DNA from: Ancylobacter gelatini
Lineage (GTDB): Bacteria > Pseudomonadota > Alphaproteobacteria > Rhizobiales > Xanthobacteraceae
NCBI RefSeq assembly: GCF_022601675.1
Contig: NZ_JAKVIL010000008.1
Span: forward strand, 124,001 to 188,000
Reading direction: 5' to 3'
DNA: 64,000 nucleotides
Shown here: one piece after another, positions 1 through 64,000 of the stretch
How the letters are laid out: each line of letters opens with the position of its first letter
Numbering within the stretch: the first letter of the stretch is position 1
Made by a program: the position numbers and the translations under genes
Notes under the pieces: model-generated
What the model was told of the DNA's origin: nothing
Databases searched by the model: none
The model's input: only the letters and a program-made list of their open reading frames with translations

Positions 1-2
1 GA

Positions 3-1061
3 CACCTCAACATCGTGCCTTTCGTCAGCGTCGACAACATGATGAAGCTGGTCAACGCCATCGGCGTCGAGCGCTTCCTCGTCGAACTGGCGGGCTTCAT
101 CGAGGCGGATTTCCGGCGCTGGGAGCTGTTCGACAAGACCCCGCGCATCGCCTCGCACTCCAGCGACGGGGTGATCGAGCTGATGCCGACCAGCGACGGC
201 GCGGTCTACGGCTTCAAATATGTCAACGGCCACCCCAAGAACACCCGCGACGGCCGCCAGACCGTGACCGCCTTCGGCGTGCTGGCGGAAGTCGCGTCCG
301 GCTATCCCGTGCTGCTCTCCGAGATGACCATCCTCACCGCGCTGCGCACCGCCGCGACCTCGGCCATGGCGGCGACATACCTCGCCCCTAAGGGGGCGCG
401 CACCATGGCGATCATCGGCAATGGCGCGCAGTCCGAGTTCCAGGCGCTGGCCTTCAAGGCCATTCTCGGCGTGGACCGGCTGCGGCTCTACGACCTCGAC
501 CGGAGCGCGAGCGAGAAATGCGCGCGCAATCTCGACGGGCTCGGCTTCGACATCGCGATCTGTTCCTCCGGCGAGGAGGCGCTGGCAGGCGCTCAGATCG
601 TCACCACCGTCACGGCCGACAAGCAATACGCCACCATCCTGACCGACAACATGGTCGGCGAGGGTCTGCACATCAACGCGGTCGGCGGCGATTGCCCCGG
701 CAAGACCGAGCTGGCGGCGGACATTCTCAGGCGCTCCGACATCTTCGTGGAATTCCCGCCGCAGACCCGGATCGAGGGCGAAATCCAGCAGCTCGCACAC
801 GATCACCCGGTCACCGAGCTGTGGCGGGTGGTCGCGGGCGCGGCGCCGGGCCGGCGCGATCCCCGGCAGATCACGCTGTTCGATTCCGTGGGCTTCGCGA
901 TCGAGGACTTCTCGGCCCTGCGCTATGTGCGCGAAAAGCTTGCGGGGACACGCTTCTACGAGGAGCTGGACCTGCTCGCCGACCCCGACGAGCCGCGCGA
1001 CCTGTTCGGCATGCTGCTGCGCGCCAAGGCCGCGCCGCAGGGCACACCCGCCGCCGCCTGA
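3..1061 (+). CDS. Ornithine cyclodeaminase family protein, 5' end cut by the window edge
   Basis: NAD-dependent cyclodeaminase of the OCD/mu-crystallin family; ornithine cyclodeaminases convert ornithine to proline and ammonia. A GTG at 15 could start a 348-residue protein, but the reading frame stays open to base 3 (reading HLNIV before PFVSVD), and family members as I remember them begin a few residues earlier, so I treat the gene as truncated at the left edge. The Rossmann dinucleotide-binding motif IGNGAQSEF lies near residue 131 counted from the GTG, preceded by the family stretch TALRTAATSAMAA. The protein ends in a short Ala/Pro-rich tail. Substrate specificity within this family (ornithine, lysine, alanine, other imino acids) cannot be read from the sequence. 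It is followed by 120 bases without a gene and shows no operon link to the glycosyltransferase downstream. Confidence 0.88.
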   Translation, partial: HLNIVPFVSVDNMMKLVNAIGVERFLVELAGFIEADFRRWELFDKTPRIASHSSDGVIELMPTSDGAVYGFKYVNGHPKNTRDGRQTVTAFGVLAEVASGYPVLLSEMTILTALRTAATSAMAATYLAPKGARTMAIIGNGAQSEFQALAFKAILGVDRLRLYDLDRSASEKCARNLDGLGFDIAICSSGEEALAGAQIVTTVTADKQYATILTDNMVGEGLHINAVGGDCPGKTELAADILRRSDIFVEFPPQTRIEGEIQQLAHDHPVTELWRVVAGAAPGRRDPRQITLFDSVGFAIEDFSALRYVREKLAGTRFYEELDLLADPDEPRDLFGMLLRAKAAPQGTPAAA

Positions 1062-1182
1062 GCCCGGCGAGGAAGCCATGGATCGGGGACGTCAGGCTGC
1101 GGTCAGCTAGCCCCCCGATGGTCACGGTGCGGACGGCCTCCGGGTCCGGACGCGTGTCCCGTGTCCAATCCAGGGCTTCCCC

Positions 1183-3864
1183 GTGCTCGCTCCCTCCCAG
1201 ACTGCCGTCCTCACCACGGTCATCGTTCCCACCCTCAACGAAGTCGACAATATTGACGTGCTGCTTGCCGCGATCTTCGCGCAGGCAAATCCCGGCCTCG
1301 CCTTCGAGGTGCTGGTCGCCGATGGCGGCTCCACCGACGGCACGGTCGAGCGGGTGCGCGAATGGGAGAAGGCGGCGCAGGTGCGCCTCGTCGCCAGTGG
1401 TGGCGGGCGGGGCCTCGCCGGCGACGTGCTGTGCGCGGCGCGGCAGGCGCGGACCGATATCGTCGTGGTGATGGATGCCGATCTCAGCCACCCGCCCGAG
1501 CGGCTGGAAGCGCTGGTGGCGCCGTTGCTCGACGGCAGTTGCGACATGGCGGTCGGCAGCCGCTACGTGCCGGGCGGGGCGACGCCGGACTGGCCGCTGC
1601 GGCGACTGCTGCTCTCGCGGCTCGGCGGGCTGCTGGCCTGGCCGCTGACCGAGCTCAAGGACCCGATGTCCGGCTTCTTCGCGGTGCGCCGCGAGCGGCT
1701 GCTCGCGGTCGACCCGGAAGCCGCCGGCTTCAAGATAGGGCTGGAGGTCATCGCCCATGGCGGCGGCGCGCTGAAGGTACGCGAGGTGCCGATCGTGTTC
1801 CCCGACCGCATCCACGGCGAATCCAAGATCGGCAAGGCGCAGATGGTCGCCTATCTGCGCCGGCTGCTGGTGCTGGCCGGCGGCGCGGTCTCGGCCGGCG
1901 GCGCCGCGCGCTTCGCGCTGGTGGGGCTAATCGGCATGGCGGTCGATCTGCTGGTCTTCGAGCTGCTGTTCGCGCTCCATGCCGGGCTGATGACCGCGCA
2001 AATCGGCAGCTTCGGCATCGCCACGGTGTCAAATTACGTGCTGAATGCGCGCTGGGCCTTCGCCGACAGCTCGAAACCCGCGAGCGCGCAGGGAAGCGGC
2101 CATTACCGGCGGTTCTTCACGGTCTGCCTGCTGGCGCTCGCGATACGGGGCGGCGTGCTGGCCGGCGGGACGACGCTGTTCCATCTCCAGCCGCAGATCG
2201 CCATCCTGTTCGCCATCGGCGCGGCGGCGGTGGTGAGCTATCTCGGCTCGGCCTTCTTCGTGTTTCCCTCGGTCAATCCGCGCGTGCCCCATGACATTCG
2301 CTGGCGCGTCGCGGCCATTGGGGTGGCGGCCTATGTCGTGGTGCTCCGCCTCCTGTTCATCGGCCTCGCCGACCTGCTGCCGCAGGAGGCCTATTACTGG
2401 AACTACGCGCAGCACCTCGATATCGGCTATCTCGATCACCCGCCCATGGTGGCGTGGCTGATCCATGCCGGCACCGCGCTGTTCGGGAACACCGAATTCG
2501 GCGTGCGCATCGGCGCCTGGCTCGGCTGGTTCGCCACCGCCTTCTTCAGCTTCCGCCTCACCCACCGCATGTTCGGCAAGTCGGCGGCCTTCGTCAGCCT
2601 GCTGCTGGTGGCCGTGCTGCCGTTCTACTTCGCCACCGGCCTGATCATGACGCCGGACGCGCCGCTGACCGCGTGCTGGGCCGGTGCGCTGTTCTTCCTG
2701 GAGCGGGCGCTGGTGGGCGGGCGCCGCTCGGCCTGGTGGGGCGCGGGCGTCTGTATCGGGCTGGGGATGCTGTCGAAATACACCATCGCTTTGCTGGGTC
2801 CGGCGACGCTCATCTTCCTGCTGGCCGACGTGCGGGCGCGCGACTGGCTCAAGCGGCCGGAGCCCTATCTGGCGGCGCTGCTGGCGCTCGCCATCTTCTC
2901 GCCGGTGATCATCTGGAACCTGGAGCACGACCTCGCCTCCTTCGCCTTCCAGAGCACGCGGCGCATCGATGCCGCCGCGCGGTTCTCGCTGCCGGCGCTG
3001 ATCCTCTGCGCGGCGGCGCTGCTCACCCCGCCGGGGCTGATGGCGGCGATCGCCGCGCTGTGGGACCGGCGCCGGCGCCCCGGCGCGCGCCAGCCCGACC
3101 CCGGCGCGCGGCGCTTCTCGCGGTTCATCCTGGTGTTCACTCTCACCCCGCTCGCGGTGTTCGTCGTCTTCAGCCTGACGCACACCATCAAGCTGAACTG
3201 GAGTGGCCCGAGCTGGCTGGCCGTTCTGCCGGCGATGTCGGCGGCGATCGTGGCGGCTGCCGAGCGTTCTTCGCGCCTCCAGCTCCGGCTGCGCCATGCC
3301 TGGGTGCCGACGGTCGCCGTCACGCTCGTCGTATATGGATTCGGCCTCAACTATCTCGTGCTCGGGCTTCCCGGCCTCGGCTATGTCGCCAGCCTGCCGG
3401 GGGTTCCGGTGGCGTGGCGCGAATTCGGCCGCGAGGCCGAGACGCTGGAGCGGCAGGTGGAGAACGCCACCGGCGAGGAGCCGCTCATGATCGGCATGGA
3501 CACCTACAACATCGCCAGCCAGCTCGCCTTCTACAGCAACAGCGGGGATGGCGAGGGCGTCGACAACTCGGTCGGGCGCGGCGTCCTGGGCCTGCCCAGC
3601 CTGATGTACGACTACTGGCACCGTGCGGAGCCCTTGGGCGGCCGCCCCGCCGTGCTGTTCGCCTTCAAGCGCCGGCAGATCGATGACGACAGGCTGGCGG
3701 GCCAGTTCGGCCGGCTGGGCGACACCGTGGAACAGACCATCCTCAAGGACGGCAAGCCGGCCGGCCGGTTCTTCTACCGCATCGGCTACGATTATCGCGG
3801 CCCGGCGGCCACATCGACCGGCGCGGTCGGCACACCCGCGACCACCATCGGCTCGCTGCCGTAA
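1183..3864 (+). CDS. Three-domain glycosyltransferase: GT2 (DPM1-like) + GtrA + PMT/ArnT-like
   Basis: An 893-residue membrane protein that starts at GTG. Residues about 10-215 are a GT2/DPM1-like polyprenyl-phosphate sugar transferase: nucleotide-sugar region VIVPTLNE, metal-binding DAD at 98-100, and the family segment DPMSGFFAVRR. Residues about 240-360 form a GtrA-like four-helix domain (ARFALVGLIGMAVD at 242). From about 375 to 893 it is a PMT/ArnT-type multi-pass transferase, with the first-loop signature EAYYWNYAQHLDIGYLDHPP (402-421). By family knowledge GT2 charges undecaprenyl phosphate with a sugar, GtrA helps to flip it, and the PMT-like domain transfers it to a periplasmic acceptor, so the fusion could carry all steps. 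The acceptor is unknown. No other cell-surface gene lies beside it. Confidence 0.9.
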   Translation: MLAPSQTAVLTTVIVPTLNEVDNIDVLLAAIFAQANPGLAFEVLVADGGSTDGTVERVREWEKAAQVRLVASGGGRGLAGDVLCAARQARTDIVVVMDADLSHPPERLEALVAPLLDGSCDMAVGSRYVPGGATPDWPLRRLLLSRLGGLLAWPLTELKDPMSGFFAVRRERLLAVDPEAAGFKIGLEVIAHGGGALKVREVPIVFPDRIHGESKIGKAQMVAYLRRLLVLAGGAVSAGGAARFALVGLIGMAVDLLVFELLFALHAGLMTAQIGSFGIATVSNYVLNARWAFADSSKPASAQGSGHYRRFFTVCLLALAIRGGVLAGGTTLFHLQPQIAILFAIGAAAVVSYLGSAFFVFPSVNPRVPHDIRWRVAAIGVAAYVVVLRLLFIGLADLLPQEAYYWNYAQHLDIGYLDHPPMVAWLIHAGTALFGNTEFGVRIGAWLGWFATAFFSFRLTHRMFGKSAAFVSLLLVAVLPFYFATGLIMTPDAPLTACWAGALFFLERALVGGRRSAWWGAGVCIGLGMLSKYTIALLGPATLIFLLADVRARDWLKRPEPYLAALLALAIFSPVIIWNLEHDLASFAFQSTRRIDAAARFSLPALILCAAALLTPPGLMAAIAALWDRRRRPGARQPDPGARRFSRFILVFTLTPLAVFVVFSLTHTIKLNWSGPSWLAVLPAMSAAIVAAAERSSRLQLRLRHAWVPTVAVTLVVYGFGLNYLVLGLPGLGYVASLPGVPVAWREFGREAETLERQVENATGEEPLMIGMDTYNIASQLAFYSNSGDGEGVDNSVGRGVLGLPSLMYDYWHRAEPLGGRPAVLFAFKRRQIDDDRLAGQFGRLGDTVEQTILKDGKPAGRFFYRIGYDYRGPAATSTGAVGTPATTIGSLP

Positions 3865-3886
3865 GCGAGGGAAGGAGATTGCTGCC

Positions 3887-4258
3887 ATGCCCCAACTGAG
3901 CCCCTCCTTTCACCTGCTGCGCCGTATCGGCTGGCGGACGGTCCCGCCCCACAGCCCCGTCGCGGAGCCGGCGCGCGCCACCATCGCCGACGCGCCATCG
4001 GCAGGCACATGGCGAGACGATGCGCGGCGGGACGATGGGCCTATGCCGGATGCGGAGGGCTGGCTGCCGATCCGATGGTTCGCGCCGTCGCTCGACGCCT
4101 GCGGGTGCAGCGGCGACTACTGGATCCGCAGCGGGGCGACCCAATTGCTGGCCTTCTATTGCGACCGGGAATTCGACGGCAAGCCGGCCGGCTGGTTCGA
4201 CCGTTATGGCGAGCCGGCGGGCATGGTGCCGGACAGCTTCCGCCCGGCGGAGGACTGA
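3887..4258 (+). CDS. Small hypothetical protein, 123 residues
   Basis: I do not recognise this gene. The ATG at 3887 has a strong ribosome-binding site (GAAGGAG, 3871-3877), and the gene starts 22 bases after the glycosyltransferase stop, so the two may be cotranscribed. The N-terminal half is Pro/Ala/Arg rich and looks disordered. The C-terminal half (about residues 55-123) is compact and rich in aromatics, with a CGC triplet and the segments GDYWIRSG and PAGWFDRYGEP, which suggests a small folded soluble domain. There is no signal peptide and no membrane helix. It ends convergently with the histidine kinase gene, 11 bases apart. Confidence 0.6.
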   Translation: MPQLSPSFHLLRRIGWRTVPPHSPVAEPARATIADAPSAGTWRDDARRDDGPMPDAEGWLPIRWFAPSLDACGCSGDYWIRSGATQLLAFYCDREFDGKPAGWFDRYGEPAGMVPDSFRPAED

Positions 4259-4269
4259 GCCGCCCGCGT

Positions 4270-5637
4270 TCAGCGCTGACCGGTGGGCAGGAACACGCGC
4301 ACGCAGGTATGGACCGCCCCGGCCACGAAGGCGACCTCGCCGCCATGATTGCGCGCCACCTGCCGGACGATGGCGAGGCCGAGCCCGGTGCCGCTGGAGG
4401 CCGGGTTGCCCTTCCTGAACCGGGTGAAGAGCGCGTCGTCAATGACGGCCGTGCCCTCATCCTCGATCTCGACCACGAAGCCATGCGCTGGCGTGTGCAC
4501 CGGCTGCACCCGGACCGCGATCCGCCCGCGCCCGTGATGCAGCGCGTTCTCGATCAGGTTGCGGAACATGTCGCGCAGGTCGTCGGGCTGGCCGCGCAGA
4601 TGCGCTTCCGTGGGCTCGACAATATCGATGGTCCGGCCCGCCTGCTCGACCAGCGGCAGCACCATCGCCGCCGCCTCGCGCACGATGCGTGAGAGGTTCA
4701 CCAGCGTGGTGCCGACGGGGCTGGCATCATGCTCCGCGCTTTCCTTGCGCGCGAGGTCGAGCAACTGGTTGACCAGCTTGTTCAGCGTCGCGATCTCGTG
4801 TTCCAGCCTCGGCCAGTCGACCACCCCGGTCATGCGGCCCTGCTGGAGCCGCAGGTTGAGCACGGCCAGCGGGGTGCGCAGTTCATGCGCGGCATCGGCG
4901 GTGAGACGCTTCTCGACCGCATAGGCCCGCGCCAGACGCTCCACCGCCCCGTTCGCGGCGTCGGCGAGCGGGCGGATCTCGTCCGGCAGCCCTTCCACCG
5001 CGATGCGGCCGGACGCATTGCCCGGCCCGATCGCCATCGCCTCCTCGGAGGCCCGCGCCACCGGGCGCAGGCTCCATTGCGTGATCTGCCAGATGATCAG
5101 CAGCGAGAGCAGGACGAACGGCACCATGACGATGAAGAAGCCTTCCAGCTCCTCCTCGATCAGCGTGAAGGCCAGCGCGTCCTCGTCGGGCTTGGCGCGG
5201 CCCACGACCAGCGTGTCGCCCTGATTGATCCGCACCGAGAGCGCCGCGACCTGCCCCGGCTCGGCATCGATGAACCGCATCTCGCTATAGCCGCCGGTCG
5301 CGGGCGCCTCGACCAGCGGGAGGTCCAGGGTGAGGTTGGGCGAGCGCAGCATGCCGCGGCCGGCGGGATCGAAGACCGTGTAGAACGAGGTCGATTCCGC
5401 GCCCTGATAGAGCCGGGCGAGCATGGGCGGCAGGTGGAAGGCGATGGTGCCGTCGGCGGAAGCCGTCATGCCGGCGGTGAGTTCGCGCGCCTGGCTCTGC
5501 AGCGTGCGCTCGTCCAGCGCGGCGCCGACCGCATAGGCCTCGAAATAGTAATAGACCATCGCCCCGCCGAGGCCGAGCAGGAAGGTGAGCGACATCGCCG
5601 CCACCAGCCGGCGGCGCAGGCTGTAGCTACGCCTCAT
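4270..5637 (-). CDS. Two-component sensor histidine kinase (QseC/PhoQ-like)
   Basis: A 455-residue inner-membrane kinase. The first membrane helix is at about residues 10-32, a periplasmic sensor segment runs from 33 to 165, and the second helix is at about 167-188, followed by a short HAMP linker. The dimerisation H-box is ADAAHELRTPLAVL with the phosphorylated histidine at 251. The N-box is NLIENALHHG, the G1 box contains EDEGTAV, and the G2 box is SGTGLGLAIVRQV. It overlaps the response-regulator gene by 11 bases, so the pair is translationally coupled. The periplasmic part has no recognisable ligand domain, and no target operon can be named from the context. Confidence 0.92.
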   Translation of the reverse strand: MRRSYSLRRRLVAAMSLTFLLGLGGAMVYYYFEAYAVGAALDERTLQSQARELTAGMTASADGTIAFHLPPMLARLYQGAESTSFYTVFDPAGRGMLRSPNLTLDLPLVEAPATGGYSEMRFIDAEPGQVAALSVRINQGDTLVVGRAKPDEDALAFTLIEEELEGFFIVMVPFVLLSLLIIWQITQWSLRPVARASEEAMAIGPGNASGRIAVEGLPDEIRPLADAANGAVERLARAYAVEKRLTADAAHELRTPLAVLNLRLQQGRMTGVVDWPRLEHEIATLNKLVNQLLDLARKESAEHDASPVGTTLVNLSRIVREAAAMVLPLVEQAGRTIDIVEPTEAHLRGQPDDLRDMFRNLIENALHHGRGRIAVRVQPVHTPAHGFVVEIEDEGTAVIDDALFTRFRKGNPASSGTGLGLAIVRQVARNHGGEVAFVAGAVHTCVRVFLPTGQR

Positions 5638-6316
5638 TCTCGCCTCCCAGGGCCAGACGGTAGCCGATGCCGCGCACCGTGTTCACCACCACGCCGGACC
5701 TGGCGGCGGCGAGCTTCTTGCGCAGCCGCGACACCGCCGCCTCGATGGCATTGGCCGTGACCTCGCGATCGATCGAATAGAGGCGATCCTCCAGCGCGTC
5801 CTTCACCACCACGCGGCCGGAGGCGCGCAGCAGTTCCTCCAGCAGCGCCAGTTCACGGCGGGCGAACTCGACCGGCACGCCGTCGACCCGCACCTCGCGC
5901 GACAGCGTGTCGAAGGACAGGCCACCGAAGCTGTGCGTGACCGCGCCGCGCTGGCCGGGACGGCGCAGCACAACGCGCAGCCGCGCCTCCAGCTCCACCA
6001 GCTCGAACGGCTTGACGATGTAGTCGTCGGCCCCGGAATTGAGGCCGCTCAACCGGCTCTCCAGACTGTCGCGCGCGGTCACGATGAGGGCCGGCAGGCG
6101 GTCGGCGGTGCGGGCGCGGACCTGGCGCAGCACCTCCATGCCGTCAATGTCCGGCAGGCCGAGGTCCATCACCATGGCGTCATAGGCGCTGGTCGCCACC
6201 GCCGCGAGCGCCTCGTCGCCGGTGCCGACCGCATCGACCACGAACCCGCTGCGGGTCAGGTGGTCGGCGATGATCTCGCGCATGGAGGGATGGTCTTCGA
6301 GCAGAAGGATCTTCAT
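5627..6316 (-). CDS. OmpR/PhoB-family response regulator
   Basis: A 229-residue regulator with a receiver domain (residues 1-115) and a winged-helix DNA-binding domain (130-222). The acidic pocket is ED at 7-8, the phosphoacceptor is D51 (MVMDLGLPD), the switch residue lies in VTARD (about 78-82) and the conserved lysine in IVKPFE. I chose the ATG at 6316 because the receiver domain begins directly with MKILLLED; an upstream in-frame ATG would add 37 residues of Arg/Pro-rich sequence absent from the family. It is the first gene of a two-gene operon with the overlapping histidine kinase. The region upstream is shared with a palindromic repeat and the divergent ABC-F gene. Confidence 0.93.
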   Translation of the reverse strand: MKILLLEDHPSMREIIADHLTRSGFVVDAVGTGDEALAAVATSAYDAMVMDLGLPDIDGMEVLRQVRARTADRLPALIVTARDSLESRLSGLNSGADDYIVKPFELVELEARLRVVLRRPGQRGAVTHSFGGLSFDTLSREVRVDGVPVEFARRELALLEELLRASGRVVVKDALEDRLYSIDREVTANAIEAAVSRLRKKLAAARSGVVVNTVRGIGYRLALGGENEA

Positions 6317-6440
6317 GGGACTGCCACAGGCCGGCAAAACGCGCCGCCGCCAATCTATCGCGGGGCGCGCCGGGCCGATAGCAAGGCCGGATGGTTTTCC
6401 ACCCGCGACGCCCCGCCCCTTTCGCAACCGCGAAAAAGGC

Positions 6441-6556
6441 TCTAGAGCCTGATCCGACCAGATTGAATCAATCTGATCGGTGAATCAGTCTCTAATATGC
6501 TCACAGAGAACGCGTTATCCGATCAGATTGTCTTCAATCTGATCGGCGCGTGCTCT
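6441..6556. repeat. Palindromic intergenic repeat with two hairpins
   Basis: Two related inverted repeats sit between the divergent response regulator and ABC-F genes. The right one is perfect: CCGATCAGATTG (6519-6530), loop TCTT, CAATCTGATCGG (6535-6546). The left one (6454-6480) is the same hairpin with one mismatch and a minimal loop. The outer ends carry AGAGC (6444-6448) and GCTCT (6552-6556), so the whole block could fold as one cruciform-like unit. Composition is AT-rich compared with the surroundings. It resembles the REP/RIME-like elements common between genes in Rhizobiales; function is unknown. Confidence 0.75.
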
Positions 6557-6592
6557 ATGTGCGCGGCACCATTGCCTTGAGGTCTCCCGCGC

Positions 6593-8215
6593 ATGATCCG
6601 TCTCGACAATATCGGCAAGCAGAACGGCAAGCAGCTCGTCTTCATCGAAGCGTCCGCCGCGCTGCTGAAAGGCGAGAAGATCGGGCTGGTCGGGCCGAAC
6701 GGCGCCGGCAAGACCACGCTGTTCCGGCTGATCACCGGCGAGGAGGCGCCCGACGAGGGGCAGGTCTCGACCGATCGCGGCATTACCATCGGCTATTTCA
6801 GCCAGGATGTCGGCGAGGCCTCCGGCCGCTCGGTGCTGGCCGAGGTGATGGACGGCGCCGGCCCGGTGAGCGCGATCGCCGCCGAGCTGCGCGAGCTGGA
6901 AGCCGCCATGGTCGATCCCGACCGCGCCGACGAGATGGACGCCGTCATCGAGCGCTATGGCGAAGTACAGGCCCGCTTCGAGGAACTGGACGGCTATTCG
7001 CTGGAGGGCCGCGCCTCCGAGGTGCTGGCCGGGCTCGGCTTCTCCCAGGAGATGATCGAGGGCGATGTCGGCAAGCTCTCGGGCGGCTGGAAGATGCGCG
7101 TCGCGCTCGCCCGCATCCTGCTCATGCGCCCGGACGTGATGCTGCTCGACGAGCCGTCCAACCATCTCGACCTCGAAAGCCTGATCTGGCTGGAAAGCTT
7201 CCTCAAGGGCTATGACGGCGCGCTGATGATGACCTCGCATGACCGCGAGTTCATGAACCGCATCGTCAACAAGATCATCGAGATCGATGCCGGCGCGCTG
7301 ACCTCCTATTCCGGCGACTACGAGTTCTATGCCCAGCAGCGCGCGCTGACCGACAAGCAGCAGCAGGCGCAGTTCGAGCGCCAGCAGGCCATGCTGGCCA
7401 AGGAGATCGCCTTCATCGAGCGCTTCAAGGCGCGCGCCTCGCATGCCGCGCAGGTGCAGAGCCGGGTCAAGAAGCTCGACAAGATCGAGCGCGTGGAGCC
7501 GCCGCGCCGGCGCCAGACCGTGGCGTTCGAGTTCCAGCCCGCCCCGCGTTCCGGCGAGGACGTGGTGAGCATCAAGAACCTGCATAAGAGCTACGGCGCG
7601 CGCACCATCTATGACGGGTTCGACTTCCATGTCCGCCGCCGCGAGCGCTGGTGCATCATGGGCGTCAACGGCGCGGGCAAGTCGACCCTGCTCAAGCTGG
7701 TGGCCGGCGCGGCGGAGCCGGATGCCGGCTCGGTGGCGGTCGGCGGCAGCGTGAAGATGGCCTATTTCGCCCAGCACGCCATGGAGGTGCTGGACGGCGA
7801 GCGCACCGTGTTCCAGTCGCTGGAGGACGCGTTCCCGCAGGCGGCGCAGGGTTCCCTGCGCGCGCTGGCCGGCGCCTTCGGCTTTTCCGGAGATGACGTG
7901 GAGAAGCGCTGCCGCGTGCTCTCCGGCGGCGAGAAGGCGCGCCTCGTCATGGCCAAGATGCTGTTCGATCCGCCGAACTTCCTGGTGCTCGACGAGCCGA
8001 CCAACCATCTCGACATGACCACCAAGGAAATGCTGATCGGCGCCCTGGCGAATTTCGAGGGCACGATGCTGTTCGTCAGCCATGACCGGCATTTCCTCGC
8101 CGCGCTGTCGAACCGGGTGCTGGAAGTCACGCCCGAGGGCATCCACCAATATGGCGGCGGCTACAGCGAATATGTCGCCCGCACCGGACGCGAAGCCCCC
8201 GGCCTGCGAAGCTGA
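6593..8215 (+). CDS. ABC-F family ATPase (YbiT/EttA-like)
   Basis: A 540-residue soluble protein with two ABC ATPase domains and no membrane segment, the hallmark of ABC-F translation factors. Walker A motifs are GPNGAGKTT (about residue 36) and GVNGAGKST (about residue 356). Signature motifs are LSGGWKMR and LSGGEKARL, and Walker B is followed by DEPSNHLD and DEPTNHLD. The inter-domain linker (about 240-310) is helical, Gln/Lys/Arg rich, ending KKLDKIERVEPPRRR, and corresponds to the P-site tRNA interaction motif. ABC-F proteins act on the ribosome and relieve stalling or antibiotic effects. It is a single-gene unit. The second ABC-F gene at 48051 is a different subfamily with a C-terminal coiled coil. 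Confidence 0.9.
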   Translation: MIRLDNIGKQNGKQLVFIEASAALLKGEKIGLVGPNGAGKTTLFRLITGEEAPDEGQVSTDRGITIGYFSQDVGEASGRSVLAEVMDGAGPVSAIAAELRELEAAMVDPDRADEMDAVIERYGEVQARFEELDGYSLEGRASEVLAGLGFSQEMIEGDVGKLSGGWKMRVALARILLMRPDVMLLDEPSNHLDLESLIWLESFLKGYDGALMMTSHDREFMNRIVNKIIEIDAGALTSYSGDYEFYAQQRALTDKQQQAQFERQQAMLAKEIAFIERFKARASHAAQVQSRVKKLDKIERVEPPRRRQTVAFEFQPAPRSGEDVVSIKNLHKSYGARTIYDGFDFHVRRRERWCIMGVNGAGKSTLLKLVAGAAEPDAGSVAVGGSVKMAYFAQHAMEVLDGERTVFQSLEDAFPQAAQGSLRALAGAFGFSGDDVEKRCRVLSGGEKARLVMAKMLFDPPNFLVLDEPTNHLDMTTKEMLIGALANFEGTMLFVSHDRHFLAALSNRVLEVTPEGIHQYGGGYSEYVARTGREAPGLRS

Positions 8216-8383
8216 GCCGCCGGACTTCGCCCCCTCCACCTGTCTGACGCCATCGCGCGGCCTGTCGCACAGACGGGTCGCGCGCCGTGTTTTTGCGCGT
8301 CGCGCTGCCCTGTAAAGGGCAACACCCGACAAGAGGCGCATGCACGGCTTTTGTCCATGCCTATAAAACGCGCGGAATCCGTA

Positions 8384-8412
8384 TTGACGCCAAAGCTGGC
8401 CGAAACTATCAT
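8384..8412 (+). promoter_or_regulatory. Sigma70-type promoter of the aminotransferase/importer operon
   Basis: A -35 hexamer TTGACG (8384-8389) and a -10 hexamer TATCAT (8407-8412) are separated by exactly 17 bases. The 16-bp palindrome of the LacI-type operator starts at the very next base, so a bound repressor would cover the transcription start. The same spacing recurs at 14937-14965. Confidence 0.7.
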
Positions 8413-8428
8413 GATTAAACGTTTAATT
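8413..8428. promoter_or_regulatory. Putative LacI-family operator, copy 1
   Basis: GATTAAACGTTTAATT, palindromic except for the last base pair, with the central CG step typical of LacI/GalR operators. It abuts the -10 box of the promoter of the class IV aminotransferase operon. A fully palindromic copy lies at 14921-14936, upstream of both the LacI-family gene and the divergent RraA/aminotransferase operon. Confidence 0.75.
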
Positions 8429-8472
8429 ATCCGCGTGCAGCCGTTTACGTCACCCGACCCGTGGAGACTTCG

Positions 8473-9435
8473 ATGCCGGCCGAAACCGTTCTGAGCGCTG
8501 CGCCCGCCGATGCCGCGACCCCCGCCCGGTGGCCGGCCGGCGCCGCCTACATGGACGGGGCCTACATGCCGGTGTCCGAGGCGCGCATCCCGGTCACCGA
8601 CTGGGGCTTTCGGCGCTCGGACGTGACCTATGACGTGGTGAGCGTGTGGGACGGCAGCTTCTTCCGCCTCGACGACCATCTGCGCCGCTTCCGCGCCTCG
8701 ATGGAGTCGATGCGCCTCAAGCCGAAGGAGAGCGACGACGAGATCCGCGCCATCCTGCACCGCCTCGTCGCGCTGTCCGGCCTGAAGAACGCCTATGTCG
8801 CGATGGACTGCCTGCGCGGGCGCCCGCAACCGGGGATGAAGTATCACCCGGTCAACGCCCGCAACTATCTCAGCGCCTATGCCGTGCCCTTCGTCTGGCT
8901 GATGGCGCCGGAGATCGTGGACCGCGGCGCCCACATGATCGTCGCCTCGACCCCGCGCATCCCGCAGTCGAGCGTCGACGCCCGCGCCAAGAATTTCCAC
9001 TGGGCGGACATGACCGCGGGCCTGTTCGAGGCCCATGACCAGGGCGCGGACAACCCGATCCTGCTCGACCATGACGGCAACGTCACCGAGGGGCCGGGCT
9101 TCAACGTGTTCTGCGTCACCGATGGCGTGGTCTCCACCCCGGCGACCAATGTGCTCGAAGGCATTACCCGCCTGTCGGTCATCGACCTGTGCGCCGAGCT
9201 GGGCATTCCCTGCGAGATCCGCACCGTGCCGCTGGCGGAACTGCGCGACGCCGACGAGGTGTTCCTCTCCACCACGGCCGGCGGCGTCGTTGGCGTGACC
9301 CGGCTCGACGGCCGCATTCTCGGCAATGACCGCCCCGGCGCGCTCACCCAGCGCCTGCGCGAGACCTACTGGGCCAGGCGCGCGGCCGGGTGGAATGCCG
9401 AGCCGGTGAATTACGACCTTCCCTCTGAAGACTGA
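8473..9435 (+). CDS. Class IV PLP-dependent aminotransferase (BCAT/D-amino-acid transaminase-like)
   Basis: A 320-residue fold-type IV transaminase. The PLP lysine is K173 in RAKNFHW, the conserved glutamate region is VTEGPGFNVFCV, and the phosphate-binding segment STTAGGVVGVTR lies near the C-terminus. Family members transaminate branched-chain amino acids, D-amino acids or (R)-amines; the N-terminal half (DWGFRRSDVTYDVVSVW) does not let me decide. I prefer the ATG at 8473, which has GGAG 7 bases upstream, over an in-frame GTG at 8461. It is the first gene of an operon with an Aap-like importer (the substrate-binding gene starts 38 bases after its stop) and sits behind a LacI-type operator, so it probably acts on an imported amino acid. 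Confidence 0.85.
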   Translation: MPAETVLSAAPADAATPARWPAGAAYMDGAYMPVSEARIPVTDWGFRRSDVTYDVVSVWDGSFFRLDDHLRRFRASMESMRLKPKESDDEIRAILHRLVALSGLKNAYVAMDCLRGRPQPGMKYHPVNARNYLSAYAVPFVWLMAPEIVDRGAHMIVASTPRIPQSSVDARAKNFHWADMTAGLFEAHDQGADNPILLDHDGNVTEGPGFNVFCVTDGVVSTPATNVLEGITRLSVIDLCAELGIPCEIRTVPLAELRDADEVFLSTTAGGVVGVTRLDGRILGNDRPGALTQRLRETYWARRAAGWNAEPVNYDLPSED

Positions 9436-9473
9436 CCCCCTCCCTATCCCCCGCTTCACCCGAAGGATTGGCC

Positions 9474-10538
9474 ATGCGTGAACGTGCTCGTGACGTATTG
9501 AAGAGGCTTGCGCTGTGCGCGGGCGTGTCGGCGGCGCTTGCCGTGACGACCGCCGGCGCCATGGCGCAAAGCTCGCTGCCGGCCCCCGGCCCGACGGTCG
9601 AGGCGATCAAGAAGCGCGGCGAACTCATCTGCGGCGTCGATGCCGGCATTCCCGGTTTCGCGTTCCAGGACTCCGCCGGCAAGTGGAAGGGCTTCGACGT
9701 CGCCTATTGCCGCGCCATCGCGGCCGCCGTGCTGGGCGATCCGGAGAAGGTGAAATATGTCGGCCTGACCGCCAAGGTGCGCTTCACCGTGCTGCAGGCC
9801 GGCGAGATCGACGTGCTGATCCGCGACAGCACGCTCACCTTCTCCCGCGACGTCCAGCTCGGCCTTACCGAGGTCGCGATCAACTTCTACGCCGGCCAGG
9901 GCTTCATGGTGCGCAAGAGCCTCGGCGTGAAGGAGGCCAGCGAACTCAACGGCGCCACGCTGTGCATGGTCACCGGCGCGACGCTGGAACTCAACATCGC
10001 CGACTATGCCCGCGCCAAGGGCGTGACCATCAACTCGCTGCTGTTCGAGAAGACCGAGGAAGCCTTCGCCGCCGCCGAGGCCGGCCGCTGCGACGGCTAC
10101 ACCGACGACACCGGCTCGCTCGCCGCCGCCCGCTCCACCATGAAGGTGCCGGACGACTGGGTGATCCTCTCGACCGTCATCTCCAAGGAGCCGCTCGGCA
10201 TTCATGTGCGCGACGGCGACGAGCGCTGGCGCGACGTCACCTTCTGGGTCGACGCGGCCCTCAAGGAAGCCGAGGAGTCCGGCGTGACCAAGGCCAATGC
10301 CGACGATCTGAAGACCACCTCGAAGAACCCCTTCGTGATGCGCCTGCTCGGCTCGGAGGGCGATTTCGGCAAGCTGCTCGGCCTCGACCCGGAATGGGCG
10401 CTGCGCGCGATCAAGGCCGACGGCAATTACGCCGAGATCTACGACGCCTATTTCGGACCCAAGGCCCTCGGCCTGCCGCGCGCCCTCAACAATCTGTGGA
10501 CCAATGGCGGCCTGCACTACCCGCTGCCGTTCCGTTGA
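9474..10538 (+). CDS. Periplasmic amino-acid-binding protein of an Aap-type ABC importer
   Basis: A 354-residue substrate-binding protein (SBP_bac_3 family, AapJ-like). The signal peptide covers about residues 1-31 (Arg-rich start, hydrophobic stretch LALCAGVSAALAVTTAG, cleavage after AMAQ). The mature protein begins with the family opening TVEAIKKRGELICGVD, and the segment GFDVAYCRAIAAAVLGD is typical of polar-amino-acid binders. The ATG at 9474 has AAGGA 7 bases upstream, better than the TTG at 9468. It is followed by two permease genes, in the order aapJ-Q-M. No ATPase gene follows. The ligand is probably a polar or general L-amino acid; specificity is an inference. Confidence 0.88.
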   Translation: MRERARDVLKRLALCAGVSAALAVTTAGAMAQSSLPAPGPTVEAIKKRGELICGVDAGIPGFAFQDSAGKWKGFDVAYCRAIAAAVLGDPEKVKYVGLTAKVRFTVLQAGEIDVLIRDSTLTFSRDVQLGLTEVAINFYAGQGFMVRKSLGVKEASELNGATLCMVTGATLELNIADYARAKGVTINSLLFEKTEEAFAAAEAGRCDGYTDDTGSLAAARSTMKVPDDWVILSTVISKEPLGIHVRDGDERWRDVTFWVDAALKEAEESGVTKANADDLKTTSKNPFVMRLLGSEGDFGKLLGLDPEWALRAIKADGNYAEIYDAYFGPKALGLPRALNNLWTNGGLHYPLPFR

Positions 10539-10559
10539 TCGGATCGGGCGCGTCACGTC

Positions 10560-11696
10560 ATGAAGGACAGCAGTACCGGGCTCTGGCCGATGAAGAACGC
10601 GCACGCCCTGCTCTGGCAGGGCGTGCTGCTCCTGGCCACCGGGCTGCTGGCCCTCTGGTTCGGCGGCAATGCCGCCGAGCATCTCGCCCGTCGCGGCATG
10701 AGCCTCGACTTCGGCTTTCTCGGGCAGACCGCGGGCTTTGACATCCCGTTCCACATCCTGCCCTTCGCCTCCACCGACACCTATCTCAAGGCCCTCGGCA
10801 TCGCCTTCCTGAACACGGTTCTGGTCGCGGTGCTCGGCATCCTCGCCGCCTCCGCTCTCGGCCTGACGCTGGGCATCATGCGGCTCTCGGCCAACTGGCT
10901 GGTGCGCAACACCGCCGGCGTCATCGTCGAGGTGGTGCGCAACACGCCGCAACTGCTTCAGATCGTGTTCTGGTATGTCGGCGTACTTCAGGTGCTGCCG
11001 CAGGCGCGCCAGAGCCTCTCGCTGGCCGATACCGTTTTCCTCAACATTCGCGGGCTGTTCGTGCCCGCCCCGCTCGCCTCGCCCGCCACGCTCCCGCTGC
11101 TGGCGGCATTGGTGCTCGCTCTCGTCGCCGTGCCGCTGATCCGCCATCGCCTGCCGGATGCGCGCGGCCGGACCCGCTGGCTGTGGCTGGTGCCGCCGGC
11201 GCTGCTCGCCGCACTCATCGCCACGCTGGACGGCTGGAGCGTGCCGAAGCTGCAGGGCTTCAACTTTTCCGGCGGCATCACCCTGCCGCCCGAGCTGGTC
11301 GCGCTGTGGGCGGGCCTCACCCTCTACACCGCCGCCTTCATCGCCGAGATCGTGCGGGCCTCGATCGCCGGCGTCGGCAAGGGCCAGACCGAGGCGGCGC
11401 GCAGTCTCGGGCTGAAACCCTGGCTGACGCTGCGCCTCGTCGTGCTGCCTCAGGCGCTGCGGGTGATGATCCCGCAGGTGACCAGCCAGTACCTGAACCT
11501 GATCAAGAGTTCCTCGCTCGGTGCCGCCATCGCCTATCCCGAGATCGTGCAGATCTTCGCCGGCACGGTGCTGAACCAGTCGGGCCGCGCCATCGAGGTG
11601 ATGGTCATCGTCATGCTGGTGTTCCTCGCCGTGAACCTCGCCGCCTCCGCGGCGCTGGAGCGGGTGAACGCCGCCACCGCGCTGAAGGAGCGCTGA
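10560..11696 (+). CDS. Amino-acid ABC transporter permease, AapQ-like
   Basis: A 378-residue inner-membrane permease of the His/Glu/Gln/Arg family. After a first helix (about 14-35) and a periplasmic segment, the core transmembrane domain contains the ATPase-docking EAA loop, EAARSLGLKPWLTLRLVVLPQ, split here as EAARSLGLK and RLVVLPQALR, near residues 280-300. A long insert between the first helix pairs (about 150-240), with extra hydrophobic segments, is a feature of AapQ/AapM-type permeases. The start at 10560 has no clear ribosome-binding site; an in-frame ATG at 10590 is an alternative. It lies 21 bases after the binding-protein gene and 3 bases before the second permease. Confidence 0.87.
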   Translation: MKDSSTGLWPMKNAHALLWQGVLLLATGLLALWFGGNAAEHLARRGMSLDFGFLGQTAGFDIPFHILPFASTDTYLKALGIAFLNTVLVAVLGILAASALGLTLGIMRLSANWLVRNTAGVIVEVVRNTPQLLQIVFWYVGVLQVLPQARQSLSLADTVFLNIRGLFVPAPLASPATLPLLAALVLALVAVPLIRHRLPDARGRTRWLWLVPPALLAALIATLDGWSVPKLQGFNFSGGITLPPELVALWAGLTLYTAAFIAEIVRASIAGVGKGQTEAARSLGLKPWLTLRLVVLPQALRVMIPQVTSQYLNLIKSSSLGAAIAYPEIVQIFAGTVLNQSGRAIEVMVIVMLVFLAVNLAASAALERVNAATALKER

Positions 11697-11699
11697 TCC

Positions 11700-12752
11700 A
11701 TGACCGAGCGCCTTCGTTCCTGGATCCACGCCAACCTGTTCAGTTCGCGGCTCAACGGCTTCCTCACGCTGGTGATGCTGGCGCTGCTCGCCCTGACGCT
11801 GCCGCCGCTGCTGCGCTGGGCGTTTCTCGACGCGGTCTATGCCGGGGCCGACCGTTCGGTGTGCGGGGCCGGGGCGTGCTGGGCGTTCATCGATGCCCGG
11901 TTCGACCAGTTCTTCTATGGCCGCTATGCCCCCTCCGAGCGCTGGCGCATCAACCTCGCGGCGCTGGTGCTGGCGCTGTTTGCGGCGGGGGCGATGTGGC
12001 CGCGCAATCCCCGTCGCACGGAATGCGTGATCCTGCTGGTCACGCTGTGCCCACTGATCGCCGGCGTGCTGCTGGTGGGCGGGGTGTTCGGCCTCAAACT
12101 GGTGCCGACCGACCAATGGGGCGGGCTGACGCTGAACGTGGTGCTCACCTATGCCACCACCGCCATCGCGCTGCCGCTCGGCGTGCTGCTGGCGCTGGGG
12201 CGGCGCTCGCGCCTGCCGGTGGTGCGCTGGCTGTCGATCGGCTTCATCGAGATCTGGCGCGGCGTGCCGCTGCTCACCGTGCTGTTCATGGCGACGGTGA
12301 TGCTGCCGATGTTCCTGCCCGACGGGCTGACGCTCGACCGGCTGGTGCGCGCCATTCTCGGCCTGTCGCTGTTCGTCGCCGCCTATATGGCGGAGGTGGT
12401 GCGCGCCGGGCTCCAGGGCATTTCCAAGGGTCAGTACGAGGCCGCCGCCGGGCTCGGGCTCGGCTATTGGCGCGCGCACCGGCTGATCATCCTGCCACAG
12501 GCGTTCCGGCTGATCGTGCCGGGCATCGTCAACACGGTGATCGACCTGTTCAAGGACACGACGCTGGTCTCGATCATCGGCCTGTTCGACATTCTCGGCA
12601 TTGTCGGCCAGTCGACCAAGGACCCGGCCTGGCTCGGCCTCGGGCGCGAGGGCTATGTGTTCGCGGCGTTCGTGTTCTTCGTGTGCTGCTTCTCGCTCTC
12701 GCTCTACAGCCAGAGCCTGGAACGCAAGATCGCCCGCAGCGGCGGCCACTGA
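11700..12752 (+). CDS. Amino-acid ABC transporter permease, AapM-like
   Basis: A 350-residue inner-membrane permease and partner of the preceding AapQ-like protein in a heterodimeric channel. Hydrophobic helices at about 20-40 and 85-135 precede the core domain. The EAA loop YEAAAGLGLGYWRAH lies near residue 245, followed by LIILPQAFRLIVPGIVNT and the conserved FKDTTLVSIIG. In characterised Aap/Bzt systems the next gene encodes the ATPase AapP; here a bidirectional hairpin terminator follows at once, and the next gene runs the other way. The importer must borrow an ATPase encoded elsewhere or be inactive. Confidence 0.87.
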   Translation: MTERLRSWIHANLFSSRLNGFLTLVMLALLALTLPPLLRWAFLDAVYAGADRSVCGAGACWAFIDARFDQFFYGRYAPSERWRINLAALVLALFAAGAMWPRNPRRTECVILLVTLCPLIAGVLLVGGVFGLKLVPTDQWGGLTLNVVLTYATTAIALPLGVLLALGRRSRLPVVRWLSIGFIEIWRGVPLLTVLFMATVMLPMFLPDGLTLDRLVRAILGLSLFVAAYMAEVVRAGLQGISKGQYEAAAGLGLGYWRAHRLIILPQAFRLIVPGIVNTVIDLFKDTTLVSIIGLFDILGIVGQSTKDPAWLGLGREGYVFAAFVFFVCCFSLSLYSQSLERKIARSGGH

Positions 12753-12767
12753 GCGACGCTCAAGCAA

Positions 12768-12801
12768 AAGGGCCGGAACGGGGATGCCCGCTCCGGCCCT
12801 T
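12768..12801. terminator. Bidirectional hairpin terminator
   Basis: A 34-base inverted repeat, AAGGGCCGGA ... TCCGGCCCTT with an inner CGGG/CCCG stem and loop GATG. It separates the convergent importer operon (plus) and class III aminotransferase operon (minus). The plus side has AAGG/CCTT at the base, but no long U-tract. Confidence 0.7.
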
Positions 12802-12821
12802 GTCGTTTGAACGACGGTCTC

Positions 12822-14120
<1,299 letters not shown>

Positions 14121-14210
14121 GGAAATTTCCTCTGGCGGCGGGGCGGTGGCGAACGACGCGCATCCCCGGCGCCGCTCCGCCGCCCGGGGTGCGAGACGAT
14201 GGGCGGCGGC

Positions 14211-14879
14211 TCAGAGCACGCCGTATTTCGCGTAGACATCCGCGAGCTTCAGCCCCTCTTCGAGGTGCTGACGCGTCTGGTTCTCGCCATTGATCTTGGC
14301 GAGCGCGGCCGCGATCACCTCAAGGGCGATGTCGGCAGGGATCACCACCACGCCATCGACATCGCCGAACACCAGGTCGCCGGGATGGACCAGCACGCCG
14401 GCGCAGGCGACCGGAACGTCCTTGGCCATCATCTTGCCGCGCCCCTTGGAATCGAGCGGCCCGATGCCGCCATGGAACACCGGGAAGCCCATCTTGCGGA
14501 TGTGCCGGACATCGCGCACCAGCCCGTCCGTCACGCAACCCGCCGCCCCGCGAATCCGCGCGGCGGTCGACAGCAATTCGCCCCAGGGCGCGATCCGCTC
14601 GGTCGGCCCGTCGCAGCCGAACACCGCCACGTCGCCGGGCCCGAGATCGTCGACCAGCGCGATTTCGATGTCATAGGGATTCTCGCCCTCGCCCACCGCA
14701 TAGACGTTCATGTACAGCCCGGTGCGCGCCCGCCCGAACATCACCGCCTCCTCGTCGAGAGGACGGATGAACGGGCGCATCGCCTGCTCCCGGCGGCCGA
14801 AATCATCCAGAACGTCGGACAGCACACTGGAATATAATACCGTCTTGAGATGGGCGAAATCGATGTCGGTCACGGGCAT
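14211..14879 (-). CDS. RraA-family protein, probable 4-hydroxy-2-oxo acid aldolase
   Basis: A 222-residue protein of the RraA/HMG-aldolase family. It shows the family core GELLSTAARIRGAAGCVTDG followed by VRDVRHIRKMGFPVF, with an arginine and aspartate at the expected metal/pyruvate pocket, then HPGDLVFGDVDGVVVIP. Characterised members cleave 4-hydroxy-4-methyl-2-oxoglutarate or 4-carboxy-4-hydroxy-2-oxoadipate to pyruvate, or decarboxylate oxaloacetate; a few inhibit RNase E. The setting, between a transaminase and an amino-acid importer, favours a metabolic enzyme. It is the first gene of the minus-strand operon; its promoter (14937-14965) carries the operator palindrome just downstream of the -10 box. 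Confidence 0.8.
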   Translation of the reverse strand: MPVTDIDFAHLKTVLYSSVLSDVLDDFGRREQAMRPFIRPLDEEAVMFGRARTGLYMNVYAVGEGENPYDIEIALVDDLGPGDVAVFGCDGPTERIAPWGELLSTAARIRGAAGCVTDGLVRDVRHIRKMGFPVFHGGIGPLDSKGRGKMMAKDVPVACAGVLVHPGDLVFGDVDGVVVIPADIALEVIAAALAKINGENQTRQHLEEGLKLADVYAKYGVL

Positions 14880-14920
14880 CAGCGGGGCATTCCAGTGGCA
14901 TGGGCGGTTGAAAACAAAAA

Positions 14921-14936
14921 GATTAAACGTTTAATC
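14921..14936. promoter_or_regulatory. Putative LacI-family operator, copy 2
   Basis: GATTAAACGTTTAATC, a perfect 16-bp palindrome in the intergenic region between the RraA-like gene and the LacI-family gene. It shares 15 of 16 bases with the copy at 8413-8428. On the minus strand it starts one base after the -10 hexamer of the RraA promoter. It may also autoregulate the LacI gene. Confidence 0.8.
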
Positions 14937-14965
14937 ACGCTAGGCTTGTTTCCCGGACCCGTCAA
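14937..14965 (-). promoter_or_regulatory. Sigma70-type promoter of the RraA/aminotransferase operon
   Basis: Read on the minus strand: -35 TTGACG (14965-14960), 17-base spacer, -10 TAGCGT (14942-14937), then the operator from 14936. The arrangement is base-for-base the same in spacing as the promoter at 8384-8412. Confidence 0.65.
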
Positions 14966-15002
14966 GCGGCTAAATAGGACGGCCGATCAACCGGGAGTCG
15001 CC

Positions 15003-16019
15003 ATGCCGTCTCGCCCCACGCTTCACACCGTTGCCGCTGCCGCGGAGGTTTCCATCGCCACGGTGTCGAAAGTGGTGAACGGCATCACGGCCGGGGTATC
15101 CGAGGCGACGCGCCTGCGGGTGGAGAACGCGATCCAGCAGCTCGGCTACCGGCCGAACCGGCTCGGGCGAGGCCTGCGCACCCTGCGCCATTCGGCGATC
15201 GGTATGGCGATCGTCGACCCCTCCCCCACCTTCCTCACCGATCCGTTCACCACCAATCTGGTGGCGGGCCTCGCCAATGTGCTCAGCCAGCACGGCTTCG
15301 GATTGCTGATCCAGGGGGTGAAGCCGGGCCAGCTCGAACAATCGCTGCTGGTCAAGCGCAGCGATGTCGACGGGCTGTGCACGCTGTGCTGCGGCACGCC
15401 GCGCGAGCGGCGCGCCATCGTCCGCCTGCTGGCAAGCCTCGGCCAGCCACTGGTGGCCTTTCAGGAAGCGCCGGATGCCGAGGTGCCCGACACCTGCTTC
15501 GTGCGTCAGGATGACCGGAGCGGCGGCGCGGCGCTCGGCCGGCGCATTCTGGCGCGGGGCTCGAAACGGGTCAGCCTGTTCATCGCCAATGTCACCTGGC
15601 CGGCGGTGGAGGAGCGCATTCTGGGGCTGCGCTCCGTGCTCGCGCCGGCGGGCGTGATGCTGAACATCACGACCTGCGACGACAGCCGCATCGACGACAT
15701 CACGCGCGCCGTCGCCTCCCATATCGACCGCGAGGGCCTGCCGGACGCGCTGGTCGGGCAGAACGACCAGATCGCCCTCGCCGCGATGAAGCTGCTGAAG
15801 TCGCGCGGGCTCATCATCCCGCACGAGGTGACGGTCTACGGCTTCAACGGCTTTGCCTTCAGCGCCTTCGCCGACCCGAGCCTGACCACGATCCGGTCGC
15901 CGGCCTATGAGCTGGGCGTGGCGGGCGGCGAATTGCTGCTGGAGCGGCTGGATGCCGGCCGGTTCTCTGTCATGGAGCGCACGCTGCCGGTCACCTTCAT
16001 TCCCGGCGAATCCGGCTGA
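15003..16019 (+). CDS. LacI-family transcriptional regulator
   Basis: A 338-residue repressor with the LacI helix-turn-helix at the N-terminus (TLHTVAAAAEVSIATVSKVVNG in the region 6-27) and hinge GYRPNRLGRGLRTLR, then a periplasmic-binding-protein-like effector domain (about 60-335). The ATG at 15003 begins just before the HTH, as in the family. It is divergent from the RraA/aminotransferase operon, and the palindrome at 14921-14936 lies between them. The same palindrome 6.5 kb upstream precedes the class IV aminotransferase/importer operon, so this regulator most likely represses both. The effector is probably a product of the pathway, but cannot be named. Confidence 0.88.
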   Translation: MPSRPTLHTVAAAAEVSIATVSKVVNGITAGVSEATRLRVENAIQQLGYRPNRLGRGLRTLRHSAIGMAIVDPSPTFLTDPFTTNLVAGLANVLSQHGFGLLIQGVKPGQLEQSLLVKRSDVDGLCTLCCGTPRERRAIVRLLASLGQPLVAFQEAPDAEVPDTCFVRQDDRSGGAALGRRILARGSKRVSLFIANVTWPAVEERILGLRSVLAPAGVMLNITTCDDSRIDDITRAVASHIDREGLPDALVGQNDQIALAAMKLLKSRGLIIPHEVTVYGFNGFAFSAFADPSLTTIRSPAYELGVAGGELLLERLDAGRFSVMERTLPVTFIPGESG

Positions 16020-16049
16020 TGCCTAGGTATTTATACTTGCATTAAAATG

Positions 16050-16067
16050 ATTGCAAATATTTGCAAT
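16050..16067. promoter_or_regulatory. Putative operator of the BigR/SqrR-like regulator
   Basis: ATTGCAAATATTTGCAAT, a perfect 18-bp palindrome in a short AT-rich island (16025-16080) that stands out in GC-rich DNA. A good -10 hexamer, TATACT, follows at 16071-16076, so the palindrome covers the -35 region of the promoter of the DUF2892-ArsR-YeeE operon. ArsR-family repressors of this type bind AT-rich palindromes. Confidence 0.7.
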
Positions 16068-16126
16068 TATTATACTCCTGAACGCGGCGGGAACGGACCT
16101 GCCGTCGATTTCGGGGGCTATGATCC

Positions 16127-16330
16127 ATGACCCGCAATGTTGGAAATCTCGACCGCGCGCTGCGCGTGCTGCTCGGCCTTGCGCTGCTCTCGCTGCTCTT
16201 CCTGCTGGACGGCGATCTGCGCTGGCTCGGGCTGATCGGACTGGTGCCGCTGCTCACCGCCGCTCTCGGCACCTGCCCAGCCTATTCGATCCTCGGCCTG
16301 TCGACCTGCCCGCTCAAGGCCCGCAGGTGA
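16127..16330 (+). CDS. DUF2892 small membrane protein
   Basis: A 67-residue protein with two predicted membrane helices (about 10-28 and 32-50) and two cysteines, in GTCPAYS and STCPLK. It matches the DUF2892 / YgaP C-terminal membrane domain, often encoded beside rhodanese-like, sulfide- and persulfide-handling genes. It is the first gene of the operon behind the 18-bp palindrome. Its exact role is unknown; the context suggests sulfur-compound detoxification or transport. Confidence 0.8.
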   Translation: MTRNVGNLDRALRVLLGLALLSLLFLLDGDLRWLGLIGLVPLLTAALGTCPAYSILGLSTCPLKARR

Positions 16331-16370
16331 TCGTCGCCGGCTTCCTCCAGTAAGCTGCACGCGAACTGGG

Positions 16371-16730
16371 ATGGATTCGATGACCGACACGCTCGCGAGC
16401 GAAATCGTACAGATGAAGGCACAGGTCGGCGAGGCCTCGGCCTTCCTGAAGACGCTGGCCAACCCCGACCGGCTGCTGGTCGCCTGCGCGCTGGTGGCCG
16501 GAGAGCGCTCGGTGCGCGAGCTGGAAGACACGCTCGGCATTCGCCAGCCGGGGCTGTCGCAGCAGCTCGCCGGGCTGCGCGAGGCCGGGCTGATCACCGG
16601 GCGCAAGGAGGGCAAGCAGGTGTTCTACCGGCTCGCCGATCCGCGCGTGGAAACCTTCATCACCACCATGCATGCGCTGTTCTGCGCGCCGGATACCGCG
16701 ACGGCGGGCGCAGACGGGAGCCCGCCATGA
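16371..16730 (+). CDS. bigR: ArsR-family regulator, BigR/SqrR-like persulfide sensor
   Basis: A 119-residue winged-helix repressor. Two cysteines, C39 (LLVACALVAG) and C105 (HALFCAPD), are 66 residues apart, the same spacing as the C42/C108 and C41/C107 pairs that form the tetrasulfide/disulfide switch in BigR and SqrR; metal-binding ELCVC motifs of arsenic sensors are absent. The recognition helix lies around IRQPGLSQQLAGLREAGL. An alternative ATG at 16380 would shorten it by three residues. It overlaps the first YeeE/YedE gene by ATGA. It likely represses its own operon through the palindrome at 16050-16067 until reactive sulfur species oxidise the cysteine pair. The symbol is assigned by similarity and context. 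Confidence 0.82.
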   Translation: MDSMTDTLASEIVQMKAQVGEASAFLKTLANPDRLLVACALVAGERSVRELEDTLGIRQPGLSQQLAGLREAGLITGRKEGKQVFYRLADPRVETFITTMHALFCAPDTATAGADGSPP

Positions 16731-17155
16731 CCAGTTTTACCCCCCTCGCCTCCCTCATCGGCGGCATGCTGATCGGCCTTTCCGCCGTGCTGATGATGCT
16801 GCTCGAAGGGCGCATCGCCGGCATCAGCGGCATAGCGAGCCGGCTGCTGCCGCCTTATCGCGACGCCGGGCTTGCCGGGCGCCTCGCCTTCATCGCCGGC
16901 CTCATCGCCGCGCCCTTCATAGTGGCGGCCGCTACCGGACAGCCGGTGATGCAGACCGTCTCGGCGGATCCGGTGCTGATGGCCGCCGCCGGCCTGCTGG
17001 TCGGTTTCGGTTCGGTCTGGGGCTCGGGCTGCACCTCGGGCCATGGCGTGTGCGGGCTGGCGCGCCTCTCGCCACGCTCCGCCGTCGCCACCGCCGTGTT
17101 CATGGCGACGGGCTTCGCCACGGTGTTCGTCGTGCGCCATGTGCTGGGGAACTGA
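16727..17155 (+). CDS. YeeE/YedE family sulfur transporter, half 1
   Basis: A 142-residue inner-membrane protein with about four helices. It carries the family motif [17 protein letters not shown] (about residues 98-114), with the two cysteines that in characterised YeeE relay thiosulfate. It overlaps the BigR-like regulator gene by ATGA and is followed after 3 bases by a second half-protein, an arrangement typical of BigR operons, in which YeeE is split in two. Likely function is transport of thiosulfate or another sulfur compound. Confidence 0.85.
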
Positions 17156-17158
17156 GCC

Positions 17159-17575
17159 ATGACCCTCCTCGTCAATCTCGGCCTCGGCCTGCTGTTCGGC
17201 ATCGGCCTCGTGGTGTCCGGCATGAGCGATCCCGCCAAGGTGCTGAACTTCCTGGACCTGTTCGGCACGTTCGACCCCTCGCTCGCCTTCGTCATGGGCG
17301 GGGCCGTGCTGGTCGCCTTCATCGGCTTCCGGCTGGTGCTGCGGCGCGAGGCGCCCGTGCTGGCGCCGCGTTTCCACCTGCCCACGCGCCGCGACATCGA
17401 CGCTCGGCTCATCGTCGGCCCGGCGCTGTTCGGCATTGGCTGGGGGCTCGGCGGCTTCTGCCCCGGCCCGGCCTTCACCGCGCTGGGCCTCGGCGCGGCG
17501 GGAACACTGGTGTTCGTGCCGGCCATGCTGGCGGGCATGTGGGCGGCGCGCCGGCTCGGCGACGCGCAGGGCTGA
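17159..17575 (+). CDS. YeeE/YedE family sulfur transporter, half 2 (DUF6691-like)
   Basis: A 138-residue inner-membrane protein, the C-terminal partner of the preceding half. It contains the opening motif [28 protein letters not shown] (split here as [13 protein letters not shown] and LNFLDLFG) and [16 protein letters not shown] with a conserved cysteine. With half 1 it gives the pseudo-two-fold structure of full-length YeeE. It is the last gene of the operon. The ETHE1-type persulfide dioxygenase found in the Xylella and Agrobacterium operons is not present here. Confidence 0.83.
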
Positions 17576-17654
17576 GCCGCGCCATCACAAATCCTGGATG
17601 AACCCCACGGCGGGATTGGCCCCGCTTCCGAAATAGGCTACAGCACGAACAGTT

Positions 17655-17682
17655 ATTTCAGAAATTACTGAAATTTCAGAAA
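17655..17682. promoter_or_regulatory. Repeat-rich putative operator upstream of the GbsR/cyd operon
   Basis: The decamer ATTTCAGAAA occurs twice in direct orientation (17655-17664 and 17673-17682), 18 bases apart, with an inverted CTGAAAT (17668-17674) between, so that 17655-17674 is also a 7-6-7 dyad. It lies 30 bases before the regulator start codon, in an AT-rich pocket. It is a likely binding site for the GbsR/MarR-type protein encoded next. Confidence 0.6.
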
Positions 17683-17712
17683 CGCCAATCAGCGCCCTCG
17701 GAGGGCATGGCC

Positions 17713-18315
17713 ATGAACCTGCCGCCACTCATCCAGTCCTTCGTCCTGCATTTCGGGGAAATGGGCAGCCGCTGGGGCATTAACCGCACCGTCGGCCAGA
17801 TCTACGCCCTGCTCTATGTCTCGCCCGAGCCGCTCTGCGCCGACGAGATCGTCGAGGCGCTCGGCATCTCCCGCTCCAACGTCTCCATGAGCCTGCGCGA
17901 ATTGCAGACCTGGAACCTCGTCGTGCTCAAGCATCTGCCGAACGACCGGCGCGACTTCTTCACCACGCCGGACGATGTATGGCAGATCCTGCGCACGCTG
18001 GCGGAGGAGCGCAAGAAGCGCGAGGTCGACCCCACGCTGTCGGTGCTGCGCGAAATCCTGATGCAGCAGCCCGGCAGCGACACCGAGCGTTTCGCCCAGA
18101 CCCGGATGGCGGAGATGCACGGCCTGATCGAGCAGCTCACCAACTGGTACGAGGACGTCAAGAAGCTGGAGACCGAGCGCCTCGCCAATCTGCTGAGCCT
18201 CGGCTCCAAGATCACCCGCCTGCTGGAAACCAAGGACCGCATCGTCTCGCTCGGCCGCCGCAAGGCCCCCGCGCGCGCCGCCTCGCGGCCGGAGGGCGGG
18301 GAAGACGGCGGCTGA
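17713..18315 (+). CDS. GbsR/MarR-family transcriptional regulator of the cyd operon
   Basis: A 200-residue regulator with an N-terminal winged-helix domain (about 20-95). The recognition segment is LGISRSNVSMSLRELQTW, a hallmark of the GbsR branch, and a helical C-terminal dimerisation region ends in a basic Ala/Arg tail. The ATG at 17713 has GGAGGG 7 bases upstream; the ATG at 17707 would be too close to it. It lies 52 bases upstream of cydA in the same direction, and GbsR-type regulators are frequently found beside cydAB in alphaproteobacteria, so it probably controls the oxidase operon, using the repeats at 17655-17682. The signal sensed is unknown. Confidence 0.85.
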   Translation: MNLPPLIQSFVLHFGEMGSRWGINRTVGQIYALLYVSPEPLCADEIVEALGISRSNVSMSLRELQTWNLVVLKHLPNDRRDFFTTPDDVWQILRTLAEERKKREVDPTLSVLREILMQQPGSDTERFAQTRMAEMHGLIEQLTNWYEDVKKLETERLANLLSLGSKITRLLETKDRIVSLGRRKAPARAASRPEGGEDGG

Positions 18316-18367
18316 CGCGCCCGCCTCCCCGCGCGCCTTCGGATCACCGGAAACACCGGAACGCATC

Positions 18368-19945
18368 ATGGAACTCGACGTCGTCGACCTCTCGCGCCTG
18401 CAATTTGCAATGACGGCGCTCTACCATTTCCTGTTCGTGCCGCTCACCCTCGGCCTCTCCGTGCTGCTGGCGGTGATGGAGACGGTCTATGTCATGACCG
18501 GCCGCCGCATCTGGCGGCAGATGACCAAGTTCTGGGGCACGCTGTTCGGCATCAATTTCGTGCTCGGCGTCTCCACCGGCCTCGTCATGGAATTCCAGTT
18601 CGGCATGAACTGGAGCTATTACAGCCATTATGTCGGCGACATCTTCGGCGCCCCGCTCGCCATTGAAGGGCTGATGGCGTTCTTCCTGGAGGCGACCTTC
18701 GTCGGCCTGTTCTTCTTCGGCTGGGACAAGCTTTCCAAGGTCGGCCACCTCATCGCCACCTGGGCGGTGGCGCTGGGCTCGAACTTCTCGGCGCTGTGGA
18801 TCCTCATCGCCAATGGCTGGATGCAGAACCCGATCGGTTCGGCGTTCAACCCTCAGACCATGCGCATGGAGATCACCGATTTCTTCGCCGTGGTCACCAA
18901 TCCGGTGGCGCAGGCCAAGTTCGTGCACACCGTCTCCGCCGGCTATGTCACCGCCGCGATCTTCGTTCTGGGCGTCTCGGCCTGGTATCTGCTCAAGGGC
19001 CGGCATGTCGAGATCGCCAAGCGCTCGATGACGGTCGCCGCCTCCTTCGGCCTCGCCGCGTCGCTCTCCGTGGTCGTGCTGGGCGACGAGAGCGGCTACC
19101 TCACCACCGAGCACCAGAAGATGAAGCTCGCGGCCATCGAGGCGATGTGGGAGACCGAGCCGGCGCCGGCGGCGTTCACCGTGTTCGGCCTGCCGAGCCA
19201 GCAGGACCGCGAGACCCATTACGCGGTGCAGATTCCCTGGGCGCTCGGCCTCATCGCCACCCGCTCGCTCGATACCGTGGTGCCCGGCATCACCGAGCTG
19301 GTCGCGCAGGCGGAGAAGCGCATCGAGAGCGGGCTCATCGCCTTCGACGCGCTGCAGAAGATCCGCGCGGCCGGCTCCAGCACCAACATTCCCGCCGAGG
19401 TCAAGCAGGCCTTCGAGGATCACGGCGCCGACCTCGGCTACGCCCTGCTGCTCAAGCGCCATGCCGACGATCCCCGCAACGCCACGCCGGAACAGATCGC
19501 GGCGGCGGCGTGGGACACGGTGCCCCATGTGCCGACGCTGTTCTGGTCGTTCCGCATCATGGTCGGGCTCGGCATGTTCTTCATCGCGCTGACCGCCACC
19601 TTCTTCTACCTCTCCGCCCGGCGCACCCTAGACCGCTACCGCCCGCTGCTCTGGGTGGCGGTGCTGGCGATCCCGCTGCCATGGATCGCGGCGGAACTGG
19701 GCTGGATCGTCGCGGAATTCGGCCGCCAGCCGTGGATCATCGAGGGCGTGCTGCCCACCGCCGCGGCGGTCTCCAGTCTCGGCGCCGGCACGGTGCTGAT
19801 GACCATCATCGGCTTCGCCGCGCTCTACACCGTGCTGATCGTGATCGAGATGGCGCTGATGCTGCGCGCGATCCGCAAGGGCCCGGAGCCGGACGACGCG
19901 CCGGAGGCCACGCTGATCCCCGAAAACCTTGTCGCCGCGGAGTGA
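18368..19945 (+). CDS. cydA: Cytochrome bd ubiquinol oxidase subunit I
   Basis: A 525-residue membrane subunit carrying hemes b558, b595 and d; it oxidises ubiquinol with high oxygen affinity. Length and sequence follow the E. coli subunit closely. The heme b595 ligand region is ALYHFLFVPL (H20), b558 ligands lie in KFVHTVSAGYVT and FRIMVGLG, and the conserved GRQPW motif is present. The Q-loop (about residues 275-385) is long, placing it in the L-subfamily. It is transcribed with the upstream GbsR-type regulator and downstream cydB and cydX. The assembly exporter genes cydDC are not in the window. Confidence 0.96.
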   Translation: MELDVVDLSRLQFAMTALYHFLFVPLTLGLSVLLAVMETVYVMTGRRIWRQMTKFWGTLFGINFVLGVSTGLVMEFQFGMNWSYYSHYVGDIFGAPLAIEGLMAFFLEATFVGLFFFGWDKLSKVGHLIATWAVALGSNFSALWILIANGWMQNPIGSAFNPQTMRMEITDFFAVVTNPVAQAKFVHTVSAGYVTAAIFVLGVSAWYLLKGRHVEIAKRSMTVAASFGLAASLSVVVLGDESGYLTTEHQKMKLAAIEAMWETEPAPAAFTVFGLPSQQDRETHYAVQIPWALGLIATRSLDTVVPGITELVAQAEKRIESGLIAFDALQKIRAAGSSTNIPAEVKQAFEDHGADLGYALLLKRHADDPRNATPEQIAAAAWDTVPHVPTLFWSFRIMVGLGMFFIALTATFFYLSARRTLDRYRPLLWVAVLAIPLPWIAAELGWIVAEFGRQPWIIEGVLPTAAAVSSLGAGTVLMTIIGFAALYTVLIVIEMALMLRAIRKGPEPDDAPEATLIPENLVAAE

Positions 19946-19949
19946 GACG

Positions 19950-21107
19950 ATGATCCTTCACACCCTCATCGACTATGACACGCTGCGCGTCATCTGGTGG
20001 CTGCTGCTCGGCGTCCTGCTCATCGGCTTCGCGGTCATGGACGGCTTCGACCTCGGCACCGACATGCTGCTGCCCTTCGTCGCCCGCTGCGACATTGAGC
20101 GCCGGGTGGTGATCAATTCGATCGGCCCGGTCTGGGAAGGCAATCAGGTGTGGCTGATCCTCGGCGGCGGCGCGATCTTCGCCGCCTGGCCCCCGCTCTA
20201 CGCGGTGTCGTTCTCCGGCTTCTACCTCGCCATGTTCGCGATCCTGTTCGCGCTGATCCTGCGCCCGGTCGGCTTCAAGTACCGCTCGAAGCGCGACAGC
20301 CGGCTGTGGCGCGCGAGCTGGGACTGGGCGCTGTTCATCGGCGGGTTGGTGCCGGCGCTGGTGATGGGCGTGGCGGTCGGCAATGTGCTGCAGGGCGTGC
20401 CGTTCCACCTGAACAACGACCTGCGCATCTTCTACGACGGCACCACGCTGATCGAGCTGCTCAACCCGTTCGGCCTGCTGTGCGGCCTGCTTTCGGTCGC
20501 GATGCTGGTGATGCATGGCGCCGGCTGGCTGGTGCTGAAGACCAGCGGCGAGGTCGCCGAACGCTCCCGCACCGCCGGCAGCGTCGCCGCCATGCTCACC
20601 ATCGCGCTGTTCGCGCTCGGCGGGCTGTGGCTCGGGGCGGGCATCGACGGCTACGCCATCACCAGCCCGATCCTTGAGGGCGGCCCCTCCAACCCGCTCG
20701 CCAAGACCGTCGCGCTGGCGCCGGGCGCGTGGCTCGCGAACTACGACGCCCATCCCTGGATGCTCGCCGGCCCGGCGCTCGGCTTCGTCGGCGCGCTGGG
20801 CAGCCTCGCCCTGCTTCGGGCGCGGGTGGAACTCGGCGCGCTGCTCATGAGCGCGCTGTCGGTGTTCGGCATCATCGCGACCGTGGGCCTGTCGATGTTC
20901 CCGTTCATCCTGCCGTCCTCGGTCGATCCGCGCTCCAGCCTCACGGTGTGGGACGCCTCGTCGAGCCATCTCACCTTGTTCATCATGCTGGTCGCGACCG
21001 CGATCTTCCTGCCGATCATCGCCGCCTACACGACGTGGGTGTACCGCGTGCTGTGGGGCAAGGTGGAGCCGCGCGAGATCGAGCGCGACGGCAGCCACGC
21101 CTACTGA
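19950..21107 (+). CDS. cydB: Cytochrome bd ubiquinol oxidase subunit II
   Basis: A 385-residue multi-helix subunit without hemes, the structural partner of CydA. The N-terminus MILHTLIDYDTLRVIWWLLLG and the segment FAVMDGFDLGTDMLLPF are typical. GPVWEGNQVWLILGGGAIF follows in the second helix pair, with the conserved tryptophan and glutamate. I chose the ATG at 19950, four bases after the cydA stop, because it opens directly onto the first helix. It is followed by cydX 15 bases downstream. Confidence 0.96.
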   Translation: MILHTLIDYDTLRVIWWLLLGVLLIGFAVMDGFDLGTDMLLPFVARCDIERRVVINSIGPVWEGNQVWLILGGGAIFAAWPPLYAVSFSGFYLAMFAILFALILRPVGFKYRSKRDSRLWRASWDWALFIGGLVPALVMGVAVGNVLQGVPFHLNNDLRIFYDGTTLIELLNPFGLLCGLLSVAMLVMHGAGWLVLKTSGEVAERSRTAGSVAAMLTIALFALGGLWLGAGIDGYAITSPILEGGPSNPLAKTVALAPGAWLANYDAHPWMLAGPALGFVGALGSLALLRARVELGALLMSALSVFGIIATVGLSMFPFILPSSVDPRSSLTVWDASSSHLTLFIMLVATAIFLPIIAAYTTWVYRVLWGKVEPREIERDGSHAY

Positions 21108-21122
21108 AGAAGGAGAACGGAC

Positions 21123-21263
21123 ATGTGGTATTTCGCCTGGCTGCTCGGCCTGCCGCTCGCCGCCGCCTTCGCGGTGCTGAACGCCATGTGGTACGAGTTG
21201 ATGGACGACACGGCGCGGAGCAAGGCCCAGCCGGCGCCAGCGCCCATCCGCACCCGCGCCTGA
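21123..21263 (+). CDS. cydX: Cytochrome bd small subunit CydX
   Basis: A 46-residue single-helix protein starting MWYFAWLLGLPLAAAF, the CydX/YbgT signature, with the conserved glutamate in NAMWYELMDD and a Pro/Ala-rich cytoplasmic tail. The start at 21123 has an excellent ribosome-binding site (AAGGAG, 21110-21115). CydX stabilises heme d in the oxidase complex. It is the last gene of the cyd operon. Confidence 0.92.
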   Translation: MWYFAWLLGLPLAAAFAVLNAMWYELMDDTARSKAQPAPAPIRTRA

Positions 21264-21396
21264 ATCGCGCCGGCCCGCAGACTGCCCAACGCGGCGCAGG
21301 CGGCTCGCCCGGGTCGTTGCTCGACACGCCGATGCCGTCGATCACGCCAAGCGCGGTGGCGGGCGGCTCGGGCCGCGCATCGAGGATGCCCGCGCC

Positions 21397-21957
21397 TCAG
21401 GCGGCCTGTTCACGGTACAGCGCCGCCAGCGTCTTCAGCGCCCGGTGCAGGGCCACGCGCACCGCGCCCTCGCTCATGGCGAGCCGCTGCGCGGTTTCGC
21501 GCACCGAGCGCTCCTCCAGCGAAATCCAGCGCACGATGCTGCGCTGGGGCTCGCGCAGCCGGGCGATCAATTCGTCGAGTTCGCCGGAAGGAAGCGCGTC
21601 GGGAGCAGCGGCCTCGTCGGGCAGGATGTCGATCACGTCCTCGATCGGCACCGTCACCCGGCGGCCGCGCCGGCGCAGCGCATCGATCAGCTTGTTGCGG
21701 GTAATGGTCGCGATCCAGGGGCGGATCGGCCGCACGCGGTCCCAGGTGCCGCGCTTGAGGTGGATGGCCAGCAGCACTTCCTGCACCACATCCTCGCCTT
21801 CCGATTCGGGCGCGCCGGCCGCGCGGCAGCGGTTCAGCGCCACGGCCCGCACATAGGGCGTGACCTCGCGCAGAAAACGCCGATAGGCGGTCATGTCGCC
21901 ATCCAGCGCCGCACGCATGAGTTCGGCCCAGTCCAGTTCCGGCCCGTCCTGTTTCAC
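21397..21957 (-). CDS. ECF-type RNA polymerase sigma factor
   Basis: A 186-residue sigma factor with only regions 2 and 4. Region 2 spans LMRAALDGDMTAYRRFL to the DVVQEVLLAIHLKRGTW segment and TITRNKLIDALRRRGRR; region 4 shows LEERSVRETAQRLAMSEGAV and VALHRALKTL. No ATG fits. I choose the GTG at 21957, which has GGAAG 6 bases upstream; the frame stays open further upstream but that sequence is Arg/Pro-rich and unlike the family. No anti-sigma gene lies next to it, which is unusual for an ECF factor; its neighbours are cydX (convergent) and choline sulfatase (upstream, same strand). Confidence 0.83.
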   Translation of the reverse strand: MKQDGPELDWAELMRAALDGDMTAYRRFLREVTPYVRAVALNRCRAAGAPESEGEDVVQEVLLAIHLKRGTWDRVRPIRPWIATITRNKLIDALRRRGRRVTVPIEDVIDILPDEAAAPDALPSGELDELIARLREPQRSIVRWISLEERSVRETAQRLAMSEGAVRVALHRALKTLAALYREQAA

Positions 21958-21970
21958 CTGGGTCTTCCGC

Positions 21971-21999
21971 GTTACGCTCCAACGTCGCGGATTGTTACA
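21971..21999 (-). promoter_or_regulatory. Candidate self-recognised ECF promoter
   Basis: On the minus strand, TGTAAC (21999-21994) and CGTAAC (21976-21971) precede the sigma-factor start, with 17 bases between the two hexamers. Paired GTAAC/CGTA boxes at about 16-17 base spacing are used by some ECF groups for autoregulation. This is a weak assignment from pattern only. Confidence 0.3.
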
Positions 22000-22073
22000 T
22001 CCTCGCGCAAAAAGCGTCAGGTCGGGCGCGAAAGATCGGAGGCAGGATTTCAACCGGACGCGGCGCGCGTGGC

Positions 22074-23588
22074 CTACTCGCCACGCGGGAATCGCTGGGC
22101 CTCTTCCAGCACGTTGAGGTCCATGTGGTTGCGCATGTAGCGCTCCGATGCCTTCTGCAGCGGCTGGAAATCCCAAGGGTAATAGGCGCCGTTGCGCAGC
22201 GCCTCATAGACGACGTGCCGCCGCGCCTGGCTGGCACGCACCTCGCCGTCGAAGCGGGCGAGGTCCCAGCGCGCCATCATGGCACCGGTCATCCCGGCCA
22301 GCACGCCGCCGCAGGCCGGGTCCTGTGCGCGGTTGGTGAGTTCGTGCGGGTCCTCAACGAGGTTGGTCAGCAGCGGCGGGTCCAGTTCACACAGGACGAG
22401 CTTCCATGGCCCGTCGCGCAGCGCGACCAGCGGGGCGTAGGAGCCTTCCGCCGCATACTCCATCGGCACCGGGGAGCGCCCGCCAAGACCGCGCGCGGGT
22501 CGGACGAGGCTCTCGCCATCGGTCCACGGCATCACCCCGGCAAGGTCGAGCCCGACCAGTTCCGCCAGCGTCGGCAACACGTCGAGCGTCGAGGCGGCGC
22601 GGTCGATCCGCCCGGCCGGCAGCGCGGGCGCCGCGATCATCAGCGGCACCCGCGCCGAGCCCTCGAAGAAGTTCATCTTGAACCACAGCCCGCGCTCGCC
22701 AAGCATGTCGCCATGGTCGGAGACGAACAGGATGATCGTGTCCTGCGCCATCCGGCAGCGCTCCAGCACGTCGAGCAGTTCGCCGATCTTCTCGTCGATA
22801 TAGGAGATGTTGGCGAAATAGGCCCGGCGCGAGCGGCGCACATCCTCCGGCGTCACATGGCTGTTGCCGTGGTCGCTCGCCAGCATCAGGCGCTGCGAAT
22901 GCGGGTCCTGCGCGTCGAACGGGATCGGCGCCACCTCCGGCTCCAGCGCCGGGCAGTCCTCATAGAGGTCCCAGAACTGCTTGCGCGCGACATAAGGGTC
23001 ATGGGGATGGGTGAAGCTCACCGTCAGGCACCACGGCCGCCCGTCCTGCCCGCGCGCGAGGTCGTAGAGCTTCCGGGTGGCGTGGTAGGCTACCTCGTCA
23101 TCATATTCGAGCTGGTTGGTGATCTCCGCCACCCCGGCGCCGGTGACCGAGCCGAGATTGTGATACCACCAGTCGATCCGCTCCCCCGGCTTGGTGTAGT
23201 CCGGCGTCCAGCCGAAATCGGCCGGGTAGATGTCGGTGGTCAGCCGCTCCTCGAAGCCGTGGAGTTGGTCCGGCCCGACGAAATGCATCTTGCCCGACAG
23301 CGCGGTGTGATAGCCGGCGCGGCGCAGGTGGTGGGCATAGGTCGGAATGTCCGAGGTGAACTCGGCGGCGTTGTCATAGACCCGCGTACGGCTCGGCAAC
23401 TGGCCCGACATGAAGGAGGCCCGCGCCGGCGCACAGAGCGGGCTCGCCGTGTAGGTGTTGGCGAAGCGCGCCGAGCGGGCGGCGAGCGCCTTCAGGTTGG
23501 GGGCGTGGAGGAAGTCGGCCGGTCCATCCGGGAACAGAGTGCCGTTGAGCTGGTCGACCATGAGGACGAGAATGTTCGGGCGCGTCAT
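22074..23588 (-). CDS. betC: Choline-sulfatase
   Basis: A 504-residue type I sulfatase that hydrolyses choline-O-sulfate to choline and sulfate. The active-site motif SPLCAPARASFMSG puts the formylglycine-forming cysteine at residue 52, close to C54 of the Sinorhizobium enzyme. Metal-binding DQ follows the start (NILVLMVDQLNG), and the second metal site is in FVSDHGDMLGE. The ATG at 23588 (MTRPN) is chosen because the fold begins there; an upstream in-frame ATG adds ten Arg-rich residues. It is followed upstream on the same strand by choX, and the LysR gene next to choX belongs to the same functional group. Confidence 0.92.
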   Translation of the reverse strand: MTRPNILVLMVDQLNGTLFPDGPADFLHAPNLKALAARSARFANTYTASPLCAPARASFMSGQLPSRTRVYDNAAEFTSDIPTYAHHLRRAGYHTALSGKMHFVGPDQLHGFEERLTTDIYPADFGWTPDYTKPGERIDWWYHNLGSVTGAGVAEITNQLEYDDEVAYHATRKLYDLARGQDGRPWCLTVSFTHPHDPYVARKQFWDLYEDCPALEPEVAPIPFDAQDPHSQRLMLASDHGNSHVTPEDVRRSRRAYFANISYIDEKIGELLDVLERCRMAQDTIILFVSDHGDMLGERGLWFKMNFFEGSARVPLMIAAPALPAGRIDRAASTLDVLPTLAELVGLDLAGVMPWTDGESLVRPARGLGGRSPVPMEYAAEGSYAPLVALRDGPWKLVLCELDPPLLTNLVEDPHELTNRAQDPACGGVLAGMTGAMMARWDLARFDGEVRASQARRHVVYEALRNGAYYPWDFQPLQKASERYMRNHMDLNVLEEAQRFPRGE

Positions 23589-23664
23589 GGTCCACCTGTT
23601 CACGCGACGCTTGGGCACGGCGGCGGCGCCGGTCGGCGCGCCGGTTTGTCCGATCCGGCACGCT

Positions 23665-24612
23665 TCAAAGGCCGAGCGACGCCTTCACCGCCGGCAGGCC
23701 GGGCTGGCCGTCCAGGGTAGTCACACCTTCCAGCCACGGGCCGAGCGCGGCCGGGTTGGCCTTGATCCACGCCTTGGCCGCCGCGTCCGGCTCCAGACCC
23801 TGGTCGAGGATCTTGCCCATCATGGCGTTCTCGGTGGCCAGGTCGAACTTCAGGTTCTTGAACAGCGTCGCGGCATTCGGGCACTGCCCCGCCCAGCCGG
23901 TACGCGCCAGCGTGCGCACATCCGCCCCGCCGTAATTCGCACCGAAATAGGCGTCGCCGCCGGAGAGATAGGTCAGCGCGAAGGTCTCGTTCATCGGGTG
24001 CGGCGCCCAGGCGAGGAACACCACCCAATCCTTGCCGCGTTCCGCGCGCTTCACCTGCGCCAGCATGGCCTGCTCGCCCGACTCCACCACCTTCCAGCCC
24101 TTGAGGCCGAAGTCATTGGCATCGATCATCTTCTGCATGTTAGCATTGGCCGGCGCGCCGGGCTCGATGCCGTAGATCTGGCTGTCGAACTTGTCGGCAT
24201 GGGCGGCGAGATCCTTGAAATCCTTCACCCCGGCCTCGGCCACATAGGTCGGCACGGCAAGCGTGAACTTCGCCCCGGCGAGATTGGTGCCGAGCACCTC
24301 GATCGCCTTGGCCTCGTTCAGCGCGTCGATGAATTTCTGCTGAGCCGGCATCCAGTTGCCGAGGAACACGTCCAGTTCCTTGTTCTTCATCGACTCGTAG
24401 CCGATCGGAACGGAGAGCAGCTTCAGCTCCTGCTTGTAGCCAAGCCCCTGCAGCAGCACGCCGGCAATGGCATTGGTGGAGGTGATGTCGGTCCAGCCGG
24501 GATCGGACATCCGTACCGACTTGCAGGCAGGCGCGTCGGCGGCGGAAGCGGCGACGGGAGCGCCGAGAAGGAGCAGCGAAAGGGCGGAAGCGGCAAGCTG
24601 GATGCGATTCAT
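23665..24612 (-). CDS. choX: Choline ABC transporter substrate-binding protein
   Basis: A 315-residue periplasmic protein. The signal peptide covers residues 1-25 (hydrophobic core ASALSLLLLGAPVAASAA). The mature protein shows the OpuAC/ProX-type pattern of aromatic ligand cages, including DPGWTDITSTNA and FLGNWMP, with further tryptophans in FLAWAPHPM. It resembles ChoX of Sinorhizobium, which binds choline. The permease and ATPase genes (choW, choV) are not adjacent, so the binding protein must pair with a transporter encoded elsewhere. It is 76 bases upstream of betC, same strand, and divergent from the LysR gene. Confidence 0.88.
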   Translation of the reverse strand: MNRIQLAASALSLLLLGAPVAASAADAPACKSVRMSDPGWTDITSTNAIAGVLLQGLGYKQELKLLSVPIGYESMKNKELDVFLGNWMPAQQKFIDALNEAKAIEVLGTNLAGAKFTLAVPTYVAEAGVKDFKDLAAHADKFDSQIYGIEPGAPANANMQKMIDANDFGLKGWKVVESGEQAMLAQVKRAERGKDWVVFLAWAPHPMNETFALTYLSGGDAYFGANYGGADVRTLARTGWAGQCPNAATLFKNLKFDLATENAMMGKILDQGLEPDAAAKAWIKANPAALGPWLEGVTTLDGQPGLPAVKASLGL

Positions 24613-24737
24613 GGTCTGCCTCTGCGCGATGAAGGGGCGGGAGATCGCAGGATGAAGCGCCGGAGGAGGCCGTCACTCCGCCTTGATCGATGTGTCATCA
24701 AATCGTTATATGCCAAGGCCTGTGAAGCGGGATTTTT

Positions 24738-24748
24738 TCGATAATCGA
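24738..24748. promoter_or_regulatory. Short dyad in the choX-LysR intergenic region
   Basis: TCGATAATCGA, a 5-1-5 palindrome 15 bases upstream of the LysR start in the 150-base divergent promoter region, flanked by T-runs. It is a candidate for the LysR-type binding site but is short; support is positional only. Confidence 0.35.
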
Positions 24749-24762
24749 CATCAGGATTTTTT

Positions 24763-25659
24763 ATGGCAACGCGACCGCTCGACCTCGGCTGGGTCCGGGT
24801 TTTCGACGCCGTGGGACGGCTCGGCAGCCTCACGGCGGCGGCCCATGAGCTGGGCCTGTCGCAGCCGGCCGTGAGCTACACGATGCGCCAGCTCGAGGAG
24901 CAGGTCGGCGGCCCTCTGCTGGTGCGCGGGCATCGGGGCTGCACCCTGTCGCCGGGTGGGGAAACGCTGCACCGCGCCGCCAGCGCCGCCGTTGCCGAGC
25001 TTGACGCCGCCGCGCGCGCCATCCGCCGCGCCAGCGCCCGGCCGATCGTGCGGCTGTTTACCGATTACGGTTTCGCCTCGTTCTGGATGATGCCGCGCGT
25101 CGCCGCGTTCCGTCAGGTGCGCCCGGAAGCGGATGTCCACATCATCGCCTCGGCGGCGGCCGATCCGGGAATGGAGGCGGCGGAGGACGTGGCGGTGCTG
25201 TTCGGCGGGCGCCGGGACTTTCCCGCCGAGGCGATCCAGCTCTTCCCGGAAACGGTCTATCCGGTGTGCGGGCCGGGCTTCGCCGCGCGGCACGGGCTGG
25301 CGGGCGAGCCGGGCCGGGTCGGAGCCATGCCGCTGCTGCATCTCGACAGCACGCCGGAGCCGCGCTGGTTCGTCTGGGGCGACTGGTTCCACGCCATGGG
25401 GGTAGAGCGCGGCTCCAATGCCAGCGACCTGCGCTTCAACACCTATGGGCTGGTGCTGCAGGCGGCGATGGCGGATCAGGGCGTCGCGCTGGGCTGGGCC
25501 GGCCTGGTCGACGGCGCGCTGGCCGACGGCACGCTGGTCGCGATCGGCCCTGCGCTGTCACGTGCGGAGAGCGGCTACTGGCTCAAGCCCGGCCATACCC
25601 TGTCGGAGCCGGCGCGGGCGCTGATCGACTGGATCCTCGCCACCGTGAAGGAGCCATAG
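24763..25659 (+). CDS. LysR-family regulator of choline-sulfate utilisation
   Basis: A 298-residue LysR-type regulator. The helix-turn-helix is at about residues 18-40 (GSLTAAAHELGLSQPAVSYT), followed by the linker helix and a two-lobe effector domain. The best explanation of its position, divergent from choX and betC, is the choline-sulfate utilisation regulator group known from rhizobia and pseudomonads. It probably activates choX-betC and represses itself from the intervening region. The effector is likely choline or choline sulfate by analogy. Confidence 0.85.
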   Translation: MATRPLDLGWVRVFDAVGRLGSLTAAAHELGLSQPAVSYTMRQLEEQVGGPLLVRGHRGCTLSPGGETLHRAASAAVAELDAAARAIRRASARPIVRLFTDYGFASFWMMPRVAAFRQVRPEADVHIIASAAADPGMEAAEDVAVLFGGRRDFPAEAIQLFPETVYPVCGPGFAARHGLAGEPGRVGAMPLLHLDSTPEPRWFVWGDWFHAMGVERGSNASDLRFNTYGLVLQAAMADQGVALGWAGLVDGALADGTLVAIGPALSRAESGYWLKPGHTLSEPARALIDWILATVKEP

Positions 25660-25682
25660 GAGGCCGCGCCGCCCGATGAGGC

Positions 25683-26303
25683 TCACACCCGTTCCGGCGC
25701 CCGCCAGCGCGTGACCAGTGCCGCGAGGTCGGGGCGCGGGCGCTCCGGCGGCACCTCGCGCGCGGTGCCCAGATGGACGATGCCCGCCACCCGCTCCCCC
25801 TCGCCAAGGCCGAGCAGCCGCAGCGCCTCGGGATTGTTGGCCGCCCATCCGGTCACCCATATGCCGTGGAATCCCAGGGTGTTAGCTCCGTGCAGCAGGT
25901 TCATGCAGACGGCGCCGGCGGAAAGCTCCTGCTCCATGGGCGGGATCATCGTTTCGCGGTTCGGCCGGCTCACCACCACCACAGCGACCGGCGCGGGGAA
26001 CAGGCGGGACATGATGCCGGCGAATTTCTCACGCTTGGCCGGCTCCATCTCCGGATTGCCGGCGCGATAGGCCCCCGCCAGCAGCGCCCCGAGTTCCGCC
26101 CGCGCCACGTCCGCGATCACGATGAAGCGCCAGGGGGTGAGGATGGCATGGTCCGGCACCCGCGCGGCCACGGCCAGCAGCCGGTCCATCTCCTCGGGCG
26201 TCGGGCCCGGCTCGATGAGGCCGGCGGCGGCGACCGAGCGCCGGCGCTCCATCAGGGCCAGCGCTTCCTCGGAACGTGAGGCGGCATCGGGGGATTGGAT
26301 CAT
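25683..26303 (-). CDS. Nitroreductase family protein (YdjA-like)
   Basis: A 206-residue FMN-dependent NAD(P)H oxidoreductase. The FMN-binding opening MERRRSVAAAGL is followed by PEEMDRLLAVAARVPDH and LTPWRFIVI, the pattern of the short YdjA/TdsD group. The distal flavin contact lies in GFHGIWVTGW. The physiological substrate of this group is generally unknown. It stands alone, tail to tail with the LysR gene and divergent from the GNAT-like gene. Confidence 0.87.
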   Translation of the reverse strand: MIQSPDAASRSEEALALMERRRSVAAAGLIEPGPTPEEMDRLLAVAARVPDHAILTPWRFIVIADVARAELGALLAGAYRAGNPEMEPAKREKFAGIMSRLFPAPVAVVVVSRPNRETMIPPMEQELSAGAVCMNLLHGANTLGFHGIWVTGWAANNPEALRLLGLGEGERVAGIVHLGTAREVPPERPRPDLAALVTRWRAPERV

Positions 26304-26357
26304 GGGTTCAACTCCACTCTCGGGCCGGCGCTACGGACGCGCGGGGGCCGCTCCTGC

Positions 26358-26383
26358 GGAACCCTTGGCCGATTCCGGACGTT
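26358..26383 (+). promoter_or_regulatory. EcfG-type (general stress) promoter
   Basis: GGAAC (26358-26362), 17 bases, CGTT (26380-26383): this matches the alphaproteobacterial general-stress consensus GGAAC-N16/17-CGTT exactly. It points at the GNAT-like gene starting at 26513, with a leader of about 125 bases. Confidence 0.6.
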
Positions 26384-26512
26384 GCCGGAAGGTCCCGGCA
26401 AAATTCCTCGCCTACCGGGGGCGACTTCGTCGGCGTTTTGGTCGACAATATCCCATCACCATCCCGCACGCCCACCAACCGATAAGCGGGACGATTTCCC
26501 AAGGAGCCTGCC

Positions 26513-26836
26513 ATGAACGCTATCAACGGCGAAGTCCAGGTGCGCGACAACCGCGCCGCCGACCGATTCGAGATCGAGGTCGAGGGTCATCTCGCCTTCG
26601 CCCAGTATGTGCTGGCGCCCGATCACATCATCTTCACGCACACCGAGGTGCCCCCCGAACTCGGCGGGCGCGGCCTTGCCACCAAGCTGGTCGAAGCCGG
26701 CCTTGCCAGCGCGCGCCAGCGCGGGCTGTCGGTCATCCCGCGCTGCTCGGTGTTCGGGCGCTACATGATGAAGCACCCGGAAACCCACGACCTGATGGCG
26801 CCGGAAATCCGCACCACGCTCGGCCTCCCGGTCTGA
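26513..26836 (+). CDS. Small GNAT-like N-acetyltransferase (YjdJ/NATD1 type)
   Basis: A 107-residue protein of the minimal GNAT group. The acetyl-CoA pyrophosphate-binding loop reads PPELGGRGLATKLV (about 45-58), followed by the helix and SVIPRCSVFGRYMMKHPE. It has no additional domain. Function of this group is poorly known. The ATG at 26513 has AAGGAG about 8 bases upstream. An exact EcfG-type promoter 130 bases upstream suggests induction by general stress. Confidence 0.85.
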   Translation: MNAINGEVQVRDNRAADRFEIEVEGHLAFAQYVLAPDHIIFTHTEVPPELGGRGLATKLVEAGLASARQRGLSVIPRCSVFGRYMMKHPETHDLMAPEIRTTLGLPV

Positions 26837-27033
26837 GCCGTACCGAGGTGGGCGCCGGTGCGCCCGCCTCCCTCCACCTGCCGGTCAGGCAGTGTGTCCC
26901 GCGTGCATCGCCGTGGGAAAACCCGTGCGTCCATACCCTTCATTAACGCTGTCTGCCTCACCCTTGGGGCCAACAGACGAGCGGGACCACGTTCCCGTTC
27001 CAGGGTCATTCTCGGCACAGGTTTTCACGTCCC

Positions 27034-29682
27034 ATGCGGTTTCCGGCGAGCCCTTCCGATTCGAGCGACAGCACGTCTTCCGAGCCGACGGGGGCGCCGC
27101 CGCGCGCTCCCGGCTTCCTGTCGCGGGCGAACCCAAAGCCTGCCGCTCCCCCTGCGCCCAAGGTGGCCAGCAAGCCGGCCGCTCCGGCGCCGACCCCGCC
27201 GCGCGCCAAGATGCCGAGCGCGCCGGAGAGCCGCGTCCTGATCCCAAGCTGGCTCCAGCCATTCACCATGCCGTCCAATACCCGCTTCACGCGGACGCCG
27301 GACTATCTGCTCCGCCAGCCCCCGGCCGCCGCCCCCGCGCCGGTTGCCGAGGTCGTGGACGAAACCGCCGCCCCGTCTCGCCAGAGCCAGACCCCGGTGC
27401 TGCGGGTGCCGCCGCGCAAGCCGCCGCTGGGCCCGGCCACCCTGCCGCTGCGCGTCGCCTCCGCCGTGTCGCCGGCACCGGTGAGCGTCGCCATGGAGCC
27501 GCCCGCCTCGCCGGCACAGAGCGGCCCGAGCGACGATACCGCGACCAGCGCCGCCGCGCTGGCGATCGCCGCCGAGCCGGTCAGGGCTGAAACCATCGGC
27601 CTCGCCGCGCCCACCTTCGATTCCGCGGAGCCCCCCTCCTCGATCCAGCGCATTGCCGGCCTGATCCAGCTTGGCTGGGACAGCCCGCCCGTGCCCGCCT
27701 CGCATCAGGACCACTCCCCCGCGCAGGAGCCGGCATGGTCCCCGGAAATGGACATGGTCGCGGCCGACGAGGCCGAGTCCGCCCAGCAGTTCCTGGCCGA
27801 TGACGTCCTTGTCGACGACGACCTTGCGGATGATTTGACCTTCGACGAGAGCTTCACTCCGGAGGCGCTGCTGCATGAGGCCGCCAGCCAGCATGCGGCG
27901 GAGCCCGAGGAGCCCGCCGCACCGGCGCCGGACATGCTGGAGCTGCCCGCCGCGAGCCTTGGCAGCTATGCCGTGGCCGCTGCCGAAGTCTCATTCTCCT
28001 GGCCGGTCTTTACGATCGGCGCCCAGCCCGCCCCGGCGGCCCGCGAACCCGCGCATGTTGCTGCCCCGCCGCGTCCCGCGCAGGCCGCCGCACCGGTGGC
28101 TGCGCCCCTTCCGGCGCCTGAACCGGCGCGTCCCGCTCCCGTCGCCATCGCGCGGCTGGGCGAATACGAATTGCCGCCGCTGGAACTGCTGGCCGAACCG
28201 CCCGGCAGCGAGCCGGACTATGAGCTTTCGGAGGAGTTCCTCGAGCGCAATTCGGTGAAGCTGCAGCAGGTGCTGCATGATTTCGGCGTGCGCGGCGAGA
28301 TCATCGACGCCAATCCCGGCCCGGTGGTGACGCTCTACGAACTGGAGCCGGCGCCCGGCATCAAGTCCTCCCGCGTCATCGGCCTCTCGGCCGACATCGC
28401 CCGCTCCATGAGCGCGATTTCCGCCCGCGTCGCCGTTGTGGAAGGGCGCAACGTCATCGGCATCGAGCTGCCCAACCAGCGCCGCGAGACGGTGTGGCTG
28501 CGCGAAATGCTGGCGAGCCACGAGTTCGATTCCGCGAAGGCCAAGCTCGGCATCGCGCTCGGCAAGACCATCGGCGGCGAGCCGGTGATCGCCGACCTCG
28601 CCCGCATGCCGCACCTGCTGGTCGCCGGCACCACGGGTTCGGGCAAGTCAGTCGCCATCAACACCATGATCCTGAGCCTGCTCTACCGGCACCGCCCGGA
28701 CCAGTGCCGGCTGATCATGATCGACCCCAAAATGCTGGAGCTCTCGGTCTATGAGGGCATCCCGCACCTCCTCACCCCGGTCGTCACCGACCCGAAGAAG
28801 GCCATCGTCGCCCTGAAATGGGCGGTGCGCGAGATGGAGGACCGCTACAAGAAGATGAGCCGCCTCGGCGTGCGCAACATTGATGGCTTCAACGCGCGCG
28901 TGGCAGAAGCGGCGGCCAAGGGCGAGATCATCACCCGCACCGTGCAGACCGGCTTCGACCGGGAGACCGGCCAGATCACCGAGGAGGAGGAGATCATGGA
29001 TCTGTCTCCCCTCCCCTATATCGTGATCGTCGTGGACGAGATGGCCGACCTGATGATGGTCGCCGGCAAGGACATCGAAGGCGCAATCCAGCGCCTCGCC
29101 CAAATGGCCCGCGCCGCCGGCATCCATCTGATCATGGCGACGCAGCGTCCCTCCGTGGACGTCATCACCGGCACCATCAAGGCGAATTTCCCGACACGCA
29201 TCTCGTTCCAGGTGACCTCGAAGATCGACTCGCGGACCATTCTCGGCGAGATGGGCGCGGAGCAACTGCTGGGTCAGGGCGACATGCTCTACATGGCCGG
29301 CGGCGGGCGGATCTCCCGCGTCCACGGCCCGTTCGTCTCCGATCAGGAGGTCGAGCGCGTGGTGGACTATCTCAAGGCGCAGGGCCGGCCGGATTATCTC
29401 GAAGCCGTCACCGCCGAGGAGGACGAGGAACTCCCCGCCGAGGACGAGGCGGTGTTCGACAAGAGCGCGATGGGCGAGGAAGGCGGCGACGTCTATGATC
29501 AGGCCGTAGCCGTCGTCATGCGCGACCGCAAGGCGTCCACGTCCTACATCCAGCGCCGGCTTCAGATCGGCTACAACCGGGCGGCCTCGATCATGGAGCG
29601 CATGGAAAACGAGGGTCTGGTCGGCCCCGCCAACCATGCCGGCAAGCGCGAAATCCTGATGGATTCCCGCAGCGGGCGTTGA
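27034..29682 (+). CDS. ftsK: FtsK/SpoIIIE-type DNA translocase without membrane domain
   Basis: An 882-residue hexameric DNA pump. Residues 1-380 are Ala/Pro-rich, low complexity and acidic in places, with no hydrophobic helix; canonical FtsK has four N-terminal membrane segments. The motor follows: the alpha region begins [19 protein letters not shown], Walker A is [12 protein letters not shown] (about residue 535), Walker [14 protein letters not shown] (about 662). The C-terminal gamma winged helix (about 815-882), [21 protein letters not shown], reads KOPS-like polarity sequences. It may be the second, soluble FtsK paralogue found in several Rhizobiales, or a start-site choice may hide nothing more, since no upstream hydrophobic region exists in this frame. 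Chromosome dimer resolution is the likely role. Confidence 0.88.
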
Positions 29683-29695
29683 GGGTGCGCCCTCA
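29680..29695. terminator. Hairpin containing both stop codons of convergent genes
   Basis: TGAGGG-TGCG-CCCTCA: the first arm holds the ftsK stop (TGA, 29680-29682) and the second arm holds the stop of the opposite gene (29693-29695). The 6-bp stem is short for a terminator and has no U-tract. Confidence 0.4.
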
Positions 29696-30061
29696 CGCCA
29701 CCAGCGTCGCCCACAGCGTCAGCAGCGCGCCCATCACCACGGCCGCTCCTATGAGGATGGCGATCGACCGTCGGGTGCGGCTGCGCGGGACGGGAGGCCT
29801 GGTGGTAGGCATCTCGCCGGGCATGCTGTCCGCGGCTTCGTCATTATAGGGCCGCCGGTCCTCGCCGGTGGCACCCGGTGCCCGATCCGGGTCGCCCCCC
29901 GTCTCCTGCGCGCGGGCCAGCGCGATCTCGCGCGCGCCGGGCGGCGTGCCGGCGGCCTCGTCGTCCGTGCCCAAAGGGGCCGCCGCCGGATCGGAGAACG
30001 GCACCTTGTCGCCGGTGCGCCCCCGGTCGATGTCGGCACGCAATCGTTCTGCCGTGCTCAT
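29693..30061 (-). CDS. Small tail-anchored hypothetical protein, likely general-stress gene
   Basis: A 122-residue protein I do not recognise by name. Residues 1-95 are hydrophilic, rich in Asp, Pro, Gly and Arg, probably disordered (GDKVPFSDPAAAPLGTDDE); a single hydrophobic helix at about 99-120 ends the protein, so it would be anchored by its C-terminus in the inner membrane. The ATG at 30061 has GGAG 8 bases upstream. The region before it carries an exact GGAAC-N16-CGTT promoter (30099-30123), which suggests control by the EcfG sigma factor. It ends convergently with ftsK. Confidence 0.65.
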   Translation of the reverse strand: MSTAERLRADIDRGRTGDKVPFSDPAAAPLGTDDEAAGTPPGAREIALARAQETGGDPDRAPGATGEDRRPYNDEAADSMPGEMPTTRPPVPRSRTRRSIAILIGAAVVMGALLTLWATLVA

Positions 30062-30098
30062 GCGAAACTCCGCTTTGTTGCAGGTATCTCCTGAGGAG

Positions 30099-30123
30099 AA
30101 CGATGCCGGAGCCGTGCCGTTCC
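30099..30123 (-). promoter_or_regulatory. EcfG-type (general stress) promoter
   Basis: On the minus strand GGAAC (30123-30119), 16 bases, CGTT (30102-30099), an exact match to the general-stress consensus of alphaproteobacteria. The start codon of the small tail-anchored protein lies about 40 bases downstream. Confidence 0.65.
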
Positions 30124-30310
30124 CCGCGTGCGGCACTTTCCCCAGCGTCTTCCGGGTGTCGCGGCCCATGGGTATCCAACTCATCCAAAGATATGCCGTT
30201 TCGGCCCATGCCCCCCTTTCTAAGCGGCGCGCGGGGCATTAGGTGTGAAACGTTTTCGTTCCCTTCAGCGCCCCATGCGCGCCTCCGCCTCCCGGTTGAA
30301 AGGTCCTTTC

Positions 30311-31780
30311 ATGTCCAGCGCCAGCCCTGCCCACAGCTTCCCCGACGTCCTGCTGTTCATTGACGGCGTATGGCGCGAAGGTTCGCGGCACGAGGGCAAG
30401 CCGGCCAGCCAGCCGATCCTCAATCCCGCGACGGAAGAAGAGATCGGCACGCTGCACCACGCCAGCCGCGCGGATCTCGACGATGCGCTCGCCGCCGCCG
30501 AAAAGGGTTTTGCGGTGTGGAAGCGCGTTCCGGCGCATGAGCGCTACAAGCTGATGCGCAAGGCCGCCGAGATCCTGCGCGAGCGCGCCGAGGCCATCTC
30601 GCCGATCCTGACCATGGAACAGGGCAAGCCGCTGCCGGAAGCCCGTGTCGAGACGCTTGCCGCCGCCGACATCATCGACTGGTTCGCCGAAGAAGGCCGC
30701 CGGCAATATGGCCGCGTCATCGCCCCGCGCGCCGAGGGCGTGCACCAGCAGGTGATCCGCGAGCCGGTCGGCGTGGTCGCCGCCTTCACCCCGTGGAACT
30801 TCCCGATCAACCAGGCGGTGCGCAAGATTTCCGCTGCGCTCGCCGCCGGCTGCTCCATCATCCTCAAGGGCCCGGAGGAGACCCCCGCCTCCTGCGCCGC
30901 GCTGATCAAGGCCTATGAGGATGCCGGCATTCCCAAGGGCGTGGTCAATCTGGTCTTCGGTTCGCCGGCGGAGATTTCGTCCTATCTGATCCCGCACCCG
31001 ATCGTGAAGAAGGTGACCTTCACCGGCTCCACCGTGGTCGGCAAGCAGCTCGCCGCGCTCGCGGGCGCTCATATGAAGCGCGTGACCATGGAGCTCGGCG
31101 GCCATGCCCCGGCCGTGGTGTTCGAGGACGCCGATCTCGACCACGCGATCAAGCTGCTCTCGGGCGCCAAGTTCCGCAATGCCGGCCAGGTCTGCGTCTC
31201 GCCGACCCGGCTGCTCGTGCATGAGAACCTCTATGAGCGCTTCGTCGACGGCTTCACCGAAGCGGCGAAGAACGTGAAGGTCGGCGACGGTCTCGACGAG
31301 AGCACCCGCATGGGTCCGCTCGCCAATGCTCGCCGGGTGGATGCGATGGAAGCCCTCACCGCCGACGCCGTGTCCAAGGGCGCGACCCTGCGCACCGGCG
31401 GCGCGCGCATCGGCAATAAGGGCTATTTCTTCCAGCCCACCGTGCTGACCGACCTCGCCGCCGACAGCCGAATCCTCAACGAGGAGCCGTTCGGCCCGAT
31501 CGTGCCGATCATGCCCTTCACCAGCGAGGAAGCGGTGATCGCGGAGGCGAACCGGCTGCCCTACGGCCTCGCCGCCTATGCCTACACCACCTCGCACAAG
31601 CGCGCCGACGAGTTCGCCCGCCGGGTAGAGAGCGGCATGGTGTCGGTCAATCACCACGGCCTCGCTCTGCCGGAAGTGCCGTTCGGCGGCATCAAGGATT
31701 CCGGCTTCGGCTCGGAAGGCGGCATCGAGGCAATGGACGCCTATGTGAACACCAAGTTCGTCACCACGCTCGGGCTGTGA
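30311..31780 (+). CDS. NAD(P)-dependent aldehyde dehydrogenase (succinate-semialdehyde dehydrogenase-like)
   Basis: A 489-residue ALDH. The cofactor-binding part contains FTPWNFPINQ and the TGSTVVGKQ turn; the catalytic glutamate is in MELGGHAP and the catalytic cysteine in GQVCVSPTR. EEPFGPIVPI and PFGGIKDSGFGSEGG complete the family pattern. Length and motifs fit the succinate-/2-oxoglutarate-semialdehyde dehydrogenase group. I start it at the ATG at 30311; in-frame ATGs 22 residues upstream exist but precede a basic stretch outside the family. It is a single-gene unit with a strong terminator after it. The precise aldehyde is not certain. Confidence 0.88.
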   Translation: MSSASPAHSFPDVLLFIDGVWREGSRHEGKPASQPILNPATEEEIGTLHHASRADLDDALAAAEKGFAVWKRVPAHERYKLMRKAAEILRERAEAISPILTMEQGKPLPEARVETLAAADIIDWFAEEGRRQYGRVIAPRAEGVHQQVIREPVGVVAAFTPWNFPINQAVRKISAALAAGCSIILKGPEETPASCAALIKAYEDAGIPKGVVNLVFGSPAEISSYLIPHPIVKKVTFTGSTVVGKQLAALAGAHMKRVTMELGGHAPAVVFEDADLDHAIKLLSGAKFRNAGQVCVSPTRLLVHENLYERFVDGFTEAAKNVKVGDGLDESTRMGPLANARRVDAMEALTADAVSKGATLRTGGARIGNKGYFFQPTVLTDLAADSRILNEEPFGPIVPIMPFTSEEAVIAEANRLPYGLAAYAYTTSHKRADEFARRVESGMVSVNHHGLALPEVPFGGIKDSGFGSEGGIEAMDAYVNTKFVTTLGL

Positions 31781-31806
31781 GCCCCGGGACAGATGGACGG
31801 CAACGT

Positions 31807-31835
31807 CCCCGGAGCGGCGCGCTCCGGGGATTTTT
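31807..31835 (+). terminator. Rho-independent terminator of the aldehyde dehydrogenase gene
   Basis: A perfect 9-bp stem, CCCCGGAGC / GCTCCGGGG, with a 5-base loop, followed by A and TTTTT, starting 27 bases after the stop codon. Confidence 0.88.
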
Positions 31836-31919
31836 ATTCGTCGGCAGCGACGCGCGCCCACTCGGCAGGCACGGAATATTCAGGTACCAAGATAGGGTTC
31901 CCTTCCGTCCGATGCCATC

Positions 31920-32759
31920 ATGGATCTCACCGTCTTCCTGGTCGTCCTCGCCTCGGCCGTGATGCAGGCCGGGTGGAACGTCGCGCTCAAGCTGCGCGTC
32001 GATCCGCTTCAGGCGCTGGTGCTGGTGGTCGTCGGAGCGGGCATCGCGGCGGCGCCATTCGCGCTGTGGTTCGGGCCGCCCGATGCGGCGGTGCTGCCGT
32101 TGATCGCGGCCTCGGTCGCCTGCCACATGGCCTATTATGGCTGCCTTGCCGGCGCCTATGCCCGCGCCGAGCTCGGCCTCGCCTATCCGGTGGCACGCGG
32201 CAGCGCGCTGCTGATGACGGCGGCGGTCGCCATTCTTGTTCTCCATGAGCCGATCGGTGTTCTGGGCGTGGTGGGAATCGCACTGCTGGCGGCCAGCATC
32301 GTTGTGCTGGCCCGCCGCTCGCTCGGCCGGGTTCTGGAGGGGCAGGCGCTGCTGCTCGCCATGGGTTCCGGCGTCGCGATCACCGGCTATACGCTGATCG
32401 ACGGCACGGCCGCCCGCCTTGCCGGCTCCGCCAATGCCTACACTACCTGGCTGTTCGTCTGCGACGCGGTGCTGGTCGGGGCGCTCGTCCTCGCCTCGCC
32501 ACGGCGGCGCGCTGCCGTGATGGCGCCGGGCATGTTCTCGCTCGCCTTATGGGGCGGAACCCTGCTGTTTGTCAGCTACTGGCTTTCGATCTGGGCGATG
32601 ACGCGGGCGCCGATCGGGCTGGTGACGGCGGTGCGGGAATCCAGCGTGCTCGTCGGCGCCCTGATGGCGGTGGTCGTGCTGCATGAGAAGCTCCATGCCG
32701 AGCGCATCGTCGCCGCCTTCCTGGTGGTGGGCGGGCTCGCGCTGATCAAGCTGCATTGA
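31920..32759 (+). CDS. DMT-family (EamA) transporter, first of a tandem pair
   Basis: A 279-residue protein with about ten membrane helices made of two EamA repeats. The segment SYWLSIWAMTRAPIGLVTAVRESSVL near residue 220 (given here as AMTRAPIGLVTAVRE) is shared almost letter for letter with the next gene. EamA proteins export metabolites or amino acids; the substrate is not known. Both genes have the same length and orientation and lie 109 bases apart, so they arose by tandem duplication and have diverged. Confidence 0.85.
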   Translation: MDLTVFLVVLASAVMQAGWNVALKLRVDPLQALVLVVVGAGIAAAPFALWFGPPDAAVLPLIAASVACHMAYYGCLAGAYARAELGLAYPVARGSALLMTAAVAILVLHEPIGVLGVVGIALLAASIVVLARRSLGRVLEGQALLLAMGSGVAITGYTLIDGTAARLAGSANAYTTWLFVCDAVLVGALVLASPRRRAAVMAPGMFSLALWGGTLLFVSYWLSIWAMTRAPIGLVTAVRESSVLVGALMAVVVLHEKLHAERIVAAFLVVGGLALIKLH

Positions 32760-32868
32760 GCACGCGAGGGCCATGTGCTGGCCGCGCTCGGCAGACGGCG
32801 CGCGATGGGTTATAGAGCCGGCTTTCCCTCCCCGCCGGCCCCCGCCGGCCGCGTGACCGACCGGCCCC

Positions 32869-33708
32869 ATGGAACCCAGCGTCTTTCTCGCGGTGCTCGC
32901 CGCCGCCGCCATGCATGCCGGCTGGAACGCGATCCTCAAGATCCGGCTGGACCCGTTCCTCGCCGTGGTGCTGGTCAATGCCGCCTGCGGCATCATCGCC
33001 CTTCCGCCGGCACTCTATTTCGGCCTGCCGGAACTCCATGTCTGGCCGTGGATCATCGCCTCGATCCTGATCCACCTCGTTTATTACCTCACGCTTTCGG
33101 GCGCCTATCGGCTGGCGGATATGGGCCTTGTCTACCCCATCGCCCGCGGCAGCGCGCCGCTGATGACCACGATCCTCTCGCTGCTCCTGCTCGGCGAGGA
33201 TATCGATCTTCAGGGCCTCGGCGGCGTGTTGCTGCTGACGCTCGGCATCCTGTCAATCGCCTGGGGACGTGCCGGGGCGAAATTCGATCGCACCGCGCTG
33301 CGGCTAGCGCTGGTGTGCGGGGTCTCGATCACCGCCTATACGCTGGTCGACGGGCTCGGCGCGCGCTCGGCCGCGAGCCCGCACCTCTATTCCGCCTGGC
33401 TGTTCGTGATGGACAGCATCATGATCACGGCCTTCGCGCTCGCCTGGAAAGGCCCCCGCGCGCTCAAGCCCGTGCTGGGCTTCATCGGGCCGGGCTTTGC
33501 CGGCGGGGCGATGTCGCTATCGGCCTACTGGATCTCGATCTGGGCCATGACGCGGGCGCCCATCGGCCTCGTCGCGGCGGTGCGCGAATCCAGCGTTCTG
33601 TTCGGCGCGGTCATCGCGGTCGTGGTGCTTCGCGAGCCGCTGCGCCGCGAGCGCATCCTCGCCGCCGGGCTGATCGTGGCCGGGCTGATGCTCATCAAGC
33701 TGCACTGA
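32869..33708 (+). CDS. DMT-family (EamA) transporter, second of a tandem pair
   Basis: A 279-residue, ten-helix EamA protein. It matches its upstream neighbour along its whole length: VLAAAAMHAGWNAILK against VLASAVMQAGWNVALK near the N-terminus, AYRLADMGLVYPIARGSA in the middle, and the shared AMTRAPIGLV and RESSVL near the C-terminus. The middle regions differ more, which suggests a changed substrate. Substrate unknown. Confidence 0.85.
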   Translation: MEPSVFLAVLAAAAMHAGWNAILKIRLDPFLAVVLVNAACGIIALPPALYFGLPELHVWPWIIASILIHLVYYLTLSGAYRLADMGLVYPIARGSAPLMTTILSLLLLGEDIDLQGLGGVLLLTLGILSIAWGRAGAKFDRTALRLALVCGVSITAYTLVDGLGARSAASPHLYSAWLFVMDSIMITAFALAWKGPRALKPVLGFIGPGFAGGAMSLSAYWISIWAMTRAPIGLVAAVRESSVLFGAVIAVVVLREPLRRERILAAGLIVAGLMLIKLH

Positions 33709-33746
33709 ATTTCGCGCCATCGGCCGGGCTGTGCTCAATTGGCCCC

Positions 33747-35084
33747 ATGACCGATGCCCGCGCCACGATTCGCTCCACTCCCCAGATGCTGCCGGCCGAT
33801 GCTTTCGCCGGGCCGCTTTCCGTCGTTCAGGACGGCGCGCCGGTGATCATGGTGCTCGGCGGTGCTGGCACGGGCAAGACCACCTTCCTGCATGCGCTGC
33901 GCCGGCATGGCGGCTCGCGGCAAGCGTTTCTGGCGCCTACCGGCGTGGCCGCGCTCCAGCTCGGCGGGCAGACCATCCATTCCTTCTTCGGCCTGCCCCC
34001 GCGCCTGATGGACCCCGAGCAGGTGAAGCCGCGCTCGCAGAAGCGCACGCTGATGAAGAAGCTGGAACGCCTCGTCATCGACGAGATTTCCATGGTGCGC
34101 GCCGATGTACTCGATGCCGTCGACCGTTCCCTGCGGATCGCGCGCGGCAATCCCGAACCGTTCGGCGGCGTGCAGGTGGTGCTCGTCGGCGACTTCCTGC
34201 AATTGCCGCCCGTGGTGCCGACGACAGAGCGCGAGCTGCTCGGACATCTCGGCTATGAGGGGCCCTTCGCGTTCGATGCGCGCGTACTGACCGAGGTCGA
34301 CGTCGCCCGCCTGCCGTTCACCACGGTCTACCGCCAGAGCGACGCCGATTTCGTGGCGCATCTCGCCGCCCTGCGCGCCGGGCGCGGGGTGATGGAGGCC
34401 GTCGACGCGATCAACGCTGCCTCGATGCGTCCCCATCGCGAGGGGCGCATCCCCGTGGTGCTGGCGCCCACAAATACGCGGGTCGACGCCTATAACCGGC
34501 GCGGCATGGAGCAGCTCGCCGATGGCGGGCGGCTCTATGAAGGGCGCAGCGAGGGCGAGTTCGACCTCGCCAATGACCGCCTGCCGGTGCCGGAAGTACT
34601 GACGCTGAAGGTCGGCGCCCGCGTCATGGCGGTGCGCAACGATCCCGAGAAGCAATGGGTGAACGGGTCGGTCGGCACCGTGCTCGGCCTGAGCCCGGAC
34701 CGCGCCTTCGTGCGGCTGGATGCCGGCGGCGTCGCCGAGATCGAGCGCACGAGCTGGGAGCGCATCCGCTACGACTGGGACGAGGCGACCGGAAAGATCG
34801 CCGCCAAGGTGGTCGGCACCTACACCCAAATCCCGCTGGTGCCGGCCTGGGCGGTGACGGTGCACAAGGCACAGGGCCTGACGCTGGAAGACGTGCGCAT
34901 CGACCTCGACACCGGCGCATTCGCGGCGGGGCAGGCCTATGTCGCACTCTCGCGCGCCCGATCGCTCGAAGGGCTGTCGCTGGTGCGCCCGCTGCGGAGT
35001 AGCGACATTCGAATCGACCGCCGCGTCGCCGCGTTCAGCGCCGCTTTCGAGGCCGCTGGCCTTCGTGTCCACAGCGACGGCTGA
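33747..35084 (+). CDS. SF1B DNA helicase, Pif1/RecD-like
   Basis: A 445-residue single-chain helicase. Walker A is VLGGAGTGKTTFLHAL (about residue 34), followed by GVAALQLGGQTIHSFFGL, the Pif1-type motif Ia region; motif II is LVIDEISMVRADVLDAVD, and motif III VLVGDFLQLPPV. The C-terminal UvrD_C_2 segment AVTVHKAQGLTLEDV with YVALSRARSLEGLSL completes it. Pif1-like helicases move 5' to 3' and resolve G-quadruplexes and stalled forks; bacterial copies are often small, as here. No repair-gene neighbours indicate a pathway. Confidence 0.88.
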   Translation: MTDARATIRSTPQMLPADAFAGPLSVVQDGAPVIMVLGGAGTGKTTFLHALRRHGGSRQAFLAPTGVAALQLGGQTIHSFFGLPPRLMDPEQVKPRSQKRTLMKKLERLVIDEISMVRADVLDAVDRSLRIARGNPEPFGGVQVVLVGDFLQLPPVVPTTERELLGHLGYEGPFAFDARVLTEVDVARLPFTTVYRQSDADFVAHLAALRAGRGVMEAVDAINAASMRPHREGRIPVVLAPTNTRVDAYNRRGMEQLADGGRLYEGRSEGEFDLANDRLPVPEVLTLKVGARVMAVRNDPEKQWVNGSVGTVLGLSPDRAFVRLDAGGVAEIERTSWERIRYDWDEATGKIAAKVVGTYTQIPLVPAWAVTVHKAQGLTLEDVRIDLDTGAFAAGQAYVALSRARSLEGLSLVRPLRSSDIRIDRRVAAFSAAFEAAGLRVHSDG

Positions 35085-35098
35085 ACGGTCTTTACATA

Positions 35099-35124
35099 GT
35101 CCATATTGTTGATAGATTATGGAC
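35099..35124. promoter_or_regulatory. Spaced dyad upstream of the mini-gene and Rrf2 gene
   Basis: GTCCATA (35099-35105) and its inverse TATGGAC (35118-35124) are separated by 12 AT-rich bases. It lies 18 bases or less from the mini-gene start and about 300 bases upstream of the Rrf2 gene. A regulator site is likely from its symmetry, but its protein is unknown. Confidence 0.45.
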
Positions 35125-35289
35125 ATGAGAAAGCTCCTCCGCCAGCCCGGCCTGCGCCGCACCCGAGACAAGTTGTTGTTCGCGCTGGCTTACGGCGCGA
35201 TCGCGGCGGCCGTTCTGTTCGGAAATCCGCTGCCCGGCCTGCTGGCGGGAACGCCTCCGATGGCTGCTCTTGAGAACCCGGCACCCTGA
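35125..35289 (+). CDS. Possible 54-residue membrane mini-protein
   Basis: The reading frame starts at ATG 35125 (or ATG 35119) and encodes an N-terminal basic segment (MRKLLRQPGLRRTRDK) followed by one hydrophobic helix (about 17-34, LLFALAYGAIAAAVLF) and a short Pro/Ala tail. No ribosome-binding site is convincing. The organisation basic segment-helix-tail is that of a small inner-membrane protein. It stands just downstream of the dyad at 35099-35124. I do not recognise a family and am not certain it is translated. Confidence 0.35.
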   Translation: MRKLLRQPGLRRTRDKLLFALAYGAIAAAVLFGNPLPGLLAGTPPMAALENPAP

Positions 35290-35416
35290 TATCCGGCGTT
35301 TCGACCGGCAATTCACCGCGACGCGCTGGAAAAAGTCGGCCTGATCTACCATTTATATGGGGAGCTGGCGCCACAGAGCGGGATTCGTCGGCCGTGAGCG
35401 GGATCAGGCGGCGCGC

Positions 35417-35866
35417 ATGCTGACCAACAAGGGCAAATACGGCCTCAAGGCCATGCTGCATCTGGCACGTCTGGAGCCGGGCAGCAGCGCGATGGGCGCG
35501 GAGATCGCCAGCGCCAACAACATCCCCAAGAAGTTTCTCGACGCCATTCTGCTGGAATTGCGCAATGCCGGCATGGTGCGCTCCAAGAAGGGCCCCGGCG
35601 GCGGCTATGGACTGTCGCGTCACCCGCGTGACATCCGCATCGGCCATATCATCCGCACGCTCGACGGCCCCCTCGCCCCGCTCTCCTGCGCCAGCAAGAG
35701 CGCCTATGTGCCCTGCCAGGACTGCCAGGACCTGGAAAGCTGCGCGGTACGCATCACCATGAGCAAGGTGCGTGACGCCATGTCGGACATTCTCGACGGC
35801 ATGTCGCTGCACGACATGATCGTGTTCGGAAAAACCCCCAACGCCGACCTGATGTACAACATATGA
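35417..35866 (+). CDS. Rrf2-family transcriptional regulator with candidate iron-sulfur site
   Basis: A 149-residue winged-helix regulator. The DNA-binding part has [13 protein letters not shown] and the wing [10 protein letters not shown]. Cysteines at 91, 100, 103 and 109 occupy the position of the [Fe-S] ligands of IscR and RirA (C92, C98, C104 in IscR), so it may sense iron, oxygen or nitrosative stress. Its gene overlaps mgsA by ATGA, and the pair is cotranscribed. It may also bind the dyad at 35099-35124. The specific sensor role is an inference from cysteine content. Confidence 0.83.
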
Positions 35867-36252
35867 GCTTACCGTCCGGCCTGATCGGCCTCGTCGCCCA
35901 TGACAGCAAGAAAGACGAAATGGTCGCGTGGGCGCTGGCCCATCGCGAGGTGCTCGCGCGCTTCGAGATCGTGGCGACTGGCACCACCGGCGGGCGCATT
36001 CTCGAAGCCTGCCCGGAACTGCGCCTCACGCGACTGAAGAGCGGTCCGCTGGGGGGCGACCAGCAGATCGGCGCGTTGATCGCGGAGGGGCGCATCCGCG
36101 CGCTGGTGTTCTTCGTCGACCCGCTGAGCGCGCAGCCGCACGACGTCGACGTCAAGGCGCTGATGCGGGTGGCGCTGGTCTACGACATCCCGCTCGCGCT
36201 CAACGAATCCACCGCGCATATGGTGATCGCCAGCCTGCGGCAGCACGGATGA
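35863..36252 (+). CDS. mgsA: Methylglyoxal synthase
   Basis: A 129-residue enzyme that converts dihydroxyacetone phosphate to methylglyoxal and phosphate. Compared with the E. coli enzyme it keeps [14 protein letters not shown] (catalytic His region), ATGTTGGRI for phosphate binding, [17 protein letters not shown] with the catalytic aspartate, and [17 protein letters not shown] with His and Asp. It is somewhat shorter at both ends than the E. coli protein (152 residues). Its start overlaps the Rrf2 regulator stop (ATGA), linking this toxic bypass enzyme to a redox-type regulator. Confidence 0.9.
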
Positions 36253-36285
36253 GCCAAGCCCGCGCGGCGTTTGAGCGAAGCCCGT

Positions 36286-37482
36286 TCAGAAGAATGCCTG
36301 CAGCCCGGTGATCGCGCGGCCGAGAATCAGCGCGTGGATGTCGTGCGTGCCTTCATAGGTGTTCACGGTCTCCAGATTGATCATGTGGCGCATCACCGGG
36401 AATTCGGATGAAATCCCGTTGCCGCCATGCATGTCGCGGGCCTGCCGGGCGATCTCCAGCGCCTTGCCGCAATTGTTGCGCTTCAGCATGGAAATCGCCT
36501 CGACCGGCAGTTCGCCGGCATCGAACATGCGGCCCGCGCGCAAGGCGAGCTGGAGGCCGAGCGTGATCTCGGTCGCCATGTCGGCGAGCTTCTTCTGGAT
36601 GAGCTGGTTGGCGGCGAGCGGACGGTCGAACTGCCGGCGGTCGAGCGTGTATTGCCGCGCCGAGGCATAGCAGGCTTCCGCCGCGCCCATCGTGCCCCAG
36701 CCGATGCCGTAGCGCGCCCGGTTCAGGCAGCCGAACGGTCCCTTGAGGCCGACGGCGCCCGGCAGTATCGCCTCCTCCGGCACCTCGACGCCGTCCATCA
36801 CGATTTCGCCGGTGATGGAGGCGCGCAGGCTGAGCTTGCCCTCGATCTTCGGGAAGGACAGCCCCTTGGCGCCGCGCTCCAGCACGAAGCCGCGGATCGC
36901 GCCGTCATCGGCAGCCGATTTCGCCCACACCACCGCGAGGTCGGCGATGGGCGCGTTGGTTATCCACATCTTCGTGCCGGTAATACGGTAACCGCCGTCG
37001 ATCTTCTCGGCGCGGGTGCGCATGCCGGAGGGATCGGAACCGGCATCCGGCTCGGTCAGGCCGAAGCAGCCGACCCACTCGCCGCGCGCAAGTTTCGGCA
37101 GATACTTCTTTTTCTGCGCTTCGCTGCCATAGGCGTTGATCGGATGCATCACCAGCGAGGACTGCACGCTCATGGCCGAGCGATAGCCCGAATCCACCCG
37201 CTCCACCTCGCGGGCGACCAGCCCGTAGGACACATAACCAAGCCCCGCCCCGCCATATTCCTCAGGGATCGTCGGCCCCAGCAGGCCGAGTTCGCCCATC
37301 TCGTCCATGATGTCGCGATCGAACCGTTCCTCCATATAGGCGGAGGCGACGCGCGGCAGGAGCTTTTCCTGTGCGTAGTCGCGCGCCGTATCGCGCACGA
37401 GCCGCTCCTCCTCGGTGAGCTGGCCGTCGAGATTGAACGGATCGGCCCAGTCGAAAACGGCTTTGGCGAACGCGGCACTCAT
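36286..37482 (-). CDS. gcdH: Acyl-CoA dehydrogenase, glutaryl-CoA dehydrogenase-like
   Basis: A 398-residue flavoenzyme. The N-terminal segment [20 protein letters not shown] is typical of glutaryl-CoA dehydrogenase, as are [35 protein letters not shown] and, at the C-terminus, [18 protein letters not shown] with the catalytic glutamate. It would oxidise and decarboxylate glutaryl-CoA to crotonyl-CoA in lysine or aromatic degradation. The ATG at 37482 is chosen since the upstream frame (Arg-rich) is outside the family. No electron-transfer or other pathway genes lie beside it. It is divergent from the dipeptide transporter operon. Confidence 0.9.
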
Positions 37483-37591
37483 GGGGACTCTCCAGACCGT
37501 GCCGGCGATGCGGACCGGCCCGCCGGTCATACAACGTCGCACGCCGACGCGCATCCGGGATGACTTCGCGGGTCCTGTAGGAAGCGGCAAT

Positions 37592-37611
37592 CCAAAGATC
37601 TAAGACTTTGG
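37592..37611. promoter_or_regulatory. Inverted repeat upstream of the dpp operon
   Basis: CCAAAG-ATCTAAGA-CTTTGG, a 6-8-6 dyad in the 263-base region between gcdH and dppA. The region is otherwise without a clear promoter match that I can defend. It may be an operator for either divergent unit. Confidence 0.35.
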
Positions 37612-37745
37612 TCGGGGGGTGGGGTGAGATTGCACAATTTCCAGAGGCGTGATTGGATCCCATTATTGGACGGCGGAGCCCAAACAATAATCCGGCCCAC
37701 AAACTGGGCAGGTGCCGAACCAGTCCTTAGAGGGAAAATTTCATC

Positions 37746-39344
37746 ATGCGGGTACTTAATGCCAAAGTGGCCATCGCGGCCGCGGTGCTGACTGCGCTTT
37801 CCGCGCCGGCCTACGCGGCCAAGACGCTCGTCTACTGCTCGGAAGGCAGCCCCGAGAACTTCACGCCGGCGCTGAACACCACGGGCACCAGCTTCGATGC
37901 GGCCCGTCCGGTGTACAATCAGCTCGTGGAATTCAAGCGCGGCACGACCGAGGTCGTCCCGTCCCTGGCCGAAAGCTGGACCGTCAGCCCCGACGGGCTG
38001 GAGCTGGTCTTCAAGCTGCGCAAGGGCGTCAAGTTCCATTCCGGCGTCAACGGCTTCACCCCGACCCGCGACTTCAACGCGGATGACGTGCTGTTCTCGT
38101 TCGAGCGCCAGTGGAAGCCGGAAAACCCGTACCACAAGGTCACGGGCGGCGCGTATGACTACTTCAACGACATGAGCATGCCCGACCTGCTCAAGTCGAT
38201 CGACAAGGTCGACGACTACACGGTGAAGTTCACCCTCACCGAGCCGAACGCGCCGATGCTGGCGAACCTCGCCATGGACTTCGGCACCATCATGTCGGCC
38301 GAATATGCCGACTACCTGCTGAAGAAGGGTACGCCCGAGCAGTTCGACCAGATTCCGGTCGGCACCGGCCCGTTCTCCTTCGTGAACTACCAGAAGGACG
38401 CGGTTATCCGCTACAAGGCGTTCCCGGGCTATTTCGACGGCAAGGCGCCGCTCGACAATCTGGTCTACGCCATCACCCCGGACCCGACCGCCCGCTACGC
38501 CAAGCTGAAGAAGGGCGAGTGCCACGTGATGATCGCGCCGAACCCGGCCGACATCGCCGCGCTGAAGACGGATCCGGTGGTGAACCTGATCTCCCAGCCG
38601 GGGCTCAACATCGCCTATTGGGCGTTCAACAACGAGAAGCCGCCCTTCGACAAGAAGGAGGTCCGCCAGGCCTTCAACATGGCGGTCGACAAGGCCGCGA
38701 TCATCAAGGACGTCTACCAGGGTGCCGGCCAGGCCGCGATCAACCCGATCCCGCCGACCATCTGGTCCTACAACAAGGATGTGAAGGACTACCCGTTCGA
38801 CCCCGAGAAGGCGAAGGCCATGCTCGCGGAAGCCGGCGTCAAGACCCCGCTCGACATCGACCTGTGGTGGATGCCGGTGCAGCGCCCCTACAACCCGAAC
38901 GCCAAGCGCATTGCCGAGATGATGCAGTCCGATCTCGCCAAGATCGGCGTCAACGCGAAGCTGGTGTCCTATGAGTGGGGCGAGTACCGCAAGCGCATGC
39001 AGCAGGGCGAGCACATGACCGGCCAGCTTGGCTGGACCGGCGACAATGGCGACCCGGACAACTTCTTCTTCCTGCTCGGCTGCACCGCGGCCCGTCAGGG
39101 CGGCCAGAACCTCGCCAAGTGGTGCAACAAGGACTTCGACGCCCTGATCAACAAGGCGAAGACCATCTCGGACGTGGGCGAGCGTACCAAGCTCTATGAG
39201 CAGGCCCAGGTGATCGTGAAGGAAGAGGCGCCGTGGTTCACCATCGCCCATTCGGTGGTGTACGAGCCGACCCGCAAGGAAGTCGTGGACTACAAGGTGA
39301 GCCCGTTCGGCCGCCACGAATTCTACGGCGTCGACCTGAAGTGA
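37746..39344 (+). CDS. dppA: Dipeptide/oligopeptide ABC transporter substrate-binding protein
   Basis: A 532-residue periplasmic protein with a signal peptide (about 1-24, AAAVLTALSAPAYAA). The SBP_bac_5 family region reads VYCSEGSPENFTPALNTTG at the mature N-terminus, with RPVYNQLVEF and SFERQWKPENPYHK after it. The GTGPFSFVNYQKDAVIRY and TGQLGWTGDNGDPDNFF segments are typical of DppA, with the conserved aspartate that binds the peptide amino group. It is the first gene of a five-gene operon. A strong hairpin follows at 39352-39393. Heme transport by DppA is known in E. coli but not inferable here. Confidence 0.93.
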   Translation: MRVLNAKVAIAAAVLTALSAPAYAAKTLVYCSEGSPENFTPALNTTGTSFDAARPVYNQLVEFKRGTTEVVPSLAESWTVSPDGLELVFKLRKGVKFHSGVNGFTPTRDFNADDVLFSFERQWKPENPYHKVTGGAYDYFNDMSMPDLLKSIDKVDDYTVKFTLTEPNAPMLANLAMDFGTIMSAEYADYLLKKGTPEQFDQIPVGTGPFSFVNYQKDAVIRYKAFPGYFDGKAPLDNLVYAITPDPTARYAKLKKGECHVMIAPNPADIAALKTDPVVNLISQPGLNIAYWAFNNEKPPFDKKEVRQAFNMAVDKAAIIKDVYQGAGQAAINPIPPTIWSYNKDVKDYPFDPEKAKAMLAEAGVKTPLDIDLWWMPVQRPYNPNAKRIAEMMQSDLAKIGVNAKLVSYEWGEYRKRMQQGEHMTGQLGWTGDNGDPDNFFFLLGCTAARQGGQNLAKWCNKDFDALINKAKTISDVGERTKLYEQAQVIVKEEAPWFTIAHSVVYEPTRKEVVDYKVSPFGRHEFYGVDLK

Positions 39345-39351
39345 CGTGAAG

Positions 39352-39393
39352 ACGGTGCCGGCGGAGGGAGCGCTTCGCCGGCACCGTGCTTTT
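39352..39393 (+). terminator. Hairpin attenuator between dppA and dppB
   Basis: A perfect 12-bp stem, ACGGTGCCGGCG / CGCCGGCACCGT, with a 12-base loop, ending GC and TTTT, lies 7 bases after the dppA stop. It probably causes partial termination, giving excess binding protein over membrane components. Confidence 0.75.
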
Positions 39394-39548
39394 CTGCAAT
39401 ACCGCACCGCCCGTCCCGCGCTATGGCCCGCCGATGTTCAAGGCGCGCCCGGCGGACGGCGCGTTGCCTTCTTGCCTGCATCGAGCGGCGACCGCTTCCC
39501 GAGGGAAGCGCGCGACCACGCCGCGGCACGGCCCAGCCCGGGATCTTC

Positions 39549-40562
39549 ATGTTCCGTTTCCTCATACGTCGCGTCGCGCTGACGGTGCCGACTTTCGTGG
39601 CACTGATGTTCGTCACGTTCGTGGCCGTGCGCCTCGTGCCCGGCGACCCCATCGAGGCCCGCACCGGCGAGCGCGGCATCGCGCCCGAGCGCCTCGCGCA
39701 GCTTCGCCACGAACTCGGCCTCGACCAGCCGGTCTGGCAGCAGTTCCTCGACTATGCGGGCGGCCTGCTGCATGGCGACTTCGGCGTTTCCATCGTCACC
39801 AAGACACCCGTGATCCAGGAATTTGCCATCCTGTTCCCGGCGACGCTGGAACTGTCGCTGTGTGCGCTGATCTTCGCCGTGGTGTTCGGCATTCCGGCCG
39901 GCGTCCTCGCCGCGGTGAAGCGCGGCGGCGCCGTCGACCATACGGTGATGACGGTCGCGCTGACCGGCTATTCCATGCCGATCTTCTGGTGGGGCCTGCT
40001 GCTGATCATGTTCATGTCGGAATATCTCGGGCTGACCCCGGTGTCCGGCCGCATGGACCTGATCAATTACTATTTCGAGCCGGTCACCGGCTTCATGCTG
40101 ATCGACAGCCTGCTGTCCGGCCAGGAAGGCGCGTTCGGCTCGGCGGTCGCCCACCTGATCCTGCCCTCCATCGTGCTCGGCACCATCCCGCTGGCGGTGA
40201 TCGCCCGCATGACGCGCTCCTCCATGCTGGAAGTGCTGGGCGAGGACTATGTGCGCACCGCCCGCGCCAAGGGCCTCTCGCCGCTGCGGGTGGTCGGGCT
40301 GCACGCGCTGCGCAACGCGCTGATCCCGGTGGTGACGGTGATCGGCCTTCAGACCGGCACGCTGCTGGCCGGCGCGGTGCTGACAGAGACCATCTTCGCC
40401 TGGCCGGGCGTCGGCAAATGGCTGATCGAATCGATCTCGCGCCGCGACTATCCCGCGCTGCAGGGCGGCATCATGCTGATCTCCGGCATTGTGATCCTCG
40501 TGAACCTCATCGTCGACCTGACCTATGTCGCGATCAACCCGAGGATTCGTCATGGCGGATGA
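39549..40562 (+). CDS. dppB: Dipeptide ABC transporter permease DppB
   Basis: A 337-residue inner-membrane permease, close to the 339 residues of E. coli DppB. The N-terminus MFRFLIRRVALTVPTFVALM is the first helix; the EAA loop DYVRTARAKGLSPLRVVGLH follows residue 230. I use the ATG at 39549, directly before the first helix. The gap after dppA (204 bases) includes the attenuator hairpin. It overlaps dppC by 11 bases. Confidence 0.93.
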   Translation: MFRFLIRRVALTVPTFVALMFVTFVAVRLVPGDPIEARTGERGIAPERLAQLRHELGLDQPVWQQFLDYAGGLLHGDFGVSIVTKTPVIQEFAILFPATLELSLCALIFAVVFGIPAGVLAAVKRGGAVDHTVMTVALTGYSMPIFWWGLLLIMFMSEYLGLTPVSGRMDLINYYFEPVTGFMLIDSLLSGQEGAFGSAVAHLILPSIVLGTIPLAVIARMTRSSMLEVLGEDYVRTARAKGLSPLRVVGLHALRNALIPVVTVIGLQTGTLLAGAVLTETIFAWPGVGKWLIESISRRDYPALQGGIMLISGIVILVNLIVDLTYVAINPRIRHGG

Positions 40563-41475
40563 CCCGATCCTGGCTCCCCCGACCGGGGGCATCGTCATCG
40601 AGAGCGTGCCGCCGGAGGTGTCCTCGCTGCGCGCCTTCTGGTCGGCCTTCCGCGAGAATCGTGGCGCCCTGCTCGGGCTGATTGTCGTGGCGTTTATCGC
40701 CTTCCTCGCGCTGTTCGCGCCGTTCGTGGCGCCGCATTCGCCGATCGAGCAGTTCCGCCAGCATGTGCAGCAGCCTCCGATCTGGGCTGGCGGCAGCTGG
40801 GCGTTCCCGTTCGGGACCGATGCGGTCGGCCGCGACGTGCTCTCGCGGCTGATATACGGCGCGCGGATCTCGCTGGGCATCGGCCTGTCGGTGATGGTGG
40901 TGTCGGTCACGCTCGGCATTGTGCTCGGCCTCGCCAGCGCCTTCCTGCGCGGCGTGGTCGAGAGCGTGGTCATGCGCGTGATGGACCTCGTGGTGGCGAT
41001 CCCGAGCCTTGTGCTCGCCATCCTCATCGTCGCGGTGCTCGGCCCGAGCCTCGTCAACACCATCATCGCGGTCACGGTGGTGTACCTGCCGCGCTATGTC
41101 CGCCTCGTGCGCGCCGCCGCCATCGCCGAACTGTCCAAGGAATATGTCGTCGCCGCGCGGGTGGCGGGCGTGGGCAAGCTTCGGCTGATGTTCGTCACCG
41201 TGCTGCCGAACTGCCTGGCGCCGCTGATCGTGCAGGCCGCTCTCGGCATTTCCGACGCCATCCTGGAAGCCGCCGCGCTCGGCTTCCTCGGACTGGGCGC
41301 GCAGCCCCCGACCCCGGAATGGGGCGCGATGCTGGCGGATAGCCGCGAGTTCATCCGCTCTGCGCCGTGGATCGTTACCCTGCCGGGCCTCGCCATCCTC
41401 GTGACGGTGGTCGCCATCAATCTCATGGGCGACGGGCTGCGCGACGCGCTCGACCCCAAGCTGCGGCGGAGCTGA
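40552..41475 (+). CDS. dppC: Dipeptide ABC transporter permease DppC
   Basis: A 307-residue inner-membrane permease. A short cytoplasmic N-terminal segment precedes SLRAFWSAFRENRGALLGLI, the first helix region, and the family motif GTDAVGRDVLSRLIYGARISL follows at about 90 (given in part: GTDAVGRDVLSRL). The EAA loop is EYVVAARVAGVGKLRLMF. The start overlaps the end of dppB; translational coupling is likely. Confidence 0.93.
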   Translation: MADDPILAPPTGGIVIESVPPEVSSLRAFWSAFRENRGALLGLIVVAFIAFLALFAPFVAPHSPIEQFRQHVQQPPIWAGGSWAFPFGTDAVGRDVLSRLIYGARISLGIGLSVMVVSVTLGIVLGLASAFLRGVVESVVMRVMDLVVAIPSLVLAILIVAVLGPSLVNTIIAVTVVYLPRYVRLVRAAAIAELSKEYVVAARVAGVGKLRLMFVTVLPNCLAPLIVQAALGISDAILEAAALGFLGLGAQPPTPEWGAMLADSREFIRSAPWIVTLPGLAILVTVVAINLMGDGLRDALDPKLRRS

Positions 41476-41480
41476 CGACG

Positions 41481-42475
41481 ATGAACACCTCGCCTTTGCT
41501 CTCCATCCGCAATCTCTCGGTGTCCTTCAACACCTCGCGCGGCCCGTTTCGCGCCGTGGAAGGCGTCGATCTGGATGTCGCGCCCGGCGAAGTTGTCGCC
41601 ATCGTCGGCGAGAGCGGCTCCGGCAAGTCGGTCGCCATGCTGGCGGTGATGGGCCTGCTGCCGTGGACCGCCACCGTCACCGCCGACCGCATGATGTTCG
41701 ACGGGCGCGACCTCATCGGCATCTCGGCCCGCGAGCGGCGCTCGATCATCGGGCGCGACCTTGCCATGATCTTTCAGGAGCCGATGTCGAGCCTCAACCC
41801 GTGCTTCACCGTCGGCTTCCAACTGCGCGAAGCCATGGCCGCACATCTCGATCTCTCCCGCGCGCAGCGTCAGGCGCGCGCGGTGGAATTGCTGGAACTG
41901 GTCGGCATCCCCGAGCCGGAGCGCCGGCTCAAGGCCTTTCCGCACCAGCTTTCCGGCGGCATGAGCCAGCGCGTGATGATCGCCATGGCGCTCGCCTGCA
42001 ACCCCAAGCTCATCATCGCCGACGAGCCGACCACCGCACTCGACGTCACCATCCAGGCGCAGATTCTCGACCTGCTACTGAAGCTCCAGCGCGAGCGCGG
42101 CCTCGGGCTGGTGCTGATCACCCATGACATGGGCGTGGTGGCGGAAACGTCGCAGCGCGTCTGCGTACAGTATGCCGGCCAGCAGGTGGAGATGCAGGAG
42201 ACGGTCAGCCTGTTCCGCGACCCGCATCACCCCTATACCAGCGCCCTGCTCGCCGCCCTGCCCGAGCGTGCCAGCGGGCGCTTGCTGCCGTCCATCCCCG
42301 GCGTGGTGCCGGGTCTTGCCGACCGCCCGGCGGGCTGCCTGTTCTCGCCGCGCTGCCGCTTCGCCACCGAGCGCTGTCGCACGGTTCCCCCGCCGCGCGC
42401 CGGGGCGGAACTGGGCTTTGCCCTGTGCCACACCCCGCTGGTCGCCGGGGTCCCGCAGGTTCTGGAGACGCTGGC

Positions 42476-42479
<4 letters not shown>
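41481..42479 (+). CDS. dppD: Dipeptide ABC transporter ATP-binding protein DppD
   Basis: A 332-residue ATPase. Walker A is [14 protein letters not shown], the signature LSGGMSQRV, Walker [13 protein letters not shown], and the H-switch lies in [11 protein letters not shown]. The C-terminal oligopeptide-transporter extension [15 protein letters not shown] holds the cysteine pattern of the OppD/DppD [4Fe-4S] site. It is cotranscribed with dppC (5 bases apart) and overlaps dppF by ATGA. Confidence 0.94.
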
Positions 42480-43447
<968 letters not shown>

Positions 43448-43583
43448 GCGAACGGCATGACGACGTCGTCGCGAGGAGCGGCTAGCCCAATGCGATAGCC
43501 CGCGCGAACTGCGCCGGTGCTCGCGCAGCTCTCCCGCTTCCGCTCCCCGCACGCTCGCCCTGAGGCGCCTGCGCCGGGCAGCA

Positions 43584-44450
43584 TCAGCGCATGTTGAACA
43601 GCACCGGCACGGAGAAGCTCAGGCTGGAAACATCTGCCGGCGGGGGCGGCACCGGGGAGGCGCGGCGGATCATCTCCACCGCTTCCGCATCGAGGCTGGC
43701 ATTGCCCGACGACCCGACCAGCCGCACCGACAGCACCCGCCCCGAACGGTCGATCGAGAAGGCGACGCGCGGACGGCCCTGATGGCCCGCGGCACGCGCC
43801 TCGGCCGGGTAACGCTTGTGGCGGTTGAGATGCCCCATGAGCCGCGAGCGCCAATTGGCCTGCGCCATCGAGCGCGACGAGGAGGAGCCGGCCGACGGCG
43901 CGGCCACGCGGTCCGCGCGTGCGGCATCCACCGCCGGCGGGGCCGTGGTCCTGGGCGCGGGCGGCTTGTCGTTCTTTTCCTTCTTCTTCGGCTTGGGCTT
44001 CGGGCGCTCCTTCGGCGGCTCCGGCTTCTTCTCCGGCGGGGTCAGTTCGGAGGCAAGCGGCGGCGGGGGCGGCAGCGGCACCTCGATATCGGGCGCCGGG
44101 CTCTCCATCACTTCCGGCACCGGCTCCTGATCGGGCAGCGGCTCCGGTGGCGGGGCGTCTTCTTCCTCGGCGAGCGGATCGGGGGGAATTTCCTCCTCAA
44201 CCTTTTCCGGCGTCTCCATCATCTGCGGACCCGGCGGCACCTCGATCGGATCGGCCACCGGCGCGACCGGCAGTTCGGCGAGCTCGACCATGATCGCGGC
44301 GGGCTCCTCGGCGGCGACCACCGGGGGCGCGGCAAGGAGATAGGCCAGCACGCCGCCGTGAACCGCCAGCACCACCGCCGCGCAGCCCAGCCACGCGCAG
44401 GCCTCCACCGCGCGGTGGCGCGACCCGCTCTTCAGCAGCATCAGGCTCAT
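43584..44450 (-). CDS. tonB: Energy transducer TonB
   Basis: A 288-residue periplasm-spanning protein. A single membrane helix lies at about 18-42 ([20 protein letters not shown]). The middle is rich in Pro, Glu and Lys ([17 protein letters not shown]), as expected for the segment that crosses the periplasm. The C-terminal TonB domain (about 205-288) begins [18 protein letters not shown] and contains [16 protein letters not shown]. It couples the proton gradient, through ExbB-ExbD, to outer-membrane receptors. It overlaps exbD by ATGA. No receptor gene is adjacent. Confidence 0.9.
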
Positions 44451-44941
44451 GGCGCGGCGGGCCCGGCCGGGGCGGGGGCCGCACCGGGAGCGGGCGCCGC
44501 ACCGGGAGCGGGCGCAGCCCCCGGAACCGCCTCCAGCCCCACCAGGGCGATCTTGAGATAGCCGGCGGTGCGCAGGAGGTTCATCACCTCCATCAGATCG
44601 CCATAGGCGACCGCCTTGTCGGCGCGCAGGAAGATGCGGGTGTCCTTCTTGCCCTCGGTGGTCTGGGCCAGCACGTCGCCGAGCCCCTCCCGCGAGACAT
44701 CCTCATTGCCGAGCGCGAGGCCAAGGTCGCCCTTCACCGTCAGATAGACCGGCTTGTCCGGGCGCGGCTGCACGGCGGCGTTGGAAGCCGGCAGGTCAAC
44801 CGCGACGTCGACGGTGGAGAGCGGCGCGGCAACCATGAAGATGATCAGCAGCACGAGGATCACGTCGATGAACGGCGTGACGTTGATCTCGTGGTTCTCG
44901 ACCATATCGTCGGTATCGGTGCTTTGCAGCTTAGCGCCCAT
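44447..44941 (-). CDS. exbD: Biopolymer transporter ExbD
   Basis: A 164-residue protein with one membrane helix ([18 protein letters not shown], with the essential aspartate at about residue 26) and the periplasmic domain with LPASNAAVQ and [20 protein letters not shown]. The last 25 residues are an Ala/Pro/Gly repeat (units of APAPGA) encoded by a tandem 18-base repeat, an extension outside the usual ExbD. It overlaps tonB and follows exbB by 27 bases. Confidence 0.92.
44479..44514. repeat. Tandem 18-bp repeat inside exbD
   Basis: Two perfect head-to-tail copies of an 18-base unit (44479-44496, 44497-44514) beginning CCGCACCGGGAG, followed by a degenerate third. They encode the Ala/Pro/Gly tail of ExbD. 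In-frame gain or loss of units would change the tail length without breaking the frame. Confidence 0.8.
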
Positions 44942-44968
44942 GGCGGCGTCTCCCTCGCACGCGCCGGA

Positions 44969-46093
44969 TTATTCGGCGGCCGCGCGCAGGCGCACGGACG
45001 ACTCGACGCCCTTCTGGCGCGGGTCGCGATGACCGGCATCGCGGCGGTCGAGATCGCGCGAAAGCAGGCGCAGCACCTCTGCGCTGGCATCGCCCATCAG
45101 CACGCGATAGCCCGACACCTGCCGCGAAAAGTGGTTGTAGATCACGACCGCCGGGATAGCGGCGACGAGGCCGATGGCGGTGGCGAGCAGCGCCTCGGCG
45201 ATGCCGGGGGCGACCACCGCGAGATTGGTGGTCTGCGCCTTCGAGATGCCGATGAACGAATTCATGATGCCCCACACCGTGCCGAACAGGCCGACGAAGG
45301 GCGCGGTGGCGCCGATGGTGGCGAGCAGGCCGGTGCCGCGGGTGATCGCGCGCCCCGCCGCGACCTCGATGCGGGAAAGCGAGATCGAGACGCGCTCCTT
45401 GATGCCCTCGGCCGGCAGGTCTCCCGAGCGCTTGAGCTCCAGGTCGGTGACCGCCAGCATGGCGCCGGCCGGGCCGGCGGCGCCGACCTTGCGCGCGGCG
45501 TCGAGGGAGGGGCTCGCGAGATAGCCGCGCAGAGCGCTGCGCAGGCGGCGCTGGGCCACCATCAGTTCCAGCGTCTTCGCCAGCCACACCGTCCAGGTCA
45601 CCACCGAGGCGAAGGCGAGGCCGAGCATCACGGCCTTCACCACGATGTCCGCCGCCATGAACATGCCCCAGGGCGACAGGTCGTGCGGAAGCTGGGCGGA
45701 AATGGCGGGAGCGGAGGCATCTTCCGCCGCCGCCGGCATCTCAGCGGGGCCGGCCATGGGATCGGCAGGCACGTCGCCGGCCTGCAGGGGTGCGGCGGCC
45801 TCCACAGGAGACGGGTTCGGGGATGCTTCGGGAGCGCCGCCGGCGCCGGTCGCGGTGGACGTCGGCGCGGTGGACGTCGGTGTCGGCATCGCCGGCACCA
45901 GCGGCTCCACGACGGCAGGCGCGGCGACAGAAGGAGCTTCGGAAGCCGGCGTGGCAACAGAAGGCGCAGCAACGGGCGCGGCCGGGTCGGGCTGCTGGGC
46001 GAAGGCGGGCGCCGTGGGTCCGCAGAGCAGGCTCACGACGACGAACACCTTCGCGCAGGCATGGAACGGAGCGGTTCTACGAAGCATCGGCAT
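44969..46093 (-). CDS. exbB: Biopolymer transporter ExbB with long N-terminal extension
   Basis: A membrane proton-channel subunit. From the ATG at 46093 the protein is 374 residues, with a signal peptide-like start ([18 protein letters not shown]), then about 110 residues of Pro/Ala/Thr-rich sequence, and the three-helix ExbB core: [40 protein letters not shown], and [20 protein letters not shown]. In-frame starts at 46087 and 46132 and further upstream are possible, and the start is uncertain. Periplasmic extensions of this kind are frequent in alpha-proteobacterial ExbB. It is the first gene of the exbB-exbD-tonB operon. Confidence 0.85.
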
Positions 46094-46243
46094 TGGGCTA
46101 CCCGAAATCTCGGAGCCGGCGGCAGATCGCATGACGGCGTGTCGTGCAGGCCGGCCCTGTCTGTTATCGGCTTCCATAAACCCGCAAGCGTGACGTCGAC
46201 AACATGAAAAAGCCAAATCGCCAAACTGTAGAACCATTCAAAA

Positions 46244-46265
46244 CAGATTAATACCTCACAATCTG
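46244..46265. terminator. Weak hairpin after the FAD-dehydrogenase gene
   Basis: CAGATT and AATCTG spaced by 10 bases; on the minus strand the second arm is followed by TTTT, so it could end transcription of the gene that stops at 46310. The stem is short and AT-rich. Confidence 0.35.
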
Positions 46266-46273
46266 CTTGTTTT

Positions 46274-46286
46274 TTATAATTCTAAA
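46274..46286. promoter_or_regulatory. Iron-control-element-like half site
   Basis: TTATAATTCTAAA in an AT-rich pocket upstream of exbB. Its reverse complement starts TTTAGAAT, resembling one half of the ICE box bound by Irr in rhizobia. An iron-regulated tonB operon makes this plausible, but the second half does not match well and it lies about 180 bases from the chosen exbB start. Confidence 0.25.
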
Positions 46287-46309
46287 CTCTGAAATCGGAA
46301 GATATCGAC

Positions 46310-47725
46310 CTAGATCACCTTGCCGGGATTCAGCAGATTCAAGGGATCGAGCGCCACCTTCACGCGGTGCATCAGGTCGAGACTGACCGGATCGGCGTAA
46401 TGCGCCAGTTCTTCATGCTTGAGTTTCCCGATGCCGTGCTCGGCGGCGATCGAGCCATCCATGGCCGCCACGATGTCGTGGACGATGCGGTTGAAATGCT
46501 CCCACATGTCGATGAAGTCAGCCTTGTCCATGCCTACCGGCTGGCTCAGGTTGAAATGAATATTGCCGTCGCCGACATGGCCGAACGGGCACGGCCGCAG
46601 CCCCGGCAGCGCCGCCATGCAGGCCGGCAGCGCCCGCGCGAGGAATTCCGGGACGCGGGAGACCGGCACCGAGACGTCGTGCTTGATCGAGCCACCCTCG
46701 TGCTTCTGCGCCTCCGACATATCTTCGCGCAGCCGCCACAGCGCATTGGCCTGCGCTTCGCTCGACGCGATGACCGCATCCAGCAGTTCGCCGGCCTCGA
46801 AGGCGGCGCCCAGCCCCTCCTCCATCAGCGGACCGAGTTCGAAGGTGCGGGTCGGCGAGGAGAATTCGGCCAGCACGTACCAGTCATAGACCTCGCCAAG
46901 CGGGCGGGTGGTGCCGGGCATGTGCCGGAGCACGGTCTGGATGCCGAATTCGGCCATCAGCTCGAAGGTGGTGAGCGCGTCGCCCGCGAGGCTGCGCAGC
47001 CGGTGCAGCAGCGCCAGCGCGGATTCCGGGTCCGGCACGGCGAGGAAGGCGGTGGAACGCTGCACCGGACGCGGGAACAGCTTCAGCACCGCGGCAGTGA
47101 TAATGCCGAGCGTGCCCTCGGTTCCCAGGAACAACTGCTTGAGATCGTAGCCGGCATTGTTCTTGCGCAGGCGACGCAGCCCGTTCCACACCCGTCCATC
47201 CGCCAGCACGACCTCAAGGCCGAGTACCAGCTCGCGCGCATTGCCGTAGCGCAGAACCGCCGTGCCGCCGGCATTTGTGGCGAGGTTGCCGCCGATGCGG
47301 CAGGAGCCCTGCGAGGCGATGTGCAGCGGGAACAGGCAGTCCACCTCCTCCGCCGCCTTGTGCACCGTATCGAGGATGCAGCCGGCCTCCACGGTCATGG
47401 TCAGGTCGACGGGATCGACATTGCGGATGCGGTCGAGCCGCGCCAGCGAGAGCACCAGCTCGCCGAACGGCATCTGCCCGCCGACCAGCCCGGTATTGCC
47501 ACCCTGCGGCACCAGCGGCGCCCCGGCCTTCGCGCATTCGGCGACAATGAACGCGACCTCCTCGGTGGAACCCGGCCGCAGCACCGCCGGGGTGCGCCCG
47601 TCATAAAGCCCGCGCTCCTCGCGCAGATAGGCAGCCGTATCGGCCGGATCGGTCAGCACATGCTGGGCACCGATGCGCTGGGCGATGACGGCGAGAAGGG
47701 CGGAGAGGTCGGGAGAGGAGGACAT
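46310..47725 (-). CDS. FAD-binding 2-hydroxyacid dehydrogenase (D-2-hydroxyglutarate/D-lactate/glycolate type)
   Basis: A 471-residue flavoenzyme of the FAD_binding_4 / FAD-oxidase_C family. The FAD-binding part contains PLVPQGGNTGLVGGQ and GSCRIGGNLATNAGGT; the C-terminal cap holds FGHVGDGNIHFNLSQP, with metal-binding histidines, and AEHGIGKLKHEELAHY. Length and motif pattern resemble bacterial D-2-hydroxyglutarate dehydrogenases more than GlcD of glycolate oxidase, for which the partner genes glcEF are missing here. The ATG at 47725 (MSSSPD) has GGA 9 bases upstream; an in-frame ATG 12 bases earlier is possible. Single gene. Confidence 0.85.
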   Translation of the reverse strand: MSSSPDLSALLAVIAQRIGAQHVLTDPADTAAYLREERGLYDGRTPAVLRPGSTEEVAFIVAECAKAGAPLVPQGGNTGLVGGQMPFGELVLSLARLDRIRNVDPVDLTMTVEAGCILDTVHKAAEEVDCLFPLHIASQGSCRIGGNLATNAGGTAVLRYGNARELVLGLEVVLADGRVWNGLRRLRKNNAGYDLKQLFLGTEGTLGIITAAVLKLFPRPVQRSTAFLAVPDPESALALLHRLRSLAGDALTTFELMAEFGIQTVLRHMPGTTRPLGEVYDWYVLAEFSSPTRTFELGPLMEEGLGAAFEAGELLDAVIASSEAQANALWRLREDMSEAQKHEGGSIKHDVSVPVSRVPEFLARALPACMAALPGLRPCPFGHVGDGNIHFNLSQPVGMDKADFIDMWEHFNRIVHDIVAAMDGSIAAEHGIGKLKHEELAHYADPVSLDLMHRVKVALDPLNLLNPGKVI

Positions 47726-48050
47726 GCGGCATTCCATGGTGAAGGGCGCTCGCGCCCACGTCGCCCGCCACCATATGGGCGGTTTCGCCAGAGGCAAGGT
47801 CGCCATCGCCAGATGCTGGCGCCGACGCACCCGGCGGCATTGACGACCGGCGCGCCACACGTCGCGGCAACCCGCGCACCCGCGCGCCGGGTGCAGGGCT
47901 TCGCGGGCCGTGACCGCGTGACCGCCGGCCACTGTCTCCCCCGGCCGGCGCCCGCTGATCCAAGCGACGACGTGGAAGGCCGAGCCTCCCGGCACCGCTG
48001 CCGCCGCTCGCCCCTTGCCCCCGCGCGGCTTTGCCCCTATCCCCACCGCC
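47726..48050. other. 325-base gap between the FAD-dehydrogenase and Uup genes
   Basis: A GC-rich divergent intergenic region. I see no ribosome-binding site with a small gene, no clear hexamer pair and no long dyad. Confidence 0.5.
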
Positions 48051-49868
48051 ATGGCACCCCCTCTCCTTCTGCTTCAAGACACGCGCCTCACCTTCGGCGG
48101 CACCCCGCTGCTGGAAGGGGCTGAACTTTCCGTCTCCGCCGGCGAGCGCGTCAGCCTCGTCGGGCGCAACGGCTCGGGTAAGTCGACCCTGCTCAAGATC
48201 GCCGCGGGTATGGTTCAGGCCGATTCCGGGGCGCGCTTCGTGCAGCCGGGCGCCACCGTGCGCTATTTGCCGCAGGAGCCGGACCTCTCGGGCTTCGAGA
48301 CCACGCTCGCCTATGTCGAGGCCGGCATGGGACCGGGCGACCAGGAGTATCGCGCGCTCTATCTGCTGAACGAACTCGGCCTCACCGGCGACGAGCATCC
48401 CTCCACCCTCTCTGGCGGCGAGGCGAGGCGCGCGGCGCTTGCGCGCGTGCTGGCGCCCGAGCCGGACATCCTGCTGCTCGACGAGCCGACCAACCATCTC
48501 GACCTGCCGGCCATCGAATGGCTGGAATCCGAGATCGCGTCTTCGCGCTCCGCCCTCGTGCTGATCAGCCATGACCGGCGCTTCCTTGAGGATCTCACCC
48601 GCGCCACGGTCTGGCTCGATCGCGGCAGGACGCGCCGTATGGAACGCGGCTTCAAATTCTTCGAGGAATGGCGCGACCAGGTCCTCGAAGAAGAGGAGCG
48701 CGACCAGCAGAAGCTTGCCCGGCAGATCGTCGCGGAAGAGCACTGGATGCGCTACGGCGTCACCGCCCGGCGCAAGCGAAACATGCGCCGCGTCGGCCAG
48801 CTCGCCGACCTGCGCAAGCAGTTCCGCGAGCACCGCCATGCGCTCGGCACCGTGTCGCTGACCTCCACCCAGGCGGAAGTTTCCGGCAAGCTGGTGATGG
48901 AAGCCGAGCACATCGCCAAGTCCTATGGCGACCGGGTGATCGTGCGCGACCTGTCGATCCGCATCCAGCGCGGCGACCGCATCGGCATCGTCGGCCCGAA
49001 CGGCGCGGGCAAGACCACCTTGCTCAAGATGCTCACCGGCGAACTCGAACCCGACAGCGGCACCGCCAAGATCGGCACCAACATCGAAATGGCGACGCTC
49101 GACCAGCGCCGCGCCGCGCTCGACCCCGAACGCTCGGTGCGCGACACGCTGACCGACGGGCGCGGCGACCAGGTGTTCATCGGCGGCAATCCGCGCCATG
49201 TGATCGGCTATATGAAGGACTTCCTGTTCATGCCGGAACAGGCGCGCACGCCGGTGTCCTCGCTCTCGGGCGGCGAGCGCGGGCGGCTGCTGCTGGCCTG
49301 TGCGCTGGCGCAGGCCTCAAACCTGATGGTGCTCGACGAGCCGACCAACGATCTCGACCTCGAGACCCTCGATCTCCTCGAAGAGATGATCGACGACTAT
49401 GCCGGCACCGTCCTGCTGGTGAGCCACGACCGCGACTTCCTCGACCGCACCGTCACCGCCACCATCGCCTATGAGGGCGAAGGCAACTGGAACGTCTATG
49501 CCGGCGGTTATTCCGACATGGTGGCGCAGCGCGGCCATGGCGTGAAGGCGAAAGCGGCTGCGGCCGCGCCGGCCAAGCCCGCAGCCAGCGCGGCCGGCGC
49601 GACCGCAAAAGCTTCTCCCGCCGCATCCAAGCGCAAGCTCTCCAACAAGGAGAAATATGCGCTGGAACAGATGCCGCGGCAGATGGCGCAGCTTGAATCG
49701 GATATTTCCCGGCTCAACAACCGTCTCGCCACGCCGAACTTCTACACGCGCGACCCTGCCGGCTTCCAGAAGGCCACCGCCGAGCTGACCAAGGCCCAGG
49801 CCGACCTCGCCAAGATGGAAGAGCAATGGCTGGAGCTGGAAATGCTGCGCGAGGAACTGGGGGGTTAG
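48051..49868 (+). CDS. uup: ABC-F ATPase of the Uup type
   Basis: A 605-residue soluble protein with two ABC domains. Walker A motifs are GRNGSGKSTLLKI and GPNGAGKTTLLKM, signatures TLSGGEARR and SLSGGERGRL, each followed by LDEPTNHLD or LDEPTNDLD. The inter-domain linker (EEWRDQVLEEEERDQQKLARQ in part) is helical. A C-terminal coiled-coil domain (about 540-605; KYALEQMPRQMAQLESDISR in the middle), preceded by an Ala/Lys-rich hinge, identifies the Uup subfamily, which acts on ribosomes and branched DNA. It is transcribed with the SpoU methyltransferase gene 6 bases downstream. Confidence 0.9.
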   Translation: MAPPLLLLQDTRLTFGGTPLLEGAELSVSAGERVSLVGRNGSGKSTLLKIAAGMVQADSGARFVQPGATVRYLPQEPDLSGFETTLAYVEAGMGPGDQEYRALYLLNELGLTGDEHPSTLSGGEARRAALARVLAPEPDILLLDEPTNHLDLPAIEWLESEIASSRSALVLISHDRRFLEDLTRATVWLDRGRTRRMERGFKFFEEWRDQVLEEEERDQQKLARQIVAEEHWMRYGVTARRKRNMRRVGQLADLRKQFREHRHALGTVSLTSTQAEVSGKLVMEAEHIAKSYGDRVIVRDLSIRIQRGDRIGIVGPNGAGKTTLLKMLTGELEPDSGTAKIGTNIEMATLDQRRAALDPERSVRDTLTDGRGDQVFIGGNPRHVIGYMKDFLFMPEQARTPVSSLSGGERGRLLLACALAQASNLMVLDEPTNDLDLETLDLLEEMIDDYAGTVLLVSHDRDFLDRTVTATIAYEGEGNWNVYAGGYSDMVAQRGHGVKAKAAAAAPAKPAASAAGATAKASPAASKRKLSNKEKYALEQMPRQMAQLESDISRLNNRLATPNFYTRDPAGFQKATAELTKAQADLAKMEEQWLELEMLREELGG

Positions 49869-49874
49869 GCTGAC

Positions 49875-50678
49875 ATGCCGTCCCTCATCCCCCTCGCTTC
49901 GTCCGACGATCCGCGCATCGCGCCCTATCATGCCATTCGCGAGCGCGATCTGGTGGGGCGCGGCGGGCGGTTCATCGTCGAGGGGCGCACCGTGCTCGAC
50001 GTCGCGCTCTCTCCGCGCAACCGCTTCGCGCTGGATTCGCTCCTGATCGCGGAGAGCCGCGTCTCCACGCTGGCGCCGCTGCTGGCGCAGGCCCCGGCCG
50101 AGTTGCCGGTCTACACTGCCTCGCAGGACATTCTCGACGGCATTACCGGCTTCCACATCCATCGCGGCATGCTCGGCATCGGCCTGCGCGGCGAGGCGCG
50201 GTCGATGGAACAGGCCATCGCCGCGCTGCCGGACGAGGCGCTGGTGGTGGTTCCGCTCGGCATCACCAATCACGACAATGTCGGCGGCATCATGCGCAAC
50301 GCCGCCGCCTTCGGGGCCGATGCGGTGCTGTTCGACTTCGCCTCGTGCGATCCGCTCTACCGCAAGGCCATCCGCGTCTCGGTCGGCGGAAGCCTTGTCG
50401 TGCCGTTCGCCCGCGAGGGCGTGGCAGAGCGCATTCTGGATCTACTGGCGGCAAGCGGGTTCGAGCTTCTTGCCTTCAGCCCGGCGGGAAAGCATGTACT
50501 TTCGCAGGTAAAACGGCAGCCACGCACCGCCCTGCTGCTGGGCGCCGAAGGTCCGGGACTCAGCCCCCACATACTGGAACGCACGCGCACGGTGCGAATA
50601 CCGATGAAAGCCGGCTTTGATTCACTCAATGTCGCGACCAGTTGCGGGATTGCACTACACCAACTTACCTTTGGGTGA
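49875..50678 (+). CDS. SpoU-family RNA 2'-O-methyltransferase
   Basis: A 267-residue SPOUT-type methyltransferase (TrmH/RlmB-like). Residues about 25-120 form the substrate-binding part; the knotted catalytic domain carries motif 1 NHDNVGGIMRNAAAFGADAV, motif 2 LLGAEGPGLS and motif 3 IPMKAGFDSLNVATSCGIAL. These use S-adenosylmethionine to methylate the ribose of rRNA or tRNA; the site cannot be predicted. It starts 6 bases after uup, so it is probably in the same operon and ends before the terminator at 50786. Confidence 0.9.
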   Translation: MPSLIPLASSDDPRIAPYHAIRERDLVGRGGRFIVEGRTVLDVALSPRNRFALDSLLIAESRVSTLAPLLAQAPAELPVYTASQDILDGITGFHIHRGMLGIGLRGEARSMEQAIAALPDEALVVVPLGITNHDNVGGIMRNAAAFGADAVLFDFASCDPLYRKAIRVSVGGSLVVPFAREGVAERILDLLAASGFELLAFSPAGKHVLSQVKRQPRTALLLGAEGPGLSPHILERTRTVRIPMKAGFDSLNVATSCGIALHQLTFG

Positions 50679-50785
50679 TCACGCCCGCTTGAACGTGCGA
50701 ATCACGCTCGACAATCGGCCCGGCAGCGCGCATGCTTGTACTTGTAATACCAGACGGCACGCCGTCTTTATGACCGTTCACTTTC

Positions 50786-50818
50786 AAAAGCCCGAAGCTC
50801 TGCTTCGGGCTTTTTTTT
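50786..50818 (+). terminator. Strong rho-independent terminator
   Basis: AAAAGCCCGAAGC / GCTTCGGGCTTTT stem with a 3-base loop, running into T8. It lies 108 bases after the SpoU-type gene. A smaller hairpin AGACGGC/GCCGTCT precedes it at 50752-50767. The two frame a possible 3' UTR or small RNA, but I see no conserved feature. Confidence 0.88.
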
Positions 50819-50904
50819 ATCCGCGCGGCGGCGATGTCGCAGGTCGCGGGCCATTTCCGGGCGGACGGGTTTGGCGTAGCGTCACGGGAAACAGGGCACT
50901 CCCG

Positions 50905-51522
50905 ATGCCGAACCCGACACCACATCCTGCAGCCGCCCCGCCCCGCCTCGACATCGTGAAGCTCGGCGGCAGCCTCACGGCCTCGGCGCGCCTGCCGGCG
51001 TTGCTGGCTCATTACGCCGAAATCGGCCCGCCGGTGGTGCTGGTGCCGGGTGGCGGCCCGCTGGCGGATGCGGTGCGCGCGCTCCAGCCCCGGCTCGCGC
51101 TGTCCGGCCATACCGCCCATCACATGGCGATCCTCGCCATGGAACAGACCGCCCTCGCCTTCGCCGACATCGAGCCGCGCCTCATCCCCTGTGCGGATGC
51201 CGCTGCGATCTCCCGCGCCCATGATGACGGCCGCGCCGCGCTGTGGCTGCCGGCCGCCATGGCGCGCGCGGCGCAGGATCTGCCGGAAAGCTGGGACGTC
51301 ACATCGGACAGCCTCGCGCTGTGGCTGGGCATCCAGCTCGGTGCGGCGCGGGTGGTCTTCGTGAAATCGGCGCCGGTCGTTCAACCGCACGGCCCGCCCG
51401 GGGACTGGGCGGCCGCCGGACTGGTGGACCCTCACGTGCCGGTGCTTGCCCGCCGCTTCGCCGGCAGGCTAGAAGCCGCCTCGTCCGACGATGTTCTGGA
51501 AAAGGGGAGCCGGGCGGCATGA
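50905..51522 (+). CDS. Archaeal-type amino acid kinase family protein of the H4MPT island
   Basis: A 205-residue amino acid kinase-fold protein (aspartate/glutamate/uridylate kinase superfamily). The opening VKLGGSLTASARLPALLAH and glycine loop VLVPGGGPLADAVRAL are clear; SDSLALWLGIQLGA and VVFVKSAP follow, matching the small archaeal kinases of COG2054. This family occurs in bacteria almost only in tetrahydromethanopterin gene islands, where it is thought to help make the cofactor (phosphorylation of a tyramine-derived or similar intermediate is a possibility). It is the first gene of a five-gene operon and overlaps the flavoprotein gene by ATGA. Confidence 0.82.
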   Translation: MPNPTPHPAAAPPRLDIVKLGGSLTASARLPALLAHYAEIGPPVVLVPGGGPLADAVRALQPRLALSGHTAHHMAILAMEQTALAFADIEPRLIPCADAAAISRAHDDGRAALWLPAAMARAAQDLPESWDVTSDSLALWLGIQLGAARVVFVKSAPVVQPHGPPGDWAAAGLVDPHVPVLARRFAGRLEAASSDDVLEKGSRAA

Positions 51523-51548
51523 GTACGGACGACATGAGTACGGACGAC
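51519..51548 (+). repeat. Tandem 15-bp duplication at the afpA/dmrB start codon
   Basis: ATGAGTACGGACGAC occurs twice head to tail (51519-51533, 51534-51548), giving MSTDDMSTDD. Both copies start with an in-frame ATG. The first overlaps the kinase stop codon; the second would be the start if translation reinitiates downstream. Confidence 0.85.
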
Positions 51549-52115
51549 ATGGGCGCGAACGGCACGACCTATCCGCGCTGGAGCTGGGCGCTGACTGGCT
51601 CCGGGCATTTTTTCACCGAGTCCATCGCGCTGATCAAGCAATTGCCCGCCGTCGACCTGTTCGTCTCGAAGGCGGCGGACGAGGTCCTGCGGATGTACAA
51701 GCAGGAATTGCCGGAGGGCACCCGCATCTTCAGGGAAACCACCGCCAGCTCCGCTCCGGTCGGCCGGTTCTATGAGGGCCTGTACCACACGCTCGTGGTC
51801 TCGCCGGCCTCGTCCAACACCGTGGCGAAATGCGTGTTCGGCATTTCCGACACGCTGGTGACCAACTGCTTCGCGCAGGCCGGCAAATGCCGGGTGCCCT
51901 CGATCGTGTTTGCCTGCGACACCGCGCCGGAGATGATCACCATGGCGCCCAAGGGGCCGGTCTCGGTCTATCCGCGCCGCATCGACCTCGAAAACACCGC
52001 CAAGCTCAAGGAGTTTGACGACACGACGGTGGTCGAATCCATCGAGGACCTGACGAGCGCCATCGCGGCCCGTACCCGCTGGCTGGCGGGTGAAGGCGCG
52101 TCGGCGCATGGCTGA
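51519..52115 (+). CDS. afpA: Flavoprotein DmrB/AfpA (dihydromethanopterin reductase-like)
   Basis: A 198-residue flavoprotein of the archaeal type found in H4MPT islands (AfpA/DmrB). The FMN-binding fold starts at SWALTGSGHFFTESIALIKQ and continues with TTASSAPVGRFYEGLYHTLV and VVSPASSNTVAKCVFGISD. The characterised DmrB of Paraburkholderia is a dihydromethanopterin reductase, so this protein probably makes the reduced cofactor in the last step. The start codon lies within a 15-bp duplication, so the N-terminus is MSTDDMSTDD or MSTDD. It overlaps both neighbours (ATGA with the kinase, 8 bases with the next gene). Confidence 0.82.
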   Translation: MSTDDMSTDDMGANGTTYPRWSWALTGSGHFFTESIALIKQLPAVDLFVSKAADEVLRMYKQELPEGTRIFRETTASSAPVGRFYEGLYHTLVVSPASSNTVAKCVFGISDTLVTNCFAQAGKCRVPSIVFACDTAPEMITMAPKGPVSVYPRRIDLENTAKLKEFDDTTVVESIEDLTSAIAARTRWLAGEGASAHG

Positions 52116-53559
52116 GCCCCCATCGGCGGAGCGGCCGTCACGACCGGAAAAGGTCGCCCTCGTCACCGGCTCACTCGCCGAGCCGCGCCTCGCCAAGATC
52201 GCCGGCGACATCGCCGATGCCAGCCTTGATCCGGTCGTGGTGAGTGTCGGGGTCAAGGTCGCGGCACTGATGACCGCCGAGATTGTGGAACGCCGGCTCA
52301 AGATCCCCGAAGGCACCGACCGCGTGCTGATGCCCGGACGGTTTCGCGGCGACCTCGAAAGGCTGGAGCGCTTCTTCGGCGTGCCGTTTGCGCGCGGGCC
52401 GGACGAGGTGGCCGATCTGCCGGATTATTTCGGGCTGGAGCGACGGGCGGTCGACCTGTCGAAGCACGACGTCACCATCTTCGCCGAGATCGTCGACGCG
52501 ACCAGGATGGACATTCCCGCCCTCATCGAGCGCGCGCGCTTCCTCAAAGGCGAGGGCGCGGACGTGATCGACCTCGGCTGCCTGCCCGATACGCCGTTCC
52601 CGCATCTGGAAGACGCCATCGCCGCGCTGCAGGCGGAAGGCCTGCGGGTCAGCGTCGACTCCTTCGACCCGGCCGAACTCGCTCGCGCCACCCGCGCCGG
52701 CGCCGATTTCCTGCTGAGCCTGAACGAGACCAATCTCGACATCGCGAAGGAAGGCGCCGCCGTGCCGGTGCTGGTGCCGGCAAAGCAGGGCGACCTCGAC
52801 TCGCTGGTCCGCGCCGTCGAGGCCTGCCTTGCCAGCGGACAGCCCTTCTATGCCGACCCGATCCTCGACCCGATCCACTACGGCTTCACGCCGTCCATCG
52901 TGCGTTATGCCGAGCTGAGGCGGCGTTTTCCCGACATTCCCATGCTGATGGGCATCGGCAATGTCACCGAACTGACCGACGCCGACACCACCGGCATCAA
53001 CGCGCTGCTGATGGGCATGATATCGGAGCTGCGCATCCAGGCGGTGCTGGCGGTGCAGGTCAGCCCGCATTGCCGCACGGCGGTGCGGGAATTCGACCGG
53101 GCGCGGCGGGAATTCTACGCGGCCCGGCAGGCCGGCGCGCTGCCTCAAGGGTTTGGCGGCGGGCTGATGGCGCTGCGCGATCGCAAGCCTCACGCCGCCA
53201 GCCCGGAGGATATCGCCCGGCTCGCCAGCGAGGTGCGCGACCGCAATTTTCGCATCGATGTCGCCGCCGATGGTATCCATGTCTATAATCGCGACGGTCA
53301 TCAGATTGCCGACGAACCTTTCGCGCTGTTCCCGCATCTGGGCGTGGAAGGCGATGGCGCGCATGCCTTCTATCTCGGCGTGGAGACCGCCCGGGCGGAA
53401 ATCGCCTACAAGCTGGGCAAGCGCTACGCGCAGGACGAGGGGCTGAAATGGGGCGCGGCGGGCGAGATCGCCGGTAGCCCCGAGGCGGCGCATCGTTTGA
53501 CATTCAAGGAAGCCGGCACGACGCTGGCCGCGAAGAAAAACAAGGGCGAAGCCGAATGA
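52108..53559 (+). CDS. Dihydropteroate synthase-like protein with N-terminal DUF6513-type domain
   Basis: A 483-residue protein. The N-terminal third (about 8-130) is the domain fused to archaeal-type dihydropteroate synthase-related proteins (ALVTGSLAEPRLAKIAGDIA). From about 130 the TIM-barrel shows DIPALIERARFLKGEGADVIDLG, SVDSFDPAEL and FLLSLNETNLDIAK, the pattern of MJ0107-type enzymes that make a methanopterin precursor in place of 7,8-dihydropteroate (the first motif is given in part here). The C-terminal segment DGIHVYNRDGHQI is uncharacterised. It overlaps the flavoprotein gene and DUF447 gene (ATGA). Role: condensation of the pterin and arylamine in H4MPT synthesis, by inference. 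Confidence 0.8.
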   Translation: MAEPPSAERPSRPEKVALVTGSLAEPRLAKIAGDIADASLDPVVVSVGVKVAALMTAEIVERRLKIPEGTDRVLMPGRFRGDLERLERFFGVPFARGPDEVADLPDYFGLERRAVDLSKHDVTIFAEIVDATRMDIPALIERARFLKGEGADVIDLGCLPDTPFPHLEDAIAALQAEGLRVSVDSFDPAELARATRAGADFLLSLNETNLDIAKEGAAVPVLVPAKQGDLDSLVRAVEACLASGQPFYADPILDPIHYGFTPSIVRYAELRRRFPDIPMLMGIGNVTELTDADTTGINALLMGMISELRIQAVLAVQVSPHCRTAVREFDRARREFYAARQAGALPQGFGGGLMALRDRKPHAASPEDIARLASEVRDRNFRIDVAADGIHVYNRDGHQIADEPFALFPHLGVEGDGAHAFYLGVETARAEIAYKLGKRYAQDEGLKWGAAGEIAGSPEAAHRLTFKEAGTTLAAKKNKGEAE

Positions 53560-54122
53560 TCCGCGAGACCATCGTCACCACCCGCTCGGCCTCCGGCGAG
53601 CCGCATATCGCGCCGATGGGTGCGACGGTGATCGAGGGCGGCTATCTCCTCCAGCCATTCCGCCCCTCGCGCACGCTGGACAATCTGGTCGCGACCCGCA
53701 TCGCGGTGGTGAACTTCACCGATGACGTGCGCATCTTCGCCGGCTGCGTGGTCGGGCGGCGCATGAATGTGGATGTCAGCAAGTCGGTCTATCTCGACTG
53801 CCCGCGCCTGTCCGACGCCATCGCCAATGACGAGGTGACGGTGGAGCGCATCGAGGAGGATCCCCACCGGCCGAAAATCTACTGCAAGACCTATTACCGC
53901 GACAATCACAAGCGCTTCGAGGGCATGAACCGCGCAAAGGCCGCGGTACTGGAAGCCGCAGTGCTGGCGAGCCGGCTTGATATGCTCACCGACGAGAAGG
54001 TCGACCAGGAGATGGCCTATCTTGCCATCGCGGTCGAGAAGACCGCCGGGCCTGACGAGCTGGAGGCGTGGGGCTGGGTGCAGGAGGCCATCGCCGAGCA
54101 TCGCCGCAGGCGGGCATCATGA
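53556..54122 (+). CDS. DUF447 family protein of the H4MPT island
   Basis: A 188-residue protein of the DUF447 family, which looks like a flavin-reductase-like split barrel: IRETIVTTRSASGEPHIAPMG opens it (in part) and VATRIAVVNFTDDVRIFAG forms the central strand pair. DUF447 members occur in methanogens and in methylotrophic bacteria, in gene islands for methanopterin-linked C1 metabolism, without a proven reaction. It is coupled by ATGA overlaps to both neighbours. Confidence 0.82.
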   Translation: MIRETIVTTRSASGEPHIAPMGATVIEGGYLLQPFRPSRTLDNLVATRIAVVNFTDDVRIFAGCVVGRRMNVDVSKSVYLDCPRLSDAIANDEVTVERIEEDPHRPKIYCKTYYRDNHKRFEGMNRAKAAVLEAAVLASRLDMLTDEKVDQEMAYLAIAVEKTAGPDELEAWGWVQEAIAEHRRRRAS

Positions 54123-54853
54123 GCGCCGGACACGGCACGGCGGCGCCTGCGACCGGACTGCTCGCCAGCGTCGCGGACCTTGCCGAGATGGAACTCGCCC
54201 GGGTCGGCGGCGCCGATATCATTGACCTGAAGCAGCCCGCCTTCGGGGCGCTCGGCGCGTGGAGCGTCGAGGCGCTGATCTCCGCCGTCCAGCTCTGGCG
54301 CGGCTGGGGGCCCGCCGCCCCCGCACTCTCGGCCACTGCCGGAGACCAGCCCATGGTGCCGGTGCTGCTGCGCACCGCCGCGGAGCGCGTGGCGGCGACC
54401 GGCGTGCCCCTCGTCAAGGTCGGCCTGTTCGCCTCGCCCTCCATGGAAGCGTGCATCGAGGCGCTGGCGCCGCTTGCCGACGCCCACCGGCTGATCGGCG
54501 TCCTGTTCGCCGACCAGCAGCTGGATTTCGCCGTTGTCGGCGCGCTGGGGCGGGCGGGCTTTTCCGGCATCATGCTCGATACCGCCGACAAGAAATCCGG
54601 TCCGCTGACCGCTCATCTCGACCCGCTGACGCTTGGCCAGTTCGTGCAGGAGGCTCGCCGGCACGGGCTGATGACCGGCCTTGCCGGCTCGCTGACCCTC
54701 GACGACATCGCCCCGCTCGCCATGGTGGGGCCGGATTATCTCGGTTTTCGCGGAGCGCTATGCGCGCAGGGGCGCACCGGGACGCTGGACCCGGCACGGC
54801 TGGCGCAGGTGCGCGCCCGGCTACCGGCGCAGGCCGGCACCGCGACGGGTTGA
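54119..54853 (+). CDS. mfnB: (5-formylfuran-3-yl)methyl phosphate synthase
   Basis: A 244-residue TIM-barrel enzyme of the DUF556 group. In methanogens MfnB condenses two glyceraldehyde-3-phosphate molecules to 4-HFC-phosphate, the furan of methanofuran. The active-site motif GGADIIDLKQPAFGALGAW gives the Schiff-base lysine region of MJ1099 (DIIDxKxP); KVGLF and LDTADKKSGPLTAHLD carry further lysines. It ends the plus-strand biosynthetic operon (overlap ATGA with DUF447), and makes the furan part of the methanofuran analogue used by the Fhc complex encoded 2 kb away. Confidence 0.86.
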   Translation: MSAGHGTAAPATGLLASVADLAEMELARVGGADIIDLKQPAFGALGAWSVEALISAVQLWRGWGPAAPALSATAGDQPMVPVLLRTAAERVAATGVPLVKVGLFASPSMEACIEALAPLADAHRLIGVLFADQQLDFAVVGALGRAGFSGIMLDTADKKSGPLTAHLDPLTLGQFVQEARRHGLMTGLAGSLTLDDIAPLAMVGPDYLGFRGALCAQGRTGTLDPARLAQVRARLPAQAGTATG

Positions 54854-55066
54854 CTCGACGCACCGGAAGGTCCACTGAGCGCCCCGCCGCGCGCTTTCGT
54901 CATCGCGGCGCAACCGGAACCCCCTAGCCATGTCCAGCGACAGTCAAAGTCGATTGTTTATGCCGCCGGTGGCCGCCGCGGCCTGATCCGCGAAGGGTAA
55001 TCCTCCCCGCGCATCCGGCTCTCCGTGCGACCGCCCCTGCGGCCGTCGACGGAAAGAAGAGCCCGA

Positions 55067-56443
55067 ATGAGCGATCCGCGTAACGAGACCACTCTCGACC
55101 ACGTTCTGCACGAGGCCGGCCCTGCCTTGCCGGCACGCGAGCACATTGCCGACATCGCCGCCCGCCTGAATGAACTCGACGACATCGCCGCCGCCACGCT
55201 GGTGGCGCGGCTGCCGCATGAGCAGGTCATCGAACTGCTCGACCACCCGGAATTCGACCAGTCGGTGCGCATTCTCGAAGCGCTGCCGACCGGGGAGGCC
55301 GCGCTCCTGGTCGCCGGCATGTCGGCCGACCGCGCGGCCGACCTGTTCGCCGAGATGGATCAGCGCGCGGGAGCCCGCCTCATGGCGGCGCTGGACCCGG
55401 AGACGCGCGCGGCGATCAAGCGACTGCTCACCTTCCCGCCGGACACCGCCGGCAGCCTGATGACCACCGAATTCGTCTCGGTACCCGCGACCTGGACGGT
55501 CGGCCAGACGCTGGAACATATCCGGCAGGTCGAGCGCACCCGCGAGACGGTCTACGCGATCTATGTACTGGATCCGTCAAGCGGAAAGCTCATCAAGGCG
55601 GTGTCGCTACGCCGGCTCATTACCGGCGCGCCTGACGACCCCATCCTTTCCGTCGCCGCCGCGCCCGACCCGATCACCACTGGCCCGCTGGCGGACCGGG
55701 AGGATGTCGCGCGGCTGTTCTCCAAATACGATCTGCTGGCGGTGCCGGTGGTCGACGACGCCGGCATCGTGATCGGCATCGTGACGGTCGACGACATGAT
55801 CGACGCCATCATCGAGGAATCGACCGAGGACGTGCAGAAGTTCGGCGGCATGGAGGCTCTGGACGAGCCCTATATGGAGATCGGCTTCCTGAACATGCTG
55901 AGGAAGCGTGCCGGCTGGCTTTGCATCCTGTTCGTCGGCGAGATGTTCACCGCAAGCGCCATGCAGCATTTCGAGGACGAGCTGGAGCGCGCGATCGTGC
56001 TGACCCTGTTCATCCCGCTGATCATGAGTTCAGGAGGCAACTCCGGCTCGCAGGCGACCTCGCTGATCATTCGCGCGCTGGCGCTGCACGAGATCAAGCT
56101 CGGCGACTGGTGGCGGGTGGCGCTGCGTGAGTTGCCCTCGGGGCTCGCGCTCGGTTCGATCCTCGGCGCGCTCGGCATCATCCGCATCTCCGCCTGGCAG
56201 ATGCTGGGCCTGCACGATTATGGCGAGCACTGGATGCTGATCGCGGCCACCATCGGCGCCTCGCTGCTGGCGATCGTCACCTTCGGCTCGATGCTCGGCT
56301 CGATGCTGCCCTTCGTGCTGCGCCGTCTCGGCTTCGACCCCGCAAGCGCCTCGGCGCCGTTCGTGGCGACCTTCATCGATGTCACCGGACTGGTGATCTA
56401 CTTCTCGGTGGCTCTGGCCATCCTCTCGGGAACGCTGCTCTAG
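55067..56443 (+). CDS. mgtE: Magnesium transporter MgtE
   Basis: A 458-residue protein. The N-terminal helical domain (about 1-130) has LNELDDIAAATLVARLPHEQ and is followed by two CBS domains (about 135-260), then five membrane helices with the conserved SSGGNSGSQATSLIIRAL and PFVATFIDVTGLVIYFSVAL. By family knowledge the N-terminal and CBS domains sense cytosolic magnesium and gate a Mg2+ channel. I start it at ATG 55067. It lies between the two halves of the C1 island but is not known to take part in it. The 213-base leader has GC-rich hairpins but no recognisable Mg riboswitch. Confidence 0.9.
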   Translation: MSDPRNETTLDHVLHEAGPALPAREHIADIAARLNELDDIAAATLVARLPHEQVIELLDHPEFDQSVRILEALPTGEAALLVAGMSADRAADLFAEMDQRAGARLMAALDPETRAAIKRLLTFPPDTAGSLMTTEFVSVPATWTVGQTLEHIRQVERTRETVYAIYVLDPSSGKLIKAVSLRRLITGAPDDPILSVAAAPDPITTGPLADREDVARLFSKYDLLAVPVVDDAGIVIGIVTVDDMIDAIIEESTEDVQKFGGMEALDEPYMEIGFLNMLRKRAGWLCILFVGEMFTASAMQHFEDELERAIVLTLFIPLIMSSGGNSGSQATSLIIRALALHEIKLGDWWRVALRELPSGLALGSILGALGIIRISAWQMLGLHDYGEHWMLIAATIGASLLAIVTFGSMLGSMLPFVLRRLGFDPASASAPFVATFIDVTGLVIYFSVALAILSGTLL

Positions 56444-56456
56444 GTCACGCACCCGG

Positions 56457-56479
56457 CCCTCTCCCCGTCGGGGAGAGGG
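56457..56479. terminator. Bidirectional hairpin between mgtE and fhcC
   Basis: A perfect 10-bp stem, CCCTCTCCCC / GGGGAGAGGG, with loop GTC, sits midway between the convergent genes. There is no U-tract on either side. Confidence 0.75.
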
Positions 56480-56487
56480 TGCCCGGT

Positions 56488-57288
56488 CTATTCGGGCACC
56501 AGCACCTCGCCCTGCCCGCCCAGGAGCACATCCCCGACCAGACGGCGCGCGCGCGTCGCCTTGTCGAGGAAACCCGAAAGGTCGGGCACACGGCGGGCCA
56601 TGAGCTGGAGCGCGATCAGTTCCTGCGTGCCGGTATCGACAAAGCCTGCCGGCAGCTCGGGAACCGTGCGCGTCAGCACCGTGCCGCGCTTCATGCCGCG
56701 CCCCATGAGGGGGCCGATGGCGCCGAGCACGCAGACCGTGCCAGCAATCATCTCGGTGGCGAGGCCTTCGCCGGCGTCGCCCTCGATCACGATCAACCCG
56801 CCGCGCTGGCGCTCGGCCGCGCGGGGACCCGCCGATCCCGTGATCCGTATGACGCCGCCCGACATGCCGCGCCGCGAACCGGACGACGCCGCGCCGAGCC
56901 GCGCCCCGGCACGGCCCGCGACCTTGATGCGCCCACCGGACAGTTCGGCGCCGAGGAAATCGCCGGTACCGCCGGCAATGCGCAGCGTGCCGCCGGACAT
57001 GCCATGCCCGGCCCAGGCACCGACCGGCCCGTCGACCAGCAACTCGCCGCCATCCATCTTCGCGCCGACATGATCGAGCCGGGGGTCGCCAATCTCGATC
57101 ACCAGCGAGCCCTCCGGCCCGCGCTCGACGAAGAACAGCTCTGCCAGCGGCACAGCGCGCCCGCCGCAGGGCAGCATCATCTGCTCGATCTCGCGCAGCG
57201 AGAGCCCGGCAAAGGTGCCAGGCGTGACGCTGGAGAGGTCCACCCGCGCTTCCAGCGCCGCGCGGGGCTTGAGAACCGCACCGCTCAT
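56488..57288 (-). CDS. fhcC: Formyltransferase/hydrolase complex subunit C
   Basis: A 266-residue protein homologous to subunit C of formylmethanofuran dehydrogenase (FwdC/FmdC) and to the GXGXG beta-helix of glutamate synthase. Short repeats of the type GGxxxVxG run through residues 75-210, such as MSGGTLRIAGGTGDFLGAEL and LSGGRIKVAGRAG. It stabilises the complex with FhcA, B and D. The start ATG (57288) overlaps the fhcD stop by one base (TGATG). It is the last gene of the pcd-fhcB-fhcA-fhcD-fhcC operon. Confidence 0.93.
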   Translation of the reverse strand: MSGAVLKPRAALEARVDLSSVTPGTFAGLSLREIEQMMLPCGGRAVPLAELFFVERGPEGSLVIEIGDPRLDHVGAKMDGGELLVDGPVGAWAGHGMSGGTLRIAGGTGDFLGAELSGGRIKVAGRAGARLGAASSGSRRGMSGGVIRITGSAGPRAAERQRGGLIVIEGDAGEGLATEMIAGTVCVLGAIGPLMGRGMKRGTVLTRTVPELPAGFVDTGTQELIALQLMARRVPDLSGFLDKATRARRLVGDVLLGGQGEVLVPE

Positions 57289-58208
57289 CACGCCGCTCCC
57301 GGATTTGCGCCCGCGCCCATGATCTCGCGCAGCTTGAAGTGGAAGGGGCCGAGATTGCCGCCGTAATTGCCGGCATCGATCGCGACGATGCCGCCGTCGG
57401 CACCGATGGCGCACACCGCCTCGATCCCGACGCGAGTGGCCTGAGAGACCGCCTCGAAGCTCACGCCGTCGATCACGATCTCCAGAACCGAGCCGACCTC
57501 GGGCGGCAGTGCGCTGGGCCGGACGCCGCGCAGCGTCGGGCAATAAGCGTCGTTGGTGGAGGCGAACAGGCCCTTGTATTTGGAGCCGACCTTGGAGCCG
57601 GAGCGCACCACCCCGCCGGGGAATGGCAGGATGATGCCCTCCACCGTCGTCATCGCCTTCACGGCCGCCTCGGCGGCATGCAGCGCCTGCGCGCGGGTGC
57701 GGGCAAGAATGAGAAAATTACCGCCGCCGACGCCTTCCACCGAGCCGGTGTCCTCGTCGCAGACGAACTCGCCTTCCATCACCGGCAGGCGCCAGAAGCG
57801 CTTCTGGTCGATCTTCTTGGAAATCTGGAAGCCATCGGCGAAATAGCGGATGGTCTTGGCCAGCGGCACCCGCTTGCCGGTGTCGATGCCGGCATAGCAG
57901 GCCGTGGTCGGGCAGGTCAGGATGCACTGGCCGAGGCGCAGCGGCACGACTTTCTTCAGCGAGCCGAAATCCATCGCGAAGATCAGGATGGCGACGCCGG
58001 GTCGCCCGTCCGGGGTCTCGCTCGCCGGAATCTCCCGCTCCACCGCCGCCTCGCAGCCGCAGCCGATGACCGAGGTCGCAAAGCCCGTGGTGGTGCGCCC
58101 GGCGATCATCGCCCATTCCGGCGTGTCGGCGGTGATGATCAGCCGCGTGCCGACCATCGGGAAGGCCTCGGCGAAGGTGTCGCGTATCTCGACGCCGTTG
58201 AGAATCAT
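57288..58208 (-). CDS. fhcD: Formylmethanofuran:tetrahydromethanopterin formyltransferase (subunit D)
   Basis: A 306-residue enzyme (Ftr family). It moves the formyl group from formyl-H4MPT to the methanofuran analogue for hydrolysis to formate, in the oxidative direction in methylotrophs. Typical segments are AEAFPMVGTRLIITADTPEW, CILTCPTTACYAGIDTG, and the C-terminal IDAGNYGGNLGPFHFKL. The ATG at 58208 (MILNG) is used as it overlaps the fhcA stop by ATGA; an in-frame start six residues upstream is possible. Confidence 0.94.
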   Translation of the reverse strand: MILNGVEIRDTFAEAFPMVGTRLIITADTPEWAMIAGRTTTGFATSVIGCGCEAAVEREIPASETPDGRPGVAILIFAMDFGSLKKVVPLRLGQCILTCPTTACYAGIDTGKRVPLAKTIRYFADGFQISKKIDQKRFWRLPVMEGEFVCDEDTGSVEGVGGGNFLILARTRAQALHAAEAAVKAMTTVEGIILPFPGGVVRSGSKVGSKYKGLFASTNDAYCPTLRGVRPSALPPEVGSVLEIVIDGVSFEAVSQATRVGIEAVCAIGADGGIVAIDAGNYGGNLGPFHFKLREIMGAGANPGAA

Positions 58209-59860
58209 GGCGCCACCCCCTCGCATGTCAGGATCGTAGGCCCGGCCCCGTTTCTGAGTTCATGGTCGGCAATGCGGAAATGGCTGGCCTTCAGCCCCAC
58301 CGCCTCGTCGAACCACCGCTGCATGTCCTTCTCGATGCCCCGGTCGAATTCCGGCCGGGCGACATGGGTGGTGCCGGCCACCGTCTCGACGATGGCACCG
58401 TCCTTCACCACGAGCCGGCCATCCTTGAACACAAGCCGCGCCGTGGAGAACATCGCCTCGCGGTCGCTCTCCTCGGCATAGACCACGACATCGCCGACGC
58501 CGCCGGGCGCCAAATGGCCCTTGTCGGTCAGGCCGAGAATACGGGCGGGAGCGGCGCGGGTGAGGATGGCGATCTCGTCCAGCGAGTATTCACGGGAGAT
58601 CTGCCCGAGCAGGGTGTGCGCCTGCGCCGCCTTGTGTAGGGTGGCGAGCTGGGCGTTGCGGAAATCGCGGTCCATCAGCAGCCGGATCAGGTGCGGATAG
58701 GTGGTGAACGGCCCGCCATTGGGATGGTCTGTGGTCAGGAAGATGCGCCAGGGATCGTCCACCAGCAGGAACAGTTCCAGCCCGATCGCCCATTGCAGCG
58801 CGTTGACGAAGGACTTGTCGCGATACTCGAACGGGATGACCCCGCAGGCGGCATCGAGCTCGATATCCATGCCGATCGACTTCTTCGGCGTCGCGATGCC
58901 GCGGTTGCGGTATTGCGACATGTAATCGGCGGAGGCCGTCACGGTCTGGCCGAACATCACCTGCCCGACATCGACCGAGATGTTGGGGTTCTTGTTCACC
59001 AGCTCGGCGATACGCGCGGCGGAGGAGGAGAACTTCCGGTCGCCCTCGGTGCCGTAGGAATGGAACTGGAGGTGCGTGAGGTGCAGCCGGCGGCCTTCTG
59101 CAGCAAGGATCGTTGCCAGCGTGGTCTCGTCATTGCCCGGCACACCGAGATTGCAGCCATGCAGATGGATCGGGTGCGGCAGGCCGAGTTCGGTCACCGC
59201 GCGGATCAGGGTTTGCAATACCGTGCGCGGCGTCACCCCGTAATGCGGGTTCGCCTCGTCGAGCTGCATCCAGCGCGCGTTGAACTTGAAGGCGTTGATG
59301 CCGCCGGGATTGACGATCTTGATGGCGAAGGCCTGCGTCGCCTCCACCATCCAGCCGACATAGGCGTTGATCTGCTCCTGCTTCGCCCCGGCCGCCATCA
59401 ACCTCAGCAGGAAATCATCGTTGCCGAGAACGAGATAGGCGCCGGTGTCGAGGTTGGGGATGTCCGCCATTTCCAGATGCGCGCCGCGCGCATTGGCCCC
59501 GACCATGGCGGGCTCGAACACGGTGGTGTAGCCAAGCTCGGAATAGCGGCAGCCGGTGGCGTGGGCGGTCGGCACCGCGCGCCCGCCGCCGCAGCCGCAG
59601 AAGGCGCCGGGCAGCTCGGGAAAGGCCCGCCGGTCTTCCTGCATCAGCATGCGGGCAAGGTTCATCTTGCCGCCCGCGATGTGGCTGTGCAGGTCAATGC
59701 CGCCCGCCATCACCACGTCGCCGCCGAGATCGTATTCGACATCGGCCTTCAGGTCGGTGCCGGCGACGATACGACCGTCAACCAGCTCGACGTCGCGAGA
59801 GACCAGGCTCTCGCCATGGGCCGGGTCGAGCACACGCCCACCCTTCAGCCTTATGCGCAT
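58205..59860 (-). CDS. fhcA: Formyltransferase/hydrolase complex subunit A (formyl-methanofuran hydrolase)
   Basis: A 551-residue amidohydrolase of the FwdA/FmdA type. The binuclear metal site shows GGIDLHSHIAGGKMNLARML near the N-terminus, IHLHGCNLG and LHLTHLQFHSYG in the barrel, and an aspartate in FLTTDHPNGGPF; carboxylated lysine candidate in FKFNARWMQ. It hydrolyses the formylated methanofuran analogue to formate. The gene follows the fhcB stop without a gap and overlaps fhcD by ATGA. Confidence 0.94.
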   Translation of the reverse strand: MRIRLKGGRVLDPAHGESLVSRDVELVDGRIVAGTDLKADVEYDLGGDVVMAGGIDLHSHIAGGKMNLARMLMQEDRRAFPELPGAFCGCGGGRAVPTAHATGCRYSELGYTTVFEPAMVGANARGAHLEMADIPNLDTGAYLVLGNDDFLLRLMAAGAKQEQINAYVGWMVEATQAFAIKIVNPGGINAFKFNARWMQLDEANPHYGVTPRTVLQTLIRAVTELGLPHPIHLHGCNLGVPGNDETTLATILAAEGRRLHLTHLQFHSYGTEGDRKFSSSAARIAELVNKNPNISVDVGQVMFGQTVTASADYMSQYRNRGIATPKKSIGMDIELDAACGVIPFEYRDKSFVNALQWAIGLELFLLVDDPWRIFLTTDHPNGGPFTTYPHLIRLLMDRDFRNAQLATLHKAAQAHTLLGQISREYSLDEIAILTRAAPARILGLTDKGHLAPGGVGDVVVYAEESDREAMFSTARLVFKDGRLVVKDGAIVETVAGTTHVARPEFDRGIEKDMQRWFDEAVGLKASHFRIADHELRNGAGPTILTCEGVAP

Positions 59861-61114
59861 TCAACCCTCCGCTATGCATCGCACAGCCTCGGCGACGCTC
59901 GGAAGCGTCGCGACGCGCAGGGCGCCGAGCGGCAGGCTCACAATTGAATCCATGCGGAACACCGTGCCCGCATGATCGACGCCCGGCGTGCCCACGGGGA
60001 TGAACACGTCCGGCGCCGCCTCAAAAACCGTCTCGGGATGGGCAAGGGCGATCACCTTGCCGGAAAAGCGCGGCGGCGGCTCCGGTCTCAGCGCGCTGAC
60101 CCAGACCATGAGATCGGCATCCTCAAGCGCCGCGCCGGTCTCGAACAGGGTCGAATCATGCTCGGACCCGCCGGCCCGCACTGCCGTACGCAGCGGATAG
60201 CCGAGCCGCCACAGCAGCAGCTGGTTGACGCCGATGATGTTGTCGCGCCCGCCCAGCGGGAACACGCCGGCCCGCGTCGTCACGTTCAGCGCGTCGACGA
60301 GGGCGGTGGCCCGGGTGGCGACGAGGTCACCCTCGTCGAGCGTCGCCGCATTCCACGTCACCACCGCATAGGCAGCGCCCTTGAGCGCCGCTGCCACGTC
60401 GGCGAGAGCCTCAACCGCCACGCCGCCATAGGCCTCGCCCGGCAGCGCGCGCCCGGCGAGCAGGCCGGAGATGGCTTCGAGCGCCGCGACCGCATCTTCG
60501 GCCGCCAAATGCGTCACGCGGGCACGGGCGAGCTGGTCGCGCGCCTTCTCGCCCGGTCCTCCCCCTAGGAAGATCACCCGCCGCTCGCCGGTCGCGAACA
60601 GCGGGGTAGCGGGGTAGAGCCGCTCGAACAGCCGCCCGAAATGCGGGGTCGGGTCTTCGCCCACCACCAGCAGCACGTCGCAGCGGTTGCGCACCTCAGC
60701 CAGCGTCACCGACAGCCAGCCGGTGCGCTGCGCGGCGGCATAGTTCCGGAACAGGGCGGGCGAGGCGTAATGGTCCAGCACGCCGCCGAAACGGGCGGCG
60801 AGGTCGACCAGCGCCCCGGCTCCCGCCATGTCGACGCCGAGCCCGGCAATGACCGGCGCCCGTGCCGCGCGCAGCAGGGCCTGGGCCTGTGCCGCCGCCT
60901 CGGCGCCGGAAACCGCCTCGCCACCAAGGGCCGGAGCCGGATCGGCCACGTCGCGACGGCGCAGCAGGCGGGCGGCCTCGGCGCAGACGGTGCCGCCGCC
61001 CGCGCCAATTGCACGCACGTCGCGCCCCGTCACCTCGACGGAAAGATCATCGCAGCCGAGCCCGCAGAAGGCGCAGACGACATCGGTGAAAGTCTCGGTC
61101 CAATGATCAGCCAT
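59861..61114 (-). CDS. fhcB: Formyltransferase/hydrolase complex subunit B
   Basis: A 417-residue protein related to the tungsto/molybdopterin subunit FwdB/FmdB of formylmethanofuran dehydrogenase. In bacteria the Fhc complex is a hydrolase and does not oxidise formate, so FhcB is considered structural. Here the N-terminal cysteines of the iron-sulfur site (CAFCGLGC, residues 15-22) and a fourth Cys about 20 residues later are still present, while the stretch where archaeal subunits carry the metal-ligand cysteine reads ASPALFRNYAA, without cysteine. It follows pcd by 5 bases and runs directly into fhcA. Confidence 0.92.
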   Translation of the reverse strand: MADHWTETFTDVVCAFCGLGCDDLSVEVTGRDVRAIGAGGGTVCAEAARLLRRRDVADPAPALGGEAVSGAEAAAQAQALLRAARAPVIAGLGVDMAGAGALVDLAARFGGVLDHYASPALFRNYAAAQRTGWLSVTLAEVRNRCDVLLVVGEDPTPHFGRLFERLYPATPLFATGERRVIFLGGGPGEKARDQLARARVTHLAAEDAVAALEAISGLLAGRALPGEAYGGVAVEALADVAAALKGAAYAVVTWNAATLDEGDLVATRATALVDALNVTTRAGVFPLGGRDNIIGVNQLLLWRLGYPLRTAVRAGGSEHDSTLFETGAALEDADLMVWVSALRPEPPPRFSGKVIALAHPETVFEAAPDVFIPVGTPGVDHAGTVFRMDSIVSLPLGALRVATLPSVAEAVRCIAEG

Positions 61115-61119
61115 GGCGC

Positions 61120-61500
61120 TCAGTCATATTTGATGTAGGCGAAGCGAAGATCGCCGCGGGGCGTGCCCTCGAGCGCGCTGTCCGGCTCGGTGCCGGGCTG
61201 CCAACCCACGACGTCTTCGATCTTTTTCGCCAGTTGAATGTCGCGCTCGGTGATGCCCTTGGCGTCGTGCGACATCAGCCGCACCTCGACCCAGGCATAG
61301 GAGGCGGTGATGTCGGGATGGTGCCAGGCGGCCTCGGCAAGGTGACCGACGGTGTTGATCACCATCAGCGTGCCCTTCCAGCCATTGGTCTTGTAGGTAC
61401 GGCGTATCCAGCCATCCTCAAGCCGCCACTTCGGCAGCTCGGCGGCAAGCCGCGCCACTATCTCTTTGTCATCAATAGTCTTTTTTGGATCGATCGCCAC
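61120..61500 (-). CDS. pcd: Pterin-4a-carbinolamine dehydratase-like protein
   Basis: A 126-residue protein of the PCD/DCoH family. The family signature is GHLAEAAWHHPDITASYAWV, with the HHP catalytic segment. Members of this branch in methylotroph H4MPT islands (pcd) are larger than DCoH, by an N-terminal helix, and are thought to act on a pterin intermediate. I use the GTG at 61500, preceded by GGGGAGGA, 8 bases upstream; a longer ORF upstream has no such site. It is the first gene of the fhc operon; divergent from mtdB. Confidence 0.87.
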   Translation of the reverse strand: MAIDPKKTIDDKEIVARLAAELPKWRLEDGWIRRTYKTNGWKGTLMVINTVGHLAEAAWHHPDITASYAWVEVRLMSHDAKGITERDIQLAKKIEDVVGWQPGTEPDSALEGTPRGDLRFAYIKYD

Positions 61501-61829
61501 AGCGTCTCGTCCTCCCCGGCCAGTCCGCCCGTTCTTGGCGCGGGCGGCACTTGACGATTCGGTAGCACGCAAAACCGCCTCTCGGCAAACTTCCTGACAA
61601 CAGGTGGCGCAGACGGCTTGTCGTGGCGGGGCGCTCGGCCTTACCATGGGGACGGATCGGGCCCCCAGCCCGGCATCGGCTATCGGCGGCATGGCGGGCG
61701 AACGGCCCGCGCGCGGTGCGATGGGCCTGCCTGCGTTTCGCAGCGCTGGCGACGGTTTGGCGAAAGCCCGCGTCGCTCTTTTCCGAACAGAGGCCGTAAT
61801 GGCCCATATTTCCTAGGGATCGAAACGAC
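61501..61829. other. 329-base divergent promoter region of pcd-fhc and mtdB-mch
   Basis: GC-rich. TTGACG occurs at 61551-61556 on the plus strand, but no acceptable -10 lies at the right distance. No dyad above noise was seen. A trimmed CCCG/CGGG inverted pair is scattered. It must hold the promoters of both operons, but I cannot locate them. Confidence 0.5.
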
Positions 61830-62726
61830 ATGGCGGATATCGCCCCCATTCTTCACGTCATCTCGCCGCTTCGTCACGTCAGCCCGTTCGATGTGAACAT
61901 GGCGCTGGATGCCGGCTACACGACCATCGTGCCCTATCCCGACGTGCGCCTCGACGAGATGACCGACCTGACCCAGGACATGATGTTCTCGCGCCCGCCG
62001 AGTCATGCCGCGCGCACCGGTCTGTTCATCGGCGGCAAGGATGCCGGGCTTGCGCTCGACATGGCCGACAAGGCGGCGAGCGCGCTGTTCCCCCCATTCC
62101 AGATTTCGATCTTCGTCGACCCGGCCGGCTCCTTCACCACCGCGGCCGCGATGATCGCCGAAGTCGAGAAGAAGCTGAAGACGACCCGGCCCGACGGGCT
62201 GAGCGGCGCCAAGGTGCAGGTCTACGGCGCCACCGGCGTTGTGGGCGGCATCGCCGCGGTGATCGCGGCCCAGGCCGGCGCGCATGTCACGCTGGTCTCC
62301 CATCGCGAGATCGAGGCCGTCGAGGCCAAGGCCCGCGAGTTCAAGACCCGTTTCAACGTGACGCTCGGCACCGCCGCCGCCCGTGACGACGCGGAAAAGC
62401 GGGCATTGCTGCCCGACGCGGAAGTGGCGCTGGCCTGCGGCAAGGCAGGCGTGCAGATCCTCACCCGCGAACACCTCGCCAGCGCCGGAAAGCTGCTGGT
62501 GGCGGCGGATGTCAACGCCGTGCCGCCCTCCGGCATCGCCGGCGTCGAGGCGCTCGACGATGGCAAGTCCATCGGAGGCGATGCGGTCGGCATCGGCGCG
62601 CTGGCCATCGGCCATCTCAAATACCGCGTGCAGCACGAGCTTCTGAAGCGCATGCGCGGCACTGATACTCCTCTGGTCATCGGGTTCGAGGATGCGTTCA
62701 GCCTCGCCCGCTCGCTGTCGCTCTGA
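61830..62726 (+). CDS. mtdB: NAD(P)-dependent methylene-tetrahydromethanopterin dehydrogenase
   Basis: A 298-residue dehydrogenase. It oxidises methylene-H4MPT to methenyl-H4MPT with NAD or NADP. The Rossmann motif is VYGATGVVGGIAAVIAAQAG (about residue 131), with VTLVSHRE closing the first strand pair; the N-terminus ISPLRHVSPFDVNMALDAGY is typical for MtdA/MtdB. Distinguishing MtdA from MtdB by sequence alone relies on context: here it sits in an H4MPT island, 29 bases ahead of mch. It starts at ATG 61830. Confidence 0.93.
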   Translation: MADIAPILHVISPLRHVSPFDVNMALDAGYTTIVPYPDVRLDEMTDLTQDMMFSRPPSHAARTGLFIGGKDAGLALDMADKAASALFPPFQISIFVDPAGSFTTAAAMIAEVEKKLKTTRPDGLSGAKVQVYGATGVVGGIAAVIAAQAGAHVTLVSHREIEAVEAKAREFKTRFNVTLGTAAARDDAEKRALLPDAEVALACGKAGVQILTREHLASAGKLLVAADVNAVPPSGIAGVEALDDGKSIGGDAVGIGALAIGHLKYRVQHELLKRMRGTDTPLVIGFEDAFSLARSLSL

Positions 62727-62755
62727 CGGCCGCGATCCGACAAAGGTACCTGAAC

Positions 62756-63724
62756 ATGGACTCCACCCTGCGCGACCGGCGTCCCAGCGTGAGCGCGCTG
62801 AGCCATCCCCTCGTCGAATCCCTTGTTGCCCACGCCGACACGCTGCGGCTCGACGTCTCCCGCGGCTATGGCGGCGCCTGCATCGTCGATGCCGGCATCA
62901 AGGCGCGCGGCGGCATCGAGGCGGGCCGGCGCATCGCTGAAATCTGCCTGGGCGGCCTCGGCACCGTCAGCATCGCCCCCAGCCCCCGTTTCGCGCGCTG
63001 GAGCACGCTGCTGGCCGTGCGCACGAGCGATCCGGTGCTGGCCTGCCTTGCCAGCCAATATGCCGGCTGGAGCCTGGCAGAGGGCGATTTCTTCGCGCTC
63101 GGCTCCGGCCCAGGCCGGGCGCATTATGCCAAGGAAGACCTGTTCGCCGAGATCGACTACCGCGATATCGGCAGCACGGCGACGCTGGTGCTGGAGGTCG
63201 ACCGCCTCCCGCCCGACACGCTGATCGAGCGGCTGGCCAATGATCTGGAACTCGGCGCCGACCGGCTCACGCTGATCCTCACCCCGACGCAGAGCCTCGC
63301 CGGCACGGTGCAGGTGGTAGCGCGCGTGCTCGAAGTGGCGCTGCACAAGGCACACGCGCTGCACTACCCGCTGACGCGCGTGGTGGACGGCATCGGCAGC
63401 GCGCCGCTGCCCCCGCCCGGCGCGGATTTCGTCACCGCCATGGGGCGCACCAACGACGCCGCGCTCTATGGCGGTGAGGTGCACCTGTTCGTGGACGGGC
63501 CGGAGGACGAGGCGCAGCAGCTTGCCGCCGGCCTGCCAAGCTCGACCTCGCGCGACCATGGCCGCAGCTTCGGCGAGATCTTCACCGCCTATAAGGGCGA
63601 TTTCTACGCCATGGACCCGATGCTGTTCAGCCCCGCGCGCGTCACCGTCACCGCGCTGGAAACCGGCCGCAGCTTCACCTATGGCGCGTTCCACGAGGCG
63701 GTGCTGGACCGCTCCTTCGGATGA
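62756..63724 (+). CDS. mch: Methenyl-tetrahydromethanopterin cyclohydrolase
   Basis: A 322-residue enzyme that hydrolyses methenyl-H4MPT to N5-formyl-H4MPT, the step between MtdB and FhcD. It carries the family opening SALSHPLVESLVAHADTLRL, GGACIVDAGIKARGGIEAG, and near the C-terminus GRSFGEIFTAYKGDFYAMDP, typical for Mch. It overlaps the following ATP-grasp gene by ATGA. Confidence 0.95.
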   Translation: MDSTLRDRRPSVSALSHPLVESLVAHADTLRLDVSRGYGGACIVDAGIKARGGIEAGRRIAEICLGGLGTVSIAPSPRFARWSTLLAVRTSDPVLACLASQYAGWSLAEGDFFALGSGPGRAHYAKEDLFAEIDYRDIGSTATLVLEVDRLPPDTLIERLANDLELGADRLTLILTPTQSLAGTVQVVARVLEVALHKAHALHYPLTRVVDGIGSAPLPPPGADFVTAMGRTNDAALYGGEVHLFVDGPEDEAQQLAAGLPSSTSRDHGRSFGEIFTAYKGDFYAMDPMLFSPARVTVTALETGRSFTYGAFHEAVLDRSFG

Positions 63725-64000
63725 GGAGCCGTGACGACACCGCCGTCATCTTCACCGAGGATGCCGACTGGCACACCCGCCGGCTGAAGGCGGCGATGGA
63801 AGCCGAGGGGCTCCGCGTCGCCGTGCTCTCGCTCAATGATTGCGGCTTCGCGATCGGCGAAAGCGCGCACGGCCTGATGCTGCCGGGGCTGGACGGCGCT
63901 CTTCCCGCCGCCGCCTTCGTGCGGCTGATCGCCAAGGGCTCGACCGAGCAGATCACCGCACGGCTCAGCCTGCTGCACGCGCTGCGCGAATGCGGCGTGA
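63721..64000 (+). CDS. ATP-grasp protein of the H4MPT island (Orf5-like), 3' end cut by the window
   Basis: The visible 93 residues start MRSRDDTAVIFTEDADWHTR and continue with a Rossmann-like preATP-grasp fold (RVAVLSLNDCGFAIGES, then LMLPGLDGALPAAAFVRLIA). The gene overlaps mch by ATGA and follows the order mtdB-mch-orf5 known from other methylotrophs. Such RimK/ATP-grasp proteins are thought to ligate amino acids during cofactor maturation (tail of the methanopterin or methanofuran analogue). The catalytic domain lies beyond the window, so the family call rests on this N-terminus and synteny. Confidence 0.75.
   Translation, partial: MRSRDDTAVIFTEDADWHTRRLKAAMEAEGLRVAVLSLNDCGFAIGESAHGLMLPGLDGALPAAAFVRLIAKGSTEQITARLSLLHALRECGV

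What the first reader, a model, noticed from the sequence alone, without database searches (positions are those of the whole stretch)
8384..14965. Two divergent operons share one operator/promoter architecture under a LacI-family regulator
The promoter at 8384-8412 and the one at 14937-14965 (minus strand) both read TTGACG-N17-TA(T/G)C(A/G)T, and each is followed with no gap by GATTAAACGTTTAAT(T/C). This is far too similar to be chance, and the second copy lies beside a LacI-family gene. It defines a three-transcript regulon: class IV aminotransferase + importer, RraA-like aldolase + class III aminotransferase, and the regulator itself. I do not know a described regulon of this composition.
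Basis: partly seen in the sequence, partly recalled or inferred. Interest (0 to 1): 0.75.

Follow-up and report, generated by a model that had tools for sequence, protein, structure and literature searches.

The report
Two operons, one LacI-type switch
Two neighbouring groups of genes, probably for taking up and breaking down an unidentified amino-acid-like compound, carry the same on/off DNA site beside their promoters, very probably read by the repressor gene next door; this is an ordinary kind of bacterial switch on an unusual set of genes.

Summary
TTGACG-N17-TANCNT followed at once by GATTAAACGTTTAAT(T/C) occurs at 8384-8428 (+) and 14965-14921 (-); these are the only two such palindromes (up to 2 mismatches) in the 4.31-Mb genome. 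The link to the neighbouring regulator is well supported. In the 9 genomes where I found this LacI at 48% identity or more (own included), TTAAACGTTTAA occurs only at the lacI-rraA module (11 of 11 sites). In the genus, the 3 of 30 genomes with this LacI are the 3 with the site. TTGACG-N17-TANNNT precedes 11 of 11 sites, with 0-3 bases between. The 12 less related LacIs read have another recognition helix, and none has the site in its 15-20 kb. One correction: the two operons converge; only rraA and lacI are divergent. Best reading: a local repressor covering both transcription starts; effector and pathway unknown. In relatives the switch and RraA aldolase go with a TRAP importer plus D-2-hydroxyacid dehydrogenase, with an amino-acid ABC importer, or with neither. 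The AT4/Aap-like operon under this switch was seen only here. New member of a known kind.

The parts
8384..8412 (+). sigma-70-type promoter, TTGACG-N17-TATCAT, of the class IV aminotransferase/importer operon
   Evidence: read; found by the promoter scan (10 of 12 matches); layout kept at 11 of 11 sites
8413..8428 (.). operator 1, GATTAAACGTTTAATT
8473..9435 (+). AT4: class IV PLP aminotransferase; nearest solved relatives are amine transaminases, several named (R)-selective
   Evidence: PF01063; phmmer E 4.7e-77 to 8zm7 'Amine transaminase'; below the cut-offs of all 19 NCBIfam families matched
9474..10538 (+). AapJ-like amino-acid-binding protein (best other match 54% in the rows listed from 397 genomes)
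   Evidence: PF00497
10560..11696 (+). AapQ-like permease; 47% to its best paralogue, on contig C15
   Evidence: PF00528
11700..12752 (+). AapM-like permease; no ATPase gene follows before the facing operon
   Evidence: PF00528; gene order
12768..12801 (.). inverted repeat AAGGGCCGGA...TCCGGCCCTT between the convergent operons, possible two-way terminator
   Evidence: read; not reported by the terminator scan, whose loop limit of 8 it exceeds
12822..14120 (-). AT3: class III aminotransferase of the glutamate-1-semialdehyde-aminomutase type, not an assigned equivalog
   Evidence: PF00202; GntE 389.4 bits (cut-off 525), PRK00062 382.9 (cut-off 398), hemL 361.1 (cut-off 527.3)
14211..14879 (-). 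RraA-like aldolase/decarboxylase with E101-X20-R122-D123
   Evidence: PF03737; aligned to 3noj; motif
14921..14936 (.). operator 2, GATTAAACGTTTAATC, in the rraA-lacI divergent region
14937..14965 (-). promoter TTGACG-N17-TAGCGT of the rraA-AT3 operon
15003..16019 (+). LacI-family regulator, recognition helix region IATVSKVVN
   Evidence: PF00356, PF00532 and PF13377

Best explanation
The LacI-family protein encoded at 15003-16019 is a local repressor of two operons that face each other. Its dimer binds the 16-bp palindrome (core TTAAACGTTTAA, central CpG), which lies directly behind the -10 box and so covers the expected transcription starts (about 8419 and 14930), shutting out RNA polymerase. 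An unknown small molecule, probably the imported compound or a catabolite of it, releases it. Operator 2 lies 66 bp upstream of lacI and probably also sets lacI's own level. Shown by computation: the sites, their uniqueness in the genome, the conserved promoter-operator layout, and co-occurrence with this LacI. Inferred: binding, repression, autoregulation. Pathway (inference, about 30%, not covered by the confidence below): an amino acid is imported by the AapJQM-like system, using an ATPase encoded elsewhere, and AT4 turns it into a 4-hydroxy-2-oxo acid. RraA cleaves this to pyruvate plus an aldehyde, and AT3 handles the amino or aldehyde product. In relatives under the same switch a D-2-hydroxyacid dehydrogenase with a TRAP importer may make the same kind of 2-oxo acid.
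For: Two sites only in 4.31 Mb, reversed control 0. TTAAACGTTTAA at 11 places in 9 of 9 genomes with this LacI, all 11 inside the lacI-rraA module, reversed control 0 of 9. In the genus, 3 of 30 have both LacI and site and 27 of 30 have neither (the reversed pattern hits 2 of 30). TTGACG-N17-TANNNT at 11 of 11 sites, palindrome centre 8-11 bases behind the -10; two of the 11 are identical copies in one genome. The nine site-bearing LacIs lie on one side of a branch with 95/95 support and all read ATVSKVVN; 0 of 12 others have that helix or the site in their 15-20 kb. RraA beside or near lacI in 8 of 8 close loci and 7 of 12 others.
Against: No binding or expression data. Operator 1 with the AT4 operon was seen in this genome only, so its function rests on its sequence, not on conservation. 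In L040, L043 and L044 lacI is not beside the perfect site; only degenerate AAACGTTTAA sites lie upstream of it, 3.4 kb away in L044, so autoregulation is not uniformly shown. No + strand promoter for lacI was picked up by the scan, which also missed the rraA promoter. The pathway is unassigned: none of the three enzymes reaches an NCBIfam cut-off in the rows shown.
Confidence: 0.87

Rival explanations
1. Another LacI-family paralogue of the genome, not the neighbour, reads the palindrome.
For: LacI-type palindromes with central CG are the rule across the family (passages of PMC4052901); the search with this protein gave 16 first-look candidates in this genome, of which one passed E 1e-60.
Against: Presence of the site follows this LacI: 9 of 9 carriers, 0 of 27 congeners without it. 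The LacIs with the site form one side of a branch.
Confidence: 0.06
2. The protein acts as an activator or a dual regulator rather than a plain repressor.
For: None direct; some LacI-family members activate (recalled).
Against: The palindrome lies 0-3 bases behind the -10 at 11 of 11 sites, over the expected start, which suits repression and not activation.
Confidence: 0.05
3. Operator 1 (AT4 operon) is a chance or vestigial copy and only rraA-AT3 is regulated.
For: None of the 8 related loci has the AT4 operon, and none of ten AT4 neighbourhoods read in other genomes has this LacI or RraA; one outer base breaks the palindrome.
Against: Full promoter plus palindrome at identical spacing, one of only two in the genome; the outer positions also vary among the other sites.
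Confidence: 0.06

Closest known systems
Local LacI-family regulons (as reconstructed in Ravcheev et al. 2014, PMC4052901; passages read)
   Same: even 16-bp palindrome with central CG, sites 41-66 bp before the start codons (the paper: more than 75% at 30-140 bp), few targets, neighbouring regulator gene, probable autoregulation
   Different: that paper assigns 176 of 182 groups with a known pathway to carbohydrate metabolism; here the targets are two aminotransferases, an RraA-like protein and an amino-acid-type importer. 'Aminotransferase' and 'aldolase' do not occur in its main text
Sister lacI-ilvD/edd-rraA loci (L045, L047-L050) of the same order
   Same: related LacI (42-44%'s alignment), RraA 60-65%, palindromes of related form in four of the five at up to 3 mismatches (L045 only at 4)
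   Different: IlvD/EDD-type dehydratase in 5 of 5 (Pfam run on L047's), sugar-type ABC parts in L047 and L050, other recognition helix (MTVSNVLN) and other palindrome
HMG/CHA aldolase of the RraA superfamily (3noj; PMC5065237, passages read)
   Same: fold family, R-D pair aligned, acidic residue-X20-R-D spacing
   Different: weak similarity (67.4 bits), below the ligK_PcmE cut-off
(R)-selective amine transaminases, fold type IV
   Same: nearest solved structures; alignment runs through the AKNFHW/VKNLQW region that holds the catalytic lysine (lysine role recalled)
   Different: substrate untested; part of an amino-acid import operon

Membership tests
LacI-family regulator with local regulon | N-terminal LacI helix-turn-helix and periplasmic-binding-like effector domain | tested here: met
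   PF00356 55.1 bits (cut-off 27), PF00532 71.2 (cut-off 22.2)
LacI-family regulator with local regulon | even palindromic operator with central CG at the target promoters | tested here: met
LacI-family regulator with local regulon | few sites, close to the regulator gene | tested here: met
   2 sites in 4.31 Mb, both within 7 kb of lacI
LacI-family regulator with local regulon | operator co-occurs with the regulator across genomes | tested here: met
LacI-family regulator with local regulon | binding and effector response | not testable with these tools
   needs gel-shift and ligands
Glutamate-1-semialdehyde aminomutase (HemL) for AT3 | reaches the hemL equivalog cut-off | tested here: not met
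   361.1 against 527.3 bits
GntE (guanitoxin) aminotransferase for AT3 | reaches the GntE equivalog cut-off | tested here: not met
   389.4 against 525 bits
HMG/CHA aldolase for RraA | reaches the ligK_PcmE equivalog cut-off | tested here: not met
   102.4 against 304.5 bits
Class II pyruvate aldolase-like RraA | acidic residue-X20-R-D motif (motif form recalled) | tested here: met
   E101-X20-R122-D123; R-D aligned to 3noj
Complete Aap-type amino-acid ABC importer | binding protein, two permeases and ATPase in one operon | tested here: not met
   no ATPase gene between 12752 and the facing operon; another aap-like set with an ATP-binding protein on C15

The most novel reading that the evidence does not exclude
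An exchangeable catabolic module: a LacI switch with a fixed promoter-operator-rraA core, onto which different front ends for the 2-oxo acid have been fitted (TRAP importer plus D-2-hydroxyacid dehydrogenase; amino-acid ABC importer; here an (R)-amine-transaminase-like class IV enzyme with an Aap-like importer on a second copy of the promoter-operator unit). All feed an RraA-type aldol cleavage. It would give an (R)-selective amine transaminase a natural pathway, catabolism of a D- or hydroxylated amino acid.
Probability: 0.28. Interest if true: 0.5.

Novelty: new member of a known kind. Interest (0 to 1): 0.36.

Why it matters
It ties three enzymes without an assigned substrate and an importer into one regulon with an exact operator, so one inducer screen could give the substrate. 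LacI-family regulons outside sugar metabolism are a small minority in the published reconstruction, and relatives show the same switch beside different transporters. It is useful for annotation and for finding the natural role of an (R)-amine-transaminase-like enzyme. It is not a new mechanism.

Tried and rejected
Rejected: 'two divergent operons' (they converge). Rejected: HemL, GntE and HMG/CHA aldolase as names (cut-offs not met).

Considered: the AT4 operon conserved elsewhere. One search gave 27 matches in 26 of 397 genomes (own included); I read 11 neighbourhoods, ten in other genomes and the genome's own paralogue (L106-L116). None has a LacI or RraA match at E<=1e-8 and none a close copy of the AapJQM-like set. 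L106 and L107 do have a distant amino-acid-type ABC set near AT4 (binding protein 29%, permeases 31-37%). The other 15 matches outside the window were not read. Binding-protein search: 216 of 397 genomes match at E<=1e-95; apart from the window's own, no listed row exceeds 54%; not all rows were listed, and neighbourhoods were not read.

Plasmid records: 2 with a LacI relative (43%, 37%) and 1 with RraA (58%); not fetched. The genome-contig scan gave 3 loci; one (L008) is close, two (L009, L010; 24-26%) were dropped. Of 200 relatives, 2 others have GATTAAACGATTAATC next to distant LacIs (L006, L007; 25-29%); taken as other LacI regulons, not followed. Of the 27 LacI matches other than the window's own I took 17 neighbourhoods; ten at 39-44% were not taken.

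Paper searches: listings seen only, except passages of PMC4052901 and PMC5065237. None of the listed papers was seen to describe this regulon; one search was too loose to be informative. No structure prediction was run.
Full report
Observation. On the plus strand TTGACG (8384) and TATCAT (8407) are 17 bases apart and GATTAAACGTTTAATT follows without a gap (8413-8428). On the minus strand TTGACG (14965), TAGCGT (14942-14937) and GATTAAACGTTTAATC (14936-14921) repeat the layout. The palindrome at up to 3 mismatches occurs twice in the window against 0.01 expected, and at up to 2 mismatches at two places in the whole 4,308,108-base genome, reversed control 0. TTGACG-N17-TANNNT also occurs just twice in the window. 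A general promoter scan lists the first promoter and not the second, whose -10 is weak; it also lists one more site on the other strand there, with 0.5 expected in shuffles. The spacers and upstream flanks of the two copies show no evident similarity by eye, so if this was a duplication it is old; only the functional boxes agree.

Anatomy. The plus-strand operon is AT4 (8473-9435, Aminotran_4), an AapJ-like binding protein (9474-10538), and AapQ-like and AapM-like permeases (10560-11696, 11700-12752). The minus-strand operon is an RraA-like protein (14879-14211) and AT3, a class III aminotransferase (14120-12822). They run towards each other and end 69 bases apart, with an inverted repeat between them. 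lacI (15003-16019) is divergent from rraA. No ATPase gene is in the importer operon. A second aap-like set lies on contig C15: its AapQ is 47% identical, and binding protein, two permeases and an ATP-binding protein stand in a row (recognised from the start of their sequences, not by a family search). Sharing that ATPase is an inference.

Who reads the site. LacI relatives of at least 48% identity came from the family (2 of 198 genomes besides the own), the order (5 of 397 besides the own) and genome contigs (1): 8 loci besides the window. All 8 have an RraA of 69-71% identity beside or near lacI and a perfect TTAAACGTTTAA. Genome-wide, the 9 genomes hold 11 such sites and all 11 are in this module; the reversed pattern gives 0. 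In the genus, 3 of 30 genomes have the site and they are the same 3 that have the LacI (the reversed pattern hits 2 of 30). At all 11 sites a TTGACG-N17-TANNNT promoter precedes the palindrome, whose centre lies 8-11 bases behind the -10 box. Two of the 11 sites are identical copies in one genome.

Specificity. A tree of 21 LacIs puts the 9 site-bearing ones on one side of a branch with 95/95 support; three of the other rows sit on long branches. All 9 read ATVSKVVN in the recognition helix; none of the 12 others does, 9 of 12 reading MTVSN. None of the 12 has TTAAACGTTTAA in the 15-20 kb read; their whole genomes were not searched for it. In those 12 loci, sites within 3 mismatches of GATTTAACGTTAAATC occur 8 times against 0.18 expected from Markov sequence, in L047-L050, L052 and L056, each beside lacI or in front of a gene. 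I chose this second motif after seeing two of these sites, so its count is partly circular. The window's own motif at up to 3 mismatches gives 3 there against 0.22, two of them the same shifted sites. Operator and recognition helix may have changed together.

Gene content in relatives. D-2-hydroxyacid dehydrogenase with TRAP transporter: 5 of 8 (L008, L038, L039, L041, L042). Polar-amino-acid-type ABC set with ATPase: 3 of 8 (L040, L041, L043). Neither: 1 of 8 (L044). AT3: 3 of 8 (L008, L041, L042); in L041 it lies in front of the first operator, not behind it. An IlvD/EDD dehydratase lies about 1.5 kb from the operator in L040, L043 and L044. AT4 and the Aap-like set: 0 of 8. These are neighbourhoods; only the gene directly behind the operator is shown to carry the site. 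In L041 an exact 918-bp repeat contains promoter, operator and rraA, once behind AT3 and before the ABC set, once before the TRAP set. It shows the promoter-operator-rraA unit as a movable block, unless the assembly is at fault. In the sister loci L045 and L047-L050 an IlvD/EDD-type dehydratase accompanies RraA. Such enzymes can make 2-oxo-3-deoxy acids (family knowledge), which are 4-hydroxy-2-oxo acids, the substrate type of class II pyruvate aldolases.

Mechanism. The palindrome covers the expected start site, so steric repression is the most likely mode; binding and derepression are inferred. Autoregulation is inferred: in 6 of 9 loci the site lies between rraA and a divergent lacI (window, L008, L038, L039, L041, L042). 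In L040 and L043, where the two are apart, a degenerate site (YATSAAACGTTTAACC) lies just upstream of lacI, and in L044 a similar one lies 3.4 kb away.

Pathway. AT4 is nearest to amine transaminases, several named (R)-selective. RraA keeps E101-X20-R122-D123 and aligns with the HMG/CHA aldolase 3noj; PMC5065237 (passages read) says most such homologues carry one of two metal-binding motifs and thus likely act as class II pyruvate aldolases. AT3 is glutamate-1-semialdehyde-aminomutase-like but below the cut-offs, and it is one of eight matches to itself in the genome at E<=1e-20. A common plan would be: R-configured amino acid or 2-hydroxy acid to 2-oxo acid (AT4 here, D-2-hydroxyacid dehydrogenase elsewhere), RraA cleavage to pyruvate plus an aldehyde, and AT3 acting on the rest. 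This is a proposal, not a result.

Comparison with the literature. The LacI-family reconstruction of Ravcheev et al. (PMC4052901; passages only) reports mostly local, mostly autoregulated regulators, even palindromes with central CG, and 176 of 182 groups with an assigned pathway in carbohydrate metabolism. The present system has these site traits and unusual targets. The listings of searches showed no description of this regulon.

Verdict. A real, well-supported local LacI regulon with an unusual gene set; not seen described, and ordinary in kind.

Noticed in passing
L041:6182-7099 and 10466-11383: Exact 918-bp direct repeat holding promoter, operator and rraA, with different flanking genes on each side; a duplicated regulatory-gene block or an assembly fault.
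   Followed up: partly
L047, L048, L049, L050, L052, L056: Other LacIs of the order seem to use a shifted palindrome (about GATTTAACGTTAAATC) together with a changed recognition helix.
   Followed up: partly
window 9474-12752: Aap-like binding protein and two permeases without an ATPase gene; a set with an ATP-binding protein is elsewhere in the genome (L103).
   Followed up: partly
L106-L116: Relatives of AT4 (55-69%) sit in varied surroundings (different transporters; class III aminotransferases of 26-29% identity to AT3 in several), so the gene seems to move between operons.
   Followed up: partly
L056:6147-10898: A second, distant lacI locus in G311 with a class III aminotransferase (37%), a hydroxyacid dehydrogenase (33%) and, further on, an IlvD/EDD dehydratase, and a GATTTAACGTTAAGTC site in front of the aminotransferase.
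   Followed up: no
NZ_CP012399.1 (Chelatococcus sp. CO-6 plasmid) 241080-248290: A plasmid record holds a LacI relative (43%) and an RraA relative (58%) about 6 kb apart.
   Followed up: no
window 52090-61114: Genes that look from memory like the tetrahydromethanopterin C1 pathway (formylmethanofuran dehydrogenase-type subunits); not checked by any search.
   Followed up: no
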